Source: Pseudomonadota bacterium (lineage in GTDB: Bacteria; Pseudomonadota; Alphaproteobacteria; Rhodospirillales; Magnetospirillaceae). From it: DNA of 64,000 nucleotides. Shown here piece by piece: positions 1 through 64,000 of this stretch. The stretch's first letter is position 1. The number at the start of each line of letters is the position of its first letter. Under the pieces are notes generated by a model. That model had not been told where the DNA came from, did no database searches, and saw only the letters and a program-made list of their open reading frames with translations. The position numbers and the translations under genes are program-made. Location: NCBI GenBank assembly GCA_021847015.1, contig JAJZVW010000009.1, positions 1 through 64,000 on the forward strand. Direction: 5' to 3'.

Positions 1-135
1 TTCCTCGGCCTCGCCAAAACCTGCCGCAAGCTCGGAATATCCTTCTGGGACTACCTCGGCTCCCGCCTCGGCGCCTCCGTCAGCCAGCCCGTGCCCCGCC
101 TCCCCGAACTCGTCGCCACTCGCTGCCGCCCCTGA
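1..135 (+). pseudogene. C-terminal tail of a transposase, cut by the window edge
   Basis: An open frame runs in from the left edge and stops with TGA at 133-135. Its 44 residues contain the stretch TCRKLGISFWDYLGSRL followed by a proline-rich end. This resembles the C-terminus of IS66-like or related DDE transposases, a judgement made from memory of such tails. Whether the gene is intact outside the window cannot be seen. The 198 bases after it, to 333, hold no gene. Confidence 0.5.
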
Positions 136-333
136 CCGCCCGGACTTTTGCCCAGGTTACCTCGATGGAGCCATACTTTTCATCTTGCCTTACTCATCGG
201 ACCCGTCCGCCGGATGAAAATTGCCCATCGATGACGCCCTCTTCCTCACCCGGACCCTTCGCGCTATGACCCTTGGGTGCTCGGAAGCAGCCCCGCGCCA
301 CTTGAAAACCTAAGCGACTAGGTTATATGTTCC

Positions 334-786
334 ATGAAGCTGTTTCAGTCAGCCGGCGCCAATGCCAGGGTCGATATCCAGACCGAGGATCACTGCCCGC
401 CGCATGTCCATGCCTTCAACAAGGCGGATCGGTGGGAGGCCAAGGTCGAGATTTCCTTCGTCGATAATGGCGTGACGCTGATGGAGGTGATGCCCGCCGC
501 GAACGTGCCTGCTGGTCGCACCCTCGGCCAGTTGCTGGACGAAGTCGAGCAGCATTTGGCTCTGTGTCGGCGGGGCTGGTGGCAGGTTTACGGCGACACC
601 TGCCTCGTCAACAAGTGGGTGCTGGTCTCGGCGGTGGGCGTCGTCACCGTGCTGAAAAGGAAGCGCGGCGGGGCGAAACAGGTTCTGGGCGGACGGTACG
701 ATCCCGGCAGCAACGCGCTGGTTCTCGCCCTGTCGGACGGGGCGACAACTGCAATGAATGCGGGCGATGGAGTGGTGGAGCGATGA
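334..786 (+). CDS. DUF4160-type small protein, first of a coupled pair
   Basis: This is a 150-residue protein. Its N-terminal part carries the DHCPPHVHAF signature (around residues 20-29) of DUF4160 proteins, often found in two-gene units with DUF2442 proteins. The pair has been proposed to be toxin-antitoxin-like, but that is not established. The stop overlaps the next start as ATGA at 783-786, so the two are translationally coupled. The region after residue 100 is less typical and may be an extension. No catalytic residues are recognised. The neighbouring transposase tail suggests accessory DNA. Confidence 0.65.
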   Translation: MKLFQSAGANARVDIQTEDHCPPHVHAFNKADRWEAKVEISFVDNGVTLMEVMPAANVPAGRTLGQLLDEVEQHLALCRRGWWQVYGDTCLVNKWVLVSAVGVVTVLKRKRGGAKQVLGGRYDPGSNALVLALSDGATTAMNAGDGVVER

Positions 787-1205
787 GCGAAAACCGGGTC
801 GGTGACGAGGACTTGGCACGGGCCGTCGAGCTTGGCCGCCAGCGCATGGCGACCGAGTTCCGGGCCGCAAGCGTGCGCTATGACGCGGCGCGCGACACCG
901 TGGAATTGAGCATGGTTGACGGCTGGGGCCTGGTGTTCGAGCGCCGGGCTGTCAGCCAGTTCGCCGAGGTTCCGCCCGAGGAGATGGCACGGCTGGAGGT
1001 GTCGCCGGTCGGCACCGGCCTGCTGCTGGACGCGCGCGACATCCACGTCAACGTGCACGGCCTGGTGACGTCGTTCATCTCTCCGCACCTGATGGCTTCC
1101 ACCCTGGGGCGGAAGGGCGGTGCGAGCTCGTCGGATGCGAAGAAGCGCAGTTCGCGGGAGAACGGTAGGAAGGGCGGGCGGCCGAAAAAGGTGAAAGCTG
1201 CATGA
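783..1205 (+). CDS. DUF2442-type protein, partner of the DUF4160 gene
   Basis: This is a 140-residue protein. Its central part (residues 30-95, with SMVDGWGLVF and ARDIHVNVHGL) fits DUF2442, a small beta-rich domain. The C-terminus is basic, with two Gly-Arg-Lys-Gly-Gly type repeats and the ending GRPKKVKAA, suggesting nucleic-acid binding. That would suit an antitoxin that binds its own promoter. The start at 783 is chosen for the 4-base overlap with the upstream gene. Function as a TA pair is inference from the arrangement. Confidence 0.6.
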   Translation: MSENRVGDEDLARAVELGRQRMATEFRAASVRYDAARDTVELSMVDGWGLVFERRAVSQFAEVPPEEMARLEVSPVGTGLLLDARDIHVNVHGLVTSFISPHLMASTLGRKGGASSSDAKKRSSRENGRKGGRPKKVKAA

Positions 1206-1362
1206 GGGTGCCGTAGCACAATGCGGGCAGGGAGAGCCACTTCTCCCTACACAAAATGTCTCGCACTACTTGAAGGGGCGACGTAGCGAGAGGCGGCCAT
1301 CCGTGGTCCGAATGATCTGTACCATAGCTCCGCTATCGATAGTAGGAGATCCCTTCTCCTTC

Positions 1363-1504
1363 AGCGGTTCTCATTATGCGGCATCAGGGCATGTTGTCAT
1401 CCCGAGGGAGCGGAGCGACTGAGGGATCTTTCACGCGAAAGTGCCGGAAAGATCCCTCGCCGTCGGCTCGGGATGACAGCGAAAAATGCATAATGAGAAC
1501 CGCT
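1363..1504. repeat. 142-bp palindromic intergenic repeat (MITE/REP-like)
   Basis: The ends are perfect 17-bp inverted repeats: AGCGGTTCTCATTATGC at 1363-1379 and its complement at 1488-1504. Inside lies a second inverted layer (TCATCCCGAG and GGATCTTTC against their complements). A 47-bp exact partial copy sits at 48769-48815, where it is cut by an IS1-like element. It lies in a 527-base gene-free stretch (1206-1732) with nothing else recognisable. It encodes nothing. Confidence 0.85.
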
Positions 1505-1732
1505 GCTTCTCCTTCGTGACCCAGGCAAAGCCCCCGTCCCGGGCGCGGCACCCACATGGACGAGCATCCCCGCCGAAGAGGGATCGTTGGCGATGCCACG
1601 CGCAACCCTTCGCGCGCCGACTTTCCCGCACTTGGTTGCTATGTGGTTGCTGTGACCAAAAAGCACCCACACGGCACACCACGCCGGATGGCCGCAACCT
1701 TCGAAAAATGGCAGTTTTCTGCGGAGAGAAAA

Positions 1733-1808
1733 TGGTGCTGCCGAGTGGAATCGAACCACCGACCTTACCCTTACCAAGGGTATGCTCTACCGACTGAGCT
1801 ACGGCAGC
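1733..1808 (-). tRNA. tRNA-Thr (anticodon GGT)
   Basis: On the minus strand the 76-nt gene starts GCTGCCGTAGCTCAG and ends with an encoded CCA. Acceptor arms GCTGCCG and CGGCAGC pair fully. The anticodon stem ACCCT/AGGGT encloses the loop TTGGTAA, placing GGT as anticodon. The T arm GGTTCGATTCC is canonical. It is a stand-alone gene upstream of the dcd-his block. Confidence 0.97.
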
Positions 1809-1928
1809 ACGCCTGCGGCCGGGGGCCCGGCCGGGAAGAGGCGCGCTTTATGCCACAGGCTCGGCGGGGACGCAAGCGCCTTGTCGCGGTGGTTGACGGG
1901 CCGGACGAACTGCGCAAAATGGCCGGCC

Positions 1929-2102
1929 ATGACCCAGGATGACCGCCGCCCCAACCTTACGGAAAAGGCCGCCGGCGAGGCCGAGGAGCGCCGCCGCCGC
2001 CAGGCTGAGGCCCTGCGCGCCAATCTGGCCCGCCGCAAGCAGCAGACCCGCGCCCGCAGCGAAGCCGACGACGGCGGCAAGGACTCCCCGCGCGAGACGT
2101 AG
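1929..2102 (+). CDS. Small highly charged hypothetical protein
   Basis: This 57-residue protein starts at ATG 1929, inside a longer open frame whose upstream part overlaps tRNA-Thr. It is one long predicted helix rich in Arg, Glu, Ala and Gln (EERRRRQAEALRANLARRKQ) with a polar tail. Short Lys/Arg-rich proteins of this type are common in alphaproteobacteria and have no assigned role. It lies 72 bases upstream of dcd on the same strand. A real gene is likely but not certain. Confidence 0.55.
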   Translation: MTQDDRRPNLTEKAAGEAEERRRRQAEALRANLARRKQQTRARSEADDGGKDSPRET

Positions 2103-2174
2103 AGGGCCCGCCCGGCAGTTGCGCCCGCGCGCCCCGCACGGTACAAGGACCCCCAAACCCTGGGGAGCCTAGCC

Positions 2175-2729
2175 ATGTCCGTCCTGCCCGATACCTGGAT
2201 CCGCAAGATGGCGATCGAGAACGGCATGATCGAGCCGTTCACCGAGAAGCTGCAACGGGAGGGCGTAATCTCCTACGGCCTGTCCTCCTACGGCTACGAC
2301 GCGCGGGTCTCGCGCGAGTTCAAGATCTTCACCAACGTGGATTCGGCGGTGGTGGACCCCAAGGACTTCTCGCACCAGAGCTTCGTCGACCGCGAGACCG
2401 AGATCTGCGTGATCCCGCCCAACAGCTTCGCGCTGGCCCGCACGGTGGAGTATTTCCGCATCCCCCGCGACACGCTGGTGATCTGCCTGGGAAAATCCAC
2501 CTACGCCCGCTGCGGCATCATCGTCAACGTGACGCCGCTGGAGCCCGAATGGGAAGGCCACGTCACCCTGGAATTCTCCAACACCACCCCGCTGCCGGCC
2601 AAGATCTACGCCAACGAGGGCGCCTGCCAGTTCATCTTCCTCAAGGCCGACAGCGCGTGCGAAACCTCGTACCGCGACCGCTCGGGCAAGTACCAGGGCC
2701 AGCGCGGCGTCACCCTGCCCAAGCTGTGA
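2175..2729 (+). CDS. dcd: dCTP deaminase
   Basis: This enzyme deaminates dCTP to dUTP, supplying dUMP for thymidylate synthesis; it acts as a cytosolic trimer. The 184 residues match the usual family length. The core motifs are present: the [11 protein letters not shown] segment around residues 106-116 and [16 protein letters not shown] with the catalytic glutamate around residue 138. It opens the dcd-hisG-hisD run with the next gene 9 bases downstream. Standard housekeeping copy with no anomalies. Confidence 0.95.
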
Positions 2730-2738
2730 CCCGCTGAC

Positions 2739-3461
2739 ATGGCGCTTTCCCCCGGAGCCGTTCCCGTGCCGACCCCCGCATCGCCCCCCTCTCCGACCGA
2801 CGAAACGCTGGTCATCGCCCTGCCCAAGGGGCGCATCCTGGACGAGGCCATGCCCCTGGTGCGCGCCGCCGGCATCCTGCCCGAGCCCGCCTTCGACGAC
2901 CCCAAGAGCCGGCTGCTTCGCTTCGCCACCAACCATCCCCACATCGACATCATCCGGGTGCGGTCCTTCGACGTCGCCACCTTCGTGGCCTTCGGCGCCG
3001 CGCATCTGGGCATCTGCGGCAACGACGTGCTGATGGAATTCGACTACCCCGAGATCTACGCGCCGCTGGATTTGGGCATCGGCCGCTGCCGCCTGTCGGT
3101 GGCCGAGCCCGAGAACATGGCCCAGGAGGACGATCCCCGGCGCTGGAGCCATGTGCGGATCGCCACCAAATATCCCGAGGTCACCCGCAAGCACTTCGCC
3201 GCCCGCGGCGTGCAGGCCGAATGCGTCAAGCTGAACGGCGCCATGGAACTGGCCCCCTCGCTGGGCCTGGCCAGCCGCATCGTCGATCTGGTCTCGACGG
3301 GGACGACGCTGGTCGCCAACGGCCTGAAAGAGGTCGAGATCCTGGCCGAGGTGACCAGCCGCCTGATCGTCAACCGCGCCGCACTCAAGACCCGCAGCCA
3401 GGAGATGACCGGCTGGGTCGAGCGTTTCCGTACCGTCTGCGAGGCCCGCGATGCCGCTTGA
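2739..3461 (+). CDS. hisG: ATP phosphoribosyltransferase, short form
   Basis: This catalyses the first step of histidine synthesis, joining ATP and PRPP. The body begins at about residue 24 with [11 protein letters not shown] and carries the PRPP-binding stretch [15 protein letters not shown] near residues 180-194. At 240 residues it lacks the C-terminal regulatory domain of long HisG. Short HisG enzymes need HisZ as partner; no hisZ lies in the window. The first 20 residues are low-complexity Pro/Ser/Ala, so the true start could be a little downstream (GTG near 2767). It overlaps hisD by 11 bases. Confidence 0.93.
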
Positions 3462-4752
3462 ACTGAACGCCGCTTCCCCCGATTTCGAGCGCGCCTTCGC
3501 CGCTCTCATCGACATGAAGCGCGAGAACGACGCGGACGTGAACGCCGCCGTCGCCGCCATCGTCGCCGACGTCCGCGCGCGCGGCGACCGGGCGGTGATC
3601 GATTACACCCACCGCTTCGACCGCCTGGCGCTGACGCCGTCCACCTTGCGCATCGGCGCCGACGAGATCGCCGCCGCCGCCTCGTCCTGCGAGCGGGAAA
3701 CCCTGTTCGCCCTGGAGCTGGCGGCCGAACGCATCCGCGACTTCCACAGGCGCCAGATTCCCCAGGACTATTTTTATACCGACGTCGCCGGAATTCGCCT
3801 GGGCTACCGCTGGAACGCGGTCGAGGCCGCCGGCCTGTACGTGCCCGGAGGCACCGCCGCCTATCCCTCGTCGGTGCTGATGAACGCCATTCCGGCCAGG
3901 GTCGCCGGGGTCGGGCGGCTGGTGATGGTGGTCCCCGCCCCCGACGGGCGGCTCAACCCGCTGGTGCTGGCCGCCGCCCGGCTGGCCGGCATCGACGACA
4001 TCTATCGCATCGGCGGCGCCCAGGCGGTGGCCGCCCTGGCCTACGGCACCGAAACCATCCGCCCGGTGGACAAGATCGTCGGCCCCGGCAACGCCTATGT
4101 GGCCGCCGCCAAGCGGCAGGTGTTCGGCGCGGTCGGCATCGACATGATCGCCGGCCCCTCGGAAATCCTGGTGGTCGCCGACGGGGGCAACGATCCGGCC
4201 TGGATCGCCGCCGACCTGCTGAGCCAGGCCGAGCACGACACCGCCGCCCAGTCGATCCTCATCACCGACGATCCCGCCTTCGGCCGCCGGGTGACCGAGG
4301 CCGTCGAGTCGCACCTCAAGACCCTGCCGCGCGCGGCCATCGCCCGCGAAAGCTGGGACAAGTTCGGCGCCGTCATCGTCGTCCCCCATTTGGACGATGC
4401 CCTTCCGCTGATCGACCGGGTGGCGCCCGAGCACCTGGAACTGGCCGTGGCCGAGCCCGATTCCATGGCCGCCAAGGTCCGCAACGCCGGCGCCATCTTC
4501 CTGGGCCGCCACACGCCCGAGGCCATCGGCGATTACGTGGGCGGACCCAACCATGTGCTCCCCACCGCCCGCTCGGCGCGGTTCTCGTCGGGCCTCGGCG
4601 TGCTCGATTTCATGAAGCGCACCACCCTGCTGGGCTGCGGCGTCGACGGGCTGCGCGCGGTCGGCCCGGCGGCGGTCACCCTGGCCGAGGCCGAGGGCTT
4701 GGGCGCCCACGCCCTGTCGGTGGCGATCCGGCTGAATATCGGGAGAGGCTGA
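3451..4752 (+). CDS. hisD: Histidinol dehydrogenase
   Basis: This NAD-dependent zinc enzyme performs the last two oxidations of histidine synthesis. Its 433 residues match the family. Visible motifs include the glycine-rich [12 protein letters not shown] (about 210-221), the zinc/catalytic QAEHDTAAQ (about 258-266), VAPEHLEL with the catalytic Glu-His pair (about 327-334) and GPNHVLPT (about 365-372). It is translationally coupled to hisG. The next gene starts one base after its stop. Confidence 0.95.
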
Positions 4753-4753
4753 C

Positions 4754-5227
4754 GTGCCCCACCGGCAGCGCATCGTTCACGTCCAACTGGACGAGAAGAC
4801 GATGGTGCGCCGCCGGCCCGAGGTCGAGCACGAGCGGGCGATCGCCATCTACGACCTGCTGGAAGAGAACTACTTCGCCCCGGCCGGCGACGTCACCGGC
4901 CCTTACAACCTGCACCTGTCGGCGGAAGAGAACCGGCTGCTGTTCGACATCCGCAGCGAAGGCGGCGAGCCCCTGTCGCAGGTGGCGCTGCCGCTGCGGC
5001 AGTTCCAGTCCATCGTCAAGGACTACTTCCTGGTCTGCGAAAGCTATTACAACGCCATCCGCAAGTCGGCGCCGTCCCACATCGAGGCCATCGACATGGG
5101 CCGCCGCGGCCTCCACAACGAGGGCTCCGAGATGCTGAAGGCGCGCCTGTCCGGCAAGATCGACATCGATTTCGATACCGCGCGCCGCTTGTTCACCCTG
5201 ATCTGCGTCCTTCACATACGCGGGTGA
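4754..5227 (+). CDS. UPF0262 family protein
   Basis: This 157-residue protein starts with GTG and follows hisD directly. It matches UPF0262, an alphaproteobacterial family that nearly always sits next to hisD. The function is unknown. Recognisable family stretches are [14 protein letters not shown] near the start, the central [20 protein letters not shown] and [16 protein letters not shown]. It probably belongs to the his operon; the phosphatase gene starts 6 bases later. Confidence 0.85.
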
Positions 5228-5233
5228 ACCAAG

Positions 5234-5677
5234 GTGTGGGAACAGCCGTCCGCCGTTCTCTTCTGCTGCACGCTCAACGCGATCCGCTCGCCCATGGCCG
5301 AAGGCATCTTCAAGCGCCTGCACGGCACCCGGATCTACGTGGATTCCGTCGGCGTGCGCCGGGGCGAGATCGACCCCTTCGTGGTCGCGGTGATGGAGGA
5401 GATCGGCATCGACGTGACCCGCCACCACCCCAAGGTCTTCGAGGAACTGGAGGACGACAGCTTCGACGTGGTGGTCTCGCTGAGCCCCGAGGCGCAGCAC
5501 AAGGCGGTGGAGCTGACCCGTACCAATTCCTGCGTGGTGGAGTTCTGGCCGACCTTCGACCCGTCGCTGGTGGAGGGCAGCCGGGAGATTCGCCTGGACG
5601 CCTACCGCGCCGTCCGCGACGAACTGATGGAACGCATCAGCCACCGCTTCCCGCCACCCCGGATGGCCAGGGAGTGA
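5234..5677 (+). CDS. Low-molecular-weight protein-tyrosine-phosphatase / ArsC-like
   Basis: The 147-residue protein starts with GTG. The N-terminal CTLNAIRSP (residues 11-19) is the CX5R(S/T) phosphate-binding loop of low-molecular-weight phosphatases and thioredoxin-coupled arsenate reductases. A DPS segment near residue 113 may supply the general acid (Asp). In alphaproteobacteria this gene is regularly found with UPF0262 and infA. Substrate is unknown: protein phosphotyrosine and arsenate are both possible. Confidence 0.8.
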   Translation: MWEQPSAVLFCCTLNAIRSPMAEGIFKRLHGTRIYVDSVGVRRGEIDPFVVAVMEEIGIDVTRHHPKVFEELEDDSFDVVVSLSPEAQHKAVELTRTNSCVVEFWPTFDPSLVEGSREIRLDAYRAVRDELMERISHRFPPPRMARE

Positions 5678-5767
5678 CGGCCGGCGGACGACATGGAAAC
5701 TCCTTGACCGGCCATACCGTAACCTTCACTTATTTCGCGCGCAGATTAACCCGCCAATGGAGTAGCG

Positions 5768-5986
5768 ATGGCGAAAGAGGACCTGATCGAATTCCCGGGC
5801 GTCGTGATCGAACTTCTGCCAAACGCGATGTTCCGGGTAACGTTGGACAATGAGCACGAGATCCTGGCCCACACGTCCGGCAAGATGCGCAAGAACCGCA
5901 TCCGGGTTCTCGCCGGCGACAAGGTGAACGTGGAGATGACTCCCTACGACCTCACCAAGGGCCGCATCACCTTCCGCTTCAAATAA
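5768..5986 (+). CDS. infA: Translation initiation factor IF-1
   Basis: IF-1 binds the ribosomal A site during initiation. The 72-residue protein is the exact family length and is one S1-type OB fold. It begins [13 protein letters not shown] and contains the strongly conserved [20 protein letters not shown] and [12 protein letters not shown] segments. maf starts one base after its stop, so the two are probably co-transcribed. Confidence 0.97.
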
Positions 5987-5987
5987 G

Positions 5988-6584
5988 GTGAACGCCATCC
6001 TCCCCATCGAAAAACTGGTCCTGGCCTCGGCCTCGCCGCGGCGCGTCGACCTGCTCCGGCAGATCGGCCTGGTGCCCGGCGCCATCGACCCGGCCGAGGC
6101 CGACGAGACCCCGGCCAAAGGCGAACTGCCCGCCCCCCATGCCTGCCGCCTGGCCGAAGCCAAGGCGCGCGCCGTCGCCCCGCGGCACCCGGGCAAGCTC
6201 ATCCTCGCCGCCGACACCGTGGTCGCCTGCGGACGCCGCATCCTGCCCAAGGCCGAGGACGAACGCACGGCGCGGCGTTGCCTGGCGCTGTTGTCGGGCC
6301 GGCGCCACCGCGTCCACGGCGGCGTGTGCCTGCTGACCCCCGAGGGCCGCGCGCTGACGCGCGTGGTCACGACGGTGGTAACCTTCAAGCGACTGGATAA
6401 GGGCGACATCGAGGACTATCTGGCATCCCAGGAATGGCATGGGAAAGCCGGCGGCTACGCCATCCAGGGCCGGGCCGCCCTGTTCGTGCGCAGCCTGAGC
6501 GGCTCGTATTCCAACGTGGTCGGCCTGCCGCTGTTCGAAACGGGGGCCCTATTGCACGGAATAGGCATCGATGGGCGGGGCTGA
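5988..6584 (+). CDS. maf: Maf family nucleoside triphosphate pyrophosphatase
   Basis: Maf enzymes hydrolyse dTTP, UTP or modified nucleotides to monophosphates. The 198-residue protein, with a GTG start, shows LASASPRRVDLLRQIG at residues 9-24 (the Ser-X-Ser-Pro-Arg-Arg signature), the ILAADTVVACGRRIL segment and the later GKAGGYAIQGRAALFV motif. It overlaps the RNase G-like gene by 14 bases, making a coupled infA-maf-rng-yacG run. The exact substrate class cannot be read from sequence. Confidence 0.92.
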   Translation: MNAILPIEKLVLASASPRRVDLLRQIGLVPGAIDPAEADETPAKGELPAPHACRLAEAKARAVAPRHPGKLILAADTVVACGRRILPKAEDERTARRCLALLSGRRHRVHGGVCLLTPEGRALTRVVTTVVTFKRLDKGDIEDYLASQEWHGKAGGYAIQGRAALFVRSLSGSYSNVVGLPLFETGALLHGIGIDGRG

Positions 6585-7893
6585 CGAGCTCCTGTATTCC
6601 TGGGGTCCGGGCGAATCGCGGCTGGTGCTGGTCGAAGGCGGGCGTCTGGTGGAATGCGCCATCGCCCGCGCCGATCTGGTGGCCGGCGCGATCTTCCTCG
6701 GCCGGGTGGTGGAGGTGGCGCCCCACATCGACGCCGCCTTCGTCGATATCGGCCTGGAACGTCCGGGCTTCCTGCCCGGCGCCGCCGGGCGCAGCCAGGG
6801 CCAGGCCCTGCTGGTGCAGGTGCGCGCCGACGCCTGGGCCGCCAAGGGTGCGCTGCTCACCGCCGACGTGTCCCTGGCCGGGCGCTGGCTGGCCTATTCC
6901 CCGCTCCGCCCCGGGCTGTCCGCCTCGCGCCGGCTGCTGCCCGACGACCGCGACCGCCTGCTGGCCCTGGCCGCGCGTCTGGTCGAACCCGACGAGGGCG
7001 TGGTGCTGCGCACCGCCGCCGCCACCCGCACCGAGGCCGAACTGCGCGCCGAGCTGGATGCCCTGCGCGCCGATTGGGAGGAGATTGAAGAACGGCGCCA
7101 CGGGGCCAAGGTGCCGGCGTTGGTGTGGCGTCCCGACCCGCTGATCCGCGTCCTGGCCGACAATCCCCAGGTCGAGCGGGTCCGCATCGACGATGCCGCC
7201 CTGTTCGCCGCCGCGCGCAAGCGGTTCGGCACGCTGGTCGAGCATCACCGCGACGGCGCGCTGTTCGAGGCCGCCGGCATCGAGGACGATCTGGCCGAGG
7301 CTCTGGCCCCGCTCGTGGCCCTGCCGGGTGGCGGCCGGGTGGCCATCGAACCCACCGCCGCGCTGACCGCCGTGGACGTGGATTCCGGCGCCGGCCGCCC
7401 CGCCGACGCCAACCGCGAGGCGGTGGACGCCATCGCCCGCCAGTTGCGCCTGCGCGCGGTCGGCGGACAGATCGTGGTCGATTTCATCTCGGGCGGCGGC
7501 AAGGGCGCGCTGTTCAAGCTGGTGGGCGCCCTCAGGCGCGCGCTGTCCGCCGACCCCACCCCCACCCACGTGTTCGGGGTGACCCCCCTGGGGCTGGTGG
7601 AACTGACCCGCGAGCGGCGCGGGCCCTCCCTGGCCGATCTGCTGACCGAACGCGACACCCGCCCCTCACCCAAGGCCGCCGCCTTCGCCGCTCTGCGCCG
7701 GGTGCTGGCCGAGGCCGCCCACCGCCCCGGCCGCCCGCTGGCGCTGGTGGTGGCCCCTGAGGTGGCGGCGGCGCTGGCCCGGCTGCCCGGGGCCGTGGCC
7801 GAAGCCGAGGCCCGCCTGGGCCTGCCGCTGGCGGTGCGGAGTGAGCCCGGACGAGCCCGCGAGGACGTGATGGTCGAGGAGGCCGGCCGATGA
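6571..7893 (+). CDS. rng: Ribonuclease E/G family protein (short)
   Basis: The family cleaves single-stranded RNA 5' ends in rRNA processing and mRNA decay. The S1-like part holds IFLGRVVEVAPHIDAAFVDIG (about residues 38-58). The catalytic segment includes TAALTAVDVDSGAG (about 263-276) and the acidic VVDFISGGGKGALF (about 300-313). At 440 residues it is shorter than E. coli RNase G and much shorter than RNase E, and no CPxCxG zinc-link motif is seen. It sits in the conserved infA-maf-rng-yacG arrangement. It may be a divergent short paralogue of a larger RNase E elsewhere. Confidence 0.85.
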   Translation: MGGADELLYSWGPGESRLVLVEGGRLVECAIARADLVAGAIFLGRVVEVAPHIDAAFVDIGLERPGFLPGAAGRSQGQALLVQVRADAWAAKGALLTADVSLAGRWLAYSPLRPGLSASRRLLPDDRDRLLALAARLVEPDEGVVLRTAAATRTEAELRAELDALRADWEEIEERRHGAKVPALVWRPDPLIRVLADNPQVERVRIDDAALFAAARKRFGTLVEHHRDGALFEAAGIEDDLAEALAPLVALPGGGRVAIEPTAALTAVDVDSGAGRPADANREAVDAIARQLRLRAVGGQIVVDFISGGGKGALFKLVGALRRALSADPTPTHVFGVTPLGLVELTRERRGPSLADLLTERDTRPSPKAAAFAALRRVLAEAAHRPGRPLALVVAPEVAAALARLPGAVAEAEARLGLPLAVRSEPGRAREDVMVEEAGR

Positions 7894-8072
7894 CCGAACC
7901 CGAAATCAAACCCAAGCCCTGCCCCATCTGCGGCAAGCCCGCCCAGCCCGAATACCGCCCGTTCTGCTCGGCCCGCTGCGCCGACGTGGACCTCCACCGC
8001 TGGCTGGGCGAGGTCTACCGCGTCGAAACCCCGGAAACGCCCGAGCGCCCGGACCGGGGCGACGAGGAGTAA
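7890..8072 (+). CDS. yacG: DNA gyrase inhibitor YacG, zinc-binding
   Basis: This 60-residue protein has the YacG zinc site: CPICGKP at residues 11-17 and CSARCADVDLHRWL at 29-42, giving four cysteines. YacG binds GyrB and inhibits gyrase in E. coli; the role here is inferred. Its start overlaps the RNase G stop as ATGA. The C-terminus is acidic and variable, as is usual. Confidence 0.92.
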   Translation: MTEPEIKPKPCPICGKPAQPEYRPFCSARCADVDLHRWLGEVYRVETPETPERPDRGDEE

Positions 8073-8099
8073 ACGCGCCGAACCCGCGGCGAAACGCGC

Positions 8100-8128
8100 T
8101 TGTCAGGCGGAACAAAACCGATTATAAG
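8100..8128 (+). promoter_or_regulatory. Likely sigma-70 promoter of tRNA-Phe
   Basis: TTGTCA at 8100-8105 and TATAAG at 8123-8128 are separated by 17 bases. The -10 hexamer ends 27 bases before the tRNA 5' end, suiting a short leader. The call is from consensus match and position only. Confidence 0.6.
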
Positions 8129-8155
8129 CGCAACCTCTTCGCCGCGAGCGGCTGT

Positions 8156-8231
8156 GCCCAGGTAGCTCAGTTGGTAGAGCATGCGACTGAAAATCGCAGT
8201 GTCGGTGGTTCGATTCCGCCCCTGGGCACCA
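8156..8231 (+). tRNA. tRNA-Phe (anticodon GAA), integration target
   Basis: The 76-nt gene starts GCCCAGGTAGCTCAG and ends with CCA. Acceptor arms GCCCAGG/CCTGGGC pair. The anticodon stem GCGA/TCGC holds the loop CTGAAAA, so the anticodon is GAA. Its 3' 50 bases (8182-8231) are duplicated exactly at 22443-22492. The element therefore inserted into this gene and rebuilt its 3' half, leaving a complete tRNA on the left. Confidence 0.98.
8182..8231 (+). repeat. attL: 50-bp direct repeat, left copy
   Basis: The bases from TGCGACTGAAAATCGCAG through the terminal CCA of tRNA-Phe recur identically at 22443-22492. The first bases on either side differ, so the repeat is exactly bounded. It covers the anticodon stem-loop, T arm and acceptor end, a classic tyrosine-recombinase target. 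Confidence 0.95.
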
Positions 8232-8236
8232 CTCTA

Positions 8237-8266
8237 AGCCCCTGAAACCCAACGGTTTCGGGGGCT
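8237..8266 (+). terminator. Hairpin terminator after tRNA-Phe
   Basis: AGCCCCTGAAACC (8237-8249) pairs with GGTTTCGGGGGCT (8254-8266), with one wobble and a 4-base loop, followed by TTCC. It lies inside the element's left end, so it replaces whatever terminator the tRNA had before integration. The T-run is short. Confidence 0.6.
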
Positions 8267-8300
8267 TTCCATTTCTGGAATAGCTCTACGATCACGTTTT

Positions 8301-8395
8301 CGGGACACTGGCGGGACAGTTGGCTGGCGCCCGCGCTTTCCCTGGCGCTCCCCCTTGACGGCTGCGCCACCACAGGCGACAGTTTTCGGGACAGT
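8301..8395 (+). promoter_or_regulatory. Left arm-type repeats (CGGGACAGT)
   Basis: The 9-mer CGGGACAGT occurs at 8312-8320 and 8387-8395, and the variant CGGGACACT at 8301-8309. A matching pair lies at 22333 and 22344 near attR with the same 11-base spacing. Repeated short motifs beside both att cores are typical of integrase arm sites. The last copy is 22 bases before the integrase start, so integrase could also regulate itself. Confidence 0.6.
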
Positions 8396-8417
8396 TAAAT
8401 CGCAGTGGGGATGCGCT

Positions 8418-9641
8418 ATGGCGCGCGGACAACTTCCCATCTTTGAGCGCAGAGCCGAAGACGGCCGGCTCATGGGCTACCAGGTCAAAATTCGGAAGCA
8501 GGGCTTCCCCACCGTCAGCAGGCAGTTCGACCGGTTCGCCGATGCTGAGCGATTCGCGCTGGATACCCTCCAGGCGATGACGGCCAGGACATTCACAGAC
8601 CGGCGTGAAGCGGAGCGCACCACCCTGGCCGATGCGCTGGACAGGTACAAGCGCGAGGTCACTCCCCATAAGAAGAGCGCCTACGGTGAGGGGTGCCTGA
8701 TCGAGCGGTTGAAGAAGCTTCGGCTGGCCGAATACAGCATTGCGACCATCCAAGGCGCGGATATCGCCGGATATCGCGATGCAAGGGCTGTCGAGGGAGC
8801 TTCTGCAAACACCATCCGCATCGAGCTTGCCCTTCTGTCCCACCTCTACACGGTCGCCGCGTCGGATTGGGGTATGCCTCTGGCCAACCCCGTGCGGCAA
8901 GCCCGCAAGCCGAAGCTGCCGCGCGGCCGCGATCGCCGCCTTGATCGCCAGCGGGATGATAACGGGCTAACGGAGGAAGATCGGCTCCTGGCCGCTTGCA
9001 AGGCCAGTAAGAGCCGGTGGCTGGAGCCCATTGTCCGGCTGGCCCTTGAAACTGGTATGCGCCGCGGGGAAATCCTTGGGCTGCGGTGGGAGCATATCGA
9101 TTTGTCCCATGGGACAGCACACCTCCCCGACACCAAGAATGGCGACAGCCGCTCGGTGCCGTTATCGCCGGCGGCGCGCAGGGCTCTTCTCGCCGTCCAC
9201 CGGACTCGGCAGGCCAAGTGCCGCAATCGGATCAAGCCTGCCCAACGGGTCGCTGTGGTATTGACCGTCCAGGCCAACGACAGGCGGAAGATCAAGAGAA
9301 GGGCGAGACGAGGGCCACTCTTCCCGATCGGGGACAGCGGCTTTGTCCACACCTTCCAACGTGCTGCGGAAAATGCTGGGTTGGTGGACTTCCATTTCCA
9401 CGACCTGCGCCACGAGGCCACCTCGCGGCTGTTCGAGCGCGGCCTTGACGTAATGGAGGTAGCCTCCATCACCGGTCACAAGACGCTGTCGATGCTGAAA
9501 CGCTACACCCACCTGCGGGCGCGCGACCTGGCGAAGAAGCTGGCGACATTACCGGCACCGACCTTGACGGCATCACCCGCTAAACAGCGGCCAACGACGG
9601 CCGGGGCCGGAAACGTCGTGCCATTGAAAAAGGCCGGTTAG
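8418..9641 (+). CDS. int: Site-specific tyrosine integrase
   Basis: This 407-residue protein has all the catalytic residues of tyrosine recombinases: Arg in TGMRRGE (about residue 214), the Lys region DTKNGDSRSV, HDLRHE (His about 328, Arg about 331), GHKT (His about 353) and the nucleophile Tyr in LKRYTH (about 362). An N-terminal SAM-like DNA-binding part precedes. The start at ATG 8418 is chosen over 8355 because the extra residues overlap arm-type repeats. It lies next to attL and most likely catalyses integration into tRNA-Phe. Confidence 0.95.
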   Translation: MARGQLPIFERRAEDGRLMGYQVKIRKQGFPTVSRQFDRFADAERFALDTLQAMTARTFTDRREAERTTLADALDRYKREVTPHKKSAYGEGCLIERLKKLRLAEYSIATIQGADIAGYRDARAVEGASANTIRIELALLSHLYTVAASDWGMPLANPVRQARKPKLPRGRDRRLDRQRDDNGLTEEDRLLAACKASKSRWLEPIVRLALETGMRRGEILGLRWEHIDLSHGTAHLPDTKNGDSRSVPLSPAARRALLAVHRTRQAKCRNRIKPAQRVAVVLTVQANDRRKIKRRARRGPLFPIGDSGFVHTFQRAAENAGLVDFHFHDLRHEATSRLFERGLDVMEVASITGHKTLSMLKRYTHLRARDLAKKLATLPAPTLTASPAKQRPTTAGAGNVVPLKKAG

Positions 9642-10039
9642 GCGGCCGCCGCCTTGATTGCGGGAAGTAATCCCTGGTTTACCACAATGCCAGCCATCAA
9701 GACACCAACATCATATACCGGTCTACCATGAATGTTTGCGATAACACCCAGGAACCCAAAGACGAATATAATCCCGAGAGAAAAGTAAGATAGCCACCTC
9801 CAGGCAGGATCTTGGTCTATATAGTCATATTTGTTACCTTTAATCATATCCCACAGCACAAACCCAGCGAACGCCGTTATAAAACCAACTGTGTAACCAG
9901 CGGCGAGATTGTGAAACCAGTCCATGCTTAGGCGGCGGATAGCGTCTGCCCCAGACAAAATCAGGAGCCACACCAAGGTCCCGACAACAGCGAGTCGGAC
10001 CTGCCACGCAGGAATCATGCTACCCATCATATCCCCCAT
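9638..10039 (-). CDS. Hypothetical membrane protein
   Basis: This 133-residue protein has four likely membrane spans: WQVRLAVVGTLVWLLILSG, then AAGYTVGFITAFAGFVLW, a span around WLSYFSLGIIFVFGFLGVI, and a C-terminal one near DVGVLMAGIVVN. It converges on the integrase with a 4-base overlap. Base composition is visibly more AT-rich than the neighbours. No family is recognised. The start could also be a few codons later (MMGSM). Confidence 0.6.
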   Translation of the reverse strand: MGDMMGSMIPAWQVRLAVVGTLVWLLILSGADAIRRLSMDWFHNLAAGYTVGFITAFAGFVLWDMIKGNKYDYIDQDPAWRWLSYFSLGIIFVFGFLGVIANIHGRPVYDVGVLMAGIVVNQGLLPAIKAAAA

Positions 10040-10119
10040 AAATAACTCGCTGCAAATACGTGCTCATGGCGTTGCTCTGCAGGCACCAATGAGCATTTAA
10101 TGTCTCGCCACCCTACGGT

Positions 10120-10302
10120 TCATGCATATGTTAGCTTTATTTGCAGCGCAGTTCCAACATCACTACACTCAATAGTTATTGTTCCGCCGCCAATATCCTC
10201 TATGATGACATCGCCGTCAAAGTCGCCATTTTTTCGCCTTTCCCTTATTTCTTCTTTTAGCTTCTCCAATATACCGGCGATTCGGATATTGCTGTTAGGC
10301 AT
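10120..10302 (-). CDS. Small hypothetical protein
   Basis: This 60-residue protein has an N-terminal charged helix (ILEKLKEEIRERRKNGDFDG) followed by beta-like segments DVIIEDIGGGTITIEC. It belongs to the AT-rich block of the tRNA-Phe element. No family is recognised and nothing else is known. A gene is plausible by composition and the intervening regulatory-looking hairpin upstream. Confidence 0.45.
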   Translation of the reverse strand: MPNSNIRIAGILEKLKEEIRERRKNGDFDGDVIIEDIGGGTITIECSDVGTALQIKLTYA

Positions 10303-10362
10303 AACATTCTCTCCGCGCTATGAAGATTTCCAAACTCACCATCTGAGCGACCTTAGACGGCC

Positions 10363-10400
10363 CGTTACCGTAACGCGACGTATGCCGCGTTACGGTAACG
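10363..10400. terminator. 15-bp perfect hairpin between two minus-strand genes
   Basis: CGTTACCGTAACGCG (10363-10377) pairs perfectly with CGCGTTACGGTAACG (10386-10400) around an 8-base loop. It lies 61 bases upstream of the 10120-10302 gene and 9 bases downstream of the YqaE-like stop. There is no T-run, so it may be a factor-dependent terminator, an mRNA stabiliser or an operator. Each arm is itself partly palindromic (GTTACGGTAAC). Confidence 0.55.
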
Positions 10401-10408
10401 CCACTTGG

Positions 10409-10621
10409 CTACGCTCCAGCGGCCTCGGTCGCCTCAGCCTTGAGCGCCTTCTGGATCTTCTTGTCGGTCTTGTATTGCGACAGCGCATAGACCGACCAGA
10501 TCGTGGCCGGAATCCAGCCAATCAGTGTGATCTGCAAAATCAGACACACGATGCCGGCGATGGGGCGTCCAATGGTGAAAAATTGAAGCCACGGGACAAT
10601 AAGAGCAAGAATCAGACGCAT
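10409..10621 (-). CDS. YqaE/Pmp3 family small membrane protein
   Basis: This 70-residue protein has two membrane spans and the family's pattern: a proline-containing first helix (LILALIVPWLQFFTIG), then IVCLILQITLIGWIPATIWSVYAL. Pmp3/YqaE proteins are stress-associated membrane proteolipids affecting membrane potential in yeast and plants; the bacterial role is poorly known. The C-terminus is charged (KTDKKIQKALKAEA). It is cargo of the element with no evident tie to transfer. Confidence 0.7.
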   Translation of the reverse strand: MRLILALIVPWLQFFTIGRPIAGIVCLILQITLIGWIPATIWSVYALSQYKTDKKIQKALKAEATEAAGA

Positions 10622-10682
10622 AACCTTCCTCCATCACTACGCACATTACTATTGTTAAACCATACTTAATGAATCATATATA

Positions 10683-10991
10683 TTACTTTTCCACCATTTC
10701 AAAGCACCCATCCGGCACAAAAACACCCATACCTTGCACATTCCCTGCCTTATCCGCACACAGAACAAGTTTTCTTCCCTTAACAAGCCATGTAACTATT
10801 CTGCCATTAGAGATACCTCCCGATTTAAATTCGTAGCCGTCGTTTAGATAGGTAATAATTCGCCCTTGCGGAATTGGGATAAAATCAATTGTTTTTGGCA
10901 TGCTATTCTTCGCCTGCTGCGCTTCAGCCGCACTGCCCATCACCACCAGCGCAACAACCATTCCGATGGCAAAAACACTGGCGAATTTCAT
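10683..10991 (-). CDS. Secreted hypothetical protein
   Basis: This 102-residue protein starts with a clear signal peptide (MKFASVFAIGMVVALVVMGS, cleavage after AEA). The mature part of about 80 residues is beta-rich with two cysteines (LCADK, DGCFEM). No family is recognised. It is AT-rich, like the other accessory genes here. Confidence 0.6.
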   Translation of the reverse strand: MKFASVFAIGMVVALVVMGSAAEAQQAKNSMPKTIDFIPIPQGRIITYLNDGYEFKSGGISNGRIVTWLVKGRKLVLCADKAGNVQGMGVFVPDGCFEMVEK

Positions 10992-11283
10992 GTCGTCCCC
11001 TTCCCGCGTGGCTATCCGATAGCGTCAACCATGGATAGTAGCACATCTACCATCGGGGGAAAGCCGACTCTCTACTTGTTACGAAGGCTGCAAAATCCGA
11101 GGGCCACCGCGCCGTCCTCGTTTTTGCGATGCTTTTGCGACGGAAATACACGGATCAAAGCGTAACGTTTTCGTATCAAAAACGAGGACACCAGAGAAAA
11201 TAAGGAGTTCTTTTCAAAAATATCTTCGAAGACTATCAAAGCTATTTCTCGGTAGAACTACCCGCAGATTTCGCCCATTTCAA

Positions 11284-11391
11284 GGTAGATAGCCCCAAAA
11301 CGGCAGGTAGATGACCGCCGATCCCCTGGTAGACGACCGCCAAGGGGCGGTAGACGCCCCAAACAAGGCGGTAGATGGTCGAAATGGCCAA
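11284..11391. repeat. Iteron array, five copies at 21-22 bp spacing
   Basis: GGTAGAT or GGTAGAC starts at 11284, 11306, 11328, 11349 and 11370, giving spacings of 22, 22, 21 and 21 bases. The following bases often read GACCGCC. Spacing near two helical turns is typical of initiator-binding iterons at plasmid origins. A further GGTAGA lies at 11251. The array sits in a gene-free stretch at the edge of the transfer module. A replication or control role is inference. Confidence 0.65.
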
Positions 11392-11514
11392 AAATGGACG
11401 GGGTAGGCAGCACAACCCACCCGCAACCCACCCTTTGCTTTTGCCTGTCCCCTTGGGGTGCAGGCCACGCCCTGCACCCCTGCCCCTCTGGCGAAGAGCG
11501 GGGGTGCAAGGCGG

Positions 11515-11581
11515 CAAGCCCCTTCGCGGGGACCCGGCTGCACAAGCCCGCAGGGCGCGGAAGCTGGGCGGAAGGGGCTTG
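11515..11581 (-). repeat. 67-nt covarying hairpin element, copy in the tRNA-Phe element
   Basis: CAAGCCCCTTC (11515-11525) pairs with GAAGGGGCTTG (11571-11581). Read on the minus strand, the 45-nt interior differs from the element at 53851-53917 by only three bases, and the 11-bp stem differs at three positions that are all compensated on the other arm. An inner GCCC/GGGC mini-hairpin is kept. Confidence 0.75.
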
Positions 11582-11615
11582 CTGCCGCGCTGAGGGCGGA
11601 GCCCTAAGAGGGGTG

Positions 11616-11649
11616 CCGCCGCCGGGCCGCCATGGCGGCCCGGCGGCGG
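11616..11649. repeat. 34-bp perfect palindrome
   Basis: The two 17-base halves around CCATGG are exactly complementary (CCGCCGCCGGGCCGCCA and its complement). A perfect palindrome of this length can extrude as a cruciform. It lies in the hairpin-dense non-coding region of the element. Its role is unknown. Confidence 0.8.
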
Positions 11650-11692
11650 GGGCGAAGCCCCAGGGTGCCGGCTTTCGGCAGGGACATGGCGA

Positions 11693-11974
11693 CCGGGCAC
11701 GCAACGGCCCCGCCAAAGGGGGCCACGCGCGATCGCGGAGCGAACGCGTGGGGGAGCGGGGTCGTGCCCGGGCGCGTCCCTGGCGAATGCCGGGGCGCAG
11801 CCCCCGTGAGGACGGCCAAGGCCGCGCCGCCGTGGCGGCGTGGGCGAGGACGGCCAAGCGGGCGGGGGGAGCCGCCGCAAGCGGGTGTCTCACCCGGCCC
11901 AGCGACGGCGCCGCCAAAGGGGACCCTGCGCGCCCGTGGAACGGGCGTGTAGGGGAGCGGCGCCGTGGGCCGGG
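11693..11974. repeat. Two related stem structures in tandem
   Basis: Copy A (11693-11771) has outer arms CCGGGCAC/GTGCCCGG and inner arms ACGGCCCCGC/GCGGGGTCGT. Copy B (11893-11974) has outer arms CCCGGCCCA/TGGGCCGGG and inner arms ACGGCGCCGC/GCGGCGCCGT. Both share the loop-side motif CGCCAAAGGGG. The stem sequences differ while pairing is kept, suggesting a conserved structure. Confidence 0.6.
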
Positions 11975-12008
11975 GGAACACCAGCGAAGCGGTGGGGGGC
12001 AGAGCCCA

Positions 12009-12224
12009 GCGCGTCGGGTGGAACCCGACTAACCCCGTTCGGGGGGAAGCGGCCCAAGGGGGTCCCCAGACCGATTTTCGGCCAGCGGAGCGGTGCCGAA
12101 AATAGGCCTGGGGGGGCCGCGTCCGACGCCCTGCGATCGTATGTGAGGAGCGAAGCGATCTCACATGCGGGAGCAGTTGGCGGAGGCCCACCGAAGGGGG
12201 TTAGTCGGGTTCCACCCGACGCGC
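12009..12224. repeat. 28-bp perfect inverted repeat, 160-base spacer
   Basis: The arm at 12009-12036 begins GCGCGTCGGGTGGAACCCGA, and its exact complement is at 12197-12224. The 28-base match has no mismatch. Within the spacer a shorter dyad (ATGTGAG...CTCACAT near 12141-12166) is also seen. Function unknown. Confidence 0.75.
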
Positions 12225-12570
12225 CAGGGGGAGCCGGCGATAGCCGGGGGAGAAATCCCGAAGCGGCGACGTATACGTCGCCGTCGAAGGGGTGTTCTCC
12301 CCCCACGCAGTGGGCAGGTGAAAGCCAAGGAAACCGCGCATTGCGCGGTGCATCCTTGGCTGAGGGGAGACGACAGAGGGCGACGCATGCGTCGTCCGGC
12401 GGAGGGCTCCCCTGGGGAGCGATGGTCGGTCTCGACCATCGGTCCCCGCGTTCGGTCATCCAGGCGGACCGAATGGAATGACCGAAGCGAAGGACCGAAC
12501 GAGAGAGGGTGGCCCGGCAGAGCGGCGGCCATGTACGAATAGGCCGGGCATCGCCCGGCCTACGTCATGG

Positions 12571-12780
12571 CTATTGCTGCGCCGGCCACGGTCGGAGCGG
12601 ATCGGAAAGATCGGCGTCCAGCCGATACCATCCGCCCCCGCGATGACTCCAAGCGCAATCGCCGGTGGAGATATCGACACCCAGGCGACGGCTTATTTCC
12701 TCATGGTTCAAGATCATGCCGCCCTTATCCAGGCGAAAACGGACGGCGGCGGTAACGGTGGTGATTTGATGCCGGTTCAT
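12571..12780 (-). CDS. Small hypothetical protein
   Basis: This 69-residue protein is the last gene of the minus-strand transfer module. The middle (GMILNHEEISRRLGVDISTGDCAW) may form a small helical unit. No family is recognised. A gene is supported by the short 18-base spacing from the next upstream gene and by module strand. Confidence 0.45.
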   Translation of the reverse strand: MNRHQITTVTAAVRFRLDKGGMILNHEEISRRLGVDISTGDCAWSHRGGGWYRLDADLSDPLRPWPAQQ

Positions 12781-12798
12781 TTGATCTCCCCTTCCCTT

Positions 12799-12996
12799 TT
12801 AACGCGCCGCGACGGCGGCGATGATGTCCGCGACAGTGGGCATGTCGCGGCTGGCGAGCAGCCGCACGACTGCATCGAGCGGCAAAGCGGCCAAGTCCTC
12901 GACCGCCGCCGCGTAGGCCGCGCGGTACGCGGGCTGATCCGTCGGCGGCGTGGCGTCAAGAATGGCGAGCGATCGCAATCCTGTTGTGCTGGTCAT
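12799..12996 (-). CDS. Small Ala-rich hypothetical protein
   Basis: This 65-residue, mostly helical protein (AYRAAYAAAVEDLAALPLDAVVRLLASRDMPTVADIIAAVAAR in its second half) overlaps the stop of the VirB5-like gene by 4 bases. The tight coupling suggests it belongs to the transfer operon. It could be a small regulator or an entry-exclusion factor; nothing in the sequence decides. Confidence 0.5.
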   Translation of the reverse strand: MTSTTGLRSLAILDATPPTDQPAYRAAYAAAVEDLAALPLDAVVRLLASRDMPTVADIIAAVAAR

Positions 12997-13820
12997 GCGC
13001 GTTTTCCTTTCCTGCTGTACGCGACGGCGAGCCGGGCAAGCGGCTCGGGCGTGATGGCGGCCCGCTGTGGCAACGGAGCGTTGCCGGGCGGGGCGGCCGG
13101 CGGGGCGGCGGGCGTCGAGGCCGGCGCCGGCTGAGACAACTGCGGGAGGATCGAGGCCAGCGGGGAGGCATCGACCCGCAGGGCCTTGGCCGCGCGCAAT
13201 TCGGTGATCGCGGCCTCGACGCGTTGAAGGCTCAAGAGTTCCGCCCGCACGAGGTCCACCGTCTTCATCAGCGCGGCCACCTGCTCGCGGACGTTGGCGG
13301 CCTGGTCGCCCTGCACCAACGCGGCCTGGGCCTCGGCGGCGGCGTCGGGCAACGCAACGCGGCTGGCCTCGGCCGCCGCGAGTCCATGTTGCCCGGCGAG
13401 GATCACGGTTTCGGAGCGGCGCGACGCGACCAAGCCGAGGTTACGGCCCGAGCCGTCGGGCGAAAACAGGACCGAAGCCACCCACCCCTCGGCCGACGCC
13501 TGGGTGGTCAAATTGGGCGTCGGCGCCGCGCCGATTGCGCTGATCGGCGACACGTCCACGGCCGCGTCCTCAAGGGAGGCCGTGGGCGGCCCGGAGGAGA
13601 TGGCGCCTTTTCCGCCCATGCTGTCGTTGACGTGGCCAAAGATGGTGTTGCCAAGGCTGTAAAGCTGGGTGGCGGTCGTCACCGCGCTGACGAGCTGCGC
13701 CGTCTGGCCGATCCGAATCGGGTCGGCAATCGCGTAGAAGCAACAGCCGGTCGGGCAGGCCTCGGCGACGGCGGGGGCCAGGACGGCCACCGCCGCCAGG
13801 ATAGCAAGGCGCCGTTTCAT
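12993..13820 (-). CDS. VirB5-like minor pilin / periplasmic transfer protein, copy 1
   Basis: This 275-residue protein has a signal peptide (MKRRLAILAAVAVLAPAVAEA) and a mature N-terminus CPTGCCFYA. A helical middle and the segment EGWVASVLFSPD followed by a long Ala/Gln-rich coiled helix recall VirB5 and related pilus-tip proteins. The C-terminus is proline-rich. It overlaps the next gene by 4 bases. Similarity is to fold pattern rather than to clear signature motifs, so the VirB5 call is moderate. Start ATG 13818-13820 is the only one giving a signal peptide. Confidence 0.55.
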   Translation of the reverse strand: MKRRLAILAAVAVLAPAVAEACPTGCCFYAIADPIRIGQTAQLVSAVTTATQLYSLGNTIFGHVNDSMGGKGAISSGPPTASLEDAAVDVSPISAIGAAPTPNLTTQASAEGWVASVLFSPDGSGRNLGLVASRRSETVILAGQHGLAAAEASRVALPDAAAEAQAALVQGDQAANVREQVAALMKTVDLVRAELLSLQRVEAAITELRAAKALRVDASPLASILPQLSQPAPASTPAAPPAAPPGNAPLPQRAAITPEPLARLAVAYSRKGKRA

Positions 13821-14806
13821 TGGGTGCCTCCCCCGATGATCTGCGGCTTTTCCGAGGCCTGGGCCTCGGTCGCTTCGATTTCCAGCGCGGCCTCTTCCTC
13901 GGCCGCCCAATGCTGCGCGTCGGCCGCCAATGTCGCGGCCGTGGTGCCCAGGGCGCCGGCCTGTCCAATGGCGGTGCCGGCATTGCCAAGGTTCGCGGTC
14001 GCGGCGATTTCGGCGTCCGCGTTCGGCAAATCGGCTTGCTGCTGCGAAGCAAGGCCATAGCCGTACTGAGCGGCGGCGATTAGCGCCGCCTGCCGGCGCT
14101 TCTCGGCCGATTCCAGGGCCGCGCCGCTGGTATTGGCCGTCGCGAAGGTCTGGCCGATCCACGCCGCCGCCGTGTCCTGGGTAGACCAGTTCCGCTCCGG
14201 AACCGGCATGCCCGGAATCGCCGTCACGGTGCTCAAGTCCGGCGGGGGCACATCGAGCATGACGGCCGGCGTACCCGCCTGCCCGGCGCCCGCGTCGCCG
14301 AGGGCGCCGTGGGTGCCACCAAGGAGGCCCGAGGCTTTCGACGCAAACGAAACGACGCTGGTGATTCCGCCGACGACTTTAACCGCCTGTGCCAACCCCG
14401 ACAGATCCGAGGTGGCCGCCGGGCAAATACACGGGTCATCGGCCTTGGCGGACGGGATGGCGAGCAAGCTCGCCACGTCGCGGACCCGCTCGCGCCAGGT
14501 GTTCGAAACGCAATGGCCGAGGGTGGCGGCGGATGGCGCCGCCGGGGCCTTGGTCGCCACGGCCTGGTGAAGCCGGGCGTCCAGGCTGATGCTGGGCAAG
14601 GTGTCACCCTTCGGCAGAGGAATAGCGGGCGGCGCGCTGGCCGGCTTCCAATGGCCGGGCTTCGGCAAGTCGGGGGCCGGGGCGATGATCGGCACCAGCC
14701 GCACAGCCGGCGTCGCCGGCTGGTAGTGGTGGCCAGCGACCACGGCGGCGACGGCGAACGCCGTCACGGCGGCGGCGCCGATGCCGACGATCCGCCGGGC
14801 GGTCAT
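13817..14806 (-). CDS. VirB5-like exported transfer protein, copy 2
   Basis: This 329-residue protein begins with an uncleaved-looking anchor (IVGIGAAAVTAFAVAAVVAG). It has a cysteine pair (DPCICPAATSDL), and a C-terminal helical region in which WIGQTFATANTSG is followed by EKRRQAALIAAAQYGYGLAS, the same layout as the two neighbouring VirB5-like proteins. It overlaps both neighbours by 4 bases. The three look like diverged tandem duplicates. Confidence 0.55.
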   Translation of the reverse strand: MTARRIVGIGAAAVTAFAVAAVVAGHHYQPATPAVRLVPIIAPAPDLPKPGHWKPASAPPAIPLPKGDTLPSISLDARLHQAVATKAPAAPSAATLGHCVSNTWRERVRDVASLLAIPSAKADDPCICPAATSDLSGLAQAVKVVGGITSVVSFASKASGLLGGTHGALGDAGAGQAGTPAVMLDVPPPDLSTVTAIPGMPVPERNWSTQDTAAAWIGQTFATANTSGAALESAEKRRQAALIAAAQYGYGLASQQQADLPNADAEIAATANLGNAGTAIGQAGALGTTAATLAADAQHWAAEEEAALEIEATEAQASEKPQIIGGGTQ

Positions 14807-16149
14807 GGCGTGCCTCCAGCCGAAGCGACAACAGGTGCAACGGGAGTGTCGTGAATGGCTCTCGCCGATTCGATGGCAAGCTGGGCGGTTCTCAACGCCC
14901 GGACGGTTGCAAGTTCGCCCTGCAACACGGTCAAGCCGACCTGGAGGGCGGCAAGCTGGCCGCGAAGATCCTTGGCGTTGTTTCCGGCCTGCATCATAGC
15001 CTGGGCGCGCTTGTCGTCGTCGGCGGCATTGGTGCGGGTGGTCAGGGCCAGGGCGTAGCCGCTCGTGGCGGCCTGGGCCAAGGCAACGTCTCGCCGGCTG
15101 TCGATCGTTTGAAGCGTGGCCGCTGCGGGGGGCGTGCCGGCCTGCTGCACGGGCACGTACAGAGTGCCCGCAACCCAGGTTTGGGCATTGGCGACGGTCG
15201 CGAAATTTGCGGCCGGGGCCGCCGGCAGGCCGGGCGCGGTGATACTGGCCATCGTCGTGGCCGTGGCCGCCGGGGCATAGGCGGAGAGCATCGAGGACAA
15301 GCCGGTAAGCGAAACGTGGCCGCCGGATGCCCCCATGCCGAACGGCAGTTGCAGGGTGGAGGTGACGCTGGGCGCGCTGGTGCCGGCCAGCCGGGTGATA
15401 TTGCCCTGCGCGAAGCCGAGGGTGTTCCCGAGGTTGCCGGCGTTGTTGGCCAAGTTGATAGCTCCGCCCACGGCACCGGCCGCTTGGCCGATGCTGCCAT
15501 TTCCGGCGGCGTTGCCGGCACCAGCAATGGCATTGTTGGCGGCATTGATTGGCGAATTCGCCACGTTGTTGGCGGACGAAAGCACCGTGCCAAGAGCGTT
15601 GCCCGGAATATTGGACACGGTGCCGATGGCGCCCGTGGTCGCCCCGAGAAGGTTATTTCCGGCCTTGGCGATGTTGCCGGCCGAAGCGGCCAACTGGCCG
15701 AAGCCTGAGCCGGAGCCGAGACCAATGCTGCCGAGGGCGTTGCCGATGGAATTTTCGACGCCCTGCATGCCGGAATTCACGTCGCTGGCGAGGCCGTTTA
15801 ATCCACTCGCGGCCTGACCGGCCAGGGAGTTGGCCCCGCTCGCGAGCGAGCTGGCGCCGCTGGAAATGTCGCCGGCGGCGGCATTGAGGCTCCCGGCGAT
15901 ATCGCCGGAACTGACGGCGGAAAAGATCGAGTCCACCTGGCCAACGCCGGCACTGCCGACCGCATCGGAGATGGTGCTGGTGGTGCTGGCCATTTGGGCC
16001 ATGGTGCTCGCCGTCGTGGCCGTCTGGGTCGCGGCGGCGGCCGTCTGTGCGACGTTGCTCGGGTCAACCACCACGCACTGGGCGTTGGCCGTCGAAATGC
16101 CCGCAAGCAATGCGAGGGCGGCGACGCCGCCAGCGAGACGATTGTTCAT
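14803..16149 (-). CDS. VirB5-like exported transfer protein, copy 3 with repeat-rich insert
   Basis: This 448-residue protein has a signal peptide ending ISTANAQ. The next 230 residues are a low-complexity Ser/Asn/Ala/Gly region (repeats like NSLAGQAASGLNGLA and NAIAGAGNAAGNG), unlike normal VirB5. The C-terminal part returns to the shared plan: AQTWVAGTLYVP, then SRRDVALAQAATSGYALAL and a terminal coiled helix. It may be an extended pilus-tip or adhesin-like component. It ends 2 bases after the VirB6-like gene begins downstream. Confidence 0.6.
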   Translation of the reverse strand: MNNRLAGGVAALALLAGISTANAQCVVVDPSNVAQTAAAATQTATTASTMAQMASTTSTISDAVGSAGVGQVDSIFSAVSSGDIAGSLNAAAGDISSGASSLASGANSLAGQAASGLNGLASDVNSGMQGVENSIGNALGSIGLGSGSGFGQLAASAGNIAKAGNNLLGATTGAIGTVSNIPGNALGTVLSSANNVANSPINAANNAIAGAGNAAGNGSIGQAAGAVGGAINLANNAGNLGNTLGFAQGNITRLAGTSAPSVTSTLQLPFGMGASGGHVSLTGLSSMLSAYAPAATATTMASITAPGLPAAPAANFATVANAQTWVAGTLYVPVQQAGTPPAAATLQTIDSRRDVALAQAATSGYALALTTRTNAADDDKRAQAMMQAGNNAKDLRGQLAALQVGLTVLQGELATVRALRTAQLAIESARAIHDTPVAPVVASAGGTP

Positions 16150-16151
16150 GG

Positions 16152-17534
16152 TCAAACTCCTCTGACGCGACGATTTCTGTAGCCATTGATCCAATCGGCG
16201 GTGGTTTTGGCCCCCTTGAGCGCGGCAAGTTTTCCGCCGGCGCCTGCGAGTTTTCCGGCCCCCGCCAGTTTTCCACCCACGAATTTGGCGCCGCCCATGC
16301 CAGCGGCGGCGGCAAAGCCAGCGGCCACGGCCGCGAGGCCGCCGCCACCGCCGCCGGCAGCGCCCAGCAATTCGTTTGCGAGGGCCTTGGCCTGGTGCTG
16401 CCCCATGACGGAGAGCCAGCCAATCAGCCAAAGTTCCCAGAATGAAAACCTAAATATCAGGACGCCCGGCGTGGAGATTTGATCGGTCGTTAGCGTGGGA
16501 AAATACTTCGCTGCGACGAAAATGCTGAAGCCGAGCAACACGGCAGAGAAAACGAGGGTGAACCCGGCTGCGAAGTATTTCTTCACTGCGGCCACGGTGA
16601 TGTATCGCGTTGGACCGAAATACGCGGTGATGGCGAACAGCGGCCCGACCGATGTCAACAACAGGAAAAAGAAGATCGCTTCGGCGATGTGGGCGGCCAC
16701 CGCCACCAACGCCAGCAGATAGGGAAACATCAAGCCGAGGGCGAGAAGCACATTCACGATCCGCCGCCATTCGAGCACCCCGCCCGTTCCCGGAAGCGAA
16801 GCCACCTTCAGCGCAACGGCGCAGATAGACATGAATGTGTTTTCGGCCGTTCCGAAGAGTTGGCCGAAGGGCGTCGTTGCCCCGTTCACCGGCCCAGAAT
16901 TGCCCGCAATGCCGTTGGCCATGGCGGTTGCCAGCCCGGTCAGGAAATTCCGAGACGGCTCATAGAGCGCGTGCCAAAAGAGGCCCGATTGCCCTCCCGT
17001 GCTCTTGGTCAACACGGCCGTTACGATAATGGCCCCGGCACCGCTTATAAGTACCTTCATGTACTCGAATTTGCCGAACACCAGATATTTCAAAAACGTA
17101 AACATGATCGCCGCAATCAACAACGCGTGCCACGTCGTGATGGCGGCGGCGGCGATTTGGCCGGACATTTTCGCGGAGTACGTCTCGCCCTGCGTCGAAA
17201 GATCGTCCAACACCACGCACACATGGCAGGACTTCGCGGACTGAAGAATTGCAAGAAATTGGTCCGCGTTTTGTGCCGTGTTCGCGATTTCCAGCGCGGC
17301 GGCGGCGGTCGTCGAGGCGGCTTGGTTTTGGGTTGAGGCGGTCGAAGCCTGATTTTGCGCGGCCTGCGCGGCGGCCAGGGCTTGGAGATTTTGGGGGGTC
17401 GGACTGGCGTTGTATGCCGCTTGCGCGGCGGACACGCTCTGCGCCGGCGTCAGCGCCTGGGCGCTGGCCGTGCCAGCCATCACCGCCGCCAGGATGGCGA
17501 CGGCAAGGGCGGCGATGCGAAACGCGCGGTTCAC
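16152..17534 (-). CDS. VirB6/TrbL-like inner-membrane transfer protein
   Basis: VirB6 proteins form the inner-membrane channel of type IV secretion systems. This 460-residue protein starts with GTG, has a signal-like N-terminus, an Ala/Gln-rich segment, two cysteines (CHVCVVL) and then six to seven hydrophobic spans, including WHALLIAAIMFTFLKYLVFG and IAEAIFFFLLLTSVGPLFAI. The C-terminus is Gly/Ala/Lys-rich. The FFFLLLTSVGPLF stretch is characteristic of TrbL/VirB6. The start is set by the 4-base overlap with the upstream gene. Confidence 0.75.
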   Translation of the reverse strand: MNRAFRIAALAVAILAAVMAGTASAQALTPAQSVSAAQAAYNASPTPQNLQALAAAQAAQNQASTASTQNQAASTTAAAALEIANTAQNADQFLAILQSAKSCHVCVVLDDLSTQGETYSAKMSGQIAAAAITTWHALLIAAIMFTFLKYLVFGKFEYMKVLISGAGAIIVTAVLTKSTGGQSGLFWHALYEPSRNFLTGLATAMANGIAGNSGPVNGATTPFGQLFGTAENTFMSICAVALKVASLPGTGGVLEWRRIVNVLLALGLMFPYLLALVAVAAHIAEAIFFFLLLTSVGPLFAITAYFGPTRYITVAAVKKYFAAGFTLVFSAVLLGFSIFVAAKYFPTLTTDQISTPGVLIFRFSFWELWLIGWLSVMGQHQAKALANELLGAAGGGGGGLAAVAAGFAAAAGMGGAKFVGGKLAGAGKLAGAGGKLAALKGAKTTADWINGYRNRRVRGV

Positions 17535-17863
17535 TCGCCGATCTCCGCGACGGCGCCGGCCGGCTTCGGAGATGCCCGCCATGCACGCCAATCCTCGCGA
17601 ATGGTGGCGACGGCGGGGCGGTATCGCCCGGCCGCGACTTTTTGCCCTCGGCCGATTGCGTAGCCGACTACGCCGGCCATGGTGGTGAACGTGGCCACCA
17701 GCGCCCAACCGAAAAAGCGCGCCACCTGGCTGGCGTCGGCGGCCGGCACCCAAACCCAAGTTGCGAAGGTTGCCATGCCGCTGGCGGCGACGGCGGCAGG
17801 CAGAAGTGACCAGGCCGGCGAAAGCCAACCCTGGGGGCAGTTGGGGTAATGAAGGCGACGCAT
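17531..17863 (-). CDS. Small membrane protein of the transfer module
   Basis: This 110-residue protein has two hydrophobic segments (about residues 16-38 and 49-70) with a basic C-terminus. It overlaps the VirB6-like gene and starts 15 bases after the proline-rich gene. Location suggests a small inner-membrane transfer component (VirB3-like position), but there is no sequence signature for VirB3. Confidence 0.5.
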   Translation of the reverse strand: MRRLHYPNCPQGWLSPAWSLLPAAVAASGMATFATWVWVPAADASQVARFFGWALVATFTTMAGVVGYAIGRGQKVAAGRYRPAVATIREDWRAWRASPKPAGAVAEIGE

Positions 17864-17877
17864 GGCTATTCTCCCTT

Positions 17878-18165
17878 TCAGTGGGCCGGCGGGGCGGGCG
17901 GCGGGGGCGGAGGAACCGGGGCCGGCGGCGGCGCCGGCACGAGCTGGGGAACGGGGGCCGGAGGCGGCACGGGTACCGGGGGAGCCGGCGGCGCGGAGGC
18001 ATCGAGACCAGGGAACGGCGGGCCGGGTGGCGTGGCCGGCGCGGTCGCGGCCCGCCAGCCGAAAACGGCGGCGGCGGCGATGCCCGCGCCGATGGCGACG
18101 GCGCGGATAGCGCCGCGATTCCGCTCAGCCAAGGCGTGAAAACGGCGTTCAGCTTCGGATTGCAT
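17878..18165 (-). CDS. Proline-rich membrane-anchored protein
   Basis: This 95-residue protein has an N-terminal cytosolic helix, one membrane span (AVAIGAGIAAAAVFGW) and a periplasmic tail of 45 residues made almost entirely of Pro, Ala and Val. The layout resembles the N-terminal part of VirB10/TrbI, but the beta-barrel domain is missing. It may bridge inner membrane and periplasm for a pore supplied elsewhere. Confidence 0.5.
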   Translation of the reverse strand: MQSEAERRFHALAERNRGAIRAVAIGAGIAAAAVFGWRAATAPATPPGPPFPGLDASAPPAPPVPVPPPAPVPQLVPAPPPAPVPPPPPPAPPAH

Positions 18166-18167
18166 GG

Positions 18168-18887
18168 CTATTCGTCCTTTTTCTTCGGGGGGAAATCGGT
18201 TTCCGCAACGACGCGAAAACGCTTGCGCTCGGCGGCGGTCAGGGCGCCGCCGCCGGGTAGGCGGACGGCGGCAAAAATTCGGGCAAGGCCGGACACGAGC
18301 GACGGCGGCGCAACGACGTAGACGCCGGCATAGCTGCCGGCGGTGATGGCTTTCAGGTGCCCGGCAACAATCGCGCGGTAGCGCTGCGGGGTTTTGACAG
18401 TTCGCTCGGCCTCGATGGCCAGCCGCACGCCGTCCGGGCGGGTACCGATGGCATCCGGCCGGGTCGCGAGGTCGCGGGCGAGCCGGTCGCCGGGCGTCCA
18501 GCCGGTCCAGCCGGCGGCCTCGCCCGCCGCGCGTAGCCTTTGAATCATCAGGCGATGAGGGATGGCCGACAGGGCCACTCGGCCCGGCTCGAAGACCGGG
18601 CCCGCTGGGTCGATGCCGGCGTCCATGCCGGCCACCACGGCGCGGCCATGGGGCGTAATGCCCCAAATGGTCAGGGCGGACAGGTCGGGCGCGGGCGCAC
18701 GCCGCACGGAACCTTCGCGCGCGAGGGTCGACAAAAGGCGGTTACTGACCCGACGGCAGCCAATGCCCGCCGCCCGGCCGATGAGATCGGCGGTCGACCA
18801 AACCTCGCTAGCAAGGTAACGCAGGACGGCGGCACGCTTCGACGCCGCACGCGCCGTGCGGGTGGCCGCGTCAGAGATCAGGGGCAT
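18168..18887 (-). CDS. Replic_Relax-like winged-helix protein, possible mobilization factor
   Basis: The 239-residue protein has an N-terminal winged-helix-like region (VLRYLASEVWSTADLIGRAAG ... SNRLLSTLAREGSVRR). A C-terminal domain holds RPDAIGTRPDGVRLAIEAERT followed by a long helix, the layout of replication-relaxation (Replic_Relax) proteins. Those are linked to plasmid and ICE mobilization. It is the only relaxase-like candidate in the element. The start at 18887 gives a 17-base overlap with the coupling-protein gene. Family assignment is from pattern, not a search. Confidence 0.5.
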   Translation of the reverse strand: MPLISDAATRTARAASKRAAVLRYLASEVWSTADLIGRAAGIGCRRVSNRLLSTLAREGSVRRAPAPDLSALTIWGITPHGRAVVAGMDAGIDPAGPVFEPGRVALSAIPHRLMIQRLRAAGEAAGWTGWTPGDRLARDLATRPDAIGTRPDGVRLAIEAERTVKTPQRYRAIVAGHLKAITAGSYAGVYVVAPPSLVSGLARIFAAVRLPGGGALTAAERKRFRVVAETDFPPKKKDE

Positions 18888-20694
18888 CGTCGGCCTCCTG
18901 GCTGCGCCGCTGGCCCGGGCCGGCGATTTCGGCGGCCAGGGCATCCGCCCAAGCGGCGCCCTCGTCCTCGTCCGGCTCGGCGTCGGCCGGCGCCGCCGCA
19001 CCGGCAAGGCCGGGCGCAAGAGCGCGTTTTTCGGTGGGAATGGGGCAGATATAGGAAAAGTCGATCAGCCCCGGCGCAAATACTGCTGCGATCTTTTCCG
19101 GCAACGCCAGGAAATGGTTGCTGTCTATGCGATCACGCTCGGCTTGCCGGATGCTGCGGTCACCCGTCGATGTCTCAACCAAGGCGCCAGTTTTGCTAGT
19201 GGTAAAATTTCGCGATTCATCATCAACAAGGATTTTTCCTGTCGTCCTCGCCAGCCATTCCGCCGTATCGGCGTTTTGGATTTTGTAAGCGATGCGGATT
19301 TTGCAGTTTTCAATGACCGCGTCTTGCACCGCATCGGGGTTAAGGTCTGCGGGGCAGTCGCGCAGGTCGCCAAGGCTTTGGTGAGCAAGGATAAGGTGAG
19401 CGCCCTTGTCGCGGATGGCCCCGAGCATTTCTAGCGCGGGGCGGCTGATGTGTGCCTTTAGCTCATCAAGGAAGATTAAAACCTGCCGAGGCTTTCCTTT
19501 CACCCGGTCACGGCTCTCCACGATTTGACAAAGGCGAACCAAAAGCATCCTTTGCAAAGCGAGGATTCGACCGTGGCGCATGCTACCGATGACGTACACG
19601 CAACCGCCCTGGGCGATGATGTCCGCGAGGTCTGGGGCGTGCGGGCCGGCACAGACAGTTCCACCGGCCGCCGACTCTTCAAGGCGGCCAATCAGGCCGG
19701 CGGCTGATTCGGCCATGGCCGGATCGGCGGTGGCAGCCTCGGCCAAGTCCGCCAGCGTAGCGGGGTTCGCGCGGTCAGAGACGATGACCTGGCGGGACAG
19801 CACTCGCGCCGCGCGTCTATCCCCCATTCTGTAGAAATCGGCGCCAGAGCCTTTGTCGGAAAGTGAGAACCCCGCAACAAGGAGTTCTTCGACCTGCTCC
19901 GCCGTAGCGCCAGCCAGTATATTGATCTGTGGGACTTCTTTGCGGAGATCGATTAACAGGAAGGGCTTGCCGAGCAGTTCAGCTTGGCTTCCAAGCAAGC
20001 TGGGTGCCCATTCATCATCCTTGGGGTCGAGCACTACCACCGCCTCGCCAGCTTTCAGTGCCTGACCACAGCACAGCCCAGCGGCGACGCCCTTGCCGGC
20101 GCCCGTCGTTCCGACAAGTTGGATGTGGCAACGCGCGAACACCGCATACGGGATACACACCGGCTTTCCGCGACGGTCGAGGCCGAGGAATACTTGCCCG
20201 TCGCGGAAGTACTTCGTCGGGTCATAGGTGCTTTTCGGCGCCGGGAGGCTGTCCGCGACGGTGCGGATGTCCGTCCTAGTCGCGCGCGCCGTGGTCGTGC
20301 GCAGCGCGAGCTTTTGCTTGATGGCATCAAACTTTGCTATGGCGGGACGAAAGGCATACCAGTAGAGGCCCAAGGCCACCAGGATGCCCGCACCGCCAGC
20401 CACTATGGGCGGTTCAATAGGTGCGAAGTGGCCGCGCAACAATCCATCTTGCCAAAGCCATGCAATCACGGACGGCAGCCAGAAATATGCGCCGGGGGTG
20501 ATAGCTAGGCACGCCCCTGCCGACAGCCGCAGGGCCATTCGGGCCGCAGTGGCTGGGTTGTCGATTTTCGGCAGGCTGATGATGACCGAAACAAGCAGCA
20601 CAAAGAGCGCTGCGGCGATCGCAGTGGCGAGTTGGAAATGCAGGTAGAGCCAGAGCACTGCCAGGGCGATGTCATGCATGATCATCATGGGCAC
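18871..20694 (-). CDS. VirD4/TraG-type conjugative coupling protein
   Basis: Coupling ATPases bring the DNA-relaxase complex to the mating pore. The 607-residue protein has N-terminal hydrophobic spans (residues 8-40, 58-83 and 96-112), Walker A GTTGAGKG at about 195-202, Walker B VLIFLDELKAH near 400, and LAHQSLGDLRDCP, the usual conserved Gln region. The C-terminus is acidic, as in proteins that receive substrates. It is intact and heads the transfer module. Confidence 0.88.
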   Translation of the reverse strand: MPMMIMHDIALAVLWLYLHFQLATAIAAALFVLLVSVIISLPKIDNPATAARMALRLSAGACLAITPGAYFWLPSVIAWLWQDGLLRGHFAPIEPPIVAGGAGILVALGLYWYAFRPAIAKFDAIKQKLALRTTTARATRTDIRTVADSLPAPKSTYDPTKYFRDGQVFLGLDRRGKPVCIPYAVFARCHIQLVGTTGAGKGVAAGLCCGQALKAGEAVVVLDPKDDEWAPSLLGSQAELLGKPFLLIDLRKEVPQINILAGATAEQVEELLVAGFSLSDKGSGADFYRMGDRRAARVLSRQVIVSDRANPATLADLAEAATADPAMAESAAGLIGRLEESAAGGTVCAGPHAPDLADIIAQGGCVYVIGSMRHGRILALQRMLLVRLCQIVESRDRVKGKPRQVLIFLDELKAHISRPALEMLGAIRDKGAHLILAHQSLGDLRDCPADLNPDAVQDAVIENCKIRIAYKIQNADTAEWLARTTGKILVDDESRNFTTSKTGALVETSTGDRSIRQAERDRIDSNHFLALPEKIAAVFAPGLIDFSYICPIPTEKRALAPGLAGAAAPADAEPDEDEGAAWADALAAEIAGPGQRRSQEADDAPDL

Positions 20695-20820
20695 CTCGGC
20701 GGTAAAGGCACCCTTGCCGAGCAGGCGGTGCCTGCCAGCGCGGGGTGCTCGGGATAGGGGATGGATGAGTGGAGGGGCGTCTTAGGGAATCTGTGATTCT
20801 TAAAATACGCGCGCGCGTGG

Positions 20821-20925
20821 TGGTCGGCTGCACCGACCAGACTGGTCGGTGTGACGCACCAGATTGACCAGCAACTGGTCGGCGCGGCCGACCAGTCTAT
20901 CGCGCTGGTCGGCTGCGCCGACCAG
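20821..20925. promoter_or_regulatory. Cluster of TGGTCGG dyads upstream of the coupling-protein gene
   Basis: Perfect dyads with arms TGGTCGG/CCGACCA lie at 20821-20839, 20875-20895 and 20905-20925 (the last two with an extra C/G pair), and a lone TGGTCGG at 20843-20849. All are separated by short GC spacers. The cluster lies between the DNA-binding protein at 20954-21712 and the coupling gene, 127 or more bases upstream of its start. It could be an operator, an oriT or initiator-binding sites. Confidence 0.6.
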
Positions 20926-20953
20926 CGGTACGAGCGCTGCCAGGGCGCGGCGA

Positions 20954-21712
20954 TCAAAGGGATTGCTCCCGCGCCAGGTCGTCGGCAACCCACCCTACCC
21001 ACCCAGCAAGGAGGTCGCCACGGTCGGCACGGGTGTCGCCGGGGCACCGTGGGGCGCCGCGCCCAACCGCGACGCGGTGCCACCGCAGGCGGTCACCCAC
21101 GGAGGCAGTCGCCAGCCAGCGGACAACCCGCCCGATGATGTCCGGATCAGCGGTCGGGCCGCCGCCGCCGGCGACGACTATCCCCACCCCACCGTCAGCC
21201 ACGTGCTGGTGCACATGAGTCACATGCTGATGCAGGTGGACAGTGACAGCTGGGCTCGGCTGGCCGGCGGCAAGTGCCTTATGCATCTCTCTTTCGTCCT
21301 GGGGTGCATACCCCCAGGACGCGCTTCCGGCGACCTGCCCGTCGGCGTCTCGGAGCGGTGCGACATGCCGCACTCGCCAGACGGCCCGCCGGCGCTCGCC
21401 GCCCCCATCGACCCGCTCCGCCCAACCGGCGGCCTGAAGCGCCCGCAGCACGGCAATGGCCGTCTCCTTTGTCATCCCGGCGAGGCGCGCGAGCTGACTG
21501 ATCGGGTAGTTCTCGACCCGGCCGCTGTGCAAATCAGCCACCACGGACAGCACCAGGAGCATGGTGTTCGCGTGGTGTCCGAGGCGCGCGGCATCGCCGC
21601 TAAGGACGTACCACGAGAGGAGATGTGCCCACCGCAGATCCTCCGATCGGATGTGCAGCCCGTCGGCGACGCTGAAAGTTGGCGATGACGGCGTTTTCGG
21701 CCGGGGGCTCAT
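20954..21712 (-). CDS. Winged-helix DNA-binding protein, possible replication initiator
   Basis: This 252-residue protein has a clear helix-turn-helix: YPISQLARLAGMTKETAIAVLRALQAAGWAERVD (about residues 68-101). The C-terminal half is uncharacterised, with a His-rich patch (HLHQHVTHVHQHV, about 157-170). Its position beside the dyad cluster and the iteron-bearing element suggests an initiator or regulator. No Rep family could be assigned. Confidence 0.55.
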   Translation of the reverse strand: MSPRPKTPSSPTFSVADGLHIRSEDLRWAHLLSWYVLSGDAARLGHHANTMLLVLSVVADLHSGRVENYPISQLARLAGMTKETAIAVLRALQAAGWAERVDGGGERRRAVWRVRHVAPLRDADGQVAGSASWGYAPQDEREMHKALAAGQPSPAVTVHLHQHVTHVHQHVADGGVGIVVAGGGGPTADPDIIGRVVRWLATASVGDRLRWHRVAVGRGAPRCPGDTRADRGDLLAGWVGWVADDLAREQSL

Positions 21713-22098
21713 GTCGCTTCCCCCTGCCCGCCCTGCTCGGCCCGATCCAGGCCAGGCTTCCGGGGCCGCCCGCCGCGTCCGCGCACCGAGGGCGCGACGG
21801 CAGCCTTTTTGGGACGGCCAGCGCGGCGCGGAGCCGACGCGACAACAAGCGGCTCCGCTGAAGCTGGAGCGGCCTTCTTCAGCCGCTCGAGGTACTTCTC
21901 GACGTCCTGCCTGTCGTAAACCGCCTCTTTCCCAGACATGCCGAACGGCAGGAGGGCCCGGTCAATCCGCGCGAGCGTCCAATAGCCGATCGGATAAGCA
22001 GCGGCCACTTCCGCGCGGGTAAGCCACCGCCGATCGGCGACCGGCAGACGCTCAACGGCGCGCTTGCGCGTGGGCTTGGGGGGAGGAGAATCGGGCAC
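21709..22098 (-). CDS. AlpA-like helix-turn-helix protein, possible excisionase
   Basis: This 129-residue protein has an excisionase-type motif: WLTRAEVAAAYPIGYWTLARID followed by the wing-like VYDRQDVEKYLERL (residues 25-70), as in AlpA/Xis proteins. The basic tail has two AT-hook-like cores (RAGRPKK and GRGGRPRKPG). It is first in the minus-strand operon and 345 bases from attR. A role in excision and in switching on the transfer genes is inferred. Confidence 0.65.
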   Translation of the reverse strand: MPDSPPPKPTRKRAVERLPVADRRWLTRAEVAAAYPIGYWTLARIDRALLPFGMSGKEAVYDRQDVEKYLERLKKAAPASAEPLVVASAPRRAGRPKKAAVAPSVRGRGGRPRKPGLDRAEQGGQGEAT

Positions 22099-22332
22099 GG
22101 CACAGCCTTTTCGCTGTGCCGCATTGCTACGTAGCGGCTGCTGATCTCTAGCACGGGTCCGCGACGGCGCCGGCGACCTCGACGGGGGCCACTAGCGGCC
22201 CCAATTCACCCCACGGGGGTGACACCCTTGTATTTTTACACTGCCACGCGATTGAGCGCCGGTCAAGACCGAGAGCGGGGACCGAAAGCAGGGACCGAGC
22301 GGCCCGGTGCGACACTGTGATTGCCGCCGCTT

Positions 22333-22409
22333 CGGGACAGTATCGGGACAGTTGGAGTGCAAACGATGGCAACCAACAGCAACCAATATCATTGATTATC
22401 AATGCATTA
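22333..22409 (+). promoter_or_regulatory. Right arm-type repeats and IHF-like site
   Basis: CGGGACAGT occurs at 22333-22341 and 22344-22352 (11-base spacing, same as the left-end pair). TATCAATGCATTA at 22397-22409 fits the IHF consensus WATCAANNNNTTR exactly and lies 33 bases before the attR core. Together they look like an intasome site. The stretch 22099-22442 holds no gene. Confidence 0.6.
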
Positions 22410-22442
22410 TATGTCAGTGCAGCCCCCTATCTGGGCTAAAAT

Positions 22443-22492
22443 TGCGACTGAAAATCGCAGTGTCGGTGGTTCGATTCCGCCCCTGGGCACCA
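22443..22492 (+). repeat. attR: 50-bp direct repeat, right copy
   Basis: This is identical to the 3' 50 bases of tRNA-Phe at 8182-8231. It lacks the tRNA's 5' half, so it is not a functional tRNA. Chromosomal sequence resumes at 22493. Confidence 0.95.
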
Positions 22493-22652
22493 TTCTCCTT
22501 CCCAGTCCGCTGAAAGCCCTTCGCTTTTCCCCAGACTTTGTCCCATCGGCCAAAGCTGGGGACGAAAGTGGGACATTGTCGGCCGCGTTCCGGTCCGGCG
22601 CGAGCAGGTGCTTGGCCGGATCGGCCAAGCGTTTCCGGTTCACTTTCCAGCT

Positions 22653-22810
22653 CTAAAACGCCCCTTGCTTCGGGCTCTCCATCCATAGATCGCCATCACC
22701 CGATCCTCGGTCGCACCGTTGCCAGCGGCGATAGTCGCCCCCGCCATTCTCAGCCCATGGGTAGCGTCGCGGCGTAGGCCGGCTTCGTTCCGGCGTTCGC
22801 GGAACCAATT
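22653..22810 (-). pseudogene. Tyrosine integrase C-terminal remnant
   Basis: A minus-strand frame reads WFRERRNEAG, then HGLRMAGATIAAGNGATE and MAIYGW, the usual HxxR box and His/Trp box of integrases. After YGW the frame breaks and continues as ESPKQ in another frame, and the nucleophilic tyrosine is missing. It is a dead fragment directly outside attR. The rest of the gap to 23213 has no gene; it becomes AT-rich just before the radical SAM gene. Confidence 0.7.
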
Positions 22811-23213
22811 CGTGACCCGGAGTGCGCCGGGCACACCACGGAATAATCCTGAAGATCCCTCGCCGATCAAAAAGTTCTATGACGTAGCCGTTTGCTCCAA
22901 CCTCAAAATCGACGACATGACCTATGTAGTCGCTCATGGCGGTCAGCGTGACGACAGAAAGGTATGATGACCAGATCCGTGATCTCCGTTGTCGAGATTC
23001 ATGATTCCGCGTCCGTGCAGTCGCATATTTCTGATCCTCGTTGGAACAATATCCCGTGAATTATAGCGCCGAAATGATCGCATCATCACTTTCATCTATA
23101 TGAGATGAGCTGGCACATTTTGCAATGTCTACAACTATTTATTTTTAAATACGCTTTTCTTTCGTCACGCGCCCCAGGCACCGACTCACGTTTCGTATGA
23201 AAAATCGCAAGCC

Positions 23214-24539
23214 ATGCCATCACACCTGCTCATCATCCAACCGTCTCATTACCGTTCACCCGAATGCCAGGCTGTGTTCAAGACCAGGCGCCGCGCGCTC
23301 GTCCCGCTGACATTGCCCTATCTGGCCGCCCTCACACCGGCCGGGTGGCGGGTTTCCCTGGTCGACGAACAACTGGACGATATCGATTTCGATGCGCCCG
23401 TGGATTTGGTGGCGATCACCGCGTGGACGCTGCATTCCCTGCGGGCTTACGACATCGCCGCGCGCTTCCGGAAGCGCGGTGTGCCGGTGGTCATGGGCGG
23501 GCCGCATGTGTTTTTTTATGCCGAAGAGGCCCTGGACCATTGCGACGCCATCGCGATTGGCGAGGCCGAGCCCATCTGGGGACGACTTCTGGAGGATGCG
23601 GCCGCCGGACGGCTGTCTCGAGTCTACCGGGCGGAGCCCCTGCGGGATCTCTCCGGATTGCCGGCGCCCCGGTACGACCTCCTCGACCTGAAGCGCTTCG
23701 GGCCGTTTCGCACCTTCGCCGTGCAAAGCTCGCGCGGCTGCCCGTTCATTTGCAACTTCTGTTCCGAACGGCTTTATTTGGGCGGGAGCTACCGCTGGCG
23801 CCCCGCCGAGGAAATGGCGGAGGAGATCAGGCGTAGTGGAGGACGCAATTTTTTCTTTGGAGAAAGCAACTTCGGCGGGAAGAAAGCCCGCGCCATGGAG
23901 CTTCTCGAAGCACTGATTCCTCTTAAGGTCCGATGGTCGACGTTGTGGTCGTCGCATCTTAGTCTCGACGAAGAGTTTCTCGATTTGGCTGTTCGCGCCG
24001 GAGTACTGCACGTGAATATCGGCATTGAAAGTATAACTGCCGATTCACTAAAAAATATGAAGAAACTGCAAAACAATGCACATCGATACGCTGATATGAT
24101 GCGCAACATGAATAAGCGTGGGATTAGCTACTCTCTCAATTTCATATTTGGATGGGACAGCGATTCGCCGGATGTCTACGACTCAACCATCCAGTTTCTG
24201 GAATCGAACAAAGTTCCAGCCGCCTATTTCAACATATTGACTCCGACCAAGGGCACCCCCCTCTACGATCAAATGAAGGCCGACGGCCGTCTCCTCAACG
24301 AAGACATCATCGATCGCTGGCCGGGTCAGTTCTGCCATATGCGTCCGCTGTATGGCTCACCGGAGGACCTGGAGGCCGCAGTCCAGAAAATGTATCGCCA
24401 ATTCTACAGCTATCGCTCCATGCTGCGCCGACTGCCCCTGCCAAGGAGAAAGTCCGATATCGCCTCGTGGATCATAAATTTTTCCGAGAGGCGCATGCGG
24501 CATGCCGCTCAGGCGAATAACGACTTCGACGCCTATTGA
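23214..24539 (+). CDS. B12-binding-domain radical SAM protein
   Basis: The 441-residue protein has an N-terminal cobalamin-binding-like domain (LVPLTLPYLAALTP, LVAITAWT, VVMGGPHVFFYAEEAL, AIAIGEAE) and a radical SAM core with CPFICNFC at about residues 180-187, binding a 4Fe-4S cluster. Later motifs GIESI and GWDSDSP fit the barrel. The family includes methyltransferases and ring-forming enzymes; the substrate cannot be told. The part coding residues 260-320 is clearly more AT-rich than the ends. The start is unambiguous. Confidence 0.88.
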   Translation: MPSHLLIIQPSHYRSPECQAVFKTRRRALVPLTLPYLAALTPAGWRVSLVDEQLDDIDFDAPVDLVAITAWTLHSLRAYDIAARFRKRGVPVVMGGPHVFFYAEEALDHCDAIAIGEAEPIWGRLLEDAAAGRLSRVYRAEPLRDLSGLPAPRYDLLDLKRFGPFRTFAVQSSRGCPFICNFCSERLYLGGSYRWRPAEEMAEEIRRSGGRNFFFGESNFGGKKARAMELLEALIPLKVRWSTLWSSHLSLDEEFLDLAVRAGVLHVNIGIESITADSLKNMKKLQNNAHRYADMMRNMNKRGISYSLNFIFGWDSDSPDVYDSTIQFLESNKVPAAYFNILTPTKGTPLYDQMKADGRLLNEDIIDRWPGQFCHMRPLYGSPEDLEAAVQKMYRQFYSYRSMLRRLPLPRRKSDIASWIINFSERRMRHAAQANNDFDAY

Positions 24540-24616
24540 AGGAAACCCTCAAAGGTAACGCCTTTCGTGGGCTTTCCATTTCTGGGGAAATTCTCTCGCC
24601 GTAAGCCTTTCGCCGC

Positions 24617-25936
24617 GTGCCGGGTTGCGCTAGCGTGCGCGTTCGACGATCCGCACGATGGCCCCCCTTGGTGGAACCGGATTCCTTGACCGCGGCGGAG
24701 CGCGCGGTGGTCGCCGGCCGGTTCGATGCCGCGCTGCGGCTGCTGGCGCGGCTGCCCGACGATGTCCCCGGCCGCGACGCGCTGCTGGGCGCCGCCCATC
24801 TTGGCTGCAAGCATGCGACGGCGGCGCGGGACCACCTGCGCCGGGCGGCGGCGCAGGCACCCGGCGACGCGTCCATCCAGATGCTGCTGGGCCGCGCCCA
24901 CCTGCTCGCCGCCGACCCCGGCGCCGCCGTGCGGGTGTTCGAGCGGCTGGCGGCGGAGGCGCCGGGCCTGCCGGGGTTGGGCGACGCGCTGGCCGCGACT
25001 TATCGCCGGGACGCCCGCTACGGCGATGTGCTGCGGATCGCCCAAACCGATTCCGCGCCGAGCGACCAGATGCTCTACGAGACGGCGCTGAGCCAAGCCG
25101 CCCTCGGCGATGCCGCCGGCAGCATCGCCACCTGGGACACGCTGCTCGCCCGCGCCCCCGATCTGGCCGCCGCCTGGTACGCCAGCCACGCGCCGGCGCT
25201 CGACCTTCTGGGCCCGGCCGAGTCCGAGCGAAGGCTGGAGCGTGCCGCCGCCTGTCCCAAGGCCAACGGCAAGTACCTGGCCATGCTCGCCGCCTACGAC
25301 GTCCTGGCGGGCCGCCAGCCGCGCGACTTTAGGCGCAAGCACGCCCACATGGTGGAATCCGCCGCCGCCCTGCTGCCCGACCTCGCTCCCGGCTGGCGCC
25401 TGTTCGGGGTGGCGCCGGAACTGCTGCGCTGGGCGGTGGCCGAGGCCCGCCGGCCGGGGCTGGTGCTGGAGTTCGGCGTGCGGCGCGGCACCTCGCTGGC
25501 GGCGATCGCCGCCGTCGCCGGCCAGGACGTGCACGGCTTCGATTCCTTCGAGGGACTGCCCGAAGCGTGGAACGGCGCCCCCCGCGGGGTCTTGAGCACC
25601 GGCTGCGAGATGCCGGCGGCGGCGGACGGAATCCGGCTGCACCGCGGCTGGTTCGAGGACACGCTGCCGGCCTTCCTCGCCGCGCATCCCGCGCCTGTGC
25701 GCTTCGCCAACATCGACTGCGACATCTATTCCTCGACCCGCACGGTGCTGACGGCCCTGGCCGGGCGCATCGGGCCGGGTACGGTGCTGGTGTTCGACGA
25801 ATTCATCGGCAACCGCAGCTGGCGCGACGACGAATACCGGGCCTTTCGCGAATTCGCCGCCGCCTATGCCGTGCGCACCCGCATCATCGCCGTCAACTTG
25901 GCCTGCAAACAGGTGGCGATGGTGGTAACGGAGTGA
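24617..25936 (+). CDS. TPR protein fused to a TylF-like methyltransferase
   Basis: The first 220 residues are TPR-like helix pairs (TAAERAVVAGRFDAALRLLARLP). The C-terminal domain has a SAM-binding motif LVLEFGVRRGTSLAAIAAVAG (about 279-299), GFDSFEGLPEAW, ANIDCDIYSST and FDEFIGNRSWRDDEY, typical of TylF/MycF-type enzymes acting on sugars or small molecules. In-frame GTG starts exist at 24617 and 24671; the second is more natural for a TPR protein but no ribosome site decides it. Partners are unknown. Confidence 0.8.
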   Translation: MPGCASVRVRRSARWPPLVEPDSLTAAERAVVAGRFDAALRLLARLPDDVPGRDALLGAAHLGCKHATAARDHLRRAAAQAPGDASIQMLLGRAHLLAADPGAAVRVFERLAAEAPGLPGLGDALAATYRRDARYGDVLRIAQTDSAPSDQMLYETALSQAALGDAAGSIATWDTLLARAPDLAAAWYASHAPALDLLGPAESERRLERAAACPKANGKYLAMLAAYDVLAGRQPRDFRRKHAHMVESAAALLPDLAPGWRLFGVAPELLRWAVAEARRPGLVLEFGVRRGTSLAAIAAVAGQDVHGFDSFEGLPEAWNGAPRGVLSTGCEMPAAADGIRLHRGWFEDTLPAFLAAHPAPVRFANIDCDIYSSTRTVLTALAGRIGPGTVLVFDEFIGNRSWRDDEYRAFREFAAAYAVRTRIIAVNLACKQVAMVVTE

Positions 25937-25972
25937 GCGATTGGTTGCCGCGCACCCCGTTGACCGCCGCGG

Positions 25973-26200
25973 TCAACGGGTTGGCGACCGACTGATCGAC
26001 TTGATCCGCGGCCGCGGCTGACCGGAAATGTCCCCAAGCTCGCGGTCCTGCGCCTCGATTATCGCCCGTGCCGGCGCATCGCCGTCCAGGCCGCCCAGTT
26101 CGGCGCTCGGCACCCGCCGGTTGGAGCGGCGGGAGCCATCCTCGTAGACCACGTCGAACAGGACGAATTCCGTGTCTGCCTTGGTTTTCTTTCGAGCCAT
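25973..26200 (-). CDS. Small hypothetical protein
   Basis: This 75-residue protein begins MARKKTKADTEFVLFDVVYEDGS, and has a charged and polar sequence with an Arg-rich tail. It lies 12 bases downstream of the DEAD-box helicase on the same strand and may be co-transcribed. No family recognised. Confidence 0.55.
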   Translation of the reverse strand: MARKKTKADTEFVLFDVVYEDGSRRSNRRVPSAELGGLDGDAPARAIIEAQDRELGDISGQPRPRIKSISRSPTR

Positions 26201-26212
26201 GAGCGTCTTCCT

Positions 26213-27526
26213 CTATTTCCGTCCCGCACCGGCCGCCGCCGGCTTGCCGCCCAAGGGCTTGGCGGCCCCGCGCCCCTGCCGCGCCACGTCGGCGCGTTGC
26301 CCGGGCCGGGCCGCCTTGCCTGACGGGTTCGACGGTTTCGGCCGTTCCTTGCCGAAGCGCCGGACGGCCCGGTCCGCGGCGGCGACGGGCCGGCGCGGTT
26401 CCAGCCCGGGCACCACATGCACGTCGATGGCCGCCTTGGTGTAGTGCTGAATACGGGGCAGCACGCCGCGGTCGGCGGGCCCCACGAAGGAAATGGCGAT
26501 GCCCTGGGCACCGGCGCGACCGGTGCGGCCGATGCGGTGGACATAGTCCTCGGGCGCGCGGGGCAGATCGAAATTGATCACATGGGTCACATCCCGCACG
26601 TCGATCCCGCGCGCCGCCACATCCGTGGCCACCAGCATCCGGACCGTGCCTGCGCGAAGCTTATCCAGAGTCCGGTTCCGCTCGCCCTGGGTCATGTCGC
26701 CATGCAAGGCGGCGGCGGCATGGCCCGCCTGGACGAGGCCCTGCGCCAGCGTGTCGGCGTCCCGCTTGGTGGCGGTGAACACGATGGCCTTGGCAACGTC
26801 GGCGGACGCGGCGAAATGGTGGAGCAAACGGCGTTTGTGGGCCAGATCGTCGGCATGGTGGACGCGCTGGTCGATGCGCGCCGGGCTTTCGCCATGCTCG
26901 ATGGCGACGCGAACCGGGTCGGACAGCAGCCGCTCCGCGATCTTGGCCATCCGCTGGTCCCATGTGGCCGTGAACAGCAGGGTCTGCCGCGCCGTGCCGC
27001 ACGCGGCCGCGATGGCCTCCACGTCCTCGAGAAATCCCAGGTCGAGCATACGGTCGGCCTCGTCCAGGATCAGCACCTCGACCCCGCCCAGATCCAGCCG
27101 CCCGCGCTGTAGGTGGTCACGCAAGCGGCCGGGTGTAGCCACCACCACGTCGACCGGGCGGGACAGCAGCCGCAACTGGTCGCGGTACGGCATGCCCCCG
27201 ACCAGTTCGACGGTGTTCAGGTTCAGGAATTTTCCGAGCTTGCGCGCGGCCAGCAACACCTGGCGCGCCAACTCGCGGGTCGGGGCGAGGACCAGGATTC
27301 GCGGCAGCCCCGCCGGACGGGGAACCCGCCCCCCGGCGAGGCGGTTCAGCGACGGCAGCAGGAACGCGGCGGTCTTTCCTGTGCCGGTATGCGCCGTAGC
27401 CAGGACATCCCGCCCCGCCACGGCCGGCGGAATGGTGGCCACCTGAACAGGCGTTGGGTCGGCATAACCCTCAGCCGCGAGAGCTTTCTGAATCAAGGGA
27501 TGCAGGTCGATATCGGCGAAGGACAA
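26213..27526 (-). CDS. DEAD-box RNA helicase
   Basis: This is an RNA helicase of the RhlE/RhlB type that acts in ribosome assembly or RNA decay. It has the Q motif (FADIDL...GYADPTPVQ), motif I AHTGTGKT, PTRELA, ATPGRL, the DEAD box, SAT as TATWDQ, DVAARGIDV and HRIGRTGRAG in order, then a basic Gly/Ala/Lys tail. The frame is open upstream to 27799 but has no natural start there. TTG at 27524-27526, preceded by GAGAGGAAGAG, gives the usual DEAD-box N-terminus (437 residues). An ATG start may have been lost. Confidence 0.88.
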   Translation of the reverse strand: MSFADIDLHPLIQKALAAEGYADPTPVQVATIPPAVAGRDVLATAHTGTGKTAAFLLPSLNRLAGGRVPRPAGLPRILVLAPTRELARQVLLAARKLGKFLNLNTVELVGGMPYRDQLRLLSRPVDVVVATPGRLRDHLQRGRLDLGGVEVLILDEADRMLDLGFLEDVEAIAAACGTARQTLLFTATWDQRMAKIAERLLSDPVRVAIEHGESPARIDQRVHHADDLAHKRRLLHHFAASADVAKAIVFTATKRDADTLAQGLVQAGHAAAALHGDMTQGERNRTLDKLRAGTVRMLVATDVAARGIDVRDVTHVINFDLPRAPEDYVHRIGRTGRAGAQGIAISFVGPADRGVLPRIQHYTKAAIDVHVVPGLEPRRPVAAADRAVRRFGKERPKPSNPSGKAARPGQRADVARQGRGAAKPLGGKPAAAGAGRK

Positions 27527-27827
27527 AGTCTCTTCCTCTCTCTCATGGACGAAATGCGTTGTTCTGGGCGCGCCATCGATCGCACGGCCCTTGGCGGGAG
27601 GAGTCAAAAAGAGGAAGAAGTGTCCACGCAGGAGCGGCCCATTTCGGGACCACCCGGATGTTATGGCAACGTCTCTCTCAAGAGACGAACATGCCTCCAG
27701 CGATCGAACCGAGCGAACATACGGTGCGGTGGCGGCCAAGCCAAGCGCATTCTGCCCGCCCGCCGCCGAGGGGGCGGATTCACAACGGAAATGCGCCACG
27801 GGCCGCGGCGAACACCCCGATCACACC
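27527..27827. other. Gene-free interval of about 300 bases
   Basis: It lies between the helicase start and the dienelactone hydrolase stop, both minus strand. Open frames here lack ribosome sites. Nothing specific is seen; it should hold the helicase promoter. Confidence 0.4.
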
Positions 27828-28547
27828 CTATGGCGAAAACATCTCGTCGAAAAAATCCCGCATCGCCACCCACGAACGGCTGTCGGCCTTCGCATTATAA
27901 GCCGCCCCTTTGGCATTGTCGTCGCCGGCATTCCAGTCGGTGAAGCTGTGGACGGCGCCGCCATAAAGGACCATCTGCCAGTCCACCCCGCCCTCGCGCA
28001 TTTCGCGTTGGAACGCCTGGACGGCGTCGGTGGGCACATGGGGATCGTCGGCGCCGTGCAGGACCAGGACGCGGGCCCGGATGGTCCGGGCGTCCTCGGG
28101 CGTGGGCGTGTCGAGGGCGCCGTGAAAGCTGACCACCCCCAGGAGGTCGGCGCCGCTGCGAACCAGCTCAAGGGCGCCCTGGCCGCCGAAGCAATAGCCG
28201 ATGGCCGCCAGCCGCGCCGCATCGACGCCCGGAAGCGTGCGCAAGGCGTCCAGCCCGGCCGCAGCCCGGGCCCGCAGCAGCGGGCGGTCCGCCCGGTATT
28301 TGCCGGCTTCCCGGGCCGCCTCGGCGCGTTCCTTGGGCCGCACACCCTTGCCGTAGATATCGGCGACGAAGGCCACATAGCCCAGCTCGGCGATCATTTC
28401 GGCACGCTTCCGGGCATAGGCGTCGATGCCGTGCCACGCCGGCAGCACCAGGATTCCGGGCCGCCTGCCCTGGCCGGCGCCGCCATGCGCGGCATACCCC
28501 TCAAGGGCGATTCCGCCGTGGCTGTATTCGATGGTCTCGGTCTTCAT
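27828..28547 (-). CDS. Dienelactone hydrolase family protein
   Basis: This alpha/beta hydrolase has 239 residues. The nucleophile motif GYCFGG (Cys in place of Ser, about residues 117-122) is the DLH signature, followed by VLVLHGADDPHVP with the acid and AVHSFTDW with the histidine. The family opens dienelactones in chlorocatechol breakdown but many members have other ester substrates. Start at 28547 has GGAGGA 5 bases upstream. It is not clustered with catabolic genes. Confidence 0.85.
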   Translation of the reverse strand: MKTETIEYSHGGIALEGYAAHGGAGQGRRPGILVLPAWHGIDAYARKRAEMIAELGYVAFVADIYGKGVRPKERAEAAREAGKYRADRPLLRARAAAGLDALRTLPGVDAARLAAIGYCFGGQGALELVRSGADLLGVVSFHGALDTPTPEDARTIRARVLVLHGADDPHVPTDAVQAFQREMREGGVDWQMVLYGGAVHSFTDWNAGDDNAKGAAYNAKADSRSWVAMRDFFDEMFSP

Positions 28548-28744
28548 CCCGTCCTCCGGCCGATCCGCCCGCACGCCACGGTAACCCCGGGGCGCCGCGC
28601 GGGAAACCCTTACCGACGGTTACGTGCGGCCGGTGGCAGGTGCCGCCCGGGTAGTGCGTCAGTTTGAAATCTGACGGCTCTTGACGGGGTGGTGCGTCAG
28701 GACCGCGTCTCCTATATGCTTAGCGGAAAGCACAAGGAGGCTCT

Positions 28745-28996
28745 ATGCCTAAAGGCCCCAAAGGACAGAAGCGCCCCGCTGACGTGATTGGCGCCGCCAT
28801 CATGGTGGCGAAGATCGCTACGGGCGAGATCACGGAAACTGACGCCACTGAAGCCGACGACGGCAAGGACCCAGCCGCGAAGGCGCTGGGGAAGAAGGGC
28901 GGCAAGGCTCGGGCAGACAAACTCACACATGAGCGGATGTCTGAAATTGCCAAGCGAGCCGCCAAGGTGCGGTGGTCTCGCAGCGGCAAGAAGTAG
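28745..28996 (+). CDS. Small basic protein of the GGKARA family, cargo of transposon 1
   Basis: This 83-residue protein starts after a strong AAGGAGG. It begins MPKGPKGQKRPADVIGAAIM, has an acidic middle and ends with GGKARADKLTHERMSEIAKR AAKVRW. It is nearly the same as the small protein at 51401-51634 in transposon 2. The C-terminal motif recurs in the small protein at 31749-32000 and at the start of the P63C protein. Nucleic-acid binding is likely from composition. It reads inward from the left end. Confidence 0.75.
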   Translation: MPKGPKGQKRPADVIGAAIMVAKIATGEITETDATEADDGKDPAAKALGKKGGKARADKLTHERMSEIAKRAAKVRWSRSGKK

Positions 28997-29081
28997 AATT
29001 CTGTCACGGCACGCACGAATCTGCTGGACGAGTTCCGTGTGAGTGTGGCATTGTCCGCTCATCCAAGACGGTGAGCGAGCT

Positions 29082-29588
29082 ATGGCAAGCAACTTCTTTT
29101 CCGCACTGGAGGCGGAGATCTCTGACCTCCAAGCCGCGCTAGAGGCCGACCCTCGCTTCATTAAGTTGCGCGAACTTCAGCGTGTCAGGGACCTGTATAT
29201 GGGCGTGCAGCCTCCGGCCGCGACGGTCGCCCCCCCCCCTGCGCAAGAAGAGGATTTCGGCACGACTGCCAGAGGCATCGGTCGGCGCACATCTCCGGAG
29301 CGGGCGCAGCTAAAGGCCGCCGTTATCGAAATTCTGCGGGGCAAGACAGTTCCCACCCCCACCATCATGTTGCTCAATTTGCTGATGGAAAAGGGGCTGG
29401 TCCCTGCCGGGAATAGCCCTGCCAATTCGCTCAGCGCCATGCTCTCGCAGGCTAAGGGCGAGTTTAAGCCGCACGGGCGCGCAGGATGGACCCTGATTGA
29501 TGGGGCCGATCCGAGCGCCAGAAACACCGAAGCCGCTGATGCCGACCCCACGAAGGAGACATCAACGGCTTCTATGAGTCCCGCTTGA
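29082..29588 (+). CDS. Winged-helix-like hypothetical protein, cargo of transposon 1
   Basis: This 168-residue protein has an N-terminal acidic coiled segment (FSALEAEISDLQAALEADPRF), a proline-rich linker and a C-terminal domain in which AAVIEILRGKTVPTPTIMLLNLLMEKG and FKPHGRAGWTL look like a winged helix. It follows the small basic protein with 85 bases between. It occupies the place held by the P63C or ATPase gene in the other modules. Function unknown. Confidence 0.55.
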   Translation: MASNFFSALEAEISDLQAALEADPRFIKLRELQRVRDLYMGVQPPAATVAPPPAQEEDFGTTARGIGRRTSPERAQLKAAVIEILRGKTVPTPTIMLLNLLMEKGLVPAGNSPANSLSAMLSQAKGEFKPHGRAGWTLIDGADPSARNTEAADADPTKETSTASMSPA

Positions 29589-29763
29589 TCAGCGGGAGAA
29601 CCACACACCCGGTCGGCTCGTAAATCCGATGCCAGGAGGTGGCACATGAAATAGAATTGATGCAGATCTGCGGGCAGCTTTCCGATTGATCGTCGGGAGG
29701 CTACCCCGATCTACGCCTGACCTTATGAAATGATATCGATTCCGTCAAGGAAAAGGTGGTGTC

Positions 29764-30660
29764 TCAGTTTGAAATTTCGGCCTCAGCGGCACCCCGCTTC
29801 CGATAGGCGGCGGGACGCTTCGGCGCTTCCGCCCGCGCGTCGATCAGCGCGACAATATCATCCATGTTCCACAGCCGATCCGTGACGCCTGCCGCCATCG
29901 CGGGCGTGACCTTGAGCGTCTTATGGATGCGGACGAAGTTGTAGAACATGACGTGCAGCGCCACGGCGTGGGCGTGGTTCTCGACCTTCTTGGAAAAGGC
30001 GTTGGTCAGGCGGGTGAACCGGCGCATGTGCATCCGCATGGTGAGGTTTGAACGCTCCACGTAGCTGGTGGAGACGTGCGCCTTGTCCGGGTTGCCGGTG
30101 ATGGCCTCTTTCTTGGCTCCGATGCATTGGGCCGGGCTGTAACGCCGGGTCGCGTCGGCAGCTTCACCGTACAGCTTCACCAGCATGGCGTAGTCCACCT
30201 CATCCCCGAAGGCGTCTTCCACGGCATTCAGATAGGCCTTGTGCCCGTCCGTGGTCAGTTGGACGCGAGTAGCCAGCCGTGACCGCAGATCGTCTATCAG
30301 CGCCCATGCGTATTCGCTGTCCCGGCCGCCAACGAGGTAGCTGATCATCAGCTTGGTGTCGGCATCCAGCGCCGTCCACGTCCAGGTGTCCCCAGCGGCT
30401 TCGGGAGCGGCCTTCGCATCCTTCACGTTCTTCTGCTTGCAGTGGGTGAAGGACCAAATCTCGTCGCACTGGACCCGACGGGCCTTTACGTCCCGAACGT
30501 GCTCATCGTGGTAGGCGGCGCACGCGGCACCGGCATCCACCAGCATCTTTGTCACGGTGTTGATGCTTACATCCACCACCCGCGAGATGGCGCGGAGCGA
30601 CGATCCCTCACACAGGAGGTTCAGGATTTGGATGCGCTTGGCGTGAGGGAGCTTGTTCAT
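29764..30660 (-). CDS. IS1-family-like DDE transposase (transposon 1)
   Basis: This 298-residue protein has an N-terminal helix-turn-helix ([24 protein letters not shown]), and a DDE domain with Asp in VQCDEIWSF, Asp in TTDGHKAYL and Glu in [16 protein letters not shown]. The last block parallels IS1 InsB. The stop lies inside the transposon end at 29755. ATG 30660 is used because it matches the start of the copy at 48825-49727. The two transposases share identical C-terminal 50 residues and diverge elsewhere. Confidence 0.85.
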
Positions 30661-30710
30661 TTCCGCGCTCATGCATAACGTTCACTTTCAATATCCTACT
30701 TGTTTCTCCC

Positions 30711-30732
30711 TATAATGCAAGTTATAACTTGC
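30711..30732 (+). promoter_or_regulatory. -10 box and 16-bp operator-like palindrome
   Basis: TATAAT at 30711-30716 is followed immediately by the perfect palindrome GCAAGTTATAACTTGC (30717-30732). It lies between the divergent transposase and P63C genes, 28 bases before the P63C start. The dyad at the likely transcription start suggests repressor control. No such site is seen in transposon 2. Confidence 0.6.
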
Positions 30733-30759
30733 TTCGGCGGCCATTTGAAGGAGGTTGAG

Positions 30760-31752
30760 ATGGTTGAGCGATCAGCTGGGAAATCTCGCGGGGGCGACGC
30801 TCGCGCAAATGCGCTTACGGCAGAGCGGCGGAAGGAGATATCTCGCATGGGGGTTGAGGCGAAAAAGGCCCGCGCCCAGATGCCCAAGGCGACTCACTCC
30901 GGTGTACTGCAGATCGGGGGAAGTGAAATCCGATGCTTTGTGCTGGATGATGGGCGCAGAGTGCTATCTGGACGCGGTCTCACGGGCGCCATCGGCATGA
31001 AAGGCCGTGGCCAAGGTGTGGCCAGAATTTCGGCCAATAAGCTCATAAAATCAAGCAATAACAGTGAGTTGCTTGTGGCCATCGAAAACCCGATCAAGTT
31101 CATCGGCAAGTCCCCAAAAGGTCGCGATGAACCTAGTGACGGGTTTGAGGCCACCGTTCTCCAAGAAATATGCGAGGCGATATTAACCGCCCGCGATAAT
31201 GGGGAGATAAGAACAGAACATGATATGCGCTACGCGCAGCAGGCGGACGTTCTCATTCGGGGATTTGCCCGCGTCGGCATTGTGGCGCTGGTGGATGAGG
31301 CGACAGGCTATCAGAGAGACCGCGCAAGAGATGCCCTGGCGAAGATTCTTGAAGCATATGTCGCGAAGGAACTCCAGCCGTGGGTGAAGACATTTGACAA
31401 CGACTATTACGAAAATATGTTCCGACTTCGTGGCCTGCCATATCCGCCGGAGAAGACGAATTACCGTCCAAGTTATTTCGGCCACCTGACCAACGACGTG
31501 GTGTATAGCCGCCTTGCTCCAGGAGTGCTCACCGCTCTTAAGGAAGAGGCAAAACGTGAGAGAAAAGGAACAAAGTTATTCCAACACCTGAACCCCGGAT
31601 ATGGGCGCCAAGAACTTCTTAAACATCTTGGCATGGTTGTTGGCATGATGAAGATATCAGACAATTGGTCTGATTTCATGCACAAGCTCAACCGGGTTGC
31701 GTGTAGATATGACCAGACAATGCTGCTGGACCTTGAAGAGACAGATCGCTAG
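30760..31752 (+). CDS. P63C-domain protein, cargo of transposon 1
   Basis: This 330-residue protein follows GGAGG by 6 bases. The C-terminal half has the P63C pattern: YVAKELQPWVKTF, YYENMFRLRGLPYPP, then RPSYFGHLTNDVVYSRLAPG and a final helical part. P63C domains occur in phage and mobile-element proteins of unknown role. The N-terminus (GGDARANALTAERRKEIS) copies the motif of the small basic proteins beside it. It is tail-to-tail with the next gene, overlapping by 4 bases. Confidence 0.8.
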   Translation: MVERSAGKSRGGDARANALTAERRKEISRMGVEAKKARAQMPKATHSGVLQIGGSEIRCFVLDDGRRVLSGRGLTGAIGMKGRGQGVARISANKLIKSSNNSELLVAIENPIKFIGKSPKGRDEPSDGFEATVLQEICEAILTARDNGEIRTEHDMRYAQQADVLIRGFARVGIVALVDEATGYQRDRARDALAKILEAYVAKELQPWVKTFDNDYYENMFRLRGLPYPPEKTNYRPSYFGHLTNDVVYSRLAPGVLTALKEEAKRERKGTKLFQHLNPGYGRQELLKHLGMVVGMMKISDNWSDFMHKLNRVACRYDQTMLLDLEETDR

Positions 31753-32000
31753 CGCGTTTCCCACCTCTTGGCGGCGGCGCGTTTTGCGATCTCGGCCCGC
31801 TGCTCTGGCGTCAACGCCTCGGCGCGGGCCTTTCCGCCCTTCTGTCCACCTAGCCGCCCCAAGGCGACGGCATGAGGGTTCTTCCCCTCTTCCTCGGGGG
31901 TGGGTGGCGCTTGGTCTTCGGCCTCGCCCGTAGCGATATCGACGATAAGCGTGGCAAGCTGGTTCGGGTCGCGCGGGCGCTTGGGGTGCTTCGTGCTCAT
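31749..32000 (-). CDS. Small basic GGKARA-family protein, cargo-side end of transposon 1
   Basis: This 83-residue protein begins MSTKHPKRPRDPNQLATLIV, has an acidic Pro/Glu middle and ends GGKARAEALTPEQRAEIAKR AAAKRW. It is the same layout as the 28745 and 51401 proteins but with a diverged N-terminus. It reads inward from the right transposon end. The steady presence of such a gene beside that end suggests a role in transposition or in cargo control. Confidence 0.7.
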   Translation of the reverse strand: MSTKHPKRPRDPNQLATLIVDIATGEAEDQAPPTPEEEGKNPHAVALGRLGGQKGGKARAEALTPEQRAEIAKRAAAKRWETR

Positions 32001-32119
32001 GGTGTAGAAGATAGTCGATGCACCACGGCTATGCCACACCGCTCAAGCACGAGCGGGTGGGGCCGGATTTCAAACTGAGACACTACCGCCGCCCGTCAAA
32101 GTTTGTAAATCAATCGAAC

Positions 32120-32192
32120 TTGTGAAAGAACGCCCATTGAAAACATCGGCGTTTTTCCGTCGGAATCGAGCGGAACGGGCATTCTTTCACAA
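32120..32192. terminator. Inverted repeat between transposon 1 and the alkA-like gene
   Basis: TTGTGAAAGAACGCCCA (32120-32136) pairs with CGGGCATTCTTTCACAA (32176-32192) with two mismatches. It lies just downstream of the glycosylase stop at 32197. It could be a terminator or a remnant of another small repeat. No clear T-run follows the stem on the minus strand. Confidence 0.4.
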
Positions 32193-32196
32193 ACTC

Positions 32197-33093
32197 TCAG
32201 TATGCGACCGCCGACCGCATCGCCCAGAGATGCGCGGTGACCAACGCGCGCCACGGCGAGAATTCGGCCAGCCAGCGTTTCGCGTCGTTCTCGGCGATCC
32301 TGTCCGGGATCCCGAGCAGCAACTGCAACTCACGGCGGAATGCGGCGTCGCCGTGCAGCGATCCGTCCAGCCAGCCGAAACCGCGCAGCAGCGTGTAATC
32401 GACGGTCCAGGGGCCGATGCCGCGGACCCGCGACAGCCGCTCGCGGATATCGTCCACCGGCAGCGTTCCCGCCCACGCATCCAGGGGCAGTGCGCCCTCC
32501 ACAACCTTGCCGGCGGCCACGATCAGCGACCGCGCCTTCGCCTGCGAAAACCCCGCCCGGCGCAATTCCGCCTCGGTCAGCCGGGCGACCCCGCCGGCAT
32601 CCGGATAGCAGAGCAGCCCGCCGGAATGCCTCAGGCCGGCGGCTTCGATCAGGTTTCGACGCAAGGAAACGGCGGCGCGGACACTGATCTGCTGTCCGGC
32701 GATGGCCCAGGTCAGGGCCTCGAACGGGGTCGGCGCGAGCGGCACCCGCAACCCGGGCCGTCGGGCGATCAGCGGTCCCAGGAGCGGATGGGTGCGGTAT
32801 CGGCGCTCGAAGTCTTCGATCGGCTGCGTCAGGCCCAGCATGCGCCGCACCATGCGCTCCAGCCGGCCCCGCCCACCATCCGCCGACGGGCCATCGACCG
32901 CCAACTCGGCATGGGCATGTCCAGCCTGGAACGCGATGCCGAGGCACGCCGCCCGTCCCTCCCATGAAATCCCCTTTTGCAGAGTGTCCGTGCCGACCCG
33001 CTCGGCCACCATCAAGGGATCGCGTTTGTGGAAGGCGAGAATGTCCGCCGCGCGGAAGTCGGCCGGCAAGGCGATCACGCACGCCAGCGTCAT
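32197..33093 (-). CDS. DNA-3-methyladenine glycosylase II (AlkA-like)
   Basis: It removes alkylated bases from DNA. The 298-residue protein has an N-terminal AlkA-like domain and a helix-hairpin-helix-GPD core: ALTWAIAGQQISVRAA, then LSRVRGIGPWTVDYTLLRGF (about residues 223-242) with the Lys-less HhH and the catalytic Asp in WTVDY. It overlaps the ada gene by 4 bases (TGATG type), so both repair functions are made together. Confidence 0.88.
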   Translation of the reverse strand: MTLACVIALPADFRAADILAFHKRDPLMVAERVGTDTLQKGISWEGRAACLGIAFQAGHAHAELAVDGPSADGGRGRLERMVRRMLGLTQPIEDFERRYRTHPLLGPLIARRPGLRVPLAPTPFEALTWAIAGQQISVRAAVSLRRNLIEAAGLRHSGGLLCYPDAGGVARLTEAELRRAGFSQAKARSLIVAAGKVVEGALPLDAWAGTLPVDDIRERLSRVRGIGPWTVDYTLLRGFGWLDGSLHGDAAFRRELQLLLGIPDRIAENDAKRWLAEFSPWRALVTAHLWAMRSAVAY

Positions 33094-34166
33094 AGCGCGC
33101 CTTCCCGTTTCAGCAGGGTGCGCTTGCGCTCGACGCCCCAGCGGTAGCCCGACAGCGTACCGTCGGTGCGGACGACGCGATGGCAGGGGATGGCGATGGC
33201 GATCGTATTCGCGGCACAGGCGCCGGCCACCGCGCGGACCGATTTGGGCGAGCCGATGGTTCTGGCGACGTCGGCATAGGTCGCCGTCGACCCCGGCGGG
33301 ATGTCGCGCAACGCCCGCCAGACGCGCTGCTGGAACACGGTTCCGCGGATGTCGAGCGGAAGGTCCAGGCCCCGCGAGGGCATCTCCACGTAACCGACGA
33401 CCTTCGCGACCATGTCCTCGAACCCGGCATCGCCACCGATCAGCCGCGCATTCGGAAAACGGTCCTGGAGATCGCGGGCGAGGGCATCCGCGTCGTCCCC
33501 CATCAGGATCGCGCACACACCTCGTCCCGTCCTCGCCACCAGGATGGACCCAAGGGAGCATTCGCCGATGGCGAAATGGATATCGGTATCGGCACCGCCG
33601 GCGCGATATTCCGTGGGCGTCATGCCCAGCACCTGATCCGATACCGCATAGAACCTGCCGCTGGAGGTGAAGCCGGCACCGTAGATCGCATCGGTGACCG
33701 TGGCACCCTGACGAGAGAGTTCCTCGCGGACCCGCCTGATGCGATGGGCCTGGGCGTAGGCCTTGGGCGTAACTCCGGTCACGGACTTGAACAGCCGGTG
33801 GAAATGGTAGGTGCTCAACCCCGCCGCACGGGCTAATTCATCGAGGCCGGGAGATTCCTCGGCTGCCTCGATGAGCCGGCAGACCGCCACCACTTTCGCC
33901 GCATGGCGCTCCGCCAGCGCGGGCAGGTCCGGCCGGCACCGCTTGCAGGGACGGAATCCGGCGCGCTCGGCGTCGGCCCGGGTCTCGTGGAATTGGACGT
34001 TTTCCGGCTTGGCCCGGCGGGCGGCGCAGGACGGCCGGCAGTAAACCCCAGTCGTCGCGACCGAATAGACGAACGCGTCGTCGAAGGCGGAATCGCGGGC
34101 GACGACGGCCCGCCACCTCGGGTCCTGCTCGGTCGGATTTTCGGCCGGCCTCCGTTCGTCGGGCAT
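33090..34166 (-). CDS. ada: Bifunctional Ada: methyltransferase and transcription regulator
   Basis: Ada repairs methylphosphotriesters and O6-methylguanine and activates alkylation genes. The N-terminal zinc domain keeps four cysteines (GVYCRPSCAAR and RPCKRCRPD), followed by an AraC-type helix-turn-helix (LDELARAAGLSTYHFHRLFK) and the methyltransferase with the active site IPCHRVVR. All key residues are present. The start at 34166 has GAGG 9 bases upstream; longer starts to 34244 exist. It is coupled to the alkA-like gene, its expected target. Confidence 0.92.
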   Translation of the reverse strand: MPDERRPAENPTEQDPRWRAVVARDSAFDDAFVYSVATTGVYCRPSCAARRAKPENVQFHETRADAERAGFRPCKRCRPDLPALAERHAAKVVAVCRLIEAAEESPGLDELARAAGLSTYHFHRLFKSVTGVTPKAYAQAHRIRRVREELSRQGATVTDAIYGAGFTSSGRFYAVSDQVLGMTPTEYRAGGADTDIHFAIGECSLGSILVARTGRGVCAILMGDDADALARDLQDRFPNARLIGGDAGFEDMVAKVVGYVEMPSRGLDLPLDIRGTVFQQRVWRALRDIPPGSTATYADVARTIGSPKSVRAVAGACAANTIAIAIPCHRVVRTDGTLSGYRWGVERKRTLLKREGAL

Positions 34167-34300
34167 GGCGGTCATCCTCGTGCGCTCATGACGATCCTTA
34201 TTCATGACCCCAGTGTAGCGCTCGATGCGTCCGCCGCACTCCAATGCTTGCGGTCAAATTCGCGAACCCGCCGACAGGCGGGGAGAGTGTGGCCGCCCCC

Positions 34301-35758
34301 TTACCCCGCCCGCACCTGCGCGACGAACTCGTCGACCTGATGCTGCAACTGGCGGGACTGGTCGGCAAGGCCCGTGGCCTCGGCGACCCGCTGTTCGGAA
34401 AGCTGCTCCAGGCCGTGGGCGATGTCCGAAACGCCGCCGATGTTGTGGCCGACCGCTTCGGTGAGGCCGGCGACCTTCTGGGCGCTATTGGCGATCTCGT
34501 CGATGGCCGCGGCCTGGGCGCCGGCCGAATTGGCGACGGCGCCAATGGCTTGTTCGATCCGGCCGATGGTGCCACCGATGGCGCGGATGGCGGTGACCGC
34601 GCCGGCCGTGACCGACTGGATGCCGGCGATCTGGGAGGAGATGTCTTCGGTGGCCTTCGCGGTCTGGTTGGCCAAGTGCTTGACCTCGTTGGCGACCACC
34701 GCGAAACCCTTACCGGCCTCGCCGGCGCGGGCCGCCTCGATGGTGGCATTCAGAGCCAGCAGGTTGGTCTGGCTGGCGATGTCCTGGATCAGGCTGACGA
34801 CGTCGCCGATGCGGTGGGCGGCGGCGGCAAGACTCTCCACCGTGCTGTTGGTGCGCTCGACCTCGTCGACGGCGCCCTTGGCCATCGCGCTCGATTCGCT
34901 GATGCTGCGGTTGATCTCGCGCACCGAGGCCGACAATTCCTCGGCAGCGGCGGCGACGGTCTCGACGCTGCTGGTGACCTCCTCGGCGCTGCTCGCGGCG
35001 GCGGACGCCTTGCCGCTGACCTCCTCGACCATCCCGTCCAGGCTTTGCGCGGCCTGACGCGCGGATTCCGCCGCGCTGGACACCGCATCGATGACTTGGC
35101 CGAGGTCACGCTGGAAGCGCTCGGCCAGGGTCTGCATGTCGGCCTTGCGCCGCTCGGCGGTCTCGCGGGTGACGCGGTCGCGTTCCCCGGCGGCCCGCTC
35201 GGCGTCGCGGTGGGCCTGGGTGGCGTCGTCAAGCGCCGCCTGCGAGCGGCCGAATGAGCGTGCCAAGCGCAGCGACAGCCACACCAGCACGCCGGTCTCG
35301 ATCACCACGATCGCCGCATGGAGGACGACGCGCGTAAACGAGGCTCCGCCGGGAAACACCGCCGCCGGATAGACGAAATTGAGCAGCAGATGATGCAGCG
35401 CCACCGTGGCGGCGGCGACCACCAGCACCGGCCAGTCGCAATAGGCGGTCAGCATGGCCAGCGCGGCGAAGAAGTACATGTGCAGGTCGATCTGCCACGG
35501 ATGGCCGTCGAATTGGTAAACCAGCAGGGCGACCAGGCCCATCAGGGCCACGGCGATGGTATACCGGCTGGATGGCCCGCCCCCGTCGAGACGGGCGGTC
35601 GCCGTGGCGGCGCCGGCCAGGACCAGGGCGCCCACCGTCGGTATTACCCAGCCGCCGGACAAGGACAGCCCGACCACGGCCACCAGCGGCACGTGCAGCC
35701 AAAGATAGAGGATCATGAACCGCTGAACCGCCGCCCGCATCACGCTCAACTCGTTCAT
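34301..35758 (-). CDS. Methyl-accepting chemotaxis protein
   Basis: This 485-residue protein has an N-terminal membrane region of six hydrophobic spans (residues 12-175) rather than a periplasmic sensor domain. The cytoplasmic signalling part has a canonical hairpin tip, [34 protein letters not shown] in its core, flanked by Ala-rich coiled coils. It would dock CheA/CheW and control motility. The ligand is unknown; a sensor within the membrane (energy or redox taxis) is plausible. Confidence 0.92.
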
Positions 35759-35767
35759 CGACGCCTC

Positions 35768-36085
35768 CTATCGGCTGCATTCGTCCACGGCGGCCGCCTT
35801 GACCACGACCAGGGCCCCCTGCCGGTAAAGGTTGGCGACGAAGGCGGGATCGGCCGAGCGCGCGACCACCACCGTGCTCCATGCCCCGAATCCCTGGACC
35901 GCTTCGGCCCCCGCGGCCACCACGCCGGCCAGCGCCCCCTCGCCCGCCTGCGCCGGCGGGAAGATCGCCGCCACCGCCGTGCCGTTCTCCGGCCACAGCA
36001 CCAGCGCACCCGTCCACAACAGGCTGAAGACCAGCAGGACCAGGGCGGGCAGCAGGGTGAATAAGGTCGGGTGGGGCTCATCCAT
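35768..36085 (-). CDS. Small single-span membrane protein
   Basis: This 105-residue protein has one strong membrane span (FTLLPALVLLVFSLLWTGALVLW) and a periplasmic part of 75 residues. It ends 9 bases before the chemoreceptor start and is probably co-transcribed, so it may be an accessory to that receptor. No family recognised. The start at 36085 follows CCGAGGCGACCGG; longer frames lack a sensible start. Confidence 0.6.
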   Translation of the reverse strand: MDEPHPTLFTLLPALVLLVFSLLWTGALVLWPENGTAVAAIFPPAQAGEGALAGVVAAGAEAVQGFGAWSTVVVARSADPAFVANLYRQGALVVVKAAAVDECSR

Positions 36086-36397
36086 CCGGTCGCCTCGGAA
36101 AACCTTACGCCATGTAAGGATGTGCTCGACCGATGGTATAAGCAAATGGAATATTCGGGCTGCCGAACTAGAGACGATTCCGATGCCGGCAGAGCGATGC
36201 GCTCGGCGGCAGAGCATGCCTTCAAGGATGGCATATTGCGGGAACTCGTCACGCCTGGACTTGATCAAGTCCTTCCGTATCCATCCGACACTTTACCGCC
36301 GTCACAGCTTAATGGACGTGACAGGTGCGGCCGTCGTGAATTTTACCAATGAAACACAGTACAACGGCCTTGGCGGGGACGACCAGCCGACCGCCCC
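36086..36397. other. Intergenic stretch with no supported gene
   Basis: It lies between the chemoreceptor operon and norF. A plus-strand frame (36071-36352) is open but has no ribosome site and no recognisable content. An ACTTGATCAAGT dyad is present near 36250 but does not fit an FNR box. Confidence 0.4.
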
Positions 36398-36697
36398 CTA
36401 CATCGCCCAGACGTAGCACCCCAGGCAGCCGCCCAGGATCAGCACCAGCAGGGCGGTGAAGAACGCCTGCCAGCCGCTGCCGGCGCGGCGCAGATCGAGA
36501 AAGTGGTCGAGCACCTGCCGAGCCTTGAGGAACGAGGCCGCCAGGGTCACCAGCACCGCGGCCAGGGACAGGCGGGTGTCGTCGTGGCCGAGCAGGGCGG
36601 CTGTCACCGAAAGAATTGTGAGCGCCACCAACACCAGCCATGCCCGGAACAGGCGCCGGCCCCAGGCGGCATCTTCGGGGTGGACGTGCTGGCTCAT
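36398..36697 (-). CDS. norF: NorF-like cytochrome oxidase subunit IV family protein
   Basis: This 99-residue protein has three membrane spans, the layout of COX4-type prokaryotic subunits and of NorF. It contains FLKARQVLDHFLDLRRAGSGW, the family signature between the second and third span. NorF supports nitric oxide reductase maturation or activity. It overlaps norE by 4 bases and is the last gene of the nor operon. Confidence 0.85.
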   Translation of the reverse strand: MSQHVHPEDAAWGRRLFRAWLVLVALTILSVTAALLGHDDTRLSLAAVLVTLAASFLKARQVLDHFLDLRRAGSGWQAFFTALLVLILGGCLGCYVWAM

Positions 36698-37263
36698 CGC
36701 AGCAGGTACACCAGGGGAAACAGGATCAGCCACACCAGATCGACCATGTGCCAGAAGGCGGCGCCGGTCTCCAGGTTCTCCAGCGAATCGCGCCAGGCGA
36801 CGATGGCCAGCACGCACAGGCCCATGACCACGTGGAGGGCGTGGAAGCCGGTGATCAGGAAGAACAGGGTGAAGAAGGTGTCGCTGTCGATGTTATGGCC
36901 AGCGGCGAACTCGCGGCCGTATTCGTGGCCTTTGACCGCCAGGAACGCCACGCCCAGCGCCATGCCGGCCGCCAGCCAGCGGTGGATGCCCTGGCCCAGC
37001 GCGCGGGCGCGGACGGCGCGGGCCACGCAATAGCCGCTGGTCACCAAGATCAGGGTGTTGAGCCCCCCGGCGATGACGTCGAGGCTGGCCTGTCCCGCCT
37101 GGAACGTGGCGGGATCGCGCATCCGCGCCGCCGCGAAGCCAAGGAAAAAGGCGCCGAACACCAGCATCTCGCTGATGATCAGCACCCACATGATGGGGTT
37201 GCCGGGCAGCGCCGACAGCACGCCCCATTGCGGTTCGGCGGATGAGGTGTCCATGGCGTTCAT
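36694..37263 (-). CDS. norE: NorE, cytochrome c oxidase subunit III-like protein
   Basis: NorE resembles oxidase subunit III and helps nitric oxide reductase function. The 189-residue protein has five membrane spans, with MWVLIISEMLVFGAFFLGF at the start, KGHEYGREFAAGH in the middle and TGFHALHVVMGL near the end, all conserved in subunit III. The ATG at 37263 is chosen for the 4-base overlap with norD. Confidence 0.88.
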   Translation of the reverse strand: MNAMDTSSAEPQWGVLSALPGNPIMWVLIISEMLVFGAFFLGFAAARMRDPATFQAGQASLDVIAGGLNTLILVTSGYCVARAVRARALGQGIHRWLAAGMALGVAFLAVKGHEYGREFAAGHNIDSDTFFTLFFLITGFHALHVVMGLCVLAIVAWRDSLENLETGAAFWHMVDLVWLILFPLVYLLR

Positions 37264-39185
37264 GCCTGGGTGATGTGCCGGTAGATCCGCGGCAGGGCGG
37301 ACGACAGCCGGTCCAAGCGATCGACGATGGCGAAGGCGCCGCGCCCGAACAGATGGGGAAAATAGCCTTGGGCGTGGCGGTCGATGGTCACCGCGAACAC
37401 CCCCAGTCCCTTGGCCCGCGCCTCCAGCACGGCGCGGCGGGTGTCCTCGATGCCGTGGCGGCCTTCGTAATGGTCCACGTCGTTGGGCTTGCCGTCGGTC
37501 AGCAGCAGCAGCAGCTTGTAGCGGTGGGGCCGCGCCTCCAGACAGGCGGCGGCATGGCGCAAGGCTGTGCCGATGCGGGTGTAATAGCCGGGACGCAAAG
37601 CGGCGATTCGGCGCAGGACGGCGGGGCCGAACGGCTCGGCGAAGTCCTTCACCGTCTCCACCCGCACCCAGTCGCGCCGGCGCGAGGTGAAGGACAGCAC
37701 CGCGAACTCGTCGCCGCAAGCGGCCAGGCCCGAGGCGAATACGCTGAGCGCCTCCTTCTCCACGTCCAGAACGCGGCGGTTCTCCACCCAGGCGTCGGTG
37801 GAGAGCGACGCGTCGACCAGCACCGCCACCGACAGATCGCGCTCGACCTTGCGCCGCTCAAGATAGACCCGCCCGGAACCGGCGCCGCCGGCCGCGAAAT
37901 CGGTGCGGTCGCGCACCAGGGCCTCGGTATCGAGGTCGTCGCCCTCGGCCTGCGCGCGCAGCAGCCGGGGCCGGGTGCGCAGCGCCTCGAACTGGCGGCG
38001 CACAGTGCGGATGCGCCGCCTTGTGGCGTCGTCGGGTGTCCAATCCTCGCCCTCCTCGGCAGCGGTCGCCGTGAGCACGGAACAATGGTCGCGAAGATAA
38101 TCGCCGCGCCGCCAATCCCATTCCGGATACAGATGGGTGCCGGTGATCCGCGCCGGGTCCACCGCGCCGGGCGGCAGGTCGAGGTCGAATTTCAGCCGCG
38201 TCGCCGCCTTGCGGCCGTGCCGGGACAGGACGATCTCCTCCATGTCCCCGGCCGCCTTGCGCGCCTCGTCCTCGTCGGTGTCGTCCGCCGCGCGGTTGAC
38301 GTTGACCATGTCGGCAAAGGCCAGGATCTTTTCGAAGCGGTTGAGGATCAGCGGGTCCTTGCGGTCAGCCTGGTCCTGTCGGCGGCGGGTGGCGCGCCGC
38401 CGGGAATTGTCATCGCCGTCCTCGGCCGCGCCCTTCCCGCCCGTTGCGTCGTCCTCGTCCGTCGGCACGCCATCGCCGGGGGCGCGGGCCACGGCCTCGC
38501 CCCACAGGGGCACCGGCAGGAACGGCTTGTAGCGGGGTGCATCCGGCAAAATCGTGGGCAGGAAGCCATCGGCCACGCAGGCGAAGGGATGGGCGGGCGC
38601 CAGTGCGGGACCGCCCAGCAGGGCCGCTACCGCCTGCTCCACCCGAAGCTCGGTTCCAACGAGGCGACGGTAGGGCCGGACGGCGAGCGTGGCGGTGGCG
38701 AGAGCGTGGTACCGCGGGCGCAGGCCTGGAAAGCAGTCCAGCACCGTTGCCGTGGCGCGGATGGCCCGTGCCAGGCGATCGAGGTCGGCGGCCAGGCCGG
38801 CGGGCCGCTCGGGGGCCGGGTCCAGGACGGTGAAGAACGCCGCCAGCCATACATAAAGGTCGCGATTCAACTCGGCGGCGGGGAACAGGTCGATCACCGG
38901 CGGAAGGGACAGGGTGGCGTCGTCCCGGCGGGCGACGAGGACGCGCTCGGCCTCCATGCCGATACGCTGGCGCAGGGACAGCCGATGCCCCGAACTCCGC
39001 GCCGAAGCAGCGGCGATCTCGACGCCGCCATCGCCGCCAAGGCCGCGAAAGACCACCGAAAGACGCCCGCGAACCGAGTCCAGCGCCACCGCCGCCTCGG
39101 GGTGGCGGGGATAGCTGGCCGCCTCGCCCACCATGCGGTGCCACAGGCTGCCGACCCGCTCTTCCAGTTCCAGCCATTCGAGCAT
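37260..39185 (-). CDS. norD: NorD, VWA-domain accessory protein of NO reductase
   Basis: NorD works with the NorQ ATPase to insert the non-haem iron in NorB. The 641-residue protein has a variable N-terminal part, an acidic-basic linker and a C-terminal von Willebrand A domain with the MIDAS motif VLVDASLSTDAW (Asp-X-Ser-X-Ser), plus LLLLTDGKPNDVDHYEG. It lies between norQ (10 bases) and norE. Length fits the family. Confidence 0.92.
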   Translation of the reverse strand: MLEWLELEERVGSLWHRMVGEAASYPRHPEAAVALDSVRGRLSVVFRGLGGDGGVEIAAASARSSGHRLSLRQRIGMEAERVLVARRDDATLSLPPVIDLFPAAELNRDLYVWLAAFFTVLDPAPERPAGLAADLDRLARAIRATATVLDCFPGLRPRYHALATATLAVRPYRRLVGTELRVEQAVAALLGGPALAPAHPFACVADGFLPTILPDAPRYKPFLPVPLWGEAVARAPGDGVPTDEDDATGGKGAAEDGDDNSRRRATRRRQDQADRKDPLILNRFEKILAFADMVNVNRAADDTDEDEARKAAGDMEEIVLSRHGRKAATRLKFDLDLPPGAVDPARITGTHLYPEWDWRRGDYLRDHCSVLTATAAEEGEDWTPDDATRRRIRTVRRQFEALRTRPRLLRAQAEGDDLDTEALVRDRTDFAAGGAGSGRVYLERRKVERDLSVAVLVDASLSTDAWVENRRVLDVEKEALSVFASGLAACGDEFAVLSFTSRRRDWVRVETVKDFAEPFGPAVLRRIAALRPGYYTRIGTALRHAAACLEARPHRYKLLLLLTDGKPNDVDHYEGRHGIEDTRRAVLEARAKGLGVFAVTIDRHAQGYFPHLFGRGAFAIVDRLDRLSSALPRIYRHITQA

Positions 39186-39195
39186 GGCGATCCCC

Positions 39196-40005
39196 TCAGC
39201 CGAAGACCGCGCGCACGATCTCTACCAAGCCCGCCTCGACCTCGGGATCGTCGGTGAGCGGCCCCAGCAGCGCCACGCGCACAGCCTGGTCCAGATCCAT
39301 TCCCGCACGGACCAAGGTGGCGCAATAGACCAGCAGGCGGGTGGACACGCCTTCCTCCAAATCCTGGCCCTTGAGCGCCCGCAGCCGGCCGGCCAGGGCG
39401 ATCAGGGGGCGCACGGCCGCTTCGGGAAGGCCGCTTTCCTCGGCGACTATCCGCGTCTCGACCGCCGGGGCGGGGAAATCGAAATCGAGAGCGATGAAAC
39501 GCTGCCGCGTCGATGGCTTTAGCTGCTTCAGGATGTTCTGGTAGCCGGGATTGTAGGACACCACCAGCATGAAGCCCTCCGGCGCCTCCAGCATTTCCCC
39601 GGTGCGGTCGAGCGGCAGCAGGCGGCGGTCGTCGGTGAGGGGGTGGAGGACGACGGCGACATCCTTGCGCGCCTCCACCACCTCGTCGAGATAGCAGATA
39701 CCGCCCTCGCGCACGGCCCGGGTCAGGGGTCCGTCCGTCCACACGGTATCCCCGCCCTTCAGCAGGTAACGGCCGGTGAGGTCGGCGGCGGTGAGGTCGT
39801 CGTGGCAAGCCACCGTGAACAGAGGCCGGCCCAATCTCGCCGCCATGTGGGCGACGAACCGGGTCTTGCCGCAACCGGTGGGACCTTTCAGCAGCAGGGG
39901 CAGGCGGTTGCGCCAAGCCAGCTCGAACAGGGTGCATTCGTTGCCGGTGGGGACGTAGAACGGCGCGCACGTTTCCGCAGCCGCCCTGTGGGGGGCATCG
40001 AACAT
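39196..40005 (-). CDS. norQ: NorQ, MoxR-type AAA+ ATPase
   Basis: NorQ is the chaperone ATPase partner of NorD. The 269-residue protein has Walker A LKGPTGCGKTRF (about residues 38-49), Walker B GICYLDEVVEAR (about 101-112), and VVSYNPGYQ (sensor 1). Pore-loop and C-terminal lid follow. It is 56 bases downstream of norB. Related CbbQ proteins act on Rubisco; the nor context decides the name. Confidence 0.93.
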   Translation of the reverse strand: MFDAPHRAAAETCAPFYVPTGNECTLFELAWRNRLPLLLKGPTGCGKTRFVAHMAARLGRPLFTVACHDDLTAADLTGRYLLKGGDTVWTDGPLTRAVREGGICYLDEVVEARKDVAVVLHPLTDDRRLLPLDRTGEMLEAPEGFMLVVSYNPGYQNILKQLKPSTRQRFIALDFDFPAPAVETRIVAEESGLPEAAVRPLIALAGRLRALKGQDLEEGVSTRLLVYCATLVRAGMDLDQAVRVALLGPLTDDPEVEAGLVEIVRAVFG

Positions 40006-40061
40006 CGCTTTCTCCGAAAAAAATGGGCGGCGCGACGGGGGATCGCGCCGCCCGAGGCCCC

Positions 40062-41405
40062 CTATTCGGCCGGGACGTAAGAGGCCGATGCGGGGGCTGA
40101 GGCCTTCCCAGGCGCCAGCAGCGACACCAGGTAGAGCACCAGGCCGAGGATGACGGCGAGTCCGCCGCCGAGGCGCAGCCAGTAGAACATGCCCAACTGC
40201 GCCTGGACATCCATGTAGGCCATGCCCATCACCCGCTGGAGATGGACCTGCACCACACCGGCCAGGGTGAGCGCGGCGGTCATGAACGCCACCCCGCCGG
40301 TGATGATCCAGAAGCTGATCATGTTGAGCGTCTGGTTATAAGGCGCGCGGTTCAGCAATTGCGGCATGGCGTAGGTGAACATCGCCAAGTTGATCATGGC
40401 GTAGGCGCCATAGAAGGCGAGGTGCCCGTGGGCCGCCGTGATCTGGGTGCCGTGGGTGTAGTAGTTGACGGGCGCCAGCGTATGCAGGAACCCCCAGACC
40501 CCCGCGCCGAAGAAGGCGGTGACGGAACAGCCCAGCGACCACAGCAGCGCCGCTTTGTTGGGATGGCGCCTTCCCCCCTTGTAGACCATGCTGAAGGCGA
40601 AGATCACGATGGCGAAGAAGGGAACGACCTCCAGGGCCGAGAAGATCGAGCCGATCCATTGCCAATAAGCGGGCGTCCCGATCCAGTAATAATGATGGCC
40701 GGTGCCGAGGATGCCGGTGAACAGGGTCAGGCTGACGATGACGTACAGCCACTTCTCGACGACTTCGCGATCGACCCCGGTCAGCTTGATCATCAGGAAG
40801 GCCAGGATCGAGGCCAGCACCAACTCCCACACGCCTTCGACCCACAGATGGACGACCCACCACCAGAACATCTTGTCGAGGACCGTGTTGGACGGGACAT
40901 AGAAGGCGAACAGGAAGAATACGGCGATCCCCCACAGACCGAGCAACAGGATGTTGCTGATCACCGTCTTGCGGCCTTTGAGCACCGTCATACTGACGTT
41001 GTAGAGGAACATCAGGGCGACCACGACGATGCCGATCTTGATGTACAGCGGCTGTTCCAGATAGCTGCGGCCGTCGTAATAGCCGAACAGGTAGCCCACG
41101 ACCGCCGCGCCCGCCGCCCCGAAGAACAGCCAGAACTGGAGCTTGGCGAGGCCTGGGGAATGGAGTTCGGTCTCGGCCTCCTCGGGGATCAGGTAATAGG
41201 TGGCGCCGAAGAAGCCCATCAGCAGCCACACCACCAGCGCGTTGGTGTGGATCATGCGAACGACGCTGAACGGCAGGAAATCCGGCAGCGACGTGGGCGC
41301 GACATAAAGAATGGCGCCGAGCAGGCCGAACACGAGCTGCGCCGAGAACAGGGTGAGCGCGCCAAAGAAATACAGCTTGGCCACGCCTTGGGATTCATAC
41401 TTCAT
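40062..41405 (-). CDS. norB: Nitric oxide reductase large subunit
   Basis: NorB is the haem-copper-type catalytic subunit that reduces two NO to N2O in the inner membrane. The 447 residues carry twelve spans. The ligand histidines are visible: MIHTNALVVW (span 2), WWVVHLWVEGVWEL (FeB, with the Glu), GHHYYWIG (paired His) and YTHGTQITAAHGHLAFYGAY. It lies 15 bases downstream of norC. It is the cytochrome-c-dependent form, since norC is present. Confidence 0.96.
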   Translation of the reverse strand: MKYESQGVAKLYFFGALTLFSAQLVFGLLGAILYVAPTSLPDFLPFSVVRMIHTNALVVWLLMGFFGATYYLIPEEAETELHSPGLAKLQFWLFFGAAGAAVVGYLFGYYDGRSYLEQPLYIKIGIVVVALMFLYNVSMTVLKGRKTVISNILLLGLWGIAVFFLFAFYVPSNTVLDKMFWWWVVHLWVEGVWELVLASILAFLMIKLTGVDREVVEKWLYVIVSLTLFTGILGTGHHYYWIGTPAYWQWIGSIFSALEVVPFFAIVIFAFSMVYKGGRRHPNKAALLWSLGCSVTAFFGAGVWGFLHTLAPVNYYTHGTQITAAHGHLAFYGAYAMINLAMFTYAMPQLLNRAPYNQTLNMISFWIITGGVAFMTAALTLAGVVQVHLQRVMGMAYMDVQAQLGMFYWLRLGGGLAVILGLVLYLVSLLAPGKASAPASASYVPAE

Positions 41406-41420
41406 TTCTCGTCCCCTTCG

Positions 41421-41870
41421 TCAGCCGGAAATGTGCGGCGGCCAGTTTTGGGTGTTGACCCGGCTCGTCCAGCGCAGATAGTCCACAATCTGGTCCAACT
41501 GCTGCTCGGTCAGGTCGAAGTGCGGCATCTGATGACGCCCTTCGACCCGAGTCGGCTGATTCTTGATCCATTGCTTCAGGGATTCGCGGGCCCCGTCGGG
41601 GTCCTTGTCGCCGCCATAACGCAGCCACACATTGCCCAATTCCGGAGCGAAACGGGCGCCCTCCCCGAACAGGGTGTGGCAATCGAAGCAGGCATGGCGT
41701 TCCCATATCCGCTTCCCCGCCGCCACCGATGGGGTGATCGGGTTGACCTTGGCGATGGCAATGGCGTCGGTGACGCTGTCGGCGACCAGCACCCCGAAGA
41801 CCACGAAAAAAAAGACGGTGCCCCCGTAGAAAATATTTCGCGCAGCGGCTTTTGTTAGCGTTTCTGACAT
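41421..41870 (-). CDS. norC: Nitric oxide reductase cytochrome c subunit
   Basis: NorC passes electrons to NorB. The 149-residue protein has an N-terminal membrane anchor (FFFVVFGVLVADSV) and a haem c site CFDCH (about residues 57-61) with the axial methionine in QMPHFDL. Length fits the family. It leads the norCBQDEF operon, and a perfect FNR-type site lies 110 bases upstream of its start. Confidence 0.96.
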   Translation of the reverse strand: MSETLTKAAARNIFYGGTVFFFVVFGVLVADSVTDAIAIAKVNPITPSVAAGKRIWERHACFDCHTLFGEGARFAPELGNVWLRYGGDKDPDGARESLKQWIKNQPTRVEGRHQMPHFDLTEQQLDQIVDYLRWTSRVNTQNWPPHISG

Positions 41871-41979
41871 GGCTTCTCCTCGACGAGGGCATGGTTGCCC
41901 ACCCCCCCGCGGCTGTCCGCGGATCGTATTCCGACTGAAATACTCGGCTTGATATTAGGGAGAGAGTCGCTGGAGCGAT

Positions 41980-41993
41980 TTGACCGCGGTCAA
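41980..41993 (-). promoter_or_regulatory. FNR/NnrR-type site upstream of norC
   Basis: TTGACCGCGGTCAA is a perfect TTGA-N6-TCAA dyad. It is 110 bases upstream of norC. Crp/Fnr-family regulators (FnrP, NNR/NnrR, DNR) use such sites for denitrification genes. Two further hairpins (42008-42026 and 42039-42065) lie between it and nirK and may terminate or insulate transcription. Confidence 0.75.
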
Positions 41994-42102
41994 GCAGGGC
42001 TCACATTACCGAGCTGTGCACTCGGTAATAAAATCGAACCCGCCCTCCGGCGAAGGGAGGACGGGCCCGAACACGCCACCACATTGAACTGGGGGAAAAA
42101 GT

Positions 42103-42131
42103 CCAACGTTCGCGCCGGGCGCAAACGTTGG
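42103..42131 (-). terminator. Bidirectional-looking terminator after nirK
   Basis: CCAACGTTCGCGC (42103-42115) pairs with GCGCAAACGTTGG (42119-42131) with one mismatch. It is flanked by an A-run on the left and six Ts on the right, so it works in either direction. It is 11 bases past the nirK stop and separates nirK from norC. Confidence 0.75.
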
Positions 42132-42141
42132 GTTTTTTCCA

Positions 42142-43158
42142 CTATTGTTTCGCCATGCCGTGGATGATTTCGGGCTGCGGCGGACCGGATACGTCGAGGA
42201 TCCCCACCAGCCCGCGTTCCACGCGCGCGATGGCATGATCGACCAGCAGGAATTTCCCGGGCACGCGCGCGGTCAGTTCGACCATGGCGGCGCTGCCGGG
42301 CGGCACCGACACGGTCTGCACCCCGGTCAAGGGCGGCGAGGTCAGGCTGCCTTGCTGGTAGACCTTATCCATGATCTGGCCGATGACGTGGAACGAAGAG
42401 GTGAAGTTCGGCCCGCCGACCCCGAAGAAAATGCGCACGCTCTCGCCCACCTTGGCACGCAGGGGGTGCTCCTTGGTGAGCGCCCCGACGGCACCGTTGA
42501 GAACGAAATAGTCCGGTCTTTCGTCCATCAGCTTGTCGGCGTCGAACTCCTGCAAGCCTTGCGCGCCGAATCCGGCATTGGTGTAGAGTTCGCCCTGCAT
42601 GACGTAGAATTCCCGATCCACTTTCGGCAGACCGCCGGGCGGCTCGACCAGGATCAAGCCGTACATGCCGTTGGAAATGTGGTTGGCCACCATCGGCGTG
42701 GCACAATGGTAGACGTAAAGACCGGGAACCAGCGCCTTGAAGACGAAGGCTTTTTCGCCGCCCGGATCGACTTGTGTGAAGACGGCGCCACCGCCCGGGC
42801 CGGTAACCGCGTGCAGGTCGATCGAGTGCGTCATGACGCTGTCCTTGGCGTTCTTCAGGTGCAGCTCGACCGTGTCGCCTTGGCGCACCCGCAGGAATGG
42901 TCCCGGCACCTTGCCGTTGAAGGTCCAGAAATCGTATGTCGCGTTGTCGTCCAGCCGTCCCACGCGCTCCATGGCTTCCAAATCGACACGGACGCGGGTG
43001 GGAGCGCGATCGCCGATTGGCGGCGGCAGATCGGTGGGGTCGCGGGAGATGCTGGCTACTTTTTGGGTATCGCCCTGACCGGCATCGGCGGCCAAAGCCG
43101 GCGAACCGACCAATCCAAAGAACACGGCGAAGATCGCCGAATACGCGCGGAACGTCAT
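42142..43158 (-). CDS. nirK: Copper-containing nitrite reductase
   Basis: NirK reduces nitrite to NO in the periplasm as a trimer. The 338-residue precursor has a signal peptide (cleavage near SPALAADAG). Two cupredoxin domains follow. Copper ligands are visible: THSIDLHA (two His and the catalytic Asp), YHCATPM (His and Cys), NHISNGM (His and Met) and SFHVIGQ (His). The substrate for NorCB is its product. ATG 43158 gives the proper signal peptide. Confidence 0.96.
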   Translation of the reverse strand: MTFRAYSAIFAVFFGLVGSPALAADAGQGDTQKVASISRDPTDLPPPIGDRAPTRVRVDLEAMERVGRLDDNATYDFWTFNGKVPGPFLRVRQGDTVELHLKNAKDSVMTHSIDLHAVTGPGGGAVFTQVDPGGEKAFVFKALVPGLYVYHCATPMVANHISNGMYGLILVEPPGGLPKVDREFYVMQGELYTNAGFGAQGLQEFDADKLMDERPDYFVLNGAVGALTKEHPLRAKVGESVRIFFGVGGPNFTSSFHVIGQIMDKVYQQGSLTSPPLTGVQTVSVPPGSAAMVELTARVPGKFLLVDHAIARVERGLVGILDVSGPPQPEIIHGMAKQ

Positions 43159-43222
43159 GAACTTGTCCCCCAAGCGGTTGGGTTTGCGCAACCATTTGGG
43201 ACCTGCCGGGTCGGGATGGACA

Positions 43223-43236
43223 TTGACTATGGTCAA
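43223..43236 (-). promoter_or_regulatory. FNR/NnrR-type site upstream of nirK
   Basis: TTGACTATGGTCAA is a perfect TTGA-N6-TCAA dyad, 64 bases before the nirK start codon. This places it near -40 of a typical promoter, the activating position for FNR-family regulators. The regulator itself is not in the window. Confidence 0.8.
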
Positions 43237-43325
43237 GGTCGCGTGCGGATAGCCTCTTCCGTCCCCTTATCTCGGCGTTGAGGACATGGCGGACAGATTT
43301 GGCTCGCTTTCGGAAAGGATGGGCG

Positions 43326-43547
43326 TCAGGCGGCAACCCGCGGAAGAGGGCGGATCTCCACGTCGATACTGCCGCAATGCTTGCAAACCGCCGGAGCCTG
43401 CACATCGGCCAGGGTGGCGCCTTGGCCGAAACGTCGAAGCACCTTTTCGATGGGAGCAAGAACACTTGCGCCGCAATCCATGCATTGGAACAGCAGGTCG
43501 CTTCCTTCGGCGGCGAGGCGCGCGATGGCGATATGGGGGGCCGGCAT
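43326..43547 (-). CDS. Small zinc-ribbon protein
   Basis: This 73-residue protein has two CxxC pairs (QCMDCGAS and CKHCGSID) that would bind one zinc. It has a GGAAAG ribosome site. No family is certain. It lies upstream of nirK on the same strand, so it might be redox- or NO-related; that is only context. Confidence 0.6.
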   Translation of the reverse strand: MPAPHIAIARLAAEGSDLLFQCMDCGASVLAPIEKVLRRFGQGATLADVQAPAVCKHCGSIDVEIRPLPRVAA

Positions 43548-43774
43548 CGGAATCTTTCCTTTCGACGCTAAGCTAGCTTGGCGCGCCCCCATTGCAATGC
43601 AACGGGGACCGGCGGTGGTAACGCCCCAGCCACCATGGGAAACCGTCTGCCCCAAAAAAAGCCATTTCGACGCGCAATTTTCCACACATGATTTGCGGGC
43701 GTGCGCGGAGCGCGCTATCGTCGCTGCGCTTGGTAAAATTTCGCCGTATACGCGAAAAATCGGGGAAAACGGGC

Positions 43775-44191
43775 ATGACAATGGAGACGTCACAGGGGAA
43801 TTTGATTTTGAATGTCAAATTCATGGACGACGACCACAAGGCAATGCTGGATTCACTCAACGCACTGGTCGCGGTCTCGTCTTCCGGCGCGGAGGCCGTC
43901 GCCATCAACGAAGCGTTCGTCGATTTGGTCAATCTTACATGCGCTCACTTCGAGAGAGAAGAAATGAGCATGCTCGAGAATGGCTACCCCGAATACGCGC
44001 AACACAAGAGCGAGCATTCGGCGTTGATTGAGCAAATATCGGCGCTCGCGCAGCGGCTCAATGTGGAAACCAATTCCGTACCCAGCGATGAGGTCGTCGC
44101 TCTGCTGACCAACTGGGTTTCCCAGCACATACAGACTGCCGACCGGGCCTATGCCCGGTATCTGCGTGAAGTTGGCGCGGCCAATCGCTGA
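43775..44191 (+). CDS. Bacteriohemerythrin
   Basis: This 138-residue four-helix di-iron protein binds oxygen or NO. Ligands fit the family: DDDHKAM (His), HFEREEM (His and Glu), HKSEH (two His) and HIQTADRAY (His and Asp). Hemerythrins are common in magnetotactic and microaerobic alphaproteobacteria. The position beside nirK may mean a role in NO or oxygen handling. Start ATG 43775 is chosen over the longer frame for family length. Confidence 0.88.
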   Translation: MTMETSQGNLILNVKFMDDDHKAMLDSLNALVAVSSSGAEAVAINEAFVDLVNLTCAHFEREEMSMLENGYPEYAQHKSEHSALIEQISALAQRLNVETNSVPSDEVVALLTNWVSQHIQTADRAYARYLREVGAANR

Positions 44192-44203
44192 CCGGCCGCT
44201 CCG

Positions 44204-44680
44204 TCATTTACTGTCCGAAAAGGCCAGGCTGGACGTCACATGGAGCGCGATCGGGCAGGGTGACACGTCGGTACCATCGACATTGCAGGTCTTCGGCCAG
44301 CCAAAGGGTGTGGTGCGCATTATTTCGATGCTGGCGGCCTTGTCGCATGAGTACACGCGCTTCACCTCGGCACCCGGGCTCATCTCGCCGGTGGGGACCA
44401 GCCAACTGTCAACCTCGCGGCTGTTGCCGTCGCGGGTGCTGATCAGAGCATGCAGGCCGACGTGCCGGCCCGTGCGGTTGACCGCGTAGATTTCCAGCCG
44501 GCAGCTGCGCTTGGCCGGCAGGTTGGGATAGAACGCCTGTTCGACGGTAAGATCGACCTGCTCACCGCTGACGGTTCCCGCGGGGGCCAGCACCGCTTCG
44601 CGCAAGGTAGCGGCAGGCGCCGGGGGCATTCCGAGCGCCCAGGCCATTATCGCCGCCGCACCGATACGCCTCCCGGCCAT
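44204..44680 (-). CDS. Secreted hypothetical protein
   Basis: This 158-residue protein has a signal peptide (MAGRRIGAAAIMAWALGMPPAPAA). The mature part has three cysteines including CDKAASIEI and TCNVDGTDVSPCP, which may form a disulfide. It looks like a beta-sandwich carrier domain. It converges on the hemerythrin gene. No family recognised. Confidence 0.6.
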   Translation of the reverse strand: MAGRRIGAAAIMAWALGMPPAPAATLREAVLAPAGTVSGEQVDLTVEQAFYPNLPAKRSCRLEIYAVNRTGRHVGLHALISTRDGNSREVDSWLVPTGEMSPGAEVKRVYSCDKAASIEIMRTTPFGWPKTCNVDGTDVSPCPIALHVTSSLAFSDSK

Positions 44681-44767
44681 CCGAGTCCTTCGTCCAATGC
44701 CCCATGCCACACCTTAAGCTATCAGCCATCGCGCGCGCGGGCCAGTGCTTGGATGATCGGATTGTCA

Positions 44768-46450
44768 TCATTCCGCCGCCTGGGGCAGGGTGTCGGCGCG
44801 TCCCGTCTGGCCATGCCCGCCCAGTTGCGCCGCGAGATGCGCCGCCAGCCTGGCGGCGAGGGCGACGATGGTGAGGGTCGGGTTGGCATGGCTGGAGGTG
44901 GGGAACACCGCGCTTCCGGCCAGCCATAGATTTTCGACGGTGAACACGCGGCAGTCGCGGTCGACCACCCCGGCCGAAGGATCGTCCGCCATCCGCGCCG
45001 TGCCGATATGGTGGCCGCCGATGGCGTTGTAACCGCCGCGGATGGCGTCCTCGTCGAATTCCAGCCGCCCCGTCCCCGACCGCGCCAGCGCCGAGGCCAG
45101 CGCCCGGTGGGCCGCGACGATGCTTTCGGTGTCCTGCGGCGTGACCTGCCAATTGACGTGCAGCCGCGGCACCCCGAACACATCCCGTTTGTCGGTGAGC
45201 GTGACGCGGCTTTCCGGGTTTGGCACCTGCTCGGCGTTGTAATCGAGGCTGAAAGCGCCATTCGTCGCGGCCGTCGCCACATAGGGCAACTTGCGACGGG
45301 CAAGAGTGTGGCGCAGCAGCCAGTCCGCCGAGAACCGCGCCAGTTCCGGCAGATTGCCGGTGACGTTGGCGAGGTGACGGAGGACGAGCGCGGACGCCCC
45401 CACCGGCAAGGCGCCGCGGTACCCGAAGCTCGCCAGCTTGCGTGCGTATTCGGGTTTGAGGAAGGTGCGCGAAAGCCACAGCGCCGAGAGGACCGGATTG
45501 ACATGAGACGGATCGGCGATGGCCGGCGGCTCGATGCGAAGGATGACGTTGGTGGTCCGCAGCCTGCGCTGCGCGTCGGGCGACAGCGCGAAATGACGGC
45601 GCAGGTAGACGCCCCCTCCATCGCGCTCGTAGGCGAAAATCACCGATGTGCCCGGACGGAAGCGCGCCCACGCGGCTTTTCCTTCCAGGTGGCACATGTA
45701 GAACCGCCCCACCCACTCCCCGCCGATACCGGACGCCAGCAGGAGACGGGTCGTCTCCAGCCCGCCGGCCGCCAGCACATACGCCCGCGCCCGCACGGTG
45801 AAGAGATGTCCCGGCCGCACGGCGAAGCGGAGCGCCTCGACCGCGCGCCCCGAGGCCATCGTATCCACCCCGACGCACATGGCTCCCACCACCACCCGCA
45901 GGCGCGGCGCGGCGGCCAGCATGCGCCGGTAGCGCCGGCCGAAGTGCGTCGGGCGCGAAAAGCGTTCCAGACCATCCGATTCGATGTCGGGGTCCGTCAG
46001 ACCGGTCACGGCGGGGGGCGCGTCGGGACCCAGCGCTTCCGCGACACGGAAGCGGGAAGGTCCGGATTCGCACCAGGCTCCGGCGCGCGCATACCACGGG
46101 GCGAACTCCGTTGCGCCGATGGGCCAACCGCTCCAGGGAATGTGGGGACGAACCTCGAAATCAACCGGGGCGAACGGCACGCAACGCCCGCCCCACAATG
46201 CCGACGCCCCCCCCAAGCCCCGATGGCGGTAGAGCGTCAGCGGCGGATGGCGCGTGCCGTCGGCCACCTCGCCCGTGAAACTGTCCGCCCGAGGGGATGT
46301 CCGTCCCCCTCCCCCTTCCATCAGCAGCACTTGCAGGCCGGAATCCGCGAGTTCGAGGGCAAGGGTTATCCCCGCCGGTCCACCGCCGACGATGGCGACG
46401 TCCGCCTCAATTCGGCCACCCTCCGGCAGCTCGGACCCTTTGATGATCAT
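44768..46450 (-). CDS. GMC-family FAD oxidoreductase
   Basis: This 560-residue enzyme has an FAD-binding ADVAIVGGGPAGITLALELA at residues 15-34, a second flavin motif YRHRGLGGASALWGG, and the C-terminal GGYNAIGGHHIGTARM and NLWLAGSAVFPTSSHANPT blocks with the catalytic histidine-asparagine area. Members oxidise alcohols, sugars or sterols. No haem or small subunit partner is adjacent. Substrate unknown. Confidence 0.85.
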   Translation of the reverse strand: MIIKGSELPEGGRIEADVAIVGGGPAGITLALELADSGLQVLLMEGGGGRTSPRADSFTGEVADGTRHPPLTLYRHRGLGGASALWGGRCVPFAPVDFEVRPHIPWSGWPIGATEFAPWYARAGAWCESGPSRFRVAEALGPDAPPAVTGLTDPDIESDGLERFSRPTHFGRRYRRMLAAAPRLRVVVGAMCVGVDTMASGRAVEALRFAVRPGHLFTVRARAYVLAAGGLETTRLLLASGIGGEWVGRFYMCHLEGKAAWARFRPGTSVIFAYERDGGGVYLRRHFALSPDAQRRLRTTNVILRIEPPAIADPSHVNPVLSALWLSRTFLKPEYARKLASFGYRGALPVGASALVLRHLANVTGNLPELARFSADWLLRHTLARRKLPYVATAATNGAFSLDYNAEQVPNPESRVTLTDKRDVFGVPRLHVNWQVTPQDTESIVAAHRALASALARSGTGRLEFDEDAIRGGYNAIGGHHIGTARMADDPSAGVVDRDCRVFTVENLWLAGSAVFPTSSHANPTLTIVALAARLAAHLAAQLGGHGQTGRADTLPQAAE

Positions 46451-46583
46451 CGCCCCGCCCCTCCGTTGGATTGGACCGGAGAGACTAGGCGAGAAGACAT
46501 AAGCCGATGCGGATGCAGACGGCGAAGCGGAGCGGACGGAAGGATCGGAAACGTCTATCGGTGGATGCCAGGAAGAGGGGCCG

Positions 46584-47966
46584 CTACGCCCTGGGGAGAA
46601 GAACCCGCACCCGGAGGCCGCCTTCGGGGCGGTTGGCCAACACGATTTCGCCGCCATGGGCGCGGATGGAGGCGCGGGCGACCGAAAGCCCCAGCCCGGT
46701 CCCGCCGGTATCCCGCGAGCGCGACCGTTCGAGCCGAACGAACGGCGAAAACACCCGTTCGCGATCGGCCTCGGGAATGCCGGGACCGTCGTCGTCGATG
46801 ACCATCACCGCCTCGGCCCCGGCCTCATCCAGGCGCATGCGCGCGCGGCGGCCGTATTTTACGGCATTCTCCAGAAGGTTGGCGATCGCCCGCTTCAACG
46901 CCATCGGACGGGCGGCCATCACCAGGTGATCCGGCCCCTCGTAAGCCGCATCGGCCCCCGCGGCGACCATGTCGTCCACCAGCCCCTGGGCCAGAGCGGC
47001 CACGTCGATGGCCCGATGCTCCTCGCACGCGGCGTCGTCACGGGCGAACGCCAATGTGGCGGCGATCATCCGCTCCATTTCATCGAGATCGGCCAGCATC
47101 CGCGCCCTCTCGTCTTCGTCCTCGACGAATTCCGCCCGCAGCTTCAGCCGGGTGATGGGGGTGCGCAAATCGTGGGAAATGGCCGCCAGCATTCGCGTGC
47201 GGTCCTCGACGAAGCGGCGGATGCGCTCCTGCATGACGTTGAACGCATGGGCGGCCCGGCGTACTTCGCGCGGGCCGGTTTCGGCCAGACGCGGTGCCGC
47301 CACGTCGATGCCAAGCCGCTCCGCGGCGGCGGCGAACGTGGCGAAGGGCCGCGCCGCGCGGCCCACCGCCCACAGCGCCACGGCGGTGACGATCAACAGC
47401 GACAGCATCACCGGTATCAGGAATTTCGCCCGCCACAGCGTACCGGGAACATCCAGCGGCGCGAAGACGTTGAGCCACATCCCGTCGGCCAGACGCACCG
47501 AGATGCGCAAGGCTGGCCCGAAGCCGGTATCGACATGGGAAATCGCGTCGCGCCCGAAGCCGTGGTGACTGCTTGGGCCGCGCCCCGGCGGCAGGGACGA
47601 GACACGCACCTCGTGCCCGCTGATGTCCCCGCGCAAATGCTCCGCCATGGCCGCGGCCATACCCTCGCCGAGGTCTTCGATCACCAGCGGCTCGGTGCCC
47701 AGGCCGGCGCGGAATCCGGGCGTGTCCATGCTGCGCAGCATCGGCTGGCGACGGTCGGCCGGCATCTGCTCCAGCAGGCGGGCGAGCGCGGCGACCCGCT
47801 CGGCTCCGTCGTGGACACCCAGGGCCATCAGCGCCTCGCGGCGCTGAACGGCGAACACCGCCAGGGCGGCACCCAGCGACAGCACCAGAGCGGCCACCAG
47901 CACCAGGGCGGTATGGCCGAGAACGGTATCGGGCAGAAGACTGCGGACAGGCTTGGGCAGTTTCAC
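46584..47966 (-). CDS. Sensor histidine kinase (EnvZ-like)
   Basis: This 460-residue kinase has two membrane spans (about 17-39 and 185-207) around a periplasmic sensor domain of 145 residues, a HAMP-like linker, the H box ISHDLRTPITRLKLR (about 265-279), the N box NLLENAVKYG, DDDGPGIP and GGTGLGLSVA. It overlaps the response regulator by 4 bases. The sensor domain has no recognised ligand. Confidence 0.93.
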   Translation of the reverse strand: MKLPKPVRSLLPDTVLGHTALVLVAALVLSLGAALAVFAVQRREALMALGVHDGAERVAALARLLEQMPADRRQPMLRSMDTPGFRAGLGTEPLVIEDLGEGMAAAMAEHLRGDISGHEVRVSSLPPGRGPSSHHGFGRDAISHVDTGFGPALRISVRLADGMWLNVFAPLDVPGTLWRAKFLIPVMLSLLIVTAVALWAVGRAARPFATFAAAAERLGIDVAAPRLAETGPREVRRAAHAFNVMQERIRRFVEDRTRMLAAISHDLRTPITRLKLRAEFVEDEDERARMLADLDEMERMIAATLAFARDDAACEEHRAIDVAALAQGLVDDMVAAGADAAYEGPDHLVMAARPMALKRAIANLLENAVKYGRRARMRLDEAGAEAVMVIDDDGPGIPEADRERVFSPFVRLERSRSRDTGGTGLGLSVARASIRAHGGEIVLANRPEGGLRVRVLLPRA

Positions 47967-48688
47967 CGGCGCTCCACCTCGGCCGTAAACAGATAGCCTC
48001 CTCCCCGCACGGTCTTGATCAGTTGCGGTTCCTTGGGGTCGTCCGCGAGCTTGCGCCGCAGCCGGCTGACCTGGATGTCGATGGAGCGGTCGAACGGCAC
48101 GGCGGCACGTCCGCGGGAGAAATCCAGAAGCTGGTCACGCGACAACACCCTTCGGGGATGCTCGACGAACGCCTGCAAGAGATCGAACTCGCCGGCGGAC
48201 AGGCTGACCATGACCCCCTCCGGGGATATCAGTTCGCGGGTCGCGAAGTCCAACTCCCACCCGGCGAAGTGCAGCCGACTGCCGTCGGACGGGCTGGGCG
48301 GCGCCGTTCCGAGGGTCTGGACACGGCGCAGCACGGCCTTGATGCGAGCCAGCAATTCGCGCGGATTGAACGGTTTGGCAAGATAGTCATCGGCACCCAT
48401 TTCAAGACCGACGATGCGGTCCGTCTCCTCGCCCATGGCCGTGAGCATGATGATCGGCACTCCGACCCCCTGGCCACGCAGCCGCCGTGTCAGCGAAAGG
48501 CCGTCCTCGCCCGGCATCATCAGATCCAGGACCACAAGATCGACGGCCCAGCCCTCCAGCGCCTTGCCCATTTCCACACCATCGCGCGCGGTGGTGACGC
48601 GCAGGCCGTGCTTCACCAGGAATCGCGCCAACAGATCGCGAATTTCACGGTCGTCGTCGACCACCAGGATGTGAGGCTTGGTCTCCAT
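47963..48688 (-). CDS. OmpR-family response regulator
   Basis: The 241-residue protein has a receiver domain with acidic VVDDDRE, the phosphorylation site VLDLMMPGEDG (Asp about 56), TAMGEETD and KPFNPRELLARI (Lys), then a winged-helix effector with LLQAFVEHPRRVLSRDQLL and RSIDIQVSRLRRKLADDP. It pairs with the adjacent kinase. Targets are unknown. Start ATG 48688 gives the standard N-terminus. Confidence 0.94.
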   Translation of the reverse strand: METKPHILVVDDDREIRDLLARFLVKHGLRVTTARDGVEMGKALEGWAVDLVVLDLMMPGEDGLSLTRRLRGQGVGVPIIMLTAMGEETDRIVGLEMGADDYLAKPFNPRELLARIKAVLRRVQTLGTAPPSPSDGSRLHFAGWELDFATRELISPEGVMVSLSAGEFDLLQAFVEHPRRVLSRDQLLDFSRGRAAVPFDRSIDIQVSRLRRKLADDPKEPQLIKTVRGGGYLFTAEVERR

Positions 48689-48768
48689 GCCGAAACTATA
48701 CCTTCCACCGGGTGCCCTCGACGGGAAAATTGGTAACGGATCGTAACGACGTAAAACGCTCTCCGGCC

Positions 48769-48815
48769 AGCGGTTCTCATTATGCATTTTTCGCTGTCAT
48801 CCCGAGCCGACGGCG
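48769..48815. repeat. 47-bp partial copy of the 1363-1504 repeat, cut by transposon 2
   Basis: These 47 bases are the exact complement of 1458-1504, beginning AGCGGTTCTCATTATGC. The copy stops exactly where transposon 2 starts. The expected remainder (AGGGATCTTTCC...) is not found beyond the other end of the transposon, so this side has been rearranged after insertion. Confidence 0.85.
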
Positions 48816-48824
48816 GGTGGTGTC

Positions 48825-49727
48825 TCAGTTTGAAATTTCGGCCTCAGCGGCACCCCGCTTCCGATAGGCGGCGGGACGCTTCGGCGCTTCCGCCCGCGCG
48901 TCGATCAGCGCGACAATATCATCCATGTTCCACAGCCGATCCGTGACGCCTGCCGCCATCGCAGGCGTGACTTTCAGCGTCTTATGGATGCGGACGAAGT
49001 TGTAGAACATGAAATAAAGCGCCAGCGCGTGGCAGTGGTTCTCTAGCTTCTTGGAAAAGGCGTTGGTCAGGCGGGTGAACCGGCGCATCGACATCCGCAT
49101 GGTAAGGTTGGCGCGCTCGACATAGCTGGTGGACACGTCTGCCAGGTTGGGGTTGCCTTCGACCCGCAGCTTGCGGGTGCCGGTGCATTCGGCCGGGCTA
49201 TAGCGGCGCTGTTCGCCCCGGTCGGCGCTCTCGCCGTACAGCTTCACCAGCATGGCGTAATCGACATCGCCCCCGAACGCACCCTCTACGGCCTCGACGT
49301 AAGCCTTGTGGCCGTCCGTCGTCAGTTGGACGCGGTTATCGAGGCGCGCGCGAAGGTCGTCCATCAGGGCAATGGCGGCCTGGCCGCTCCGATCCCCGAC
49401 ATAGTAGGAGACGATCAGCTTGGTATCGGCATCCAGGGCCGTCCAGGTCCACACGTCGCCAGCGCCCTCGGGCCGATCATCCATTTCCTTCGCCGTCCGC
49501 TCCTTGGCGTAGCAGAAGGACCAGATTTCATCGCACTGGATACGGCTGGCGCGGACGTTGCGGACCAGCTCGTCATGGGCGGCGCCGCACGCCTCTCCGG
49601 CGTCCTCCAACAGCTTCGCCACGGTGTTGATGCTCACGTCCACCACGCGGGAGATCGACCGCATGGACGATCCCTCGCAGAGCATGGAGAGGATTTGGAC
49701 GCGCTTGGCGAGGGGCAGCTTGTTCAT
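48825..49727 (-). CDS. IS1-family-like DDE transposase (transposon 2)
   Basis: This 300-residue protein has the helix-turn-helix [20 protein letters not shown] and DDE residues in [18 protein letters not shown] and [16 protein letters not shown]. It is closely related to the 29764-30660 transposase; the last 50 residues are identical and the middle diverges. The stop codon lies inside the transposon end. No frameshift site is needed, unlike classical IS1 with its insA/insB fusion. Confidence 0.85.
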
Positions 49728-49957
49728 GTCCTGATGATATGAACTTTTATGCCTAGCGTCAAGCGAACATATGTCAGATTGAAGCTTGGTAGCGGCAAGA
49801 CCCTCCGTGAGCGAGGATGGGGGCGCGCCGACGCGCCTTCAGAGCGAGCGAAATAGCACATTATTTTTCATATGTGCAAATTATTCGCCGTGCTGTATGC
49901 TCCGCGCGATGCATCAGAGCGAGGAGATTCTCGCGCTACAGACCTCCGGGGGCGACG

Positions 49958-51397
49958 ATGGCGATAAATGACGAAGTTAGAAGGCTCGCCAAGAAATGGG
50001 CGGGGAACACGGGTTGGCCCAAAAGGCTGGAGTGGATCGAGGTTAGGGGAATCCGGGGGTGGGAAGGCCAACGCTTGACGCTACCGTTCCCAATCATTGC
50101 CATTGCCGGAGAAAACGGGTCCGGCAAGAGCACGCTGCTGCAAGCGGCAGCGTGCGTATATCAGGCGCAGGGAGATGAGGAGCGGACTTGGTTTCCATCC
50201 GAATTTTTCCCAGACACCGCCTGGGATGAAATCAGAGGCGTCTCCATCGAATACGGGTATTCACAGGGAGGCTCTCACGAGTCTGGATCGATCCGCAAAC
50301 CGACGACGCGTTGGCTGGGGCATGGGGAGCGCCCAAATCGGCAGGTCGAGTACATTGACCTAAACCGAATACAGCCGGTTGGCGCCAGAGTGGGCTATGC
50401 AAGAATAGCGAAGACAAAACACATTGAAAAATCGTTCACAAAATTTGACGAGCAACAGCTAAAAAGACTGTCATCTGTTATGGGCCGAACTTATGATGGG
50501 GCAAAGATGGCCGTTTCTGACATTGACGATGGCCGCGATGTCCCCGTTATCAGCCGGAAGAATAAGGAATATTCTGGATTTCATCAAGGTTCCGGCGAGA
50601 CGATGGTTACAGAGCTATTGCAAGCGGATTTGCCTAAGTATGGCTTAGTCCTCATTGACGAGATTGAATCGTCGCTTCACCCAAGGGCGCAGAGGCGCCT
50701 TATACGGGATTTGGCAGAACAATGTCGTCAGCGAGAAATGCAGATTATTATCACAACGCACTCTCCGTATATACTTGAGGAGCTTCCGCCTGAGGCCAGA
50801 ATGTATATTCTTGAGAGTGATGGGATAAAGAGAATCATCCCAGGAATTAGTCCTGATTTTGCGCTTACCAAAATGGATGACGACGTTCATCCTGAGTGTG
50901 ATTTGTACGTTGAAGATCAAGCGGCAAAGGTAATGCTGGCAGAGATTCTTGCCTTCCATGGCAAAGAATTGTTCACGCGCTGTGCGATCATCCCTTTTGG
51001 GACAGTTACAGTCGGGTATGCCTTGGGCCAAATGTCTGCAAATGGTCGTTTCCCCAGGCCGTCGCGAGTGTTCATTGACGGAGACAGCGCCGAGGGGGAA
51101 GGGTGCGTTCTTCTGCCTGGCGGAGACGCACCGGAACAAGTCGTGTTCAAGTCGTTGAAGTCCAAACGGTGGGGCAACCTCTGGACGCGAATTCAGCGCG
51201 ATCTTTCACTTGTCGATGACGCCTGCACGCGTGCAATGACGTTAAGCGATCACCATGATTGGGTCGGGTTCGCCGCCAGCCAATTGATGTGCGGGGGGGA
51301 TACATTGTGGCAGGCAATGTGCGCGGAATGGGCTAAGGGAGTTCCCGAGTCGGAGGTGGCCCCAATCGTCCAAGCAGTCGCGGATATTTTGCCCTAG
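49958..51397 (+). CDS. OLD-like AAA ATPase with TOPRIM-type end, cargo of transposon 2
   Basis: The 479-residue protein has Walker A GENGSGKST at residues 51-59, an ABC-type signature GSGETMV, Walker B LVLIDEIESSLHP and the H-loop TTHSPYIL. The C-terminal part has LYVEDQAAKVMLAEIL and RVFIDGDSA, matching the Glu and Asp-X-Asp metal sites of TOPRIM nucleases. Such ATPase-TOPRIM proteins include OLD nucleases and GajA of the Gabija phage-defence system. A defence role is inferred; no GajB-like helicase is adjacent. ATG 49958 is used; the longer frame to 49817 is unlikely. Confidence 0.8.
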   Translation: MAINDEVRRLAKKWAGNTGWPKRLEWIEVRGIRGWEGQRLTLPFPIIAIAGENGSGKSTLLQAAACVYQAQGDEERTWFPSEFFPDTAWDEIRGVSIEYGYSQGGSHESGSIRKPTTRWLGHGERPNRQVEYIDLNRIQPVGARVGYARIAKTKHIEKSFTKFDEQQLKRLSSVMGRTYDGAKMAVSDIDDGRDVPVISRKNKEYSGFHQGSGETMVTELLQADLPKYGLVLIDEIESSLHPRAQRRLIRDLAEQCRQREMQIIITTHSPYILEELPPEARMYILESDGIKRIIPGISPDFALTKMDDDVHPECDLYVEDQAAKVMLAEILAFHGKELFTRCAIIPFGTVTVGYALGQMSANGRFPRPSRVFIDGDSAEGEGCVLLPGGDAPEQVVFKSLKSKRWGNLWTRIQRDLSLVDDACTRAMTLSDHHDWVGFAASQLMCGGDTLWQAMCAEWAKGVPESEVAPIVQAVADILP

Positions 51398-51400
51398 CGG

Positions 51401-51634
51401 CTATTTCCCCCACCGCTTCGCCGCCGCCTTCCTGGCGATCTCCTTCCGTTGCTCGGGCGTGAGTTTCTCAGCCCGAGCGCGACCACCTTTCTTCCCCAAC
51501 GCCTTGGCGGCGGGGTCCTTGCCGTCGTCAGGCTCGGTGGGTTCTTCGATCTCGCCCGTGGCGATCTTCGCCACCATGATGGCGGCGCCGATCACGTCGG
51601 CGGGGCGTTTCTGTCCCTTGGGGCCTTTAGGCAT
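51401..51634 (-). CDS. Small basic GGKARA-family protein, cargo-side end of transposon 2
   Basis: This 77-residue protein begins MPKGPKGQKRPADVIGAAIM, like the 28745 protein, and ends GGRARAEKLTPEQRKEIARK AAAKRWGK. It is tail-to-tail with the ATPase, 3 bases apart. The upstream gene overlaps its start. The same family in all three modules suggests it belongs to the transposon backbone. Confidence 0.75.
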   Translation of the reverse strand: MPKGPKGQKRPADVIGAAIMVAKIATGEIEEPTEPDDGKDPAAKALGKKGGRARAEKLTPEQRKEIARKAAAKRWGK

Positions 51635-51869
51635 TGATATGCCCTTGCTCAAACTGAATAACATCAAAGCATAACGTCTTGCCGCGCGCCTTACTGTACT
51701 CGACAGCGGCGCGCTGTAGTTCGCCACACTTTCGCTCGTCATAGGACGGCGACGCTGGATCGAGTTCGATGGATGCGGTTACAGTTAGAACACTTTTTAT
51801 GGTGCCGTCCCGCTCATGAAGTTGGCCAACGCGATAGCCGCTCGCATATTTATGTGTGAATCCCATCAA
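51627..51869 (-). CDS. Small hypothetical protein at the cargo-side end of transposon 2
   Basis: This 80-residue protein overlaps the start of the next small gene by 8 bases, so they are coupled. It reads GFTHKYASGYRVGQLHERDG and later TVTASIELDPASP, a likely small beta-rich domain with a C-terminal helix. No family is recognised. Start may be at 51869 or one codon on. Confidence 0.5.
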   Translation of the reverse strand: MMGFTHKYASGYRVGQLHERDGTIKSVLTVTASIELDPASPSYDERKCGELQRAAVEYSKARGKTLCFDVIQFEQGHINA

Positions 51870-51966
51870 ACCCTCCCATGCTTTTCGCTAAGCATATAGG
51901 AGGTGGGGCGGCATCGCCACCCCCCGTCAAGGGGCGTCAAATTTCAAACTGAGACACTACCCAAAA

Positions 51967-52057
51967 GCGCCCTTTGGGCTTGTGCAGCCGGTTCCCCGCG
52001 AAGCCTCTTGACGCCGGCAGGCACCATGGGGCGGCGCTTCCGATGGTCGCTCATCAG
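51967..52057 (+). repeat. 91-bp direct repeat, left copy
   Basis: This matches 53874-53964 with only two differences. It starts GCGCCCTTTGGGCTTGTGCA and ends ATCAG. The copy contains the 3' two-thirds of the 67-nt hairpin element; its 5' arm was cut by transposon 2. The two copies bound 1.9 kb holding three small genes and a tyrosine recombinase. Confidence 0.85.
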
Positions 52058-52072
52058 ACGAGAAGAAAAATG

Positions 52073-52122
52073 GTTAGCGACTAACTTTTTCGATTGCCAT
52101 AGTTAGGAACTAACCGTATAAT
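52073..52122 (+). promoter_or_regulatory. Strong promoter with two GTTAG-N3-CTAAC operators
   Basis: TTGCCA (52094-52099) and a perfect TATAAT (52117-52122) are 17 bases apart. The dyad GTTAGGAACTAAC (52102-52114) sits between them and a second, GTTAGCGACTAAC (52073-52085), lies 29 bases upstream centre to centre. A repressor bound there would block the promoter. It drives the three small plus-strand genes. The repressor is not identified. Confidence 0.8.
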
Positions 52123-52150
52123 GGTGGCATCAAGACGGATGGAGGCAACC

Positions 52151-52423
52151 ATGCTGAAAATGACCAATATTCCCGATGCGGTGTTTCTGGTGGCCCTCGA
52201 CCACATGGGCCAGGAACGCCCCGATAATCCGGCTGATGCCCGCGATGTTCTATTGAGCGCCGAAGGGAGGTGCGATTACGACCCGCCGGTGGTCAAGCAG
52301 GGTCCGACGGTGCATGGCACACTTACCGCCTTCGGCCTGGCCCTCGCGCAGTACGTCAGCCTATCCGGCCCGTTCAATGAAGATGATGGGGAGTTCGCCG
52401 GCATCAACGGTTACGAAGTCTGA
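52151..52423 (+). CDS. Small hypothetical protein
   Basis: This 90-residue protein has GGAGG 5 bases before its ATG. It has an acidic composition, ending GPFNEDDGEFAGINGYEV. The next gene starts in its stop codon (TGATG). It is first in a three-gene unit behind the promoter at 52094-52122. No family recognised. Confidence 0.6.
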   Translation: MLKMTNIPDAVFLVALDHMGQERPDNPADARDVLLSAEGRCDYDPPVVKQGPTVHGTLTAFGLALAQYVSLSGPFNEDDGEFAGINGYEV

Positions 52424-52596
52424 TGGTCAAGACGAATGCCGAGAAGGTCGCGGCCGCTGAGAAGAAACGGCGTGACCGTGGGGAAACGAAAATCCCCGTA
52501 TGGGTGCCCGACAATCCCGAGGCGAAAGCCAAGGTGCGCGAGTTGGCCGCCGAACTGTGCGCCGCCGCGCTGAAAGACAAGGAGCAGGGGAAGTGA
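52423..52596 (+). CDS. Small ribbon-helix-helix-like protein
   Basis: This 57-residue protein begins MVKTNAEKVAAAEKKRRDRG and continues TKIPVWVPDNPEAKAKVREL AAEL. A beta strand followed by two helices after a basic start is the ribbon-helix-helix plan. It is coupled at both ends, so it could be the operon's own repressor acting on the GTTAG dyads. That link is inference. Confidence 0.55.
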   Translation: MVKTNAEKVAAAEKKRRDRGETKIPVWVPDNPEAKAKVRELAAELCAAALKDKEQGK

Positions 52597-52760
52597 GCGC
52601 AGCAATCAACATCCTGGGCGAGAGGGCCGACCCCATGAAGTGGGAGGGCTACAGCCTTTGGCGCGTCTCCGACAGCTTGGGCGGGGTGGAGGATGACGCC
52701 ATCGTTTGCCGACGACCACGGAATAGACCTACGCGCTTCCTGATCGAGAATATGCAGTGA
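52593..52760 (+). CDS. Small hypothetical protein
   Basis: This 55-residue protein starts with GTG in a GTGA overlap with the preceding gene. It has SLWRVSDSLGGVEDDAIVCR and a basic end. No family recognised. It converges on the recombinase gene 5 bases later. Confidence 0.5.
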   Translation: MSAAINILGERADPMKWEGYSLWRVSDSLGGVEDDAIVCRRPRNRPTRFLIENMQ

Positions 52761-52765
52761 CGGCC

Positions 52766-53728
52766 CTACAGCAGATCGGCGGCGGGATTGTTGGCGAAAG
52801 CCTCTTCGTCCTCGATGTAGGGCATCGTCGCTGCAACCGACTTGTGCCGAAGGTGCTGGCGAAGCCGCACCAACGGCACCTGGCGCCGGGCCGCCTCCGT
52901 CGCCATGCCACGGCGCAGGCTGTGACCGCCCAGCGCCTTCGGATCGAGGCCGATTGCTTTCCCGGCCTTCTTCACCAGCGCGCCGACCATCTGGGGCGCC
53001 AGCGGGCCATTCTCCACTTCATCGTCAAACACCAGCGGCCGGAACACCGGCCCCTTGTCGATGCTGGCCGCCGCGAGCCATTCCCGCACGGCCGCGACGG
53101 GGCACACGTCGCCGCTTCGGCCCCGAGGCACGGCGACCCGTTGGCCGGCATTTTCCCGGTCCCCCTTGGCCCCGCGGATTCGGAGGACAAGGCCCTTTTC
53201 GCTCCAAATGAGATCATCGACCGTCAGGCCGCAGATTTCCGACCGGCGCAAGGCGCCCGCGAACCCGAGCAGGAGAATCGCCTTGTCTCGCTTGGCGCGG
53301 AGGGCGCCGCGCGTCGGCAAGCTCTCGATCATCGCCCGGAGATCGACGGTTGCCAGCGCCAGCTTGCGCTTTGGCTCACTGCCGATGGTCCGCTTGATGC
53401 CGGCCACCAGCTCGGCCACCGCAGCCGAGCGCGTAGGGGAGGGCAACTCTGCCAAGTCATGCGCCTTCGCAATGGCGGAGCGCGTCCGAATGATAGTGGC
53501 GACTTTCCAGCCCTTGCGGACCTTGGCCGTGAAATAGGCCATGACGGTTTCCACCGTCGCCGGCAGCGCAGAGCAGTCGTGCATTTCGCACCAGGACCGG
53601 AATTGCCGGAAGTCGCCGCTGTATCCCCGCCGGGTGGACGGCGCCCGGCTGGCCTGTTGAAATTCCTTCGCCTGCACCAGCAGGGCCGCCAGGTTGTCCG
53701 CAAGAGCGTCGGGGAGATCGTCTGCCAT
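52766..53728 (-). CDS. Tyrosine recombinase (XerD-like)
   Basis: The 320-residue protein has the catalytic set: Arg in GALRRSEICG, Lys in IRGAKGD, HSLRRGM (His and Arg), LRHKS (His) and Tyr in TMPYIEDE. A core-binding domain with SRAPSTRRGYSGDFRQFRSW lies at the start. It is distinct from the 8418 integrase. The 91-bp direct repeats on both sides may be its recombination sites. Confidence 0.92.
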   Translation of the reverse strand: MADDLPDALADNLAALLVQAKEFQQASRAPSTRRGYSGDFRQFRSWCEMHDCSALPATVETVMAYFTAKVRKGWKVATIIRTRSAIAKAHDLAELPSPTRSAAVAELVAGIKRTIGSEPKRKLALATVDLRAMIESLPTRGALRAKRDKAILLLGFAGALRRSEICGLTVDDLIWSEKGLVLRIRGAKGDRENAGQRVAVPRGRSGDVCPVAAVREWLAAASIDKGPVFRPLVFDDEVENGPLAPQMVGALVKKAGKAIGLDPKALGGHSLRRGMATEAARRQVPLVRLRQHLRHKSVAATMPYIEDEEAFANNPAADLL

Positions 53729-53850
53729 GCCGGCACTCTACCAATGGGCATGGAGAACAAAAAGGGGCAATCGCTCGCCGCTAAGGCAGAGGGTGAGGCC
53801 CTTTGGTGCCTCACCCTCGCAGATCAGGCTTCTTTAGACCGAGACGCGAT

Positions 53851-53917
53851 CAAGAGGCTTCCGCCCAGCTTCCGCGCCCTTTGGGCTTGTGCAGCCGGTT
53901 CCCCGCGAAGCCTCTTG
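53851..53917 (+). repeat. 67-nt covarying hairpin element, full copy
   Basis: CAAGAGGCTTC (53851-53861) pairs with GAAGCCTCTTG (53907-53917). The interior carries GCCCTTTGGGC as a second hairpin. A 67-nt counterpart is at 11515-11581 on the other strand, with compensatory stem changes. A 5'-truncated copy is at 51967. Confidence 0.75.
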
Positions 53918-53964
53918 ACGCCGACAGGCACCATGGGGCGGCGCTTCCGATGGTCGCTTATCAG
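53874..53964 (+). repeat. 91-bp direct repeat, right copy
   Basis: This matches 51967-52057 except for two positions. It overlaps the last part of the hairpin element and the 3' end of the repressor-like gene. Together the copies look like attachment sites or the trace of a segmental duplication. Confidence 0.8.
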
Positions 53965-54176
53965 GTAGGTTTGACCATCAAATGTTTCCCGGCCAGGAGG
54001 TATTTGCGGCTTTCCTCCGATATTTCCGGCCAGACCGACAGTAGGGCCACGAGGGATGCCGGCGGTTCGGCTTCTCCGGCGAGATAGCGATAGGCCACCG
54101 AACGATGAACCCCGGCCAGGGTAGCGAGTTGAGCCACGGTGAGCCCGAGGCGGGCGATGGTGTCACGATCGATCAT
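53961..54176 (-). CDS. Helix-turn-helix repressor-like protein
   Basis: This 71-residue protein is a Cro/CI-type or excisionase-type helix-turn-helix: IARLGLTVAQLATLAGVHRSVAYRYLAGEAEPP, then PASLVALLSVWPEIS. It diverges from the 54298 operon across two identical operators, which it most likely binds. It is small for a repressor and has no oligomerisation domain visible. Confidence 0.75.
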   Translation of the reverse strand: MIDRDTIARLGLTVAQLATLAGVHRSVAYRYLAGEAEPPASLVALLSVWPEISEESRKYLLAGKHLMVKPT

Positions 54177-54192
54177 GGCGGCACTATATCAA

Positions 54193-54244
54193 TGTCGCAC
54201 TCATGCGACAATTCCTCTTGACGCTATGTCGCATCCGTGCGACA
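54193..54244. promoter_or_regulatory. Two TGTCGCA-N4-TGCGACA operators
   Basis: Perfect dyads at 54193-54210 and 54227-54244, 34 bases centre to centre, lie between the divergent helix-turn-helix gene and the 54298 operon. TTGACG at 54219 reads as a -35 for the plus strand. One dyad would overlap each promoter, the arrangement of an autoregulated switch. Confidence 0.8.
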
Positions 54245-54297
54245 CTCAATCATCAATAGAGGGCGCCTCGCTGATGAACAGGGGCGGAGAAGACCGA

Positions 54298-54579
54298 ATG
54301 ACCAATCACCCGAACCGCTCGACCATCTCTTTCCGTTTCATCGCCTTTTCGACCGTTTCCGGGAACTCGCTGTTCCGGGCGGCCACCGCCGTCGAGGCGC
54401 GGGATATGGCGATCAAAGAGCACCACTTGGACGACGACGCTTACGTTGAGGTCCTGGACTGCGGCGAGAACGGCCGGAAGGTTTGGGATCGGGGTCTTCC
54501 TCTCCACCAGGCCCGCGAGGGGCATGAGGTGGTGTTTCGTGGTGCGGGCTATCCACACCTTCCCGCGATTGCCCTGTAA
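54298..54579 (+). CDS. Hypothetical protein, first gene of the operator-controlled operon
   Basis: This 93-residue protein begins MTNHPNRSTISFRFIAFSTV and has a mixed alpha/beta sequence with HLDDDAYVEVLDCGENGRKV. A GGAGA lies before ATG 54298; an upstream ATG (54274) is also possible. It is followed 12 bases later by the next gene. No family recognised. Confidence 0.6.
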   Translation: MTNHPNRSTISFRFIAFSTVSGNSLFRAATAVEARDMAIKEHHLDDDAYVEVLDCGENGRKVWDRGLPLHQAREGHEVVFRGAGYPHLPAIAL

Positions 54580-54591
54580 GGGAGCCCAGCC

Positions 54592-54822
54592 GTGAACAAG
54601 GATCGCCGGAAGGTAATCGAGCAAGCCACTGAATTGCTTGCGCGCGCCAAGGAACTCATCGAGCAGGCCCGCGACGAGGAACAGGAATATTTCGACAACA
54701 TGCCCGAGAGCTTCCAGAGCAGCGAAAAGGGCGAACGCGCCGAAGCCGCCGCCGAGGCCCTTGACGAGGCGTTCAACGCTATCGAAGAAGCGGAAGCCGC
54801 CTGCGGCACCGCGACTGAATAA
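54592..54822 (+). CDS. Small acidic coiled-coil protein
   Basis: This 76-residue protein starts with GTG. It is nearly all helix and very acidic (ELLARAKELIEQARDEEQEY, then EAAAEALDEAFNAIEEAEAA). Similar proteins recur in phage and plasmid regions. No function known; DNA mimicry is possible from charge only. Confidence 0.6.
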   Translation: MNKDRRKVIEQATELLARAKELIEQARDEEQEYFDNMPESFQSSEKGERAEAAAEALDEAFNAIEEAEAACGTATE

Positions 54823-54838
54823 CCCAAGGGGGCGAGCC

Positions 54839-55147
54839 ATGCGGTGCAGCACCGAACATTTCAGCCGCAGCCTAATGTACCAGTCGGTCAACGACGGTGA
54901 GGCCGCGCTCGCCCGCATGGTTATCAAGTTCATCGGCGGCATTCGCGGTCCCCGCGGTACTCCGGTGACACTTAAGCAGATTGAGCAGTGGTTCCGCGCC
55001 ACCGATAAGGTCTTTCTGGGAAAGGTACTGACCACCCTAGTCTATGACGGCAAGGTGATGATCGGTCAGCGGTCATTCAATTCCAGCCGCCGCGCAAACG
55101 GCAGCTATGTCTACTGGCTGCCCGAGACGGGCGAACTCAAGCACTAA
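54839..55147 (+). CDS. Small hypothetical protein, winged-helix-like
   Basis: This 102-residue protein begins MRCSTEHFSRSLMYQSVNDG. The middle VTLKQIEQWFRATDKVFLGKVLTTLVYDGKVMIG followed by YVYWLPETGE could be a winged helix. It sits 16 bases after the preceding gene. No family recognised. Confidence 0.55.
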   Translation: MRCSTEHFSRSLMYQSVNDGEAALARMVIKFIGGIRGPRGTPVTLKQIEQWFRATDKVFLGKVLTTLVYDGKVMIGQRSFNSSRRANGSYVYWLPETGELKH

Positions 55148-55159
55148 TGGAGCCCCGGT

Positions 55160-55393
55160 ATGGCTTACGATAACGCAAACTATTTTCTCAAGGTCATTGC
55201 CGACGCCCGCGAAGGCCGCATTTCGCTCGATGAGGCGTGTGAATGTTCTTCTTCTGAACAATGCATGGTTCTTCTTGGCATCGGGACACAGGAGGCCGTC
55301 GAAAAACTAAACCGCTCGCTCGGCGCGGCATGGCGGCGCATGAACGCCGATCAGCGCGAGGTGGTCCTCGCCGCGTGGCGTGAACAACCCTAA
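55160..55393 (+). CDS. Small hypothetical protein
   Basis: This 77-residue protein is helical with two cysteines (ACECSSSEQC). It has a clear position in the operon, 12 bases after its neighbour, ending 43 bases before the radical SAM gene. No family recognised. Confidence 0.5.
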   Translation: MAYDNANYFLKVIADAREGRISLDEACECSSSEQCMVLLGIGTQEAVEKLNRSLGAAWRRMNADQREVVLAAWREQP

Positions 55394-55436
55394 CAGCGCC
55401 GTTTCCTGATCTTTAGACCCGCAACCGAGGCACCCT

Positions 55437-56423
55437 ATGGAAACCGTGGCCCTCTACGATGTGGACAGCACCACTCCGAACTTGGCCCTGGCGCGGATCG
55501 CCCGAGCCGAGGGCGAGAAGGGCAATCGCGTCGTGCGCTACGATCCGACCGAGCCATTGCTGAACGCTGGGCGCTTTGATCGGATTTATGCGTCGAAAAT
55601 CTTCACCCGCTCGGATGGCCGTTTCCTCGACCCCGAGCGCATGGAGATCGGCGGAACTGGCGTTGATTTGCGGAAGACGCTACCGCCGGAGATCGAGCGG
55701 CTTCCGCCCGACTGGTCACTGTGGCCGGGCTTCAAGGATAACCTTGGGTTCGCTATGAGGGGATGCCGGCGCCGATGCGATTTTTGCTTTGTGCCCGAAA
55801 AGGAAGGACGCGCTAGGCCAGCAAGCACCATCAAGGACTTACTCGTACAAGACAGCGATTTCCTGATTCTGTTGGATAATGATTTCTTCGGCAATCCCGA
55901 GTGGCGCGAGCGCGTTGATGAAATTCACCGCCTAGACCTCACGGTAAACCTATCGCAAGGCATCAACGTCCGAAGCATCACGGACGAGCAGGCCCGCGCG
56001 CTTGCCGGCCTGGTGAACGCCAGACCGAACAGGGGCGGCAGCCGATTGACCAATCTGCACCGCACGCGAGGCCAATTTCATTTCGCCTGGGACAACCCGA
56101 AGGATGAAGCCCGCGTAGTGGCTGGAATCAGCCGCCTTGATGCCGCCGGCATCAAGCGTTGGCGCATGGCCTGCTATGTCCTGATCGGCTTCAACACCAC
56201 TCCAGCCGAAGACGAGCACCGCGTTCAGACGCTCCGTCGGCTGAAAATTGACCCCTTCGTGATGCCCTACGATCCTGATGACGCTCGCCAGGCCAGGTTC
56301 GCCAGATGGGCAAATGACAAGGCTATCTTCGGCACGGTTCGGACCTTCTCCGACTACGACGGCACCGTGAGATACCGGCCGGAGATCGCCGCCGAACCCA
56401 GCGCGCAAGCGGTTCTGCTATGA
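55437..56423 (+). CDS. Mobile-element radical SAM protein
   Basis: The 328-residue protein has an N-terminal Rossmann-like part (TVALYDVDSTTPNLALARIA) and the cluster motif CRRRCDFC at about residues 109-116, the CxxxCxxC of radical SAM enzymes. LDNDFFGNPEW and NLSQGINVRSITDEQ follow as barrel segments. Related proteins occur in phages and plasmids with unknown substrates. It is in a run of orphans with no obvious pathway partner. Confidence 0.8.
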   Translation: METVALYDVDSTTPNLALARIARAEGEKGNRVVRYDPTEPLLNAGRFDRIYASKIFTRSDGRFLDPERMEIGGTGVDLRKTLPPEIERLPPDWSLWPGFKDNLGFAMRGCRRRCDFCFVPEKEGRARPASTIKDLLVQDSDFLILLDNDFFGNPEWRERVDEIHRLDLTVNLSQGINVRSITDEQARALAGLVNARPNRGGSRLTNLHRTRGQFHFAWDNPKDEARVVAGISRLDAAGIKRWRMACYVLIGFNTTPAEDEHRVQTLRRLKIDPFVMPYDPDDARQARFARWANDKAIFGTVRTFSDYDGTVRYRPEIAAEPSAQAVLL

Positions 56424-56467
56424 GCACGTTTTCCTGATCTTTTGACCGACAACTGAGGATATTGACC

Positions 56468-56854
56468 GTGGCAAGTGACCTGATCAAAGTGAGGCGCTTA
56501 TTCTCCCGCGTTTTCGACTATTTTTTTCCTCTCGTTAAAACAACAACAGCCGGGACCTGCGACGGTATTATTCTTCATAATAGCCGAGACAGTCAAATAG
56601 ACAAACCATTTCCCAGTTCGCTTCCTCCAGGGCGTTACCCAGCTACTGCTACATATGGCGATTTTTGCGATGAAAACTGTATTATTGGATACGATTCCAT
56701 TATGGGGACGTATTTTTTCCAGTCCGGCCGGGAAAATGACGCGGGGCTGCCCGTGGTTTGGTTTGGGCGTGCGCAATACGCATATCCGGCCCTTAACGAC
56801 CTTCGTTTTGCGCTCCTTGAGCGCGGTATCGTTATTACCGATATTTGTGATTAA
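56468..56854 (+). CDS. Hypothetical protein, AT-rich
   Basis: This 128-residue protein uses GTG 56468 with GAGG 9 bases upstream; TTG 56462 is also possible. It has a basic start, and two cysteines in YGDFCDENCIIGYDS. Base composition is visibly lower in GC than the neighbours. No family recognised. Confidence 0.5.
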   Translation: MASDLIKVRRLFSRVFDYFFPLVKTTTAGTCDGIILHNSRDSQIDKPFPSSLPPGRYPATATYGDFCDENCIIGYDSIMGTYFFQSGRENDAGLPVVWFGRAQYAYPALNDLRFALLERGIVITDICD

Positions 56855-56916
56855 GAACCGATGGCTGGCCAATTGGTGAGCGTGAGAGCCCACCACCACA
56901 TCGACGGACGGTAGTT

Positions 56917-57408
56917 ATGGGCCGGAGACATAAGCGCGAGCCCGAGACATCGAGCGCAACGTCCCTCCCTCCACTCTTGGCGTACATCGAAGTCGCTGGT
57001 AGCGCCGATGCCGTTGCCGCGAAACGCGCAGAAGCCGAGACCATGATAAATCGCCTCTATGAACAACAAGCCGACCTAATCACCGCAGACCGTCTCGCGC
57101 CAGACACCATCCAGGGCGCCAACACGACCGTCGTGGGGATCGCCGCCGAGATTGCGGACCTCGCTGACCAGCTCGCCGCGGGGGCCACACATGCCGCCAG
57201 TACCCACGCGGATCTTCGCCGTCGCCATACAGACGCATGCACTCGCCTCGCCGAGGCTCGCGCACACCTCGATACCCTCACCCGGGAAGCCGCTGATCGC
57301 GCCCGCCGGCTTAACGATATCGCGGCCGATATCGAGTCTTGGGAAGCCAGACGCGAGAAGCATGGTCGAGACCTCGTGAACGCTCGAAAGCGTTTCCTCG
57401 TCCCCTAG
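56917..57408 (+). CDS. Coiled-coil hypothetical protein
   Basis: This 163-residue protein is helical from residue 30 on, with long Ala/Arg/Asp-rich heptads (IAAEIADLADQLAAGATHAA, DACTRLAEARAHLDTLTREA). It looks like a structural or DNA-associated protein. The basic N-terminus MGRRHKREPE is disordered. No family recognised. Confidence 0.55.
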   Translation: MGRRHKREPETSSATSLPPLLAYIEVAGSADAVAAKRAEAETMINRLYEQQADLITADRLAPDTIQGANTTVVGIAAEIADLADQLAAGATHAASTHADLRRRHTDACTRLAEARAHLDTLTREAADRARRLNDIAADIESWEARREKHGRDLVNARKRFLVP

Positions 57409-57586
57409 CCATAGTCGGCCGGCGCCAGGGGAGGGGGCGGTGCTCTCTGATCTCAATTGTCGTTTTTCGGTATAGCCATATGCGGCGGTCTCCCGAGACA
57501 TCTTTAGCGTCTCTTTTGCATCCTTTTTCGATTTGTGCGACGCTTCACAGCGATGCTCTAGACCCTAATACGACACGAAGGCGGTT

Positions 57587-58708
57587 ATGGCTCTATTCGG
57601 ATATCCTGCCAGCATCGCTCGTTGCGAACGCTGGATTGCCCATTATCGGAACCGTATCGCATACGAGCGCGCCATGCTGGACGAGGCGGGCGGCATTGTC
57701 GCGGATCGCGTGGGACCGCAGAAGGGCGGCGGCTGCAAATGCTGGGCCTCGCCGCGTGGTGGATGGTCCTATATCAAGAAGGTGAACAAGGTATCTGTGA
57801 CCGTGCTGGACAACTGGGGCAACGGCGGCGGGAACTTCACGCGGACAATTCCTTTCGACAAGCTGACTAAGGTGATGACGGCGGCCGAGGTTGAGGCCGC
57901 CCGCGTCGCCGGCCTTTTGATTGAGACGGCGGACGGTACCGGCTTTTGCCTTCGCCAGGCTCCCGGCGATGAAACCCGCGAAGAGACGAAGTCCGAGCAA
58001 AACGACCGCTTGCACCGGGAACACTTGGCCGCGACGACGGAGGAGGCGCCGGCATCGTCGGCCGAATTCCGAGAGATGGCCGACCAGCTCCGCAACGGCG
58101 CCGCCGTCAAGGTAGTGAGCGCGCCCCAGCTTTTTCCGACCCCGGCCGACATTACCGCCCGGATGGTGGACCTGGCCGAGATCGAGGACGGGCAGAGTAT
58201 CCTTGAGCCGTCCGCCGGCACTGGCGCCATTCTACGCGCCATCAAGGAAGAGGGCGCCGACGTCGAAACCGTGGCCGTCGAAATCAACGCCACCTTGGCC
58301 GGCGGCCTTGGCGACATGGCCGGGACTATCCACACCGCCGACTTTCTCGACTGTGCCGACCTGGGACGGTTTGACCGGGTGCTGATGAACCCGCCTTTCG
58401 CCAACGGTGCCGATATTCGCCACATCAAGCACGCCGTTTCGATGTTGAAGCCCGGCGGTCGGGTTGTGGCCATCTGCGCCAACGGCCCCCGCCAGCAAGG
58501 CCAGCTTCGGCCCTTGGCGTCCCAATGGGAAGAACTCCCCGCCGGCACCTTCGAGGGCACGGGCGTCCGCGCCGCCCTCCTGGTGATTGACGCCCCCGAG
58601 GCGGCCGAGGAGCCGGCGACTGCCGCCCCGGCGATCAGCGCCCCGCCGCCGGCCATGGCTGCGCAGGCCGCGCCGGTTGGCGCTGGCCATCAATTCGCGC
58701 TGTTCTGA
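57587..58708 (+). CDS. SAM-dependent methyltransferase with DUF3560-like N-terminus
   Basis: This 373-residue protein has an N-terminal helical part (RCERWIAHYRNRIAYERAML) of the kind found in DUF3560 plasmid proteins. The C-terminal domain has SAM motif LEPSAGTGAILRAI (about residues 204-217) and NPPFANGA (about 268-275), the N6-adenine-type catalytic motif. It is probably a DNA adenine methyltransferase; RNA as substrate cannot be excluded. It carries an Ala/Pro tail. Confidence 0.75.
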   Translation: MALFGYPASIARCERWIAHYRNRIAYERAMLDEAGGIVADRVGPQKGGGCKCWASPRGGWSYIKKVNKVSVTVLDNWGNGGGNFTRTIPFDKLTKVMTAAEVEAARVAGLLIETADGTGFCLRQAPGDETREETKSEQNDRLHREHLAATTEEAPASSAEFREMADQLRNGAAVKVVSAPQLFPTPADITARMVDLAEIEDGQSILEPSAGTGAILRAIKEEGADVETVAVEINATLAGGLGDMAGTIHTADFLDCADLGRFDRVLMNPPFANGADIRHIKHAVSMLKPGGRVVAICANGPRQQGQLRPLASQWEELPAGTFEGTGVRAALLVIDAPEAAEEPATAAPAISAPPPAMAAQAAPVGAGHQFALF

Positions 58709-58756
58709 CCCCCAGCCATCCCCGCCCCGGGAAGGGGCGGGGATGGAGCCTCGACC

Positions 58757-59215
58757 ATGATCGCCGCCGCCGCACAACTGGATTTTTTCGCTGGCCTAAT
58801 CGCCCCCGTCGGGGCTCCGCTTCTGGCTGGCACCAGGGTTAGGGTCCACTCCATCGGCGACCCCGCCAGGGGAGCCGCCCGCCAAGAGCAATTCGGGACC
58901 ATCCGCGCGTATTATCCCGCCGACGCGGACGGCCCGGCGATCTACCATGTGGCCACGGACTGGCACCCGGGTTATTTCGCGCTGATCCTCCCTGCCCATG
59001 TCACACCATTACCGGCGACAACCGAGGAGCTTATTGCGGAACTCCTCGCCGATATTTCCCGGCTTGAGCCGTCTGAGGACGGCGCCGACCGTGCCCGGGT
59101 TCGCGATCTTCGGGAAATGCTTTTCCGGGTCCGTGGCGATGACAAGGGCCGCAAGGGGCGGGACGTGCGCAAGGCTCTCAAAAATGCCCGGGATGGAGTA
59201 GACGACGCGGATTGA
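58757..59215 (+). CDS. Hypothetical protein
   Basis: This 152-residue protein begins MIAAAAQLDFFAGLIAPVGA, which resembles the C-terminal tails (QLDLF-type, beta-clamp-binding-like) of its neighbours. The middle is beta-rich, and the end a basic helix (DDKGRKGRDVRKALKNARDG). No family recognised. Confidence 0.55.
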   Translation: MIAAAAQLDFFAGLIAPVGAPLLAGTRVRVHSIGDPARGAARQEQFGTIRAYYPADADGPAIYHVATDWHPGYFALILPAHVTPLPATTEELIAELLADISRLEPSEDGADRARVRDLREMLFRVRGDDKGRKGRDVRKALKNARDGVDDAD

Positions 59216-59358
59216 CTGGTACGAACGGAATAACCGTGCATCGACGCTTTGTCGCGTCGTAGTAAAACCACCTAATTACATCCCTTTATCCTTTACATGC
59301 GCCCGCATGGGCTATAATATATTTTTAGTGATCGACCTCGTTTTGTTTGGGTGTAATC

Positions 59359-60348
59359 ATGCGTATTACCTGCCTCTCGACACCTAAAAGCAAATTCGGC
59401 CCCTTTACGGTTGTTTATGACCTTTACAAGTGGCCAGCGGGAACCCGTCGCAATCGCGGCTGGGAAAACGCCCCCGTGGTCTTCGAGAGGAGCGCAGACC
59501 CCCGGGAGATCGAGGAGGCCAAGGCAAGCCCGCGCTTTATTAGCTACCGCTACAAATCCTGGGAGGGCGTGGTTAACGACGAAGCCCGGTTCGGATTCGA
59601 TGCCAACACGCTTAGGGATGCCTGGCGCGGCCGATTCCGTGCGGAGCCGGCGCCCGCCGCCGTGGATGTTCCCGCCGAGCCGGCGGCCGAGGCGCCCGCC
59701 GTGGCGGCGCCGGCAACGGCGCAAGGGCCGAAACTCACCAAGGCCAAGGCCAAGGCCGCAAAGCCCAAGAATCGCGCCGAGTTGTGCGTGTTCTGGTCAA
59801 TGCCCTACAAGCCCGTGCCCGAGGGCTCCGAAACTCTAGGCGATGGCCGCAGCGTATGGGCATGCACCGTGCTCGACCGCACCTATGAAAACGAGATCAA
59901 GGGCGCGATGCCCCCGTTTCGCCCGGGGTCCGGCTGGGCCTACGGCTGGACGCCGATTCTCCCCGAGCCCAAACGCTGGAGCCCCGAGCGCAAGGCAAAG
60001 CACCGCCGGCTTAATCTGCGGCGCCGCCTCGACAACAAATTTCCGCTGTTCGCATCCGTTTTCGAGGCGCAGGAGATCGAGCGGCGGAAATTCTACTTCG
60101 ACCCCGAAGCGATCGAGGCCGGCACCGATACGTTACCGTGCCAGACTCGCGCCCTGTCCGAGCCCGTGCGTAAGCCTCGCCTGCGGCGACTGGCTGCGCC
60201 GTCGACCGGCAGCGATGAGCAATTCCCCCTCGACCTTGGCAGCGGGGGAGGCACGGAGGATATTTTCCAGTTCATTCCGCGCAAGCCCATGGCCCGCGCC
60301 GCGCGCCGCGCGCGGCTGTATTCCGCAGTTACGGACACGGCGCAGTAA
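59359..60348 (+). CDS. Hypothetical protein with Lys/Ala linker
   Basis: This 329-residue protein has two globular parts joined by an Ala/Pro/Lys linker (residues 98-140, with KLTKAKAKAAKPKN). The first contains YDLYKWPAGTRRNRGWENAP. The second has RRKFYFDPEAIEAGTD. ATG 59359 is preferred to TTG 59347. The 143 bases before it hold no gene. No family recognised. Confidence 0.6.
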   Translation: MRITCLSTPKSKFGPFTVVYDLYKWPAGTRRNRGWENAPVVFERSADPREIEEAKASPRFISYRYKSWEGVVNDEARFGFDANTLRDAWRGRFRAEPAPAAVDVPAEPAAEAPAVAAPATAQGPKLTKAKAKAAKPKNRAELCVFWSMPYKPVPEGSETLGDGRSVWACTVLDRTYENEIKGAMPPFRPGSGWAYGWTPILPEPKRWSPERKAKHRRLNLRRRLDNKFPLFASVFEAQEIERRKFYFDPEAIEAGTDTLPCQTRALSEPVRKPRLRRLAAPSTGSDEQFPLDLGSGGGTEDIFQFIPRKPMARAARRARLYSAVTDTAQ

Positions 60349-60705
60349 GCGCCGGCCGTGCTGATCATCGGCGCCAGGTGCAGCCCGCTCCGGGCGGCCC
60401 GCGCCGCAGGCGCGGGGTGAGGTGCGGCCCGCGATATCTGCGCGTTCCGCGCACGCGGCCCTTTTCTCCACGCGCTCGACGGGCTTCGCCCGCTCACCGC
60501 TCCGGCGATTGACACCAAAATAAACAGCAGGGCGCGTGCCAGACTGCCGCTAAATACTTGAAACAACGCAAATAATCAGGTTTAACCCCCTTGCCCCCAG
60601 ATATATACTTAAACCCATAAGCACGGACCACCCCCCGGCTTATGGTGAAACTGGAAAACGCCCCCCACCCCTCCCGGGGTGGGGGGCGGGGAGCGAGGCC
60701 CCACC
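60349..60705. other. Gene-free interval with GC-rich dyads
   Basis: The first 130 bases are GC-rich with short dyads (GCCCGCGCCGC and related), and the rest is more AT-rich and probably holds the promoter for 60706. No gene or known site is recognised. Confidence 0.4.
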
Positions 60706-61524
60706 ATGCTAAATCAACTCGATTTGTTCGGCGCCCTACCTATTCCCGCCCTGGCCTTGCCGGAGATCGCCGGCACCACGGCGAAACCGAAGGCGGCGCC
60801 CTGCCGGCAATCGGTCGCCGACCGCCGCGCCCAGGCAACCGCCTACGCCATCGACCTTCCCGACGACGAGGGCGCCCTTTGCGAGATCGCCCGCGCCGCC
60901 CTGGACGATTACCACGCCGCCGTGCTGGCCAACGACGACAGCGCCATTGTGCGCGCCCATAAAGCCTATGCCGCGTGCGTCTACCGTCTCAACGGCAACA
61001 CCTCTTTCGGCTGCTACGGCGGCGACGGCGCCGCCGGCTACCGTGTCCGTGATTACTGCGCCGCCCCGGATGGCACGGCCCCCATGTGGGGACAATATGG
61101 GCGCTTCCTGGTGGATATTGGCCGCGTCCGCGCCGTCGTCACTCACAACGGCTTTGCCGGCGCCTTCGGCTCGGAATACAGAACCCATTTTGAATTCCGC
61201 GCCCTCGACCTCAACAGGCCCTTTATCAGCCAGACCGGCTATTTGTCCCATTTCACGACGATTCCCGAGGGCGGCACCGTCGCCGATCACGCCGCCGAGA
61301 TCCTGGCCACCTCCGCCCGGGATCACCGGCCTTCCATGATCGCCGTGCAGTTTCGCGCCGGTTGCCACGAAGAACAGACCGCCGACCCCGCTTTTCAGCC
61401 GGGCGGGTGGCTCCACTCCCTCCGCACCGTTGCCGTGCCCACCCAGCCGCGCGCGGAGCGCGCGGCTCCGGTGCTGGCCAGGACGCAACAAATCCCCCTC
61501 GACTTGGCCGCTTGCGCCGCTTGA
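60706..61524 (+). CDS. Hypothetical protein with terminal QLDLF and QQIPLDL motifs
   Basis: This 272-residue protein begins MLNQLDLFGALPIPALA, a motif like those that bind the DNA polymerase beta clamp, and its end QQIPLDLAACAA repeats the theme. The central domain has TSFGCYGGDGAAGYRV and FGSEYRTHFEFRALDL. It lies 17 bases before the cytosine methyltransferase. No family recognised. Confidence 0.6.
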   Translation: MLNQLDLFGALPIPALALPEIAGTTAKPKAAPCRQSVADRRAQATAYAIDLPDDEGALCEIARAALDDYHAAVLANDDSAIVRAHKAYAACVYRLNGNTSFGCYGGDGAAGYRVRDYCAAPDGTAPMWGQYGRFLVDIGRVRAVVTHNGFAGAFGSEYRTHFEFRALDLNRPFISQTGYLSHFTTIPEGGTVADHAAEILATSARDHRPSMIAVQFRAGCHEEQTADPAFQPGGWLHSLRTVAVPTQPRAERAAPVLARTQQIPLDLAACAA

Positions 61525-61541
61525 CCCCGGAGACTTGGACT

Positions 61542-62450
61542 ATGGACGCTATCGACCTTTTCGCGGGGGCCGGCGGTTTCACCGAGGGCGCAAGCCTTGC
61601 CGGCGTGCGCGTGGTGTGGGCCGCAAACCACAACCCGGTTGCCGTCCGCACCCACGCCACCAACCACCCCGACGCGATTCACGTTTGCCAGGATCTTCAC
61701 CAAGCCGACTGGCGCGACGTCCCGCGCCATGACCTCTTGTTGGCCTCGCCGGCATGCCAGGGACACAGCAAGGCCCGGGGCAAAGAGCGCCCCCACCACG
61801 ATTCCACGCGCTCGACCGCGTGGGCCGTGGTTTCCGCCCTGGAATATCACCGCTCCGAAATCGCCTTGGTCGAAAACGTGCCCGACTTCAAGGAATGGGC
61901 TTTGTTCCCGGCCTGGGCCGGCGCGCTTTCCGCGCTGGGCTACGCCCTCGCGCCCTACGAAGTGGACGCCGCCGATTTTGGCGTCCCCCAGAACCGCGAG
62001 CGGTTGATGATGGTCCTTACCCGCAGCCGCCATCCCCTCAAGCTGAAACTGCCCAAGATGGAACACCAGCCGTTCGCGCCCCTGATCGAGTGGGACCGCT
62101 ACGCTTGGTCGGACGTCGCCGCCAAGGTGCCGGCGACCCGCGAGCGGATCGCCCGGGGCCGCACCCAATTCGGCGCCCGCTTCCTGGCTCCCTATTACGG
62201 CTCCGGCTCCGGCAAAACGGGACGCGACCTTAACCGCCCAATCGGCACCATCACCACGCTCGACCGTTGGGCGCTGATCGACGGCGAGCGTATGCGGATG
62301 CTCCAGCCATCCGAACTCCGGGCGGGAATGGGCTTCCGTTCCGATTACATTCTCCCGGCTGATCGCCGCACCGCCATCTTCCAGCTTGGGAACGCCGTGC
62401 CGCCGCCCATGGCCGCCGGCATGATCGAGGCCATCCGCGCCGCCGCGTGA
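61542..62450 (+). CDS. DNA (cytosine-5) methyltransferase
   Basis: This 302-residue enzyme methylates cytosine in DNA. It has motif I IDLFAGAGGFTEGA, motif IV SPACQGHSKA (Ala before the catalytic Cys where most have Pro), motif VI LVENVPDF, motif VIII QNRERLMMVL and motif X QLGNAVPPPMA. It is shorter than typical Dcm. No restriction partner is adjacent, so it is probably an orphan self-protection enzyme of the mobile region. Confidence 0.9.
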   Translation: MDAIDLFAGAGGFTEGASLAGVRVVWAANHNPVAVRTHATNHPDAIHVCQDLHQADWRDVPRHDLLLASPACQGHSKARGKERPHHDSTRSTAWAVVSALEYHRSEIALVENVPDFKEWALFPAWAGALSALGYALAPYEVDAADFGVPQNRERLMMVLTRSRHPLKLKLPKMEHQPFAPLIEWDRYAWSDVAAKVPATRERIARGRTQFGARFLAPYYGSGSGKTGRDLNRPIGTITTLDRWALIDGERMRMLQPSELRAGMGFRSDYILPADRRTAIFQLGNAVPPPMAAGMIEAIRAAA

Positions 62451-62730
62451 TGATGGCCAGGATCTTCGCGAGACGACGGGGCGGGGGAGAGCGATCCCCA
62501 ACCCCGGCTTGCCAGCGGAGGCACGGTGCCGGCGGAGACAGGAGCCCGCTTCACTCATCAAGGGTTTCGCCGCCGCGATCCTAACGCGCGGCCGGGGGCT
62601 TTCGGCGCTTGGCGGATTTTTGAGAATTTAGATCCTCCGCTTCGCTCCCCCAAATTCACAAAAATCCTGATCGCCGCCCCCGTCCGCGCGTTGGCCGGAT
62701 CACGTCGAAACCTCAATGAAGGGGGCTCCC

Positions 62731-63009
62731 ATGTTCCACCACACCACCAGCGAACCGCAGCAGTTCCTAGCCTGGGTCGGAGAACTTCCTTTCCTCGTCG
62801 ACGTCCAGCCGAAGGGCGACATGGCCACCATCACCTTCTCGCCGGCCGACACCGATTTCGGCCCGACGTGGTGCGACACCCCGGCCACCTTCCCCTTCCC
62901 GATCGCCACCCTCGACACCGTGGGTGTCGACCGCGTGGCCACCGACTTCGCCACCTACCAGCAGCAGCTTTTCACCGCCGAGCGGGCCTGCGACAACCAG
63001 GCCGCCTAA
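62731..63009 (+). CDS. Small hypothetical protein
   Basis: This 92-residue protein has AAGGGGG before ATG 62731. It is a mixed alpha/beta protein with one long strand pair (VDVQPKGDMATITFSP) and ends FTAERACDNQAA. It converges with the ParB-like gene with a 4-base overlap. The 280 bases before it (62451-62730) hold no supported gene. Confidence 0.5.
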   Translation: MFHHTTSEPQQFLAWVGELPFLVDVQPKGDMATITFSPADTDFGPTWCDTPATFPFPIATLDTVGVDRVATDFATYQQQLFTAERACDNQAA

Positions 63010-63854
63010 GCAGTCACCGGCTCTTGCGGCTCGCTTTGCTCATCCTGTCCCGACGTTCCGGGAGACGGGGCCGGCGAGGGTGACGGCGCCGGGGTGGCGG
63101 GGTCGCGATGCTCGCCCGCCGCCCCGGCGCCGTCCGTGGGCGCCTTCGGCGCGGATACACCTTGGCGCTTGGCTTCCTGCACCGCCCACGACAGGAACTC
63201 TCGCCGTTGCGCGGGCGGCATTTGTTGGTACACCCGCTTCGCCTGGGAGATCGGCGAATTGGGATCGGCCGACGCTTCGGAAGGCTCGCCGGCCTCGGCG
63301 AGGGCCTGGGCTGCGCCCAAGGCCCCGCCGGGGCCGTGCTGGATCAGCTCGCGCACCTTGCGGACCGGCAGGCGCGAAATTTCCGCCTCGCTCGGGAACT
63401 CTGGATTCTCTTTCGCCATGTCCGCCAGCTTCGCGTATTCGAGACGGTTGGCAACCGTGCCGAGGGATTTGTTCACCGCCGCCGCGACATCGCGCAAGGT
63501 AGCGTCGGGACGGCTTTCCAACATGCCGCGGATAACACGTCCGAATTTCACCGGATCGTTCTTGCCATGCTCATTGCTGACAAGAGTCATCCGCCGAAGC
63601 TCCCAGCCATCGCCCGAGATCAGTTCGTAATGAACCTGTTCAAGTCCGGCAATGACGGATGCGCGCCATGTGAACTCGCCGTCCACTATCGTCAGTTCGT
63701 CATCGAGATCGGCGACAAGTACCGGGTGGGGGTTATGTTCGCCGCGTGCTTTGCGTTGCCGAAGATCGTTGACAAGAGCGGTCAATATCTTGTCGGGCAA
63801 TACATTCGGGTTCCATGGATTCGGCTGGAGTTGATTTGGCTCTATCATCGGCAT
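63006..63854 (-). CDS. ParB-like nuclease/partition protein
   Basis: The 282-residue protein has an N-terminal ParB-type domain: IEPNQLQPNPWNPN, then HPVLVADLDDELTIVDGEFTWRAS (variant of the usual GERR motif), followed by a helix-turn-helix (ATLRDVAAAVNKSLGTVANRLEYAKLA). The last 70 residues are acidic Pro/Ser/Ala. No ParA is beside it in the window. It could be a plasmid partition protein or a transcription regulator. The 146 bases to the window edge contain no gene. Confidence 0.75.
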   Translation of the reverse strand: MPMIEPNQLQPNPWNPNVLPDKILTALVNDLRQRKARGEHNPHPVLVADLDDELTIVDGEFTWRASVIAGLEQVHYELISGDGWELRRMTLVSNEHGKNDPVKFGRVIRGMLESRPDATLRDVAAAVNKSLGTVANRLEYAKLADMAKENPEFPSEAEISRLPVRKVRELIQHGPGGALGAAQALAEAGEPSEASADPNSPISQAKRVYQQMPPAQRREFLSWAVQEAKRQGVSAPKAPTDGAGAAGEHRDPATPAPSPSPAPSPGTSGQDEQSEPQEPVTA

Positions 63855-64000
63855 AGCGGGCTCCGGTGTTCAACGGTTGAACAAGGCGGGAAAAACGCGC
63901 TCTCGTCTTAGCACGAAATAACGGGAAAATACAGATCGGGCGGGACCGACCTATTCTTGTCGTTTATTGCTGGTGAGAATTCCGGCGATGGACAGGGGAA

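Follow-up and report, generated by a model that had tools for sequence, protein, structure and literature searches.

Replacement of mating-pore subunits by a mobilizable island, or pore remodelling, has so far been proved in SGI1 and proposed in two IncP-related islands. SGI1 is a mobilizable island of the chromosome that lacks a full T4SS; in mating tests its TraN, TraH and TraG, the last of which is the VirB6 equivalent, replaced the subunits of the helper, and TraG_S disabled entry exclusion (PMC5389848). The IncP island of Burkholderia glumae, which has alpha- and gammaproteobacterial relatives, and GIsul2 have hardly any pore genes apart from those for TrbJ (VirB5) and TrbL (VirB6), and IMEs of Streptococcus encode a MobC relaxase together with their own VirD4 (PMC5704250).

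We analysed a stretch of 64,000 nucleotides (the window) from an alphaproteobacterium. It contains a 14.3-kb element that is integrated in the chromosome between two 54-nt copies of the tRNA-Phe 3' end; in a direct-repeat comparison these were 98% identical and lay 14,261 bases apart (Table 1). The element thus has direct repeats at a specific site and its own integrase, and it has its own mobilization genes (MobC and T4CP) with an incomplete mating pore. Because it encodes MobC, a T4CP, one VirB6 and three VirB5-like proteins without VirB4, VirB8-11 or a core complex, we conclude that it is, judged by its genes, an integrative mobilizable element (IME) equipped with a relaxase-family MobC and a coupling protein of its own. 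A sequence-only reading had drawn a module at 12571-20694. The genes in it are real, but the true element spans 8182-22496 and the first part of the proposed module (12571-12992) contains no module gene. The same reading had pictured the module without a relaxase, having overlooked the gene for MobC.

Table 1. Features of the integrated element and its insertion site (positions in the window)
Feature	Position	Strand	Basis
tRNA-Phe(GAA), integration site	8156..8231	+	ARAGORN; Rfam RF00005
attL, 54-nt repeat of tRNA-Phe 3' end	8182..8235	.	direct repeat
Tyrosine integrase	8355..9641	+	PF00589 3.4e-32
133-aa membrane protein	9638..10039	-	ORF; no Pfam match
102-aa exported protein	10683..10991	-	weak likeness to protein adjoining integrase of IME L061
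VirB5-like protein c, 275 aa, exported	12993..13820	-	CxxC-class VirB5 profile
VirB5-like protein b, 329 aa	13817..14806	-	related to c
VirB5-like protein a, 448 aa, exported	14803..16149	-	CxxC-class VirB5 profile; DUF4141 1.4e-4, below cut-off
VirB6/TrbL protein, 460 aa, CxxC motif C103/C106	16152..17534	-	PF04610
110-aa protein, two hydrophobic segments	17531..17863	-	ORF; no family match; 4-base overlap with virB6
95-aa proline-rich protein, one hydrophobic segment	17878..18165	-	ORF; no meaningful family match
MobC, predicted MOB_C relaxase, 239 aa	18168..18887	-	NF041423; PF13814; PD...ExERxxK motif conserved
T4CP (VirD4/TraD/MobB-type coupling protein, 605 aa)	18871..20688	-	PF02534 (T4SS-DNA_transf) 7e-14; SXT_TraD 1.2e-23
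Four CTGGTCGG-N5-CCGACCAG palindromes, array; candidate oriT or origin of replication	20820..20925	.	
Winged-helix Rep-like or regulatory protein	20954..21712	-	weak HTH matches; positions alike in L051 (TrfA-like Rep) and L056
AlpA-like HTH protein, candidate excisionase/regulator	21709..22098	-	PF12728 0.003, below cut-off
attR, 54-nt repeat of tRNA-Phe 3' end	22443..22496	.	direct repeat

The integrase was 47% identical (357 aa aligned) to that of an IME in Proteobacteria bacterium DS3.bin61 (L051). An AlpA-like gene is placed likewise in L051 and in two further loci, L056 (Methylotenera sp.) and L128. The 102-aa exported protein matched its counterpart in L061 by BLASTP at 1e-6 (31% over 68 aa) and had no match at E 1e-4 among 316 other genomes of the order. 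In an Rfam search the tRNA was the sole match.

MobC matched NF041423 at 3.7e-51 over 208 aa (173.7 bits, under that model's cut-off of 200) and PF13814 at 1.6e-5 (25.5 bits, just above the cut-off). It was 37% identical to the MobC of L051 and 36-37% identical to the MobC of CloDF13-type Klebsiella plasmids. Six residues (P144, D145, E159, E161, R162 and K165), candidates for a PD-(D/E)XK-type site of which some may correspond to the proved catalytic residues of TraX, were invariant in an alignment of seven MobCs; a PDB sequence search with the MobC alignment gave no usable result. By sequence match, the protein falls into the family of CloDF13/ICEKp1 MOB_C relaxases, which includes CloDF13 MobC and pAD1 TraX. 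MOB_C relaxases are related to restriction endonucleases.

The coupling ATPase of the sequence-only reading was confirmed by the T4SS-DNA_transf and SXT_TraD-like matches. We found 47 relatives of this T4CP, most of them in ICEKp1-type ICEs adjoining mobC, and no relatives in a profile scan of viral contigs. A single clade of IME coupling proteins was considered but not supported; the window T4CP formed a long branch without supported placement. CloDF13-type plasmids and ICEKp1-type ICEs likewise have a MOB_C MobC adjoining their own T4CP (MobC identity about 30-37%), but the plasmids have no pore subunits, whereas the ICEs have the whole VirB set. The Streptococcus IMEs with MobC and VirD4 differ in belonging to Firmicutes, and pore subunits go unmentioned in their description. 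The palindrome of the array listed in Table 1 occurs four times in 106 bases, compared with a whole-window expectation of 0.76, and none of 100 shuffles reached four.

The single VirB6-like protein was also borne out, with a match to PF04610 (9e-9, 35.8 bits) above the curated cut-off of 25.9. A profile built from seven other VirB6s with the CxxC motif gave it 121.6 bits and a Trb/ICEKp1 VirB6 profile -29.2 bits; in the former comparison the best of 1000 shuffled sequences reached 6.8 bits. By profile fit it belongs to a CxxC class of alphaproteobacterial VirB6 that includes L091-L094 and pMSR-1, although the match is remote (22-28% identity, a long branch in the tree). No match to the window VirB6 was found in the plasmid collection and no relatives in a profile scan of viral contigs. 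A PDB sequence search with the VirB6 alignment gave no usable result, and AlphaFold models of VirB6 (pLDDT 48) and VirB5c (pLDDT 44) were too poor for use.

Three tandem VirB5-like proteins had been proposed. They are exported and mutually related (BLASTP 2e-13, for b against c, and 3e-8), and two show a match to VirB5s, a scoring 23.9 bits and c 12.7 bits with the CxxC-class VirB5 profile; in neither case did any of 1000 shuffles score as high. Protein b had no direct match to this profile and is linked to it solely via its sister protein. None of the three matched TrbJ or the Pfam VirB5 model, and a search of 384 other genomes of the class with the VirB5 profile yielded no clear homologue. 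The VirB5s matched by a and c adjoin VirB6 in complete T4SSs. VirB6 and VirB5s a and c therefore fit one shared T4SS class, in which one VirB5 lies directly before VirB6, and we regard VirB6 as a real homologue and these two VirB5-like proteins as probable ones.

The remaining claims on the operon fared less well. The supposed VirB10-like stub, the 95-aa protein, earns that name by composition only, because it contains a single hydrophobic segment and family searches gave it no meaningful match; it has no TrbI/VirB10 C-terminal domain (PF03743). The 4-base overlaps said to couple all genes occur at three of seven junctions; of the remaining four, one is an overlap of 17 bases and three are gaps (2, 14 and 2 bases). 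The absence of VirB4, VirB11 and an outer-membrane ring was upheld: the element's genes include no VirB4, VirB8-11, core complex or further VirB protein across its whole bounded length, and the genome-wide matches to PF03135 (VirB4) and PF03743 (VirB10) fall elsewhere.

A T4SS of the matching class was found in neighbours but not in the host. The host assembly (77 contigs, from which a helper plasmid may be missing) contains no T4SS of the CxxC class. It contains two Trb T4SSs, whose class differs from that of the island's VirB6 and VirB5s, and we rejected these as cognate subunit donors. In the same bacterial family, complete T4SSs of the CxxC class are common: eight genomes carry VirB4 and/or VirB8-VirB9 beside VirB6, complete to contig limits. 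Plasmid-borne T4SSs of this class also occur in Magnetospirillum gryphiswaldense, Thalassospira and Roseibium.

In this family, a lone VirB6 of the CxxC kind, paired with unrelated relaxases, is also present in at least three further IME lineages. L060 and L061 (the latter flanked by 49-nt repeats at a distance of 8.0 kb) combine an HUH relaxase with a lone VirB6 in hosts entirely without VirB4, and L128/L129 has an HUH relaxase, a NikA-like protein and a lone VirB6; no T4CP was present in the stretch read for any of these. A single IME clade for VirB6 was neither proved nor refuted, the sequences being clustered (2 changes compared with 4.7 in shuffles; p-AU 0.12); row L131 of that tree, labelled T4SS, is a 3.9-kb contig without known context. 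The MobC/T4CP core occurs with other subunits in L051 and L056, both unannotated MAG contigs. These share with the island an AlpA-like gene, a Rep-like gene, MobC, T4CP, an integrase and a few pore subunits. L051, which lies between tRNA-Met repeats, differs in gene order and in encoding F-type TraN (4.5e-50) and TraG_N (1.8e-70); L056 differs in having a single VirB5 and in the class of its VirB6, and in the MAG the reading frame of its T4CP is broken.

These relatives bear on whether the island is a decayed ICE, once complete, in which the genes for relaxase and coupling protein, virB6 and virB5 happened to survive the loss of virB2-4 and virB8-11. Most related MobC/T4CP pairs are indeed located in complete ICEs. 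We nevertheless consider decay unlikely, given that the eight genes are all open and tightly packed, with three junctions overlapping by 4 bases, that integrase and att sites are intact and that VirB5 is triplicated. Moreover, separate IMEs (L051, L056, L060, L061 and L128/L129) repeat this kind of small subset, which in every case includes VirB6 or its F-type equivalent, and MobC/T4CP and VirB6 have their closest kin in different T4SS classes.

The island carries a predicted relaxase, a T4CP and a few pore parts but not the pore; therefore, it probably uses the pore of another conjugative element and inserts its own parts, as SGI1 does. The parallel with SGI1 drawn earlier stands in that the island has a small number of pore subunits, the VirB6 equivalent among them, and no VirB4; a lone VirB6 recurs in independent IMEs of the family, where CxxC-class T4SSs occur, and the MobC/T4CP relatives carry other subunits. 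The island may function like SGI1 and yet lies outside the SGI1 family, because it has VirB5/VirB6 and a tRNA-Phe site; it has no TraN, TraH or TraG homologues and no SGI1 att site. SGI1 differs further in its F-type subunits for IncC helpers, in mobilization proteins of another kind, MpsA/MpsB (PMC6414798, PMC9299015), and in lacking a coupling protein (PMC5704250). The IncP island and GIsul2, compared here by description, differ in their IncP-type TrbJ/TrbL, a MobP relaxase or none, the guaA site, the lack of a coupling protein and a single TrbJ where the present island has three VirB5-like proteins.

We infer that the best reading is pore remodelling of the type proved for SGI1 and proposed for GIsul2 and the IncP island. 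The island rests in tRNA-Phe between its att repeats. Entry of a conjugative element of the CxxC-VirB6 class would lead the integrase and the AlpA-type factor to excise it, and MobC would nick an oriT that probably lies among the palindromes located upstream of the gene for the T4CP. By analogy with CloDF13, the island's T4CP would carry the relaxosome to the helper's pore, into which, by analogy with SGI1, the island's VirB6 and VirB5s would be assembled in place of the helper's own. VirB6 is an inner-membrane protein, and its equivalent in IncC and F plasmids, TraG, is what entry exclusion targets on the donor side. The likely gain would be that the island's VirB6 enables passage into helper-bearing cells; perhaps it also suits the pore to the island's T4CP. 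VirB5s in other systems are pilus-tip or minor pilus proteins, and those of the island may alter recipient contact.

An alternative with no role for entry exclusion, possible but less probable, is that VirB6 and the VirB5s let a MobB-type T4CP foreign to the helper dock on its pore. T4CP and pore subunits do occur together in the window, L051 and L056, and Carraro et al. propose that the TraHG pair of SGI1 favours the island's own substrate (PMC5389848). However, in L060, L061 and L128/L129 the stretch read contains a lone VirB6 but no T4CP, and CloDF13-type mobC/T4CP plasmids manage without pore subunits. It is very unlikely that the variants instead poison or block the helper's pore and so guard host or island from other conjugative elements. 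Subunit variants may be incompatible with their partners, as SGI1 TraH is with IncC TraG (PMC5389848), but an island that encodes a relaxase and a T4CP needs a working pore for its own transfer.

Under pore remodelling, the island and its relatives would widen the known pattern, which would then take in a third T4SS class, MOB_C islands that themselves encode a coupling protein, and alphaproteobacteria from the environment. We tentatively suggest, with some doubt, that swapping of VirB6-type subunits is a general, repeated strategy of conjugation satellites and that the IME VirB6s of this family form a lineage of their own that evades the exclusion of resident T4SSs. If swapping is general, IMEs with unrelated relaxases (MOB_C with T4CP; HUH) would each have a VirB6 equivalent that matches a different helper class (CxxC, Trb/Vir-like or F-type). 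The part shared across the islands is VirB6 or its F-type equivalent, which is the predicted point of contest between satellites and helpers; a relaxase with a lone VirB6 and no VirB4 would be a sequence signature for finding such satellites.

The module under study is part of an integrated element of 14.3 kb. At its start side an integrase gene follows a tRNA-Phe gene, and a 54-nt stretch around the tRNA 3' end recurs, with one mismatch, at the other side; these three features therefore place the module inside the element. The window forms the first 64 kb of the 115-kb contig C26, from a host genome of 3.6 Mb in 77 contigs. The palindrome array had four matches, a number that 100 shuffles of the window never reached. 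Beyond it, a minus-strand run of eight genes encodes, in order, the coupling protein (T4CP), MobC, a 95-aa proline-rich protein, a 110-aa membrane protein, VirB6 and three VirB5-like proteins. The sequence-only reading had recognized the coupling ATPase and the single VirB6 in this run and had overlooked the MobC gene. It had also taken all genes to be coupled by 4-base overlaps, which are found at three of the seven junctions, and the proline-rich protein to be VirB10-like, for which no VirB10 domain was detected.

Features of the element and its surroundings in the window
Feature	Position	Strand	Remarks
tRNA-Phe gene	8156-8231		start side of element
Tyrosine integrase	8355-9641		after tRNA-Phe; PF00589, 3.4e-32
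Small exported protein	10683-10991		close to integrase
95-nt copies	11693 and 11894		71% identity
38-nt inverted repeat	12009-12046 / 12187-12224		95% complementary; arms 140 bases apart
VirB5c	12993-13820	minus
VirB5b	13817-14806	minus
VirB5a	14803-16149	minus
Array of four CTGGTCGG-N5-CCGACCAG palindromes	20820-20925		between Rep-like and T4CP genes
Winged-helix Rep-like gene	20954-21712	minus	after AlpA-like gene
AlpA-like HTH gene	21709-22098	minus	first from right end
Repeat of tRNA-Phe 3' end	22443-22496		54 nt, one mismatch
B12-binding radical SAM enzyme-like product	23214-24539		just beyond right end; judged by eye

The 239-aa MobC matched the NCBIfam MobC model at 3.7e-51 (173.7 bits; model cut-off 200) and, barely, Pfam Replic_Relax. 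A PD...ExERxxK pattern was invariant in an alignment of seven MobCs. MOB_C relaxases are kin to restriction endonucleases, and those listed are CloDF13 MobC and pAD1 TraX (PMC12857230). Of the 47 relatives of the T4CP, those whose flanking DNA is long enough mostly belong to ICEs carrying VirB genes alongside.

The window VirB6 shares a C-x-x-C motif (C103, C106) with other alphaproteobacterial VirB6s detected by homology. It scored 121.6 bits against a profile of seven other VirB6s of this CxxC class, but -29 bits against one built from VirB6s of the Trb and ICEKp1 types. A VirB5 profile was built from the VirB5s preceding VirB6 in four CxxC-class T4SSs; it matched VirB5a (23.9 bits) and VirB5c (12.7 bits), and none of 1000 shuffles scored as well. 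The earlier assignment of three VirB5-like proteins was thus upheld for these two, VirB5b being tied to VirB5 through its sister only. A TrbJ-type profile scored none of the three. By these scores, which reflect remote matches for both VirB6 and VirB5, VirB6 and two VirB5s point to one T4SS class; the host's two Trb systems are of another.

The element carries a relaxase-family gene, a T4CP, VirB6 and VirB5-like proteins and lacks core pore genes. As had been read for VirB4, neither VirB4 nor VirB10 was found in the element; the genome's only matches belong to two distinct Trb-type systems, one on C26 at about 77-96 kb and the other on C21, probably continuing on C64. No T4SS of the matching CxxC class was found in the 77 contigs of the host. 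Candidates for the helper that had been sought in host or neighbours occur in the same bacterial family: eight other genomes of it carry CxxC-class T4SSs, one of them in two copies. These are complete on longer contigs, and three lie on contigs too short to reveal all genes. One complete system (L093) has the order VirB2-3-4-5-6-8-9-10-(729-aa protein)-11-D4, and that of plasmid pMSR-1 of Magnetospirillum gryphiswaldense is much the same. The pMSR-1 VirB6 has an identical counterpart in the family (L130); the family therefore appears to include M. gryphiswaldense or a very near relative.

Beyond the window, C26 holds a second, larger conjugative region at 64-110 kb (L003-L005). Its genes, named mostly by eye, encode ParA/TraL-like proteins, a 2548-aa protein, a TraG-like T4CP, a TrbM-like protein, TrbB-C-D-E, TrbJ, TrbL, TrbF, TrbG and TrbI. 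This Trb-class region does not fit the island's VirB6.

We propose that, after entry of a CxxC-class helper, the integrase would excise the island, MobC would nick its DNA and the island's own T4CP would perform recruitment, as in CloDF13. The island's VirB6 and VirB5 would then replace those of the helper. We suggest this replacement because TraN/H/G of SGI1 replace those of its IncC helper, raising island transfer over the helper's; TraG_S also disables entry exclusion (PMC5389848). IncP and IncN plasmids have the gene order VirB5-exclusion-VirB6, and TraG serves IncC and IncF plasmids as exclusion factor (PMC8923210). By analogy with this order and role, VirB6 and VirB5 are likely the subunits to be swapped. 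The island may evade exclusion or match the pore to its own T4CP, two gains that the sequence does not separate.

In CxxC-class plasmid T4SSs, a gene of ~175 aa is annotated between virB5 and virB6 on the opposite strand (L097, 5367-5900; L098, 9475-10002). This is the exclusion gene's place in IncP and IncN plasmids, and the gene is possibly an entry-exclusion gene. CxxC-class systems also encode a ~700-730-aa protein between virB10 and virB11 (L097, 10169-12256; L093, 14039-16225), the L093 copy of which had no Pfam match.

Three further lineages of integrative and mobilizable elements (IMEs) in the family carry a CxxC-type VirB6, with VirB4 and VirB8-11 absent nearby. L060 and L061 each combine an integrase, an HUH relaxase and VirB6, and the genomes holding these two contain no VirB4 anywhere. 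L061, which also encodes Rep, measures 8.0 kb and is flanked by 49-nt repeats that resemble a tRNA 3' end. The third, present in two genomes (L128 in G052, L129 in G054), encodes AlpA-like and Rep-like proteins, a lone VirB6, a NikA-like protein and an HUH relaxase, which carries a Toprim domain. In a VirB6 tree, the IME and window proteins clustered apart from most full-T4SS VirB6s of the family, on long branches with which the tree neither shows nor rejects a single IME clade.

The same MobC and T4CP core also occurs outside the family, in IMEs on two MAG contigs. That of Methylotenera sp. (L056) adds a single VirB5 and a single VirB6, the latter from a different class. That of Proteobacteria bacterium DS3.bin61 (L051), between tRNA-Met repeats, has F-type TraN and TraG_N, and its integrase is 47% identical to the window integrase. 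Direct repeats lie upstream of the mobilization genes in both (L051, 6106-6234, 22-nt units; L056, 9441-9586, 73-nt), a place comparable to that of the window's palindrome array, and are candidate oriTs or iterons.

In addition to SGI1, putative pore remodellers named in a 2017 review are GIsul2 and the IncP island (PMC5704250). GIsul2 has TrbJ, TrbK and TrbL without a relaxase, whereas the IncP island, with relatives in Alphaproteobacteria, has MobP, TrbJ and TrbL; two streptococcal IMEs have MobC and VirD4 (PMC5704250). The window element unites two traits: it pairs MOB_C with a T4CP of its own, and it carries VirB5/VirB6 from a third class of T4SS, VirB5 being present three times. Among open-licence papers we found no published combination of this kind.

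The inverted repeat and the 95-nt copies lie in an ORF-poor, GC-rich stretch of the element (11.0-12.9 kb). The inverted repeat had no Rfam match, and its 20-nt core no exact copy in the loci of other genomes. The small exported protein weakly resembles one of L061, a separate IME (6003-6275; 31% over 68 aa, E 1e-6), where it is likewise close to the integrase, and is a candidate exclusion or immunity protein.
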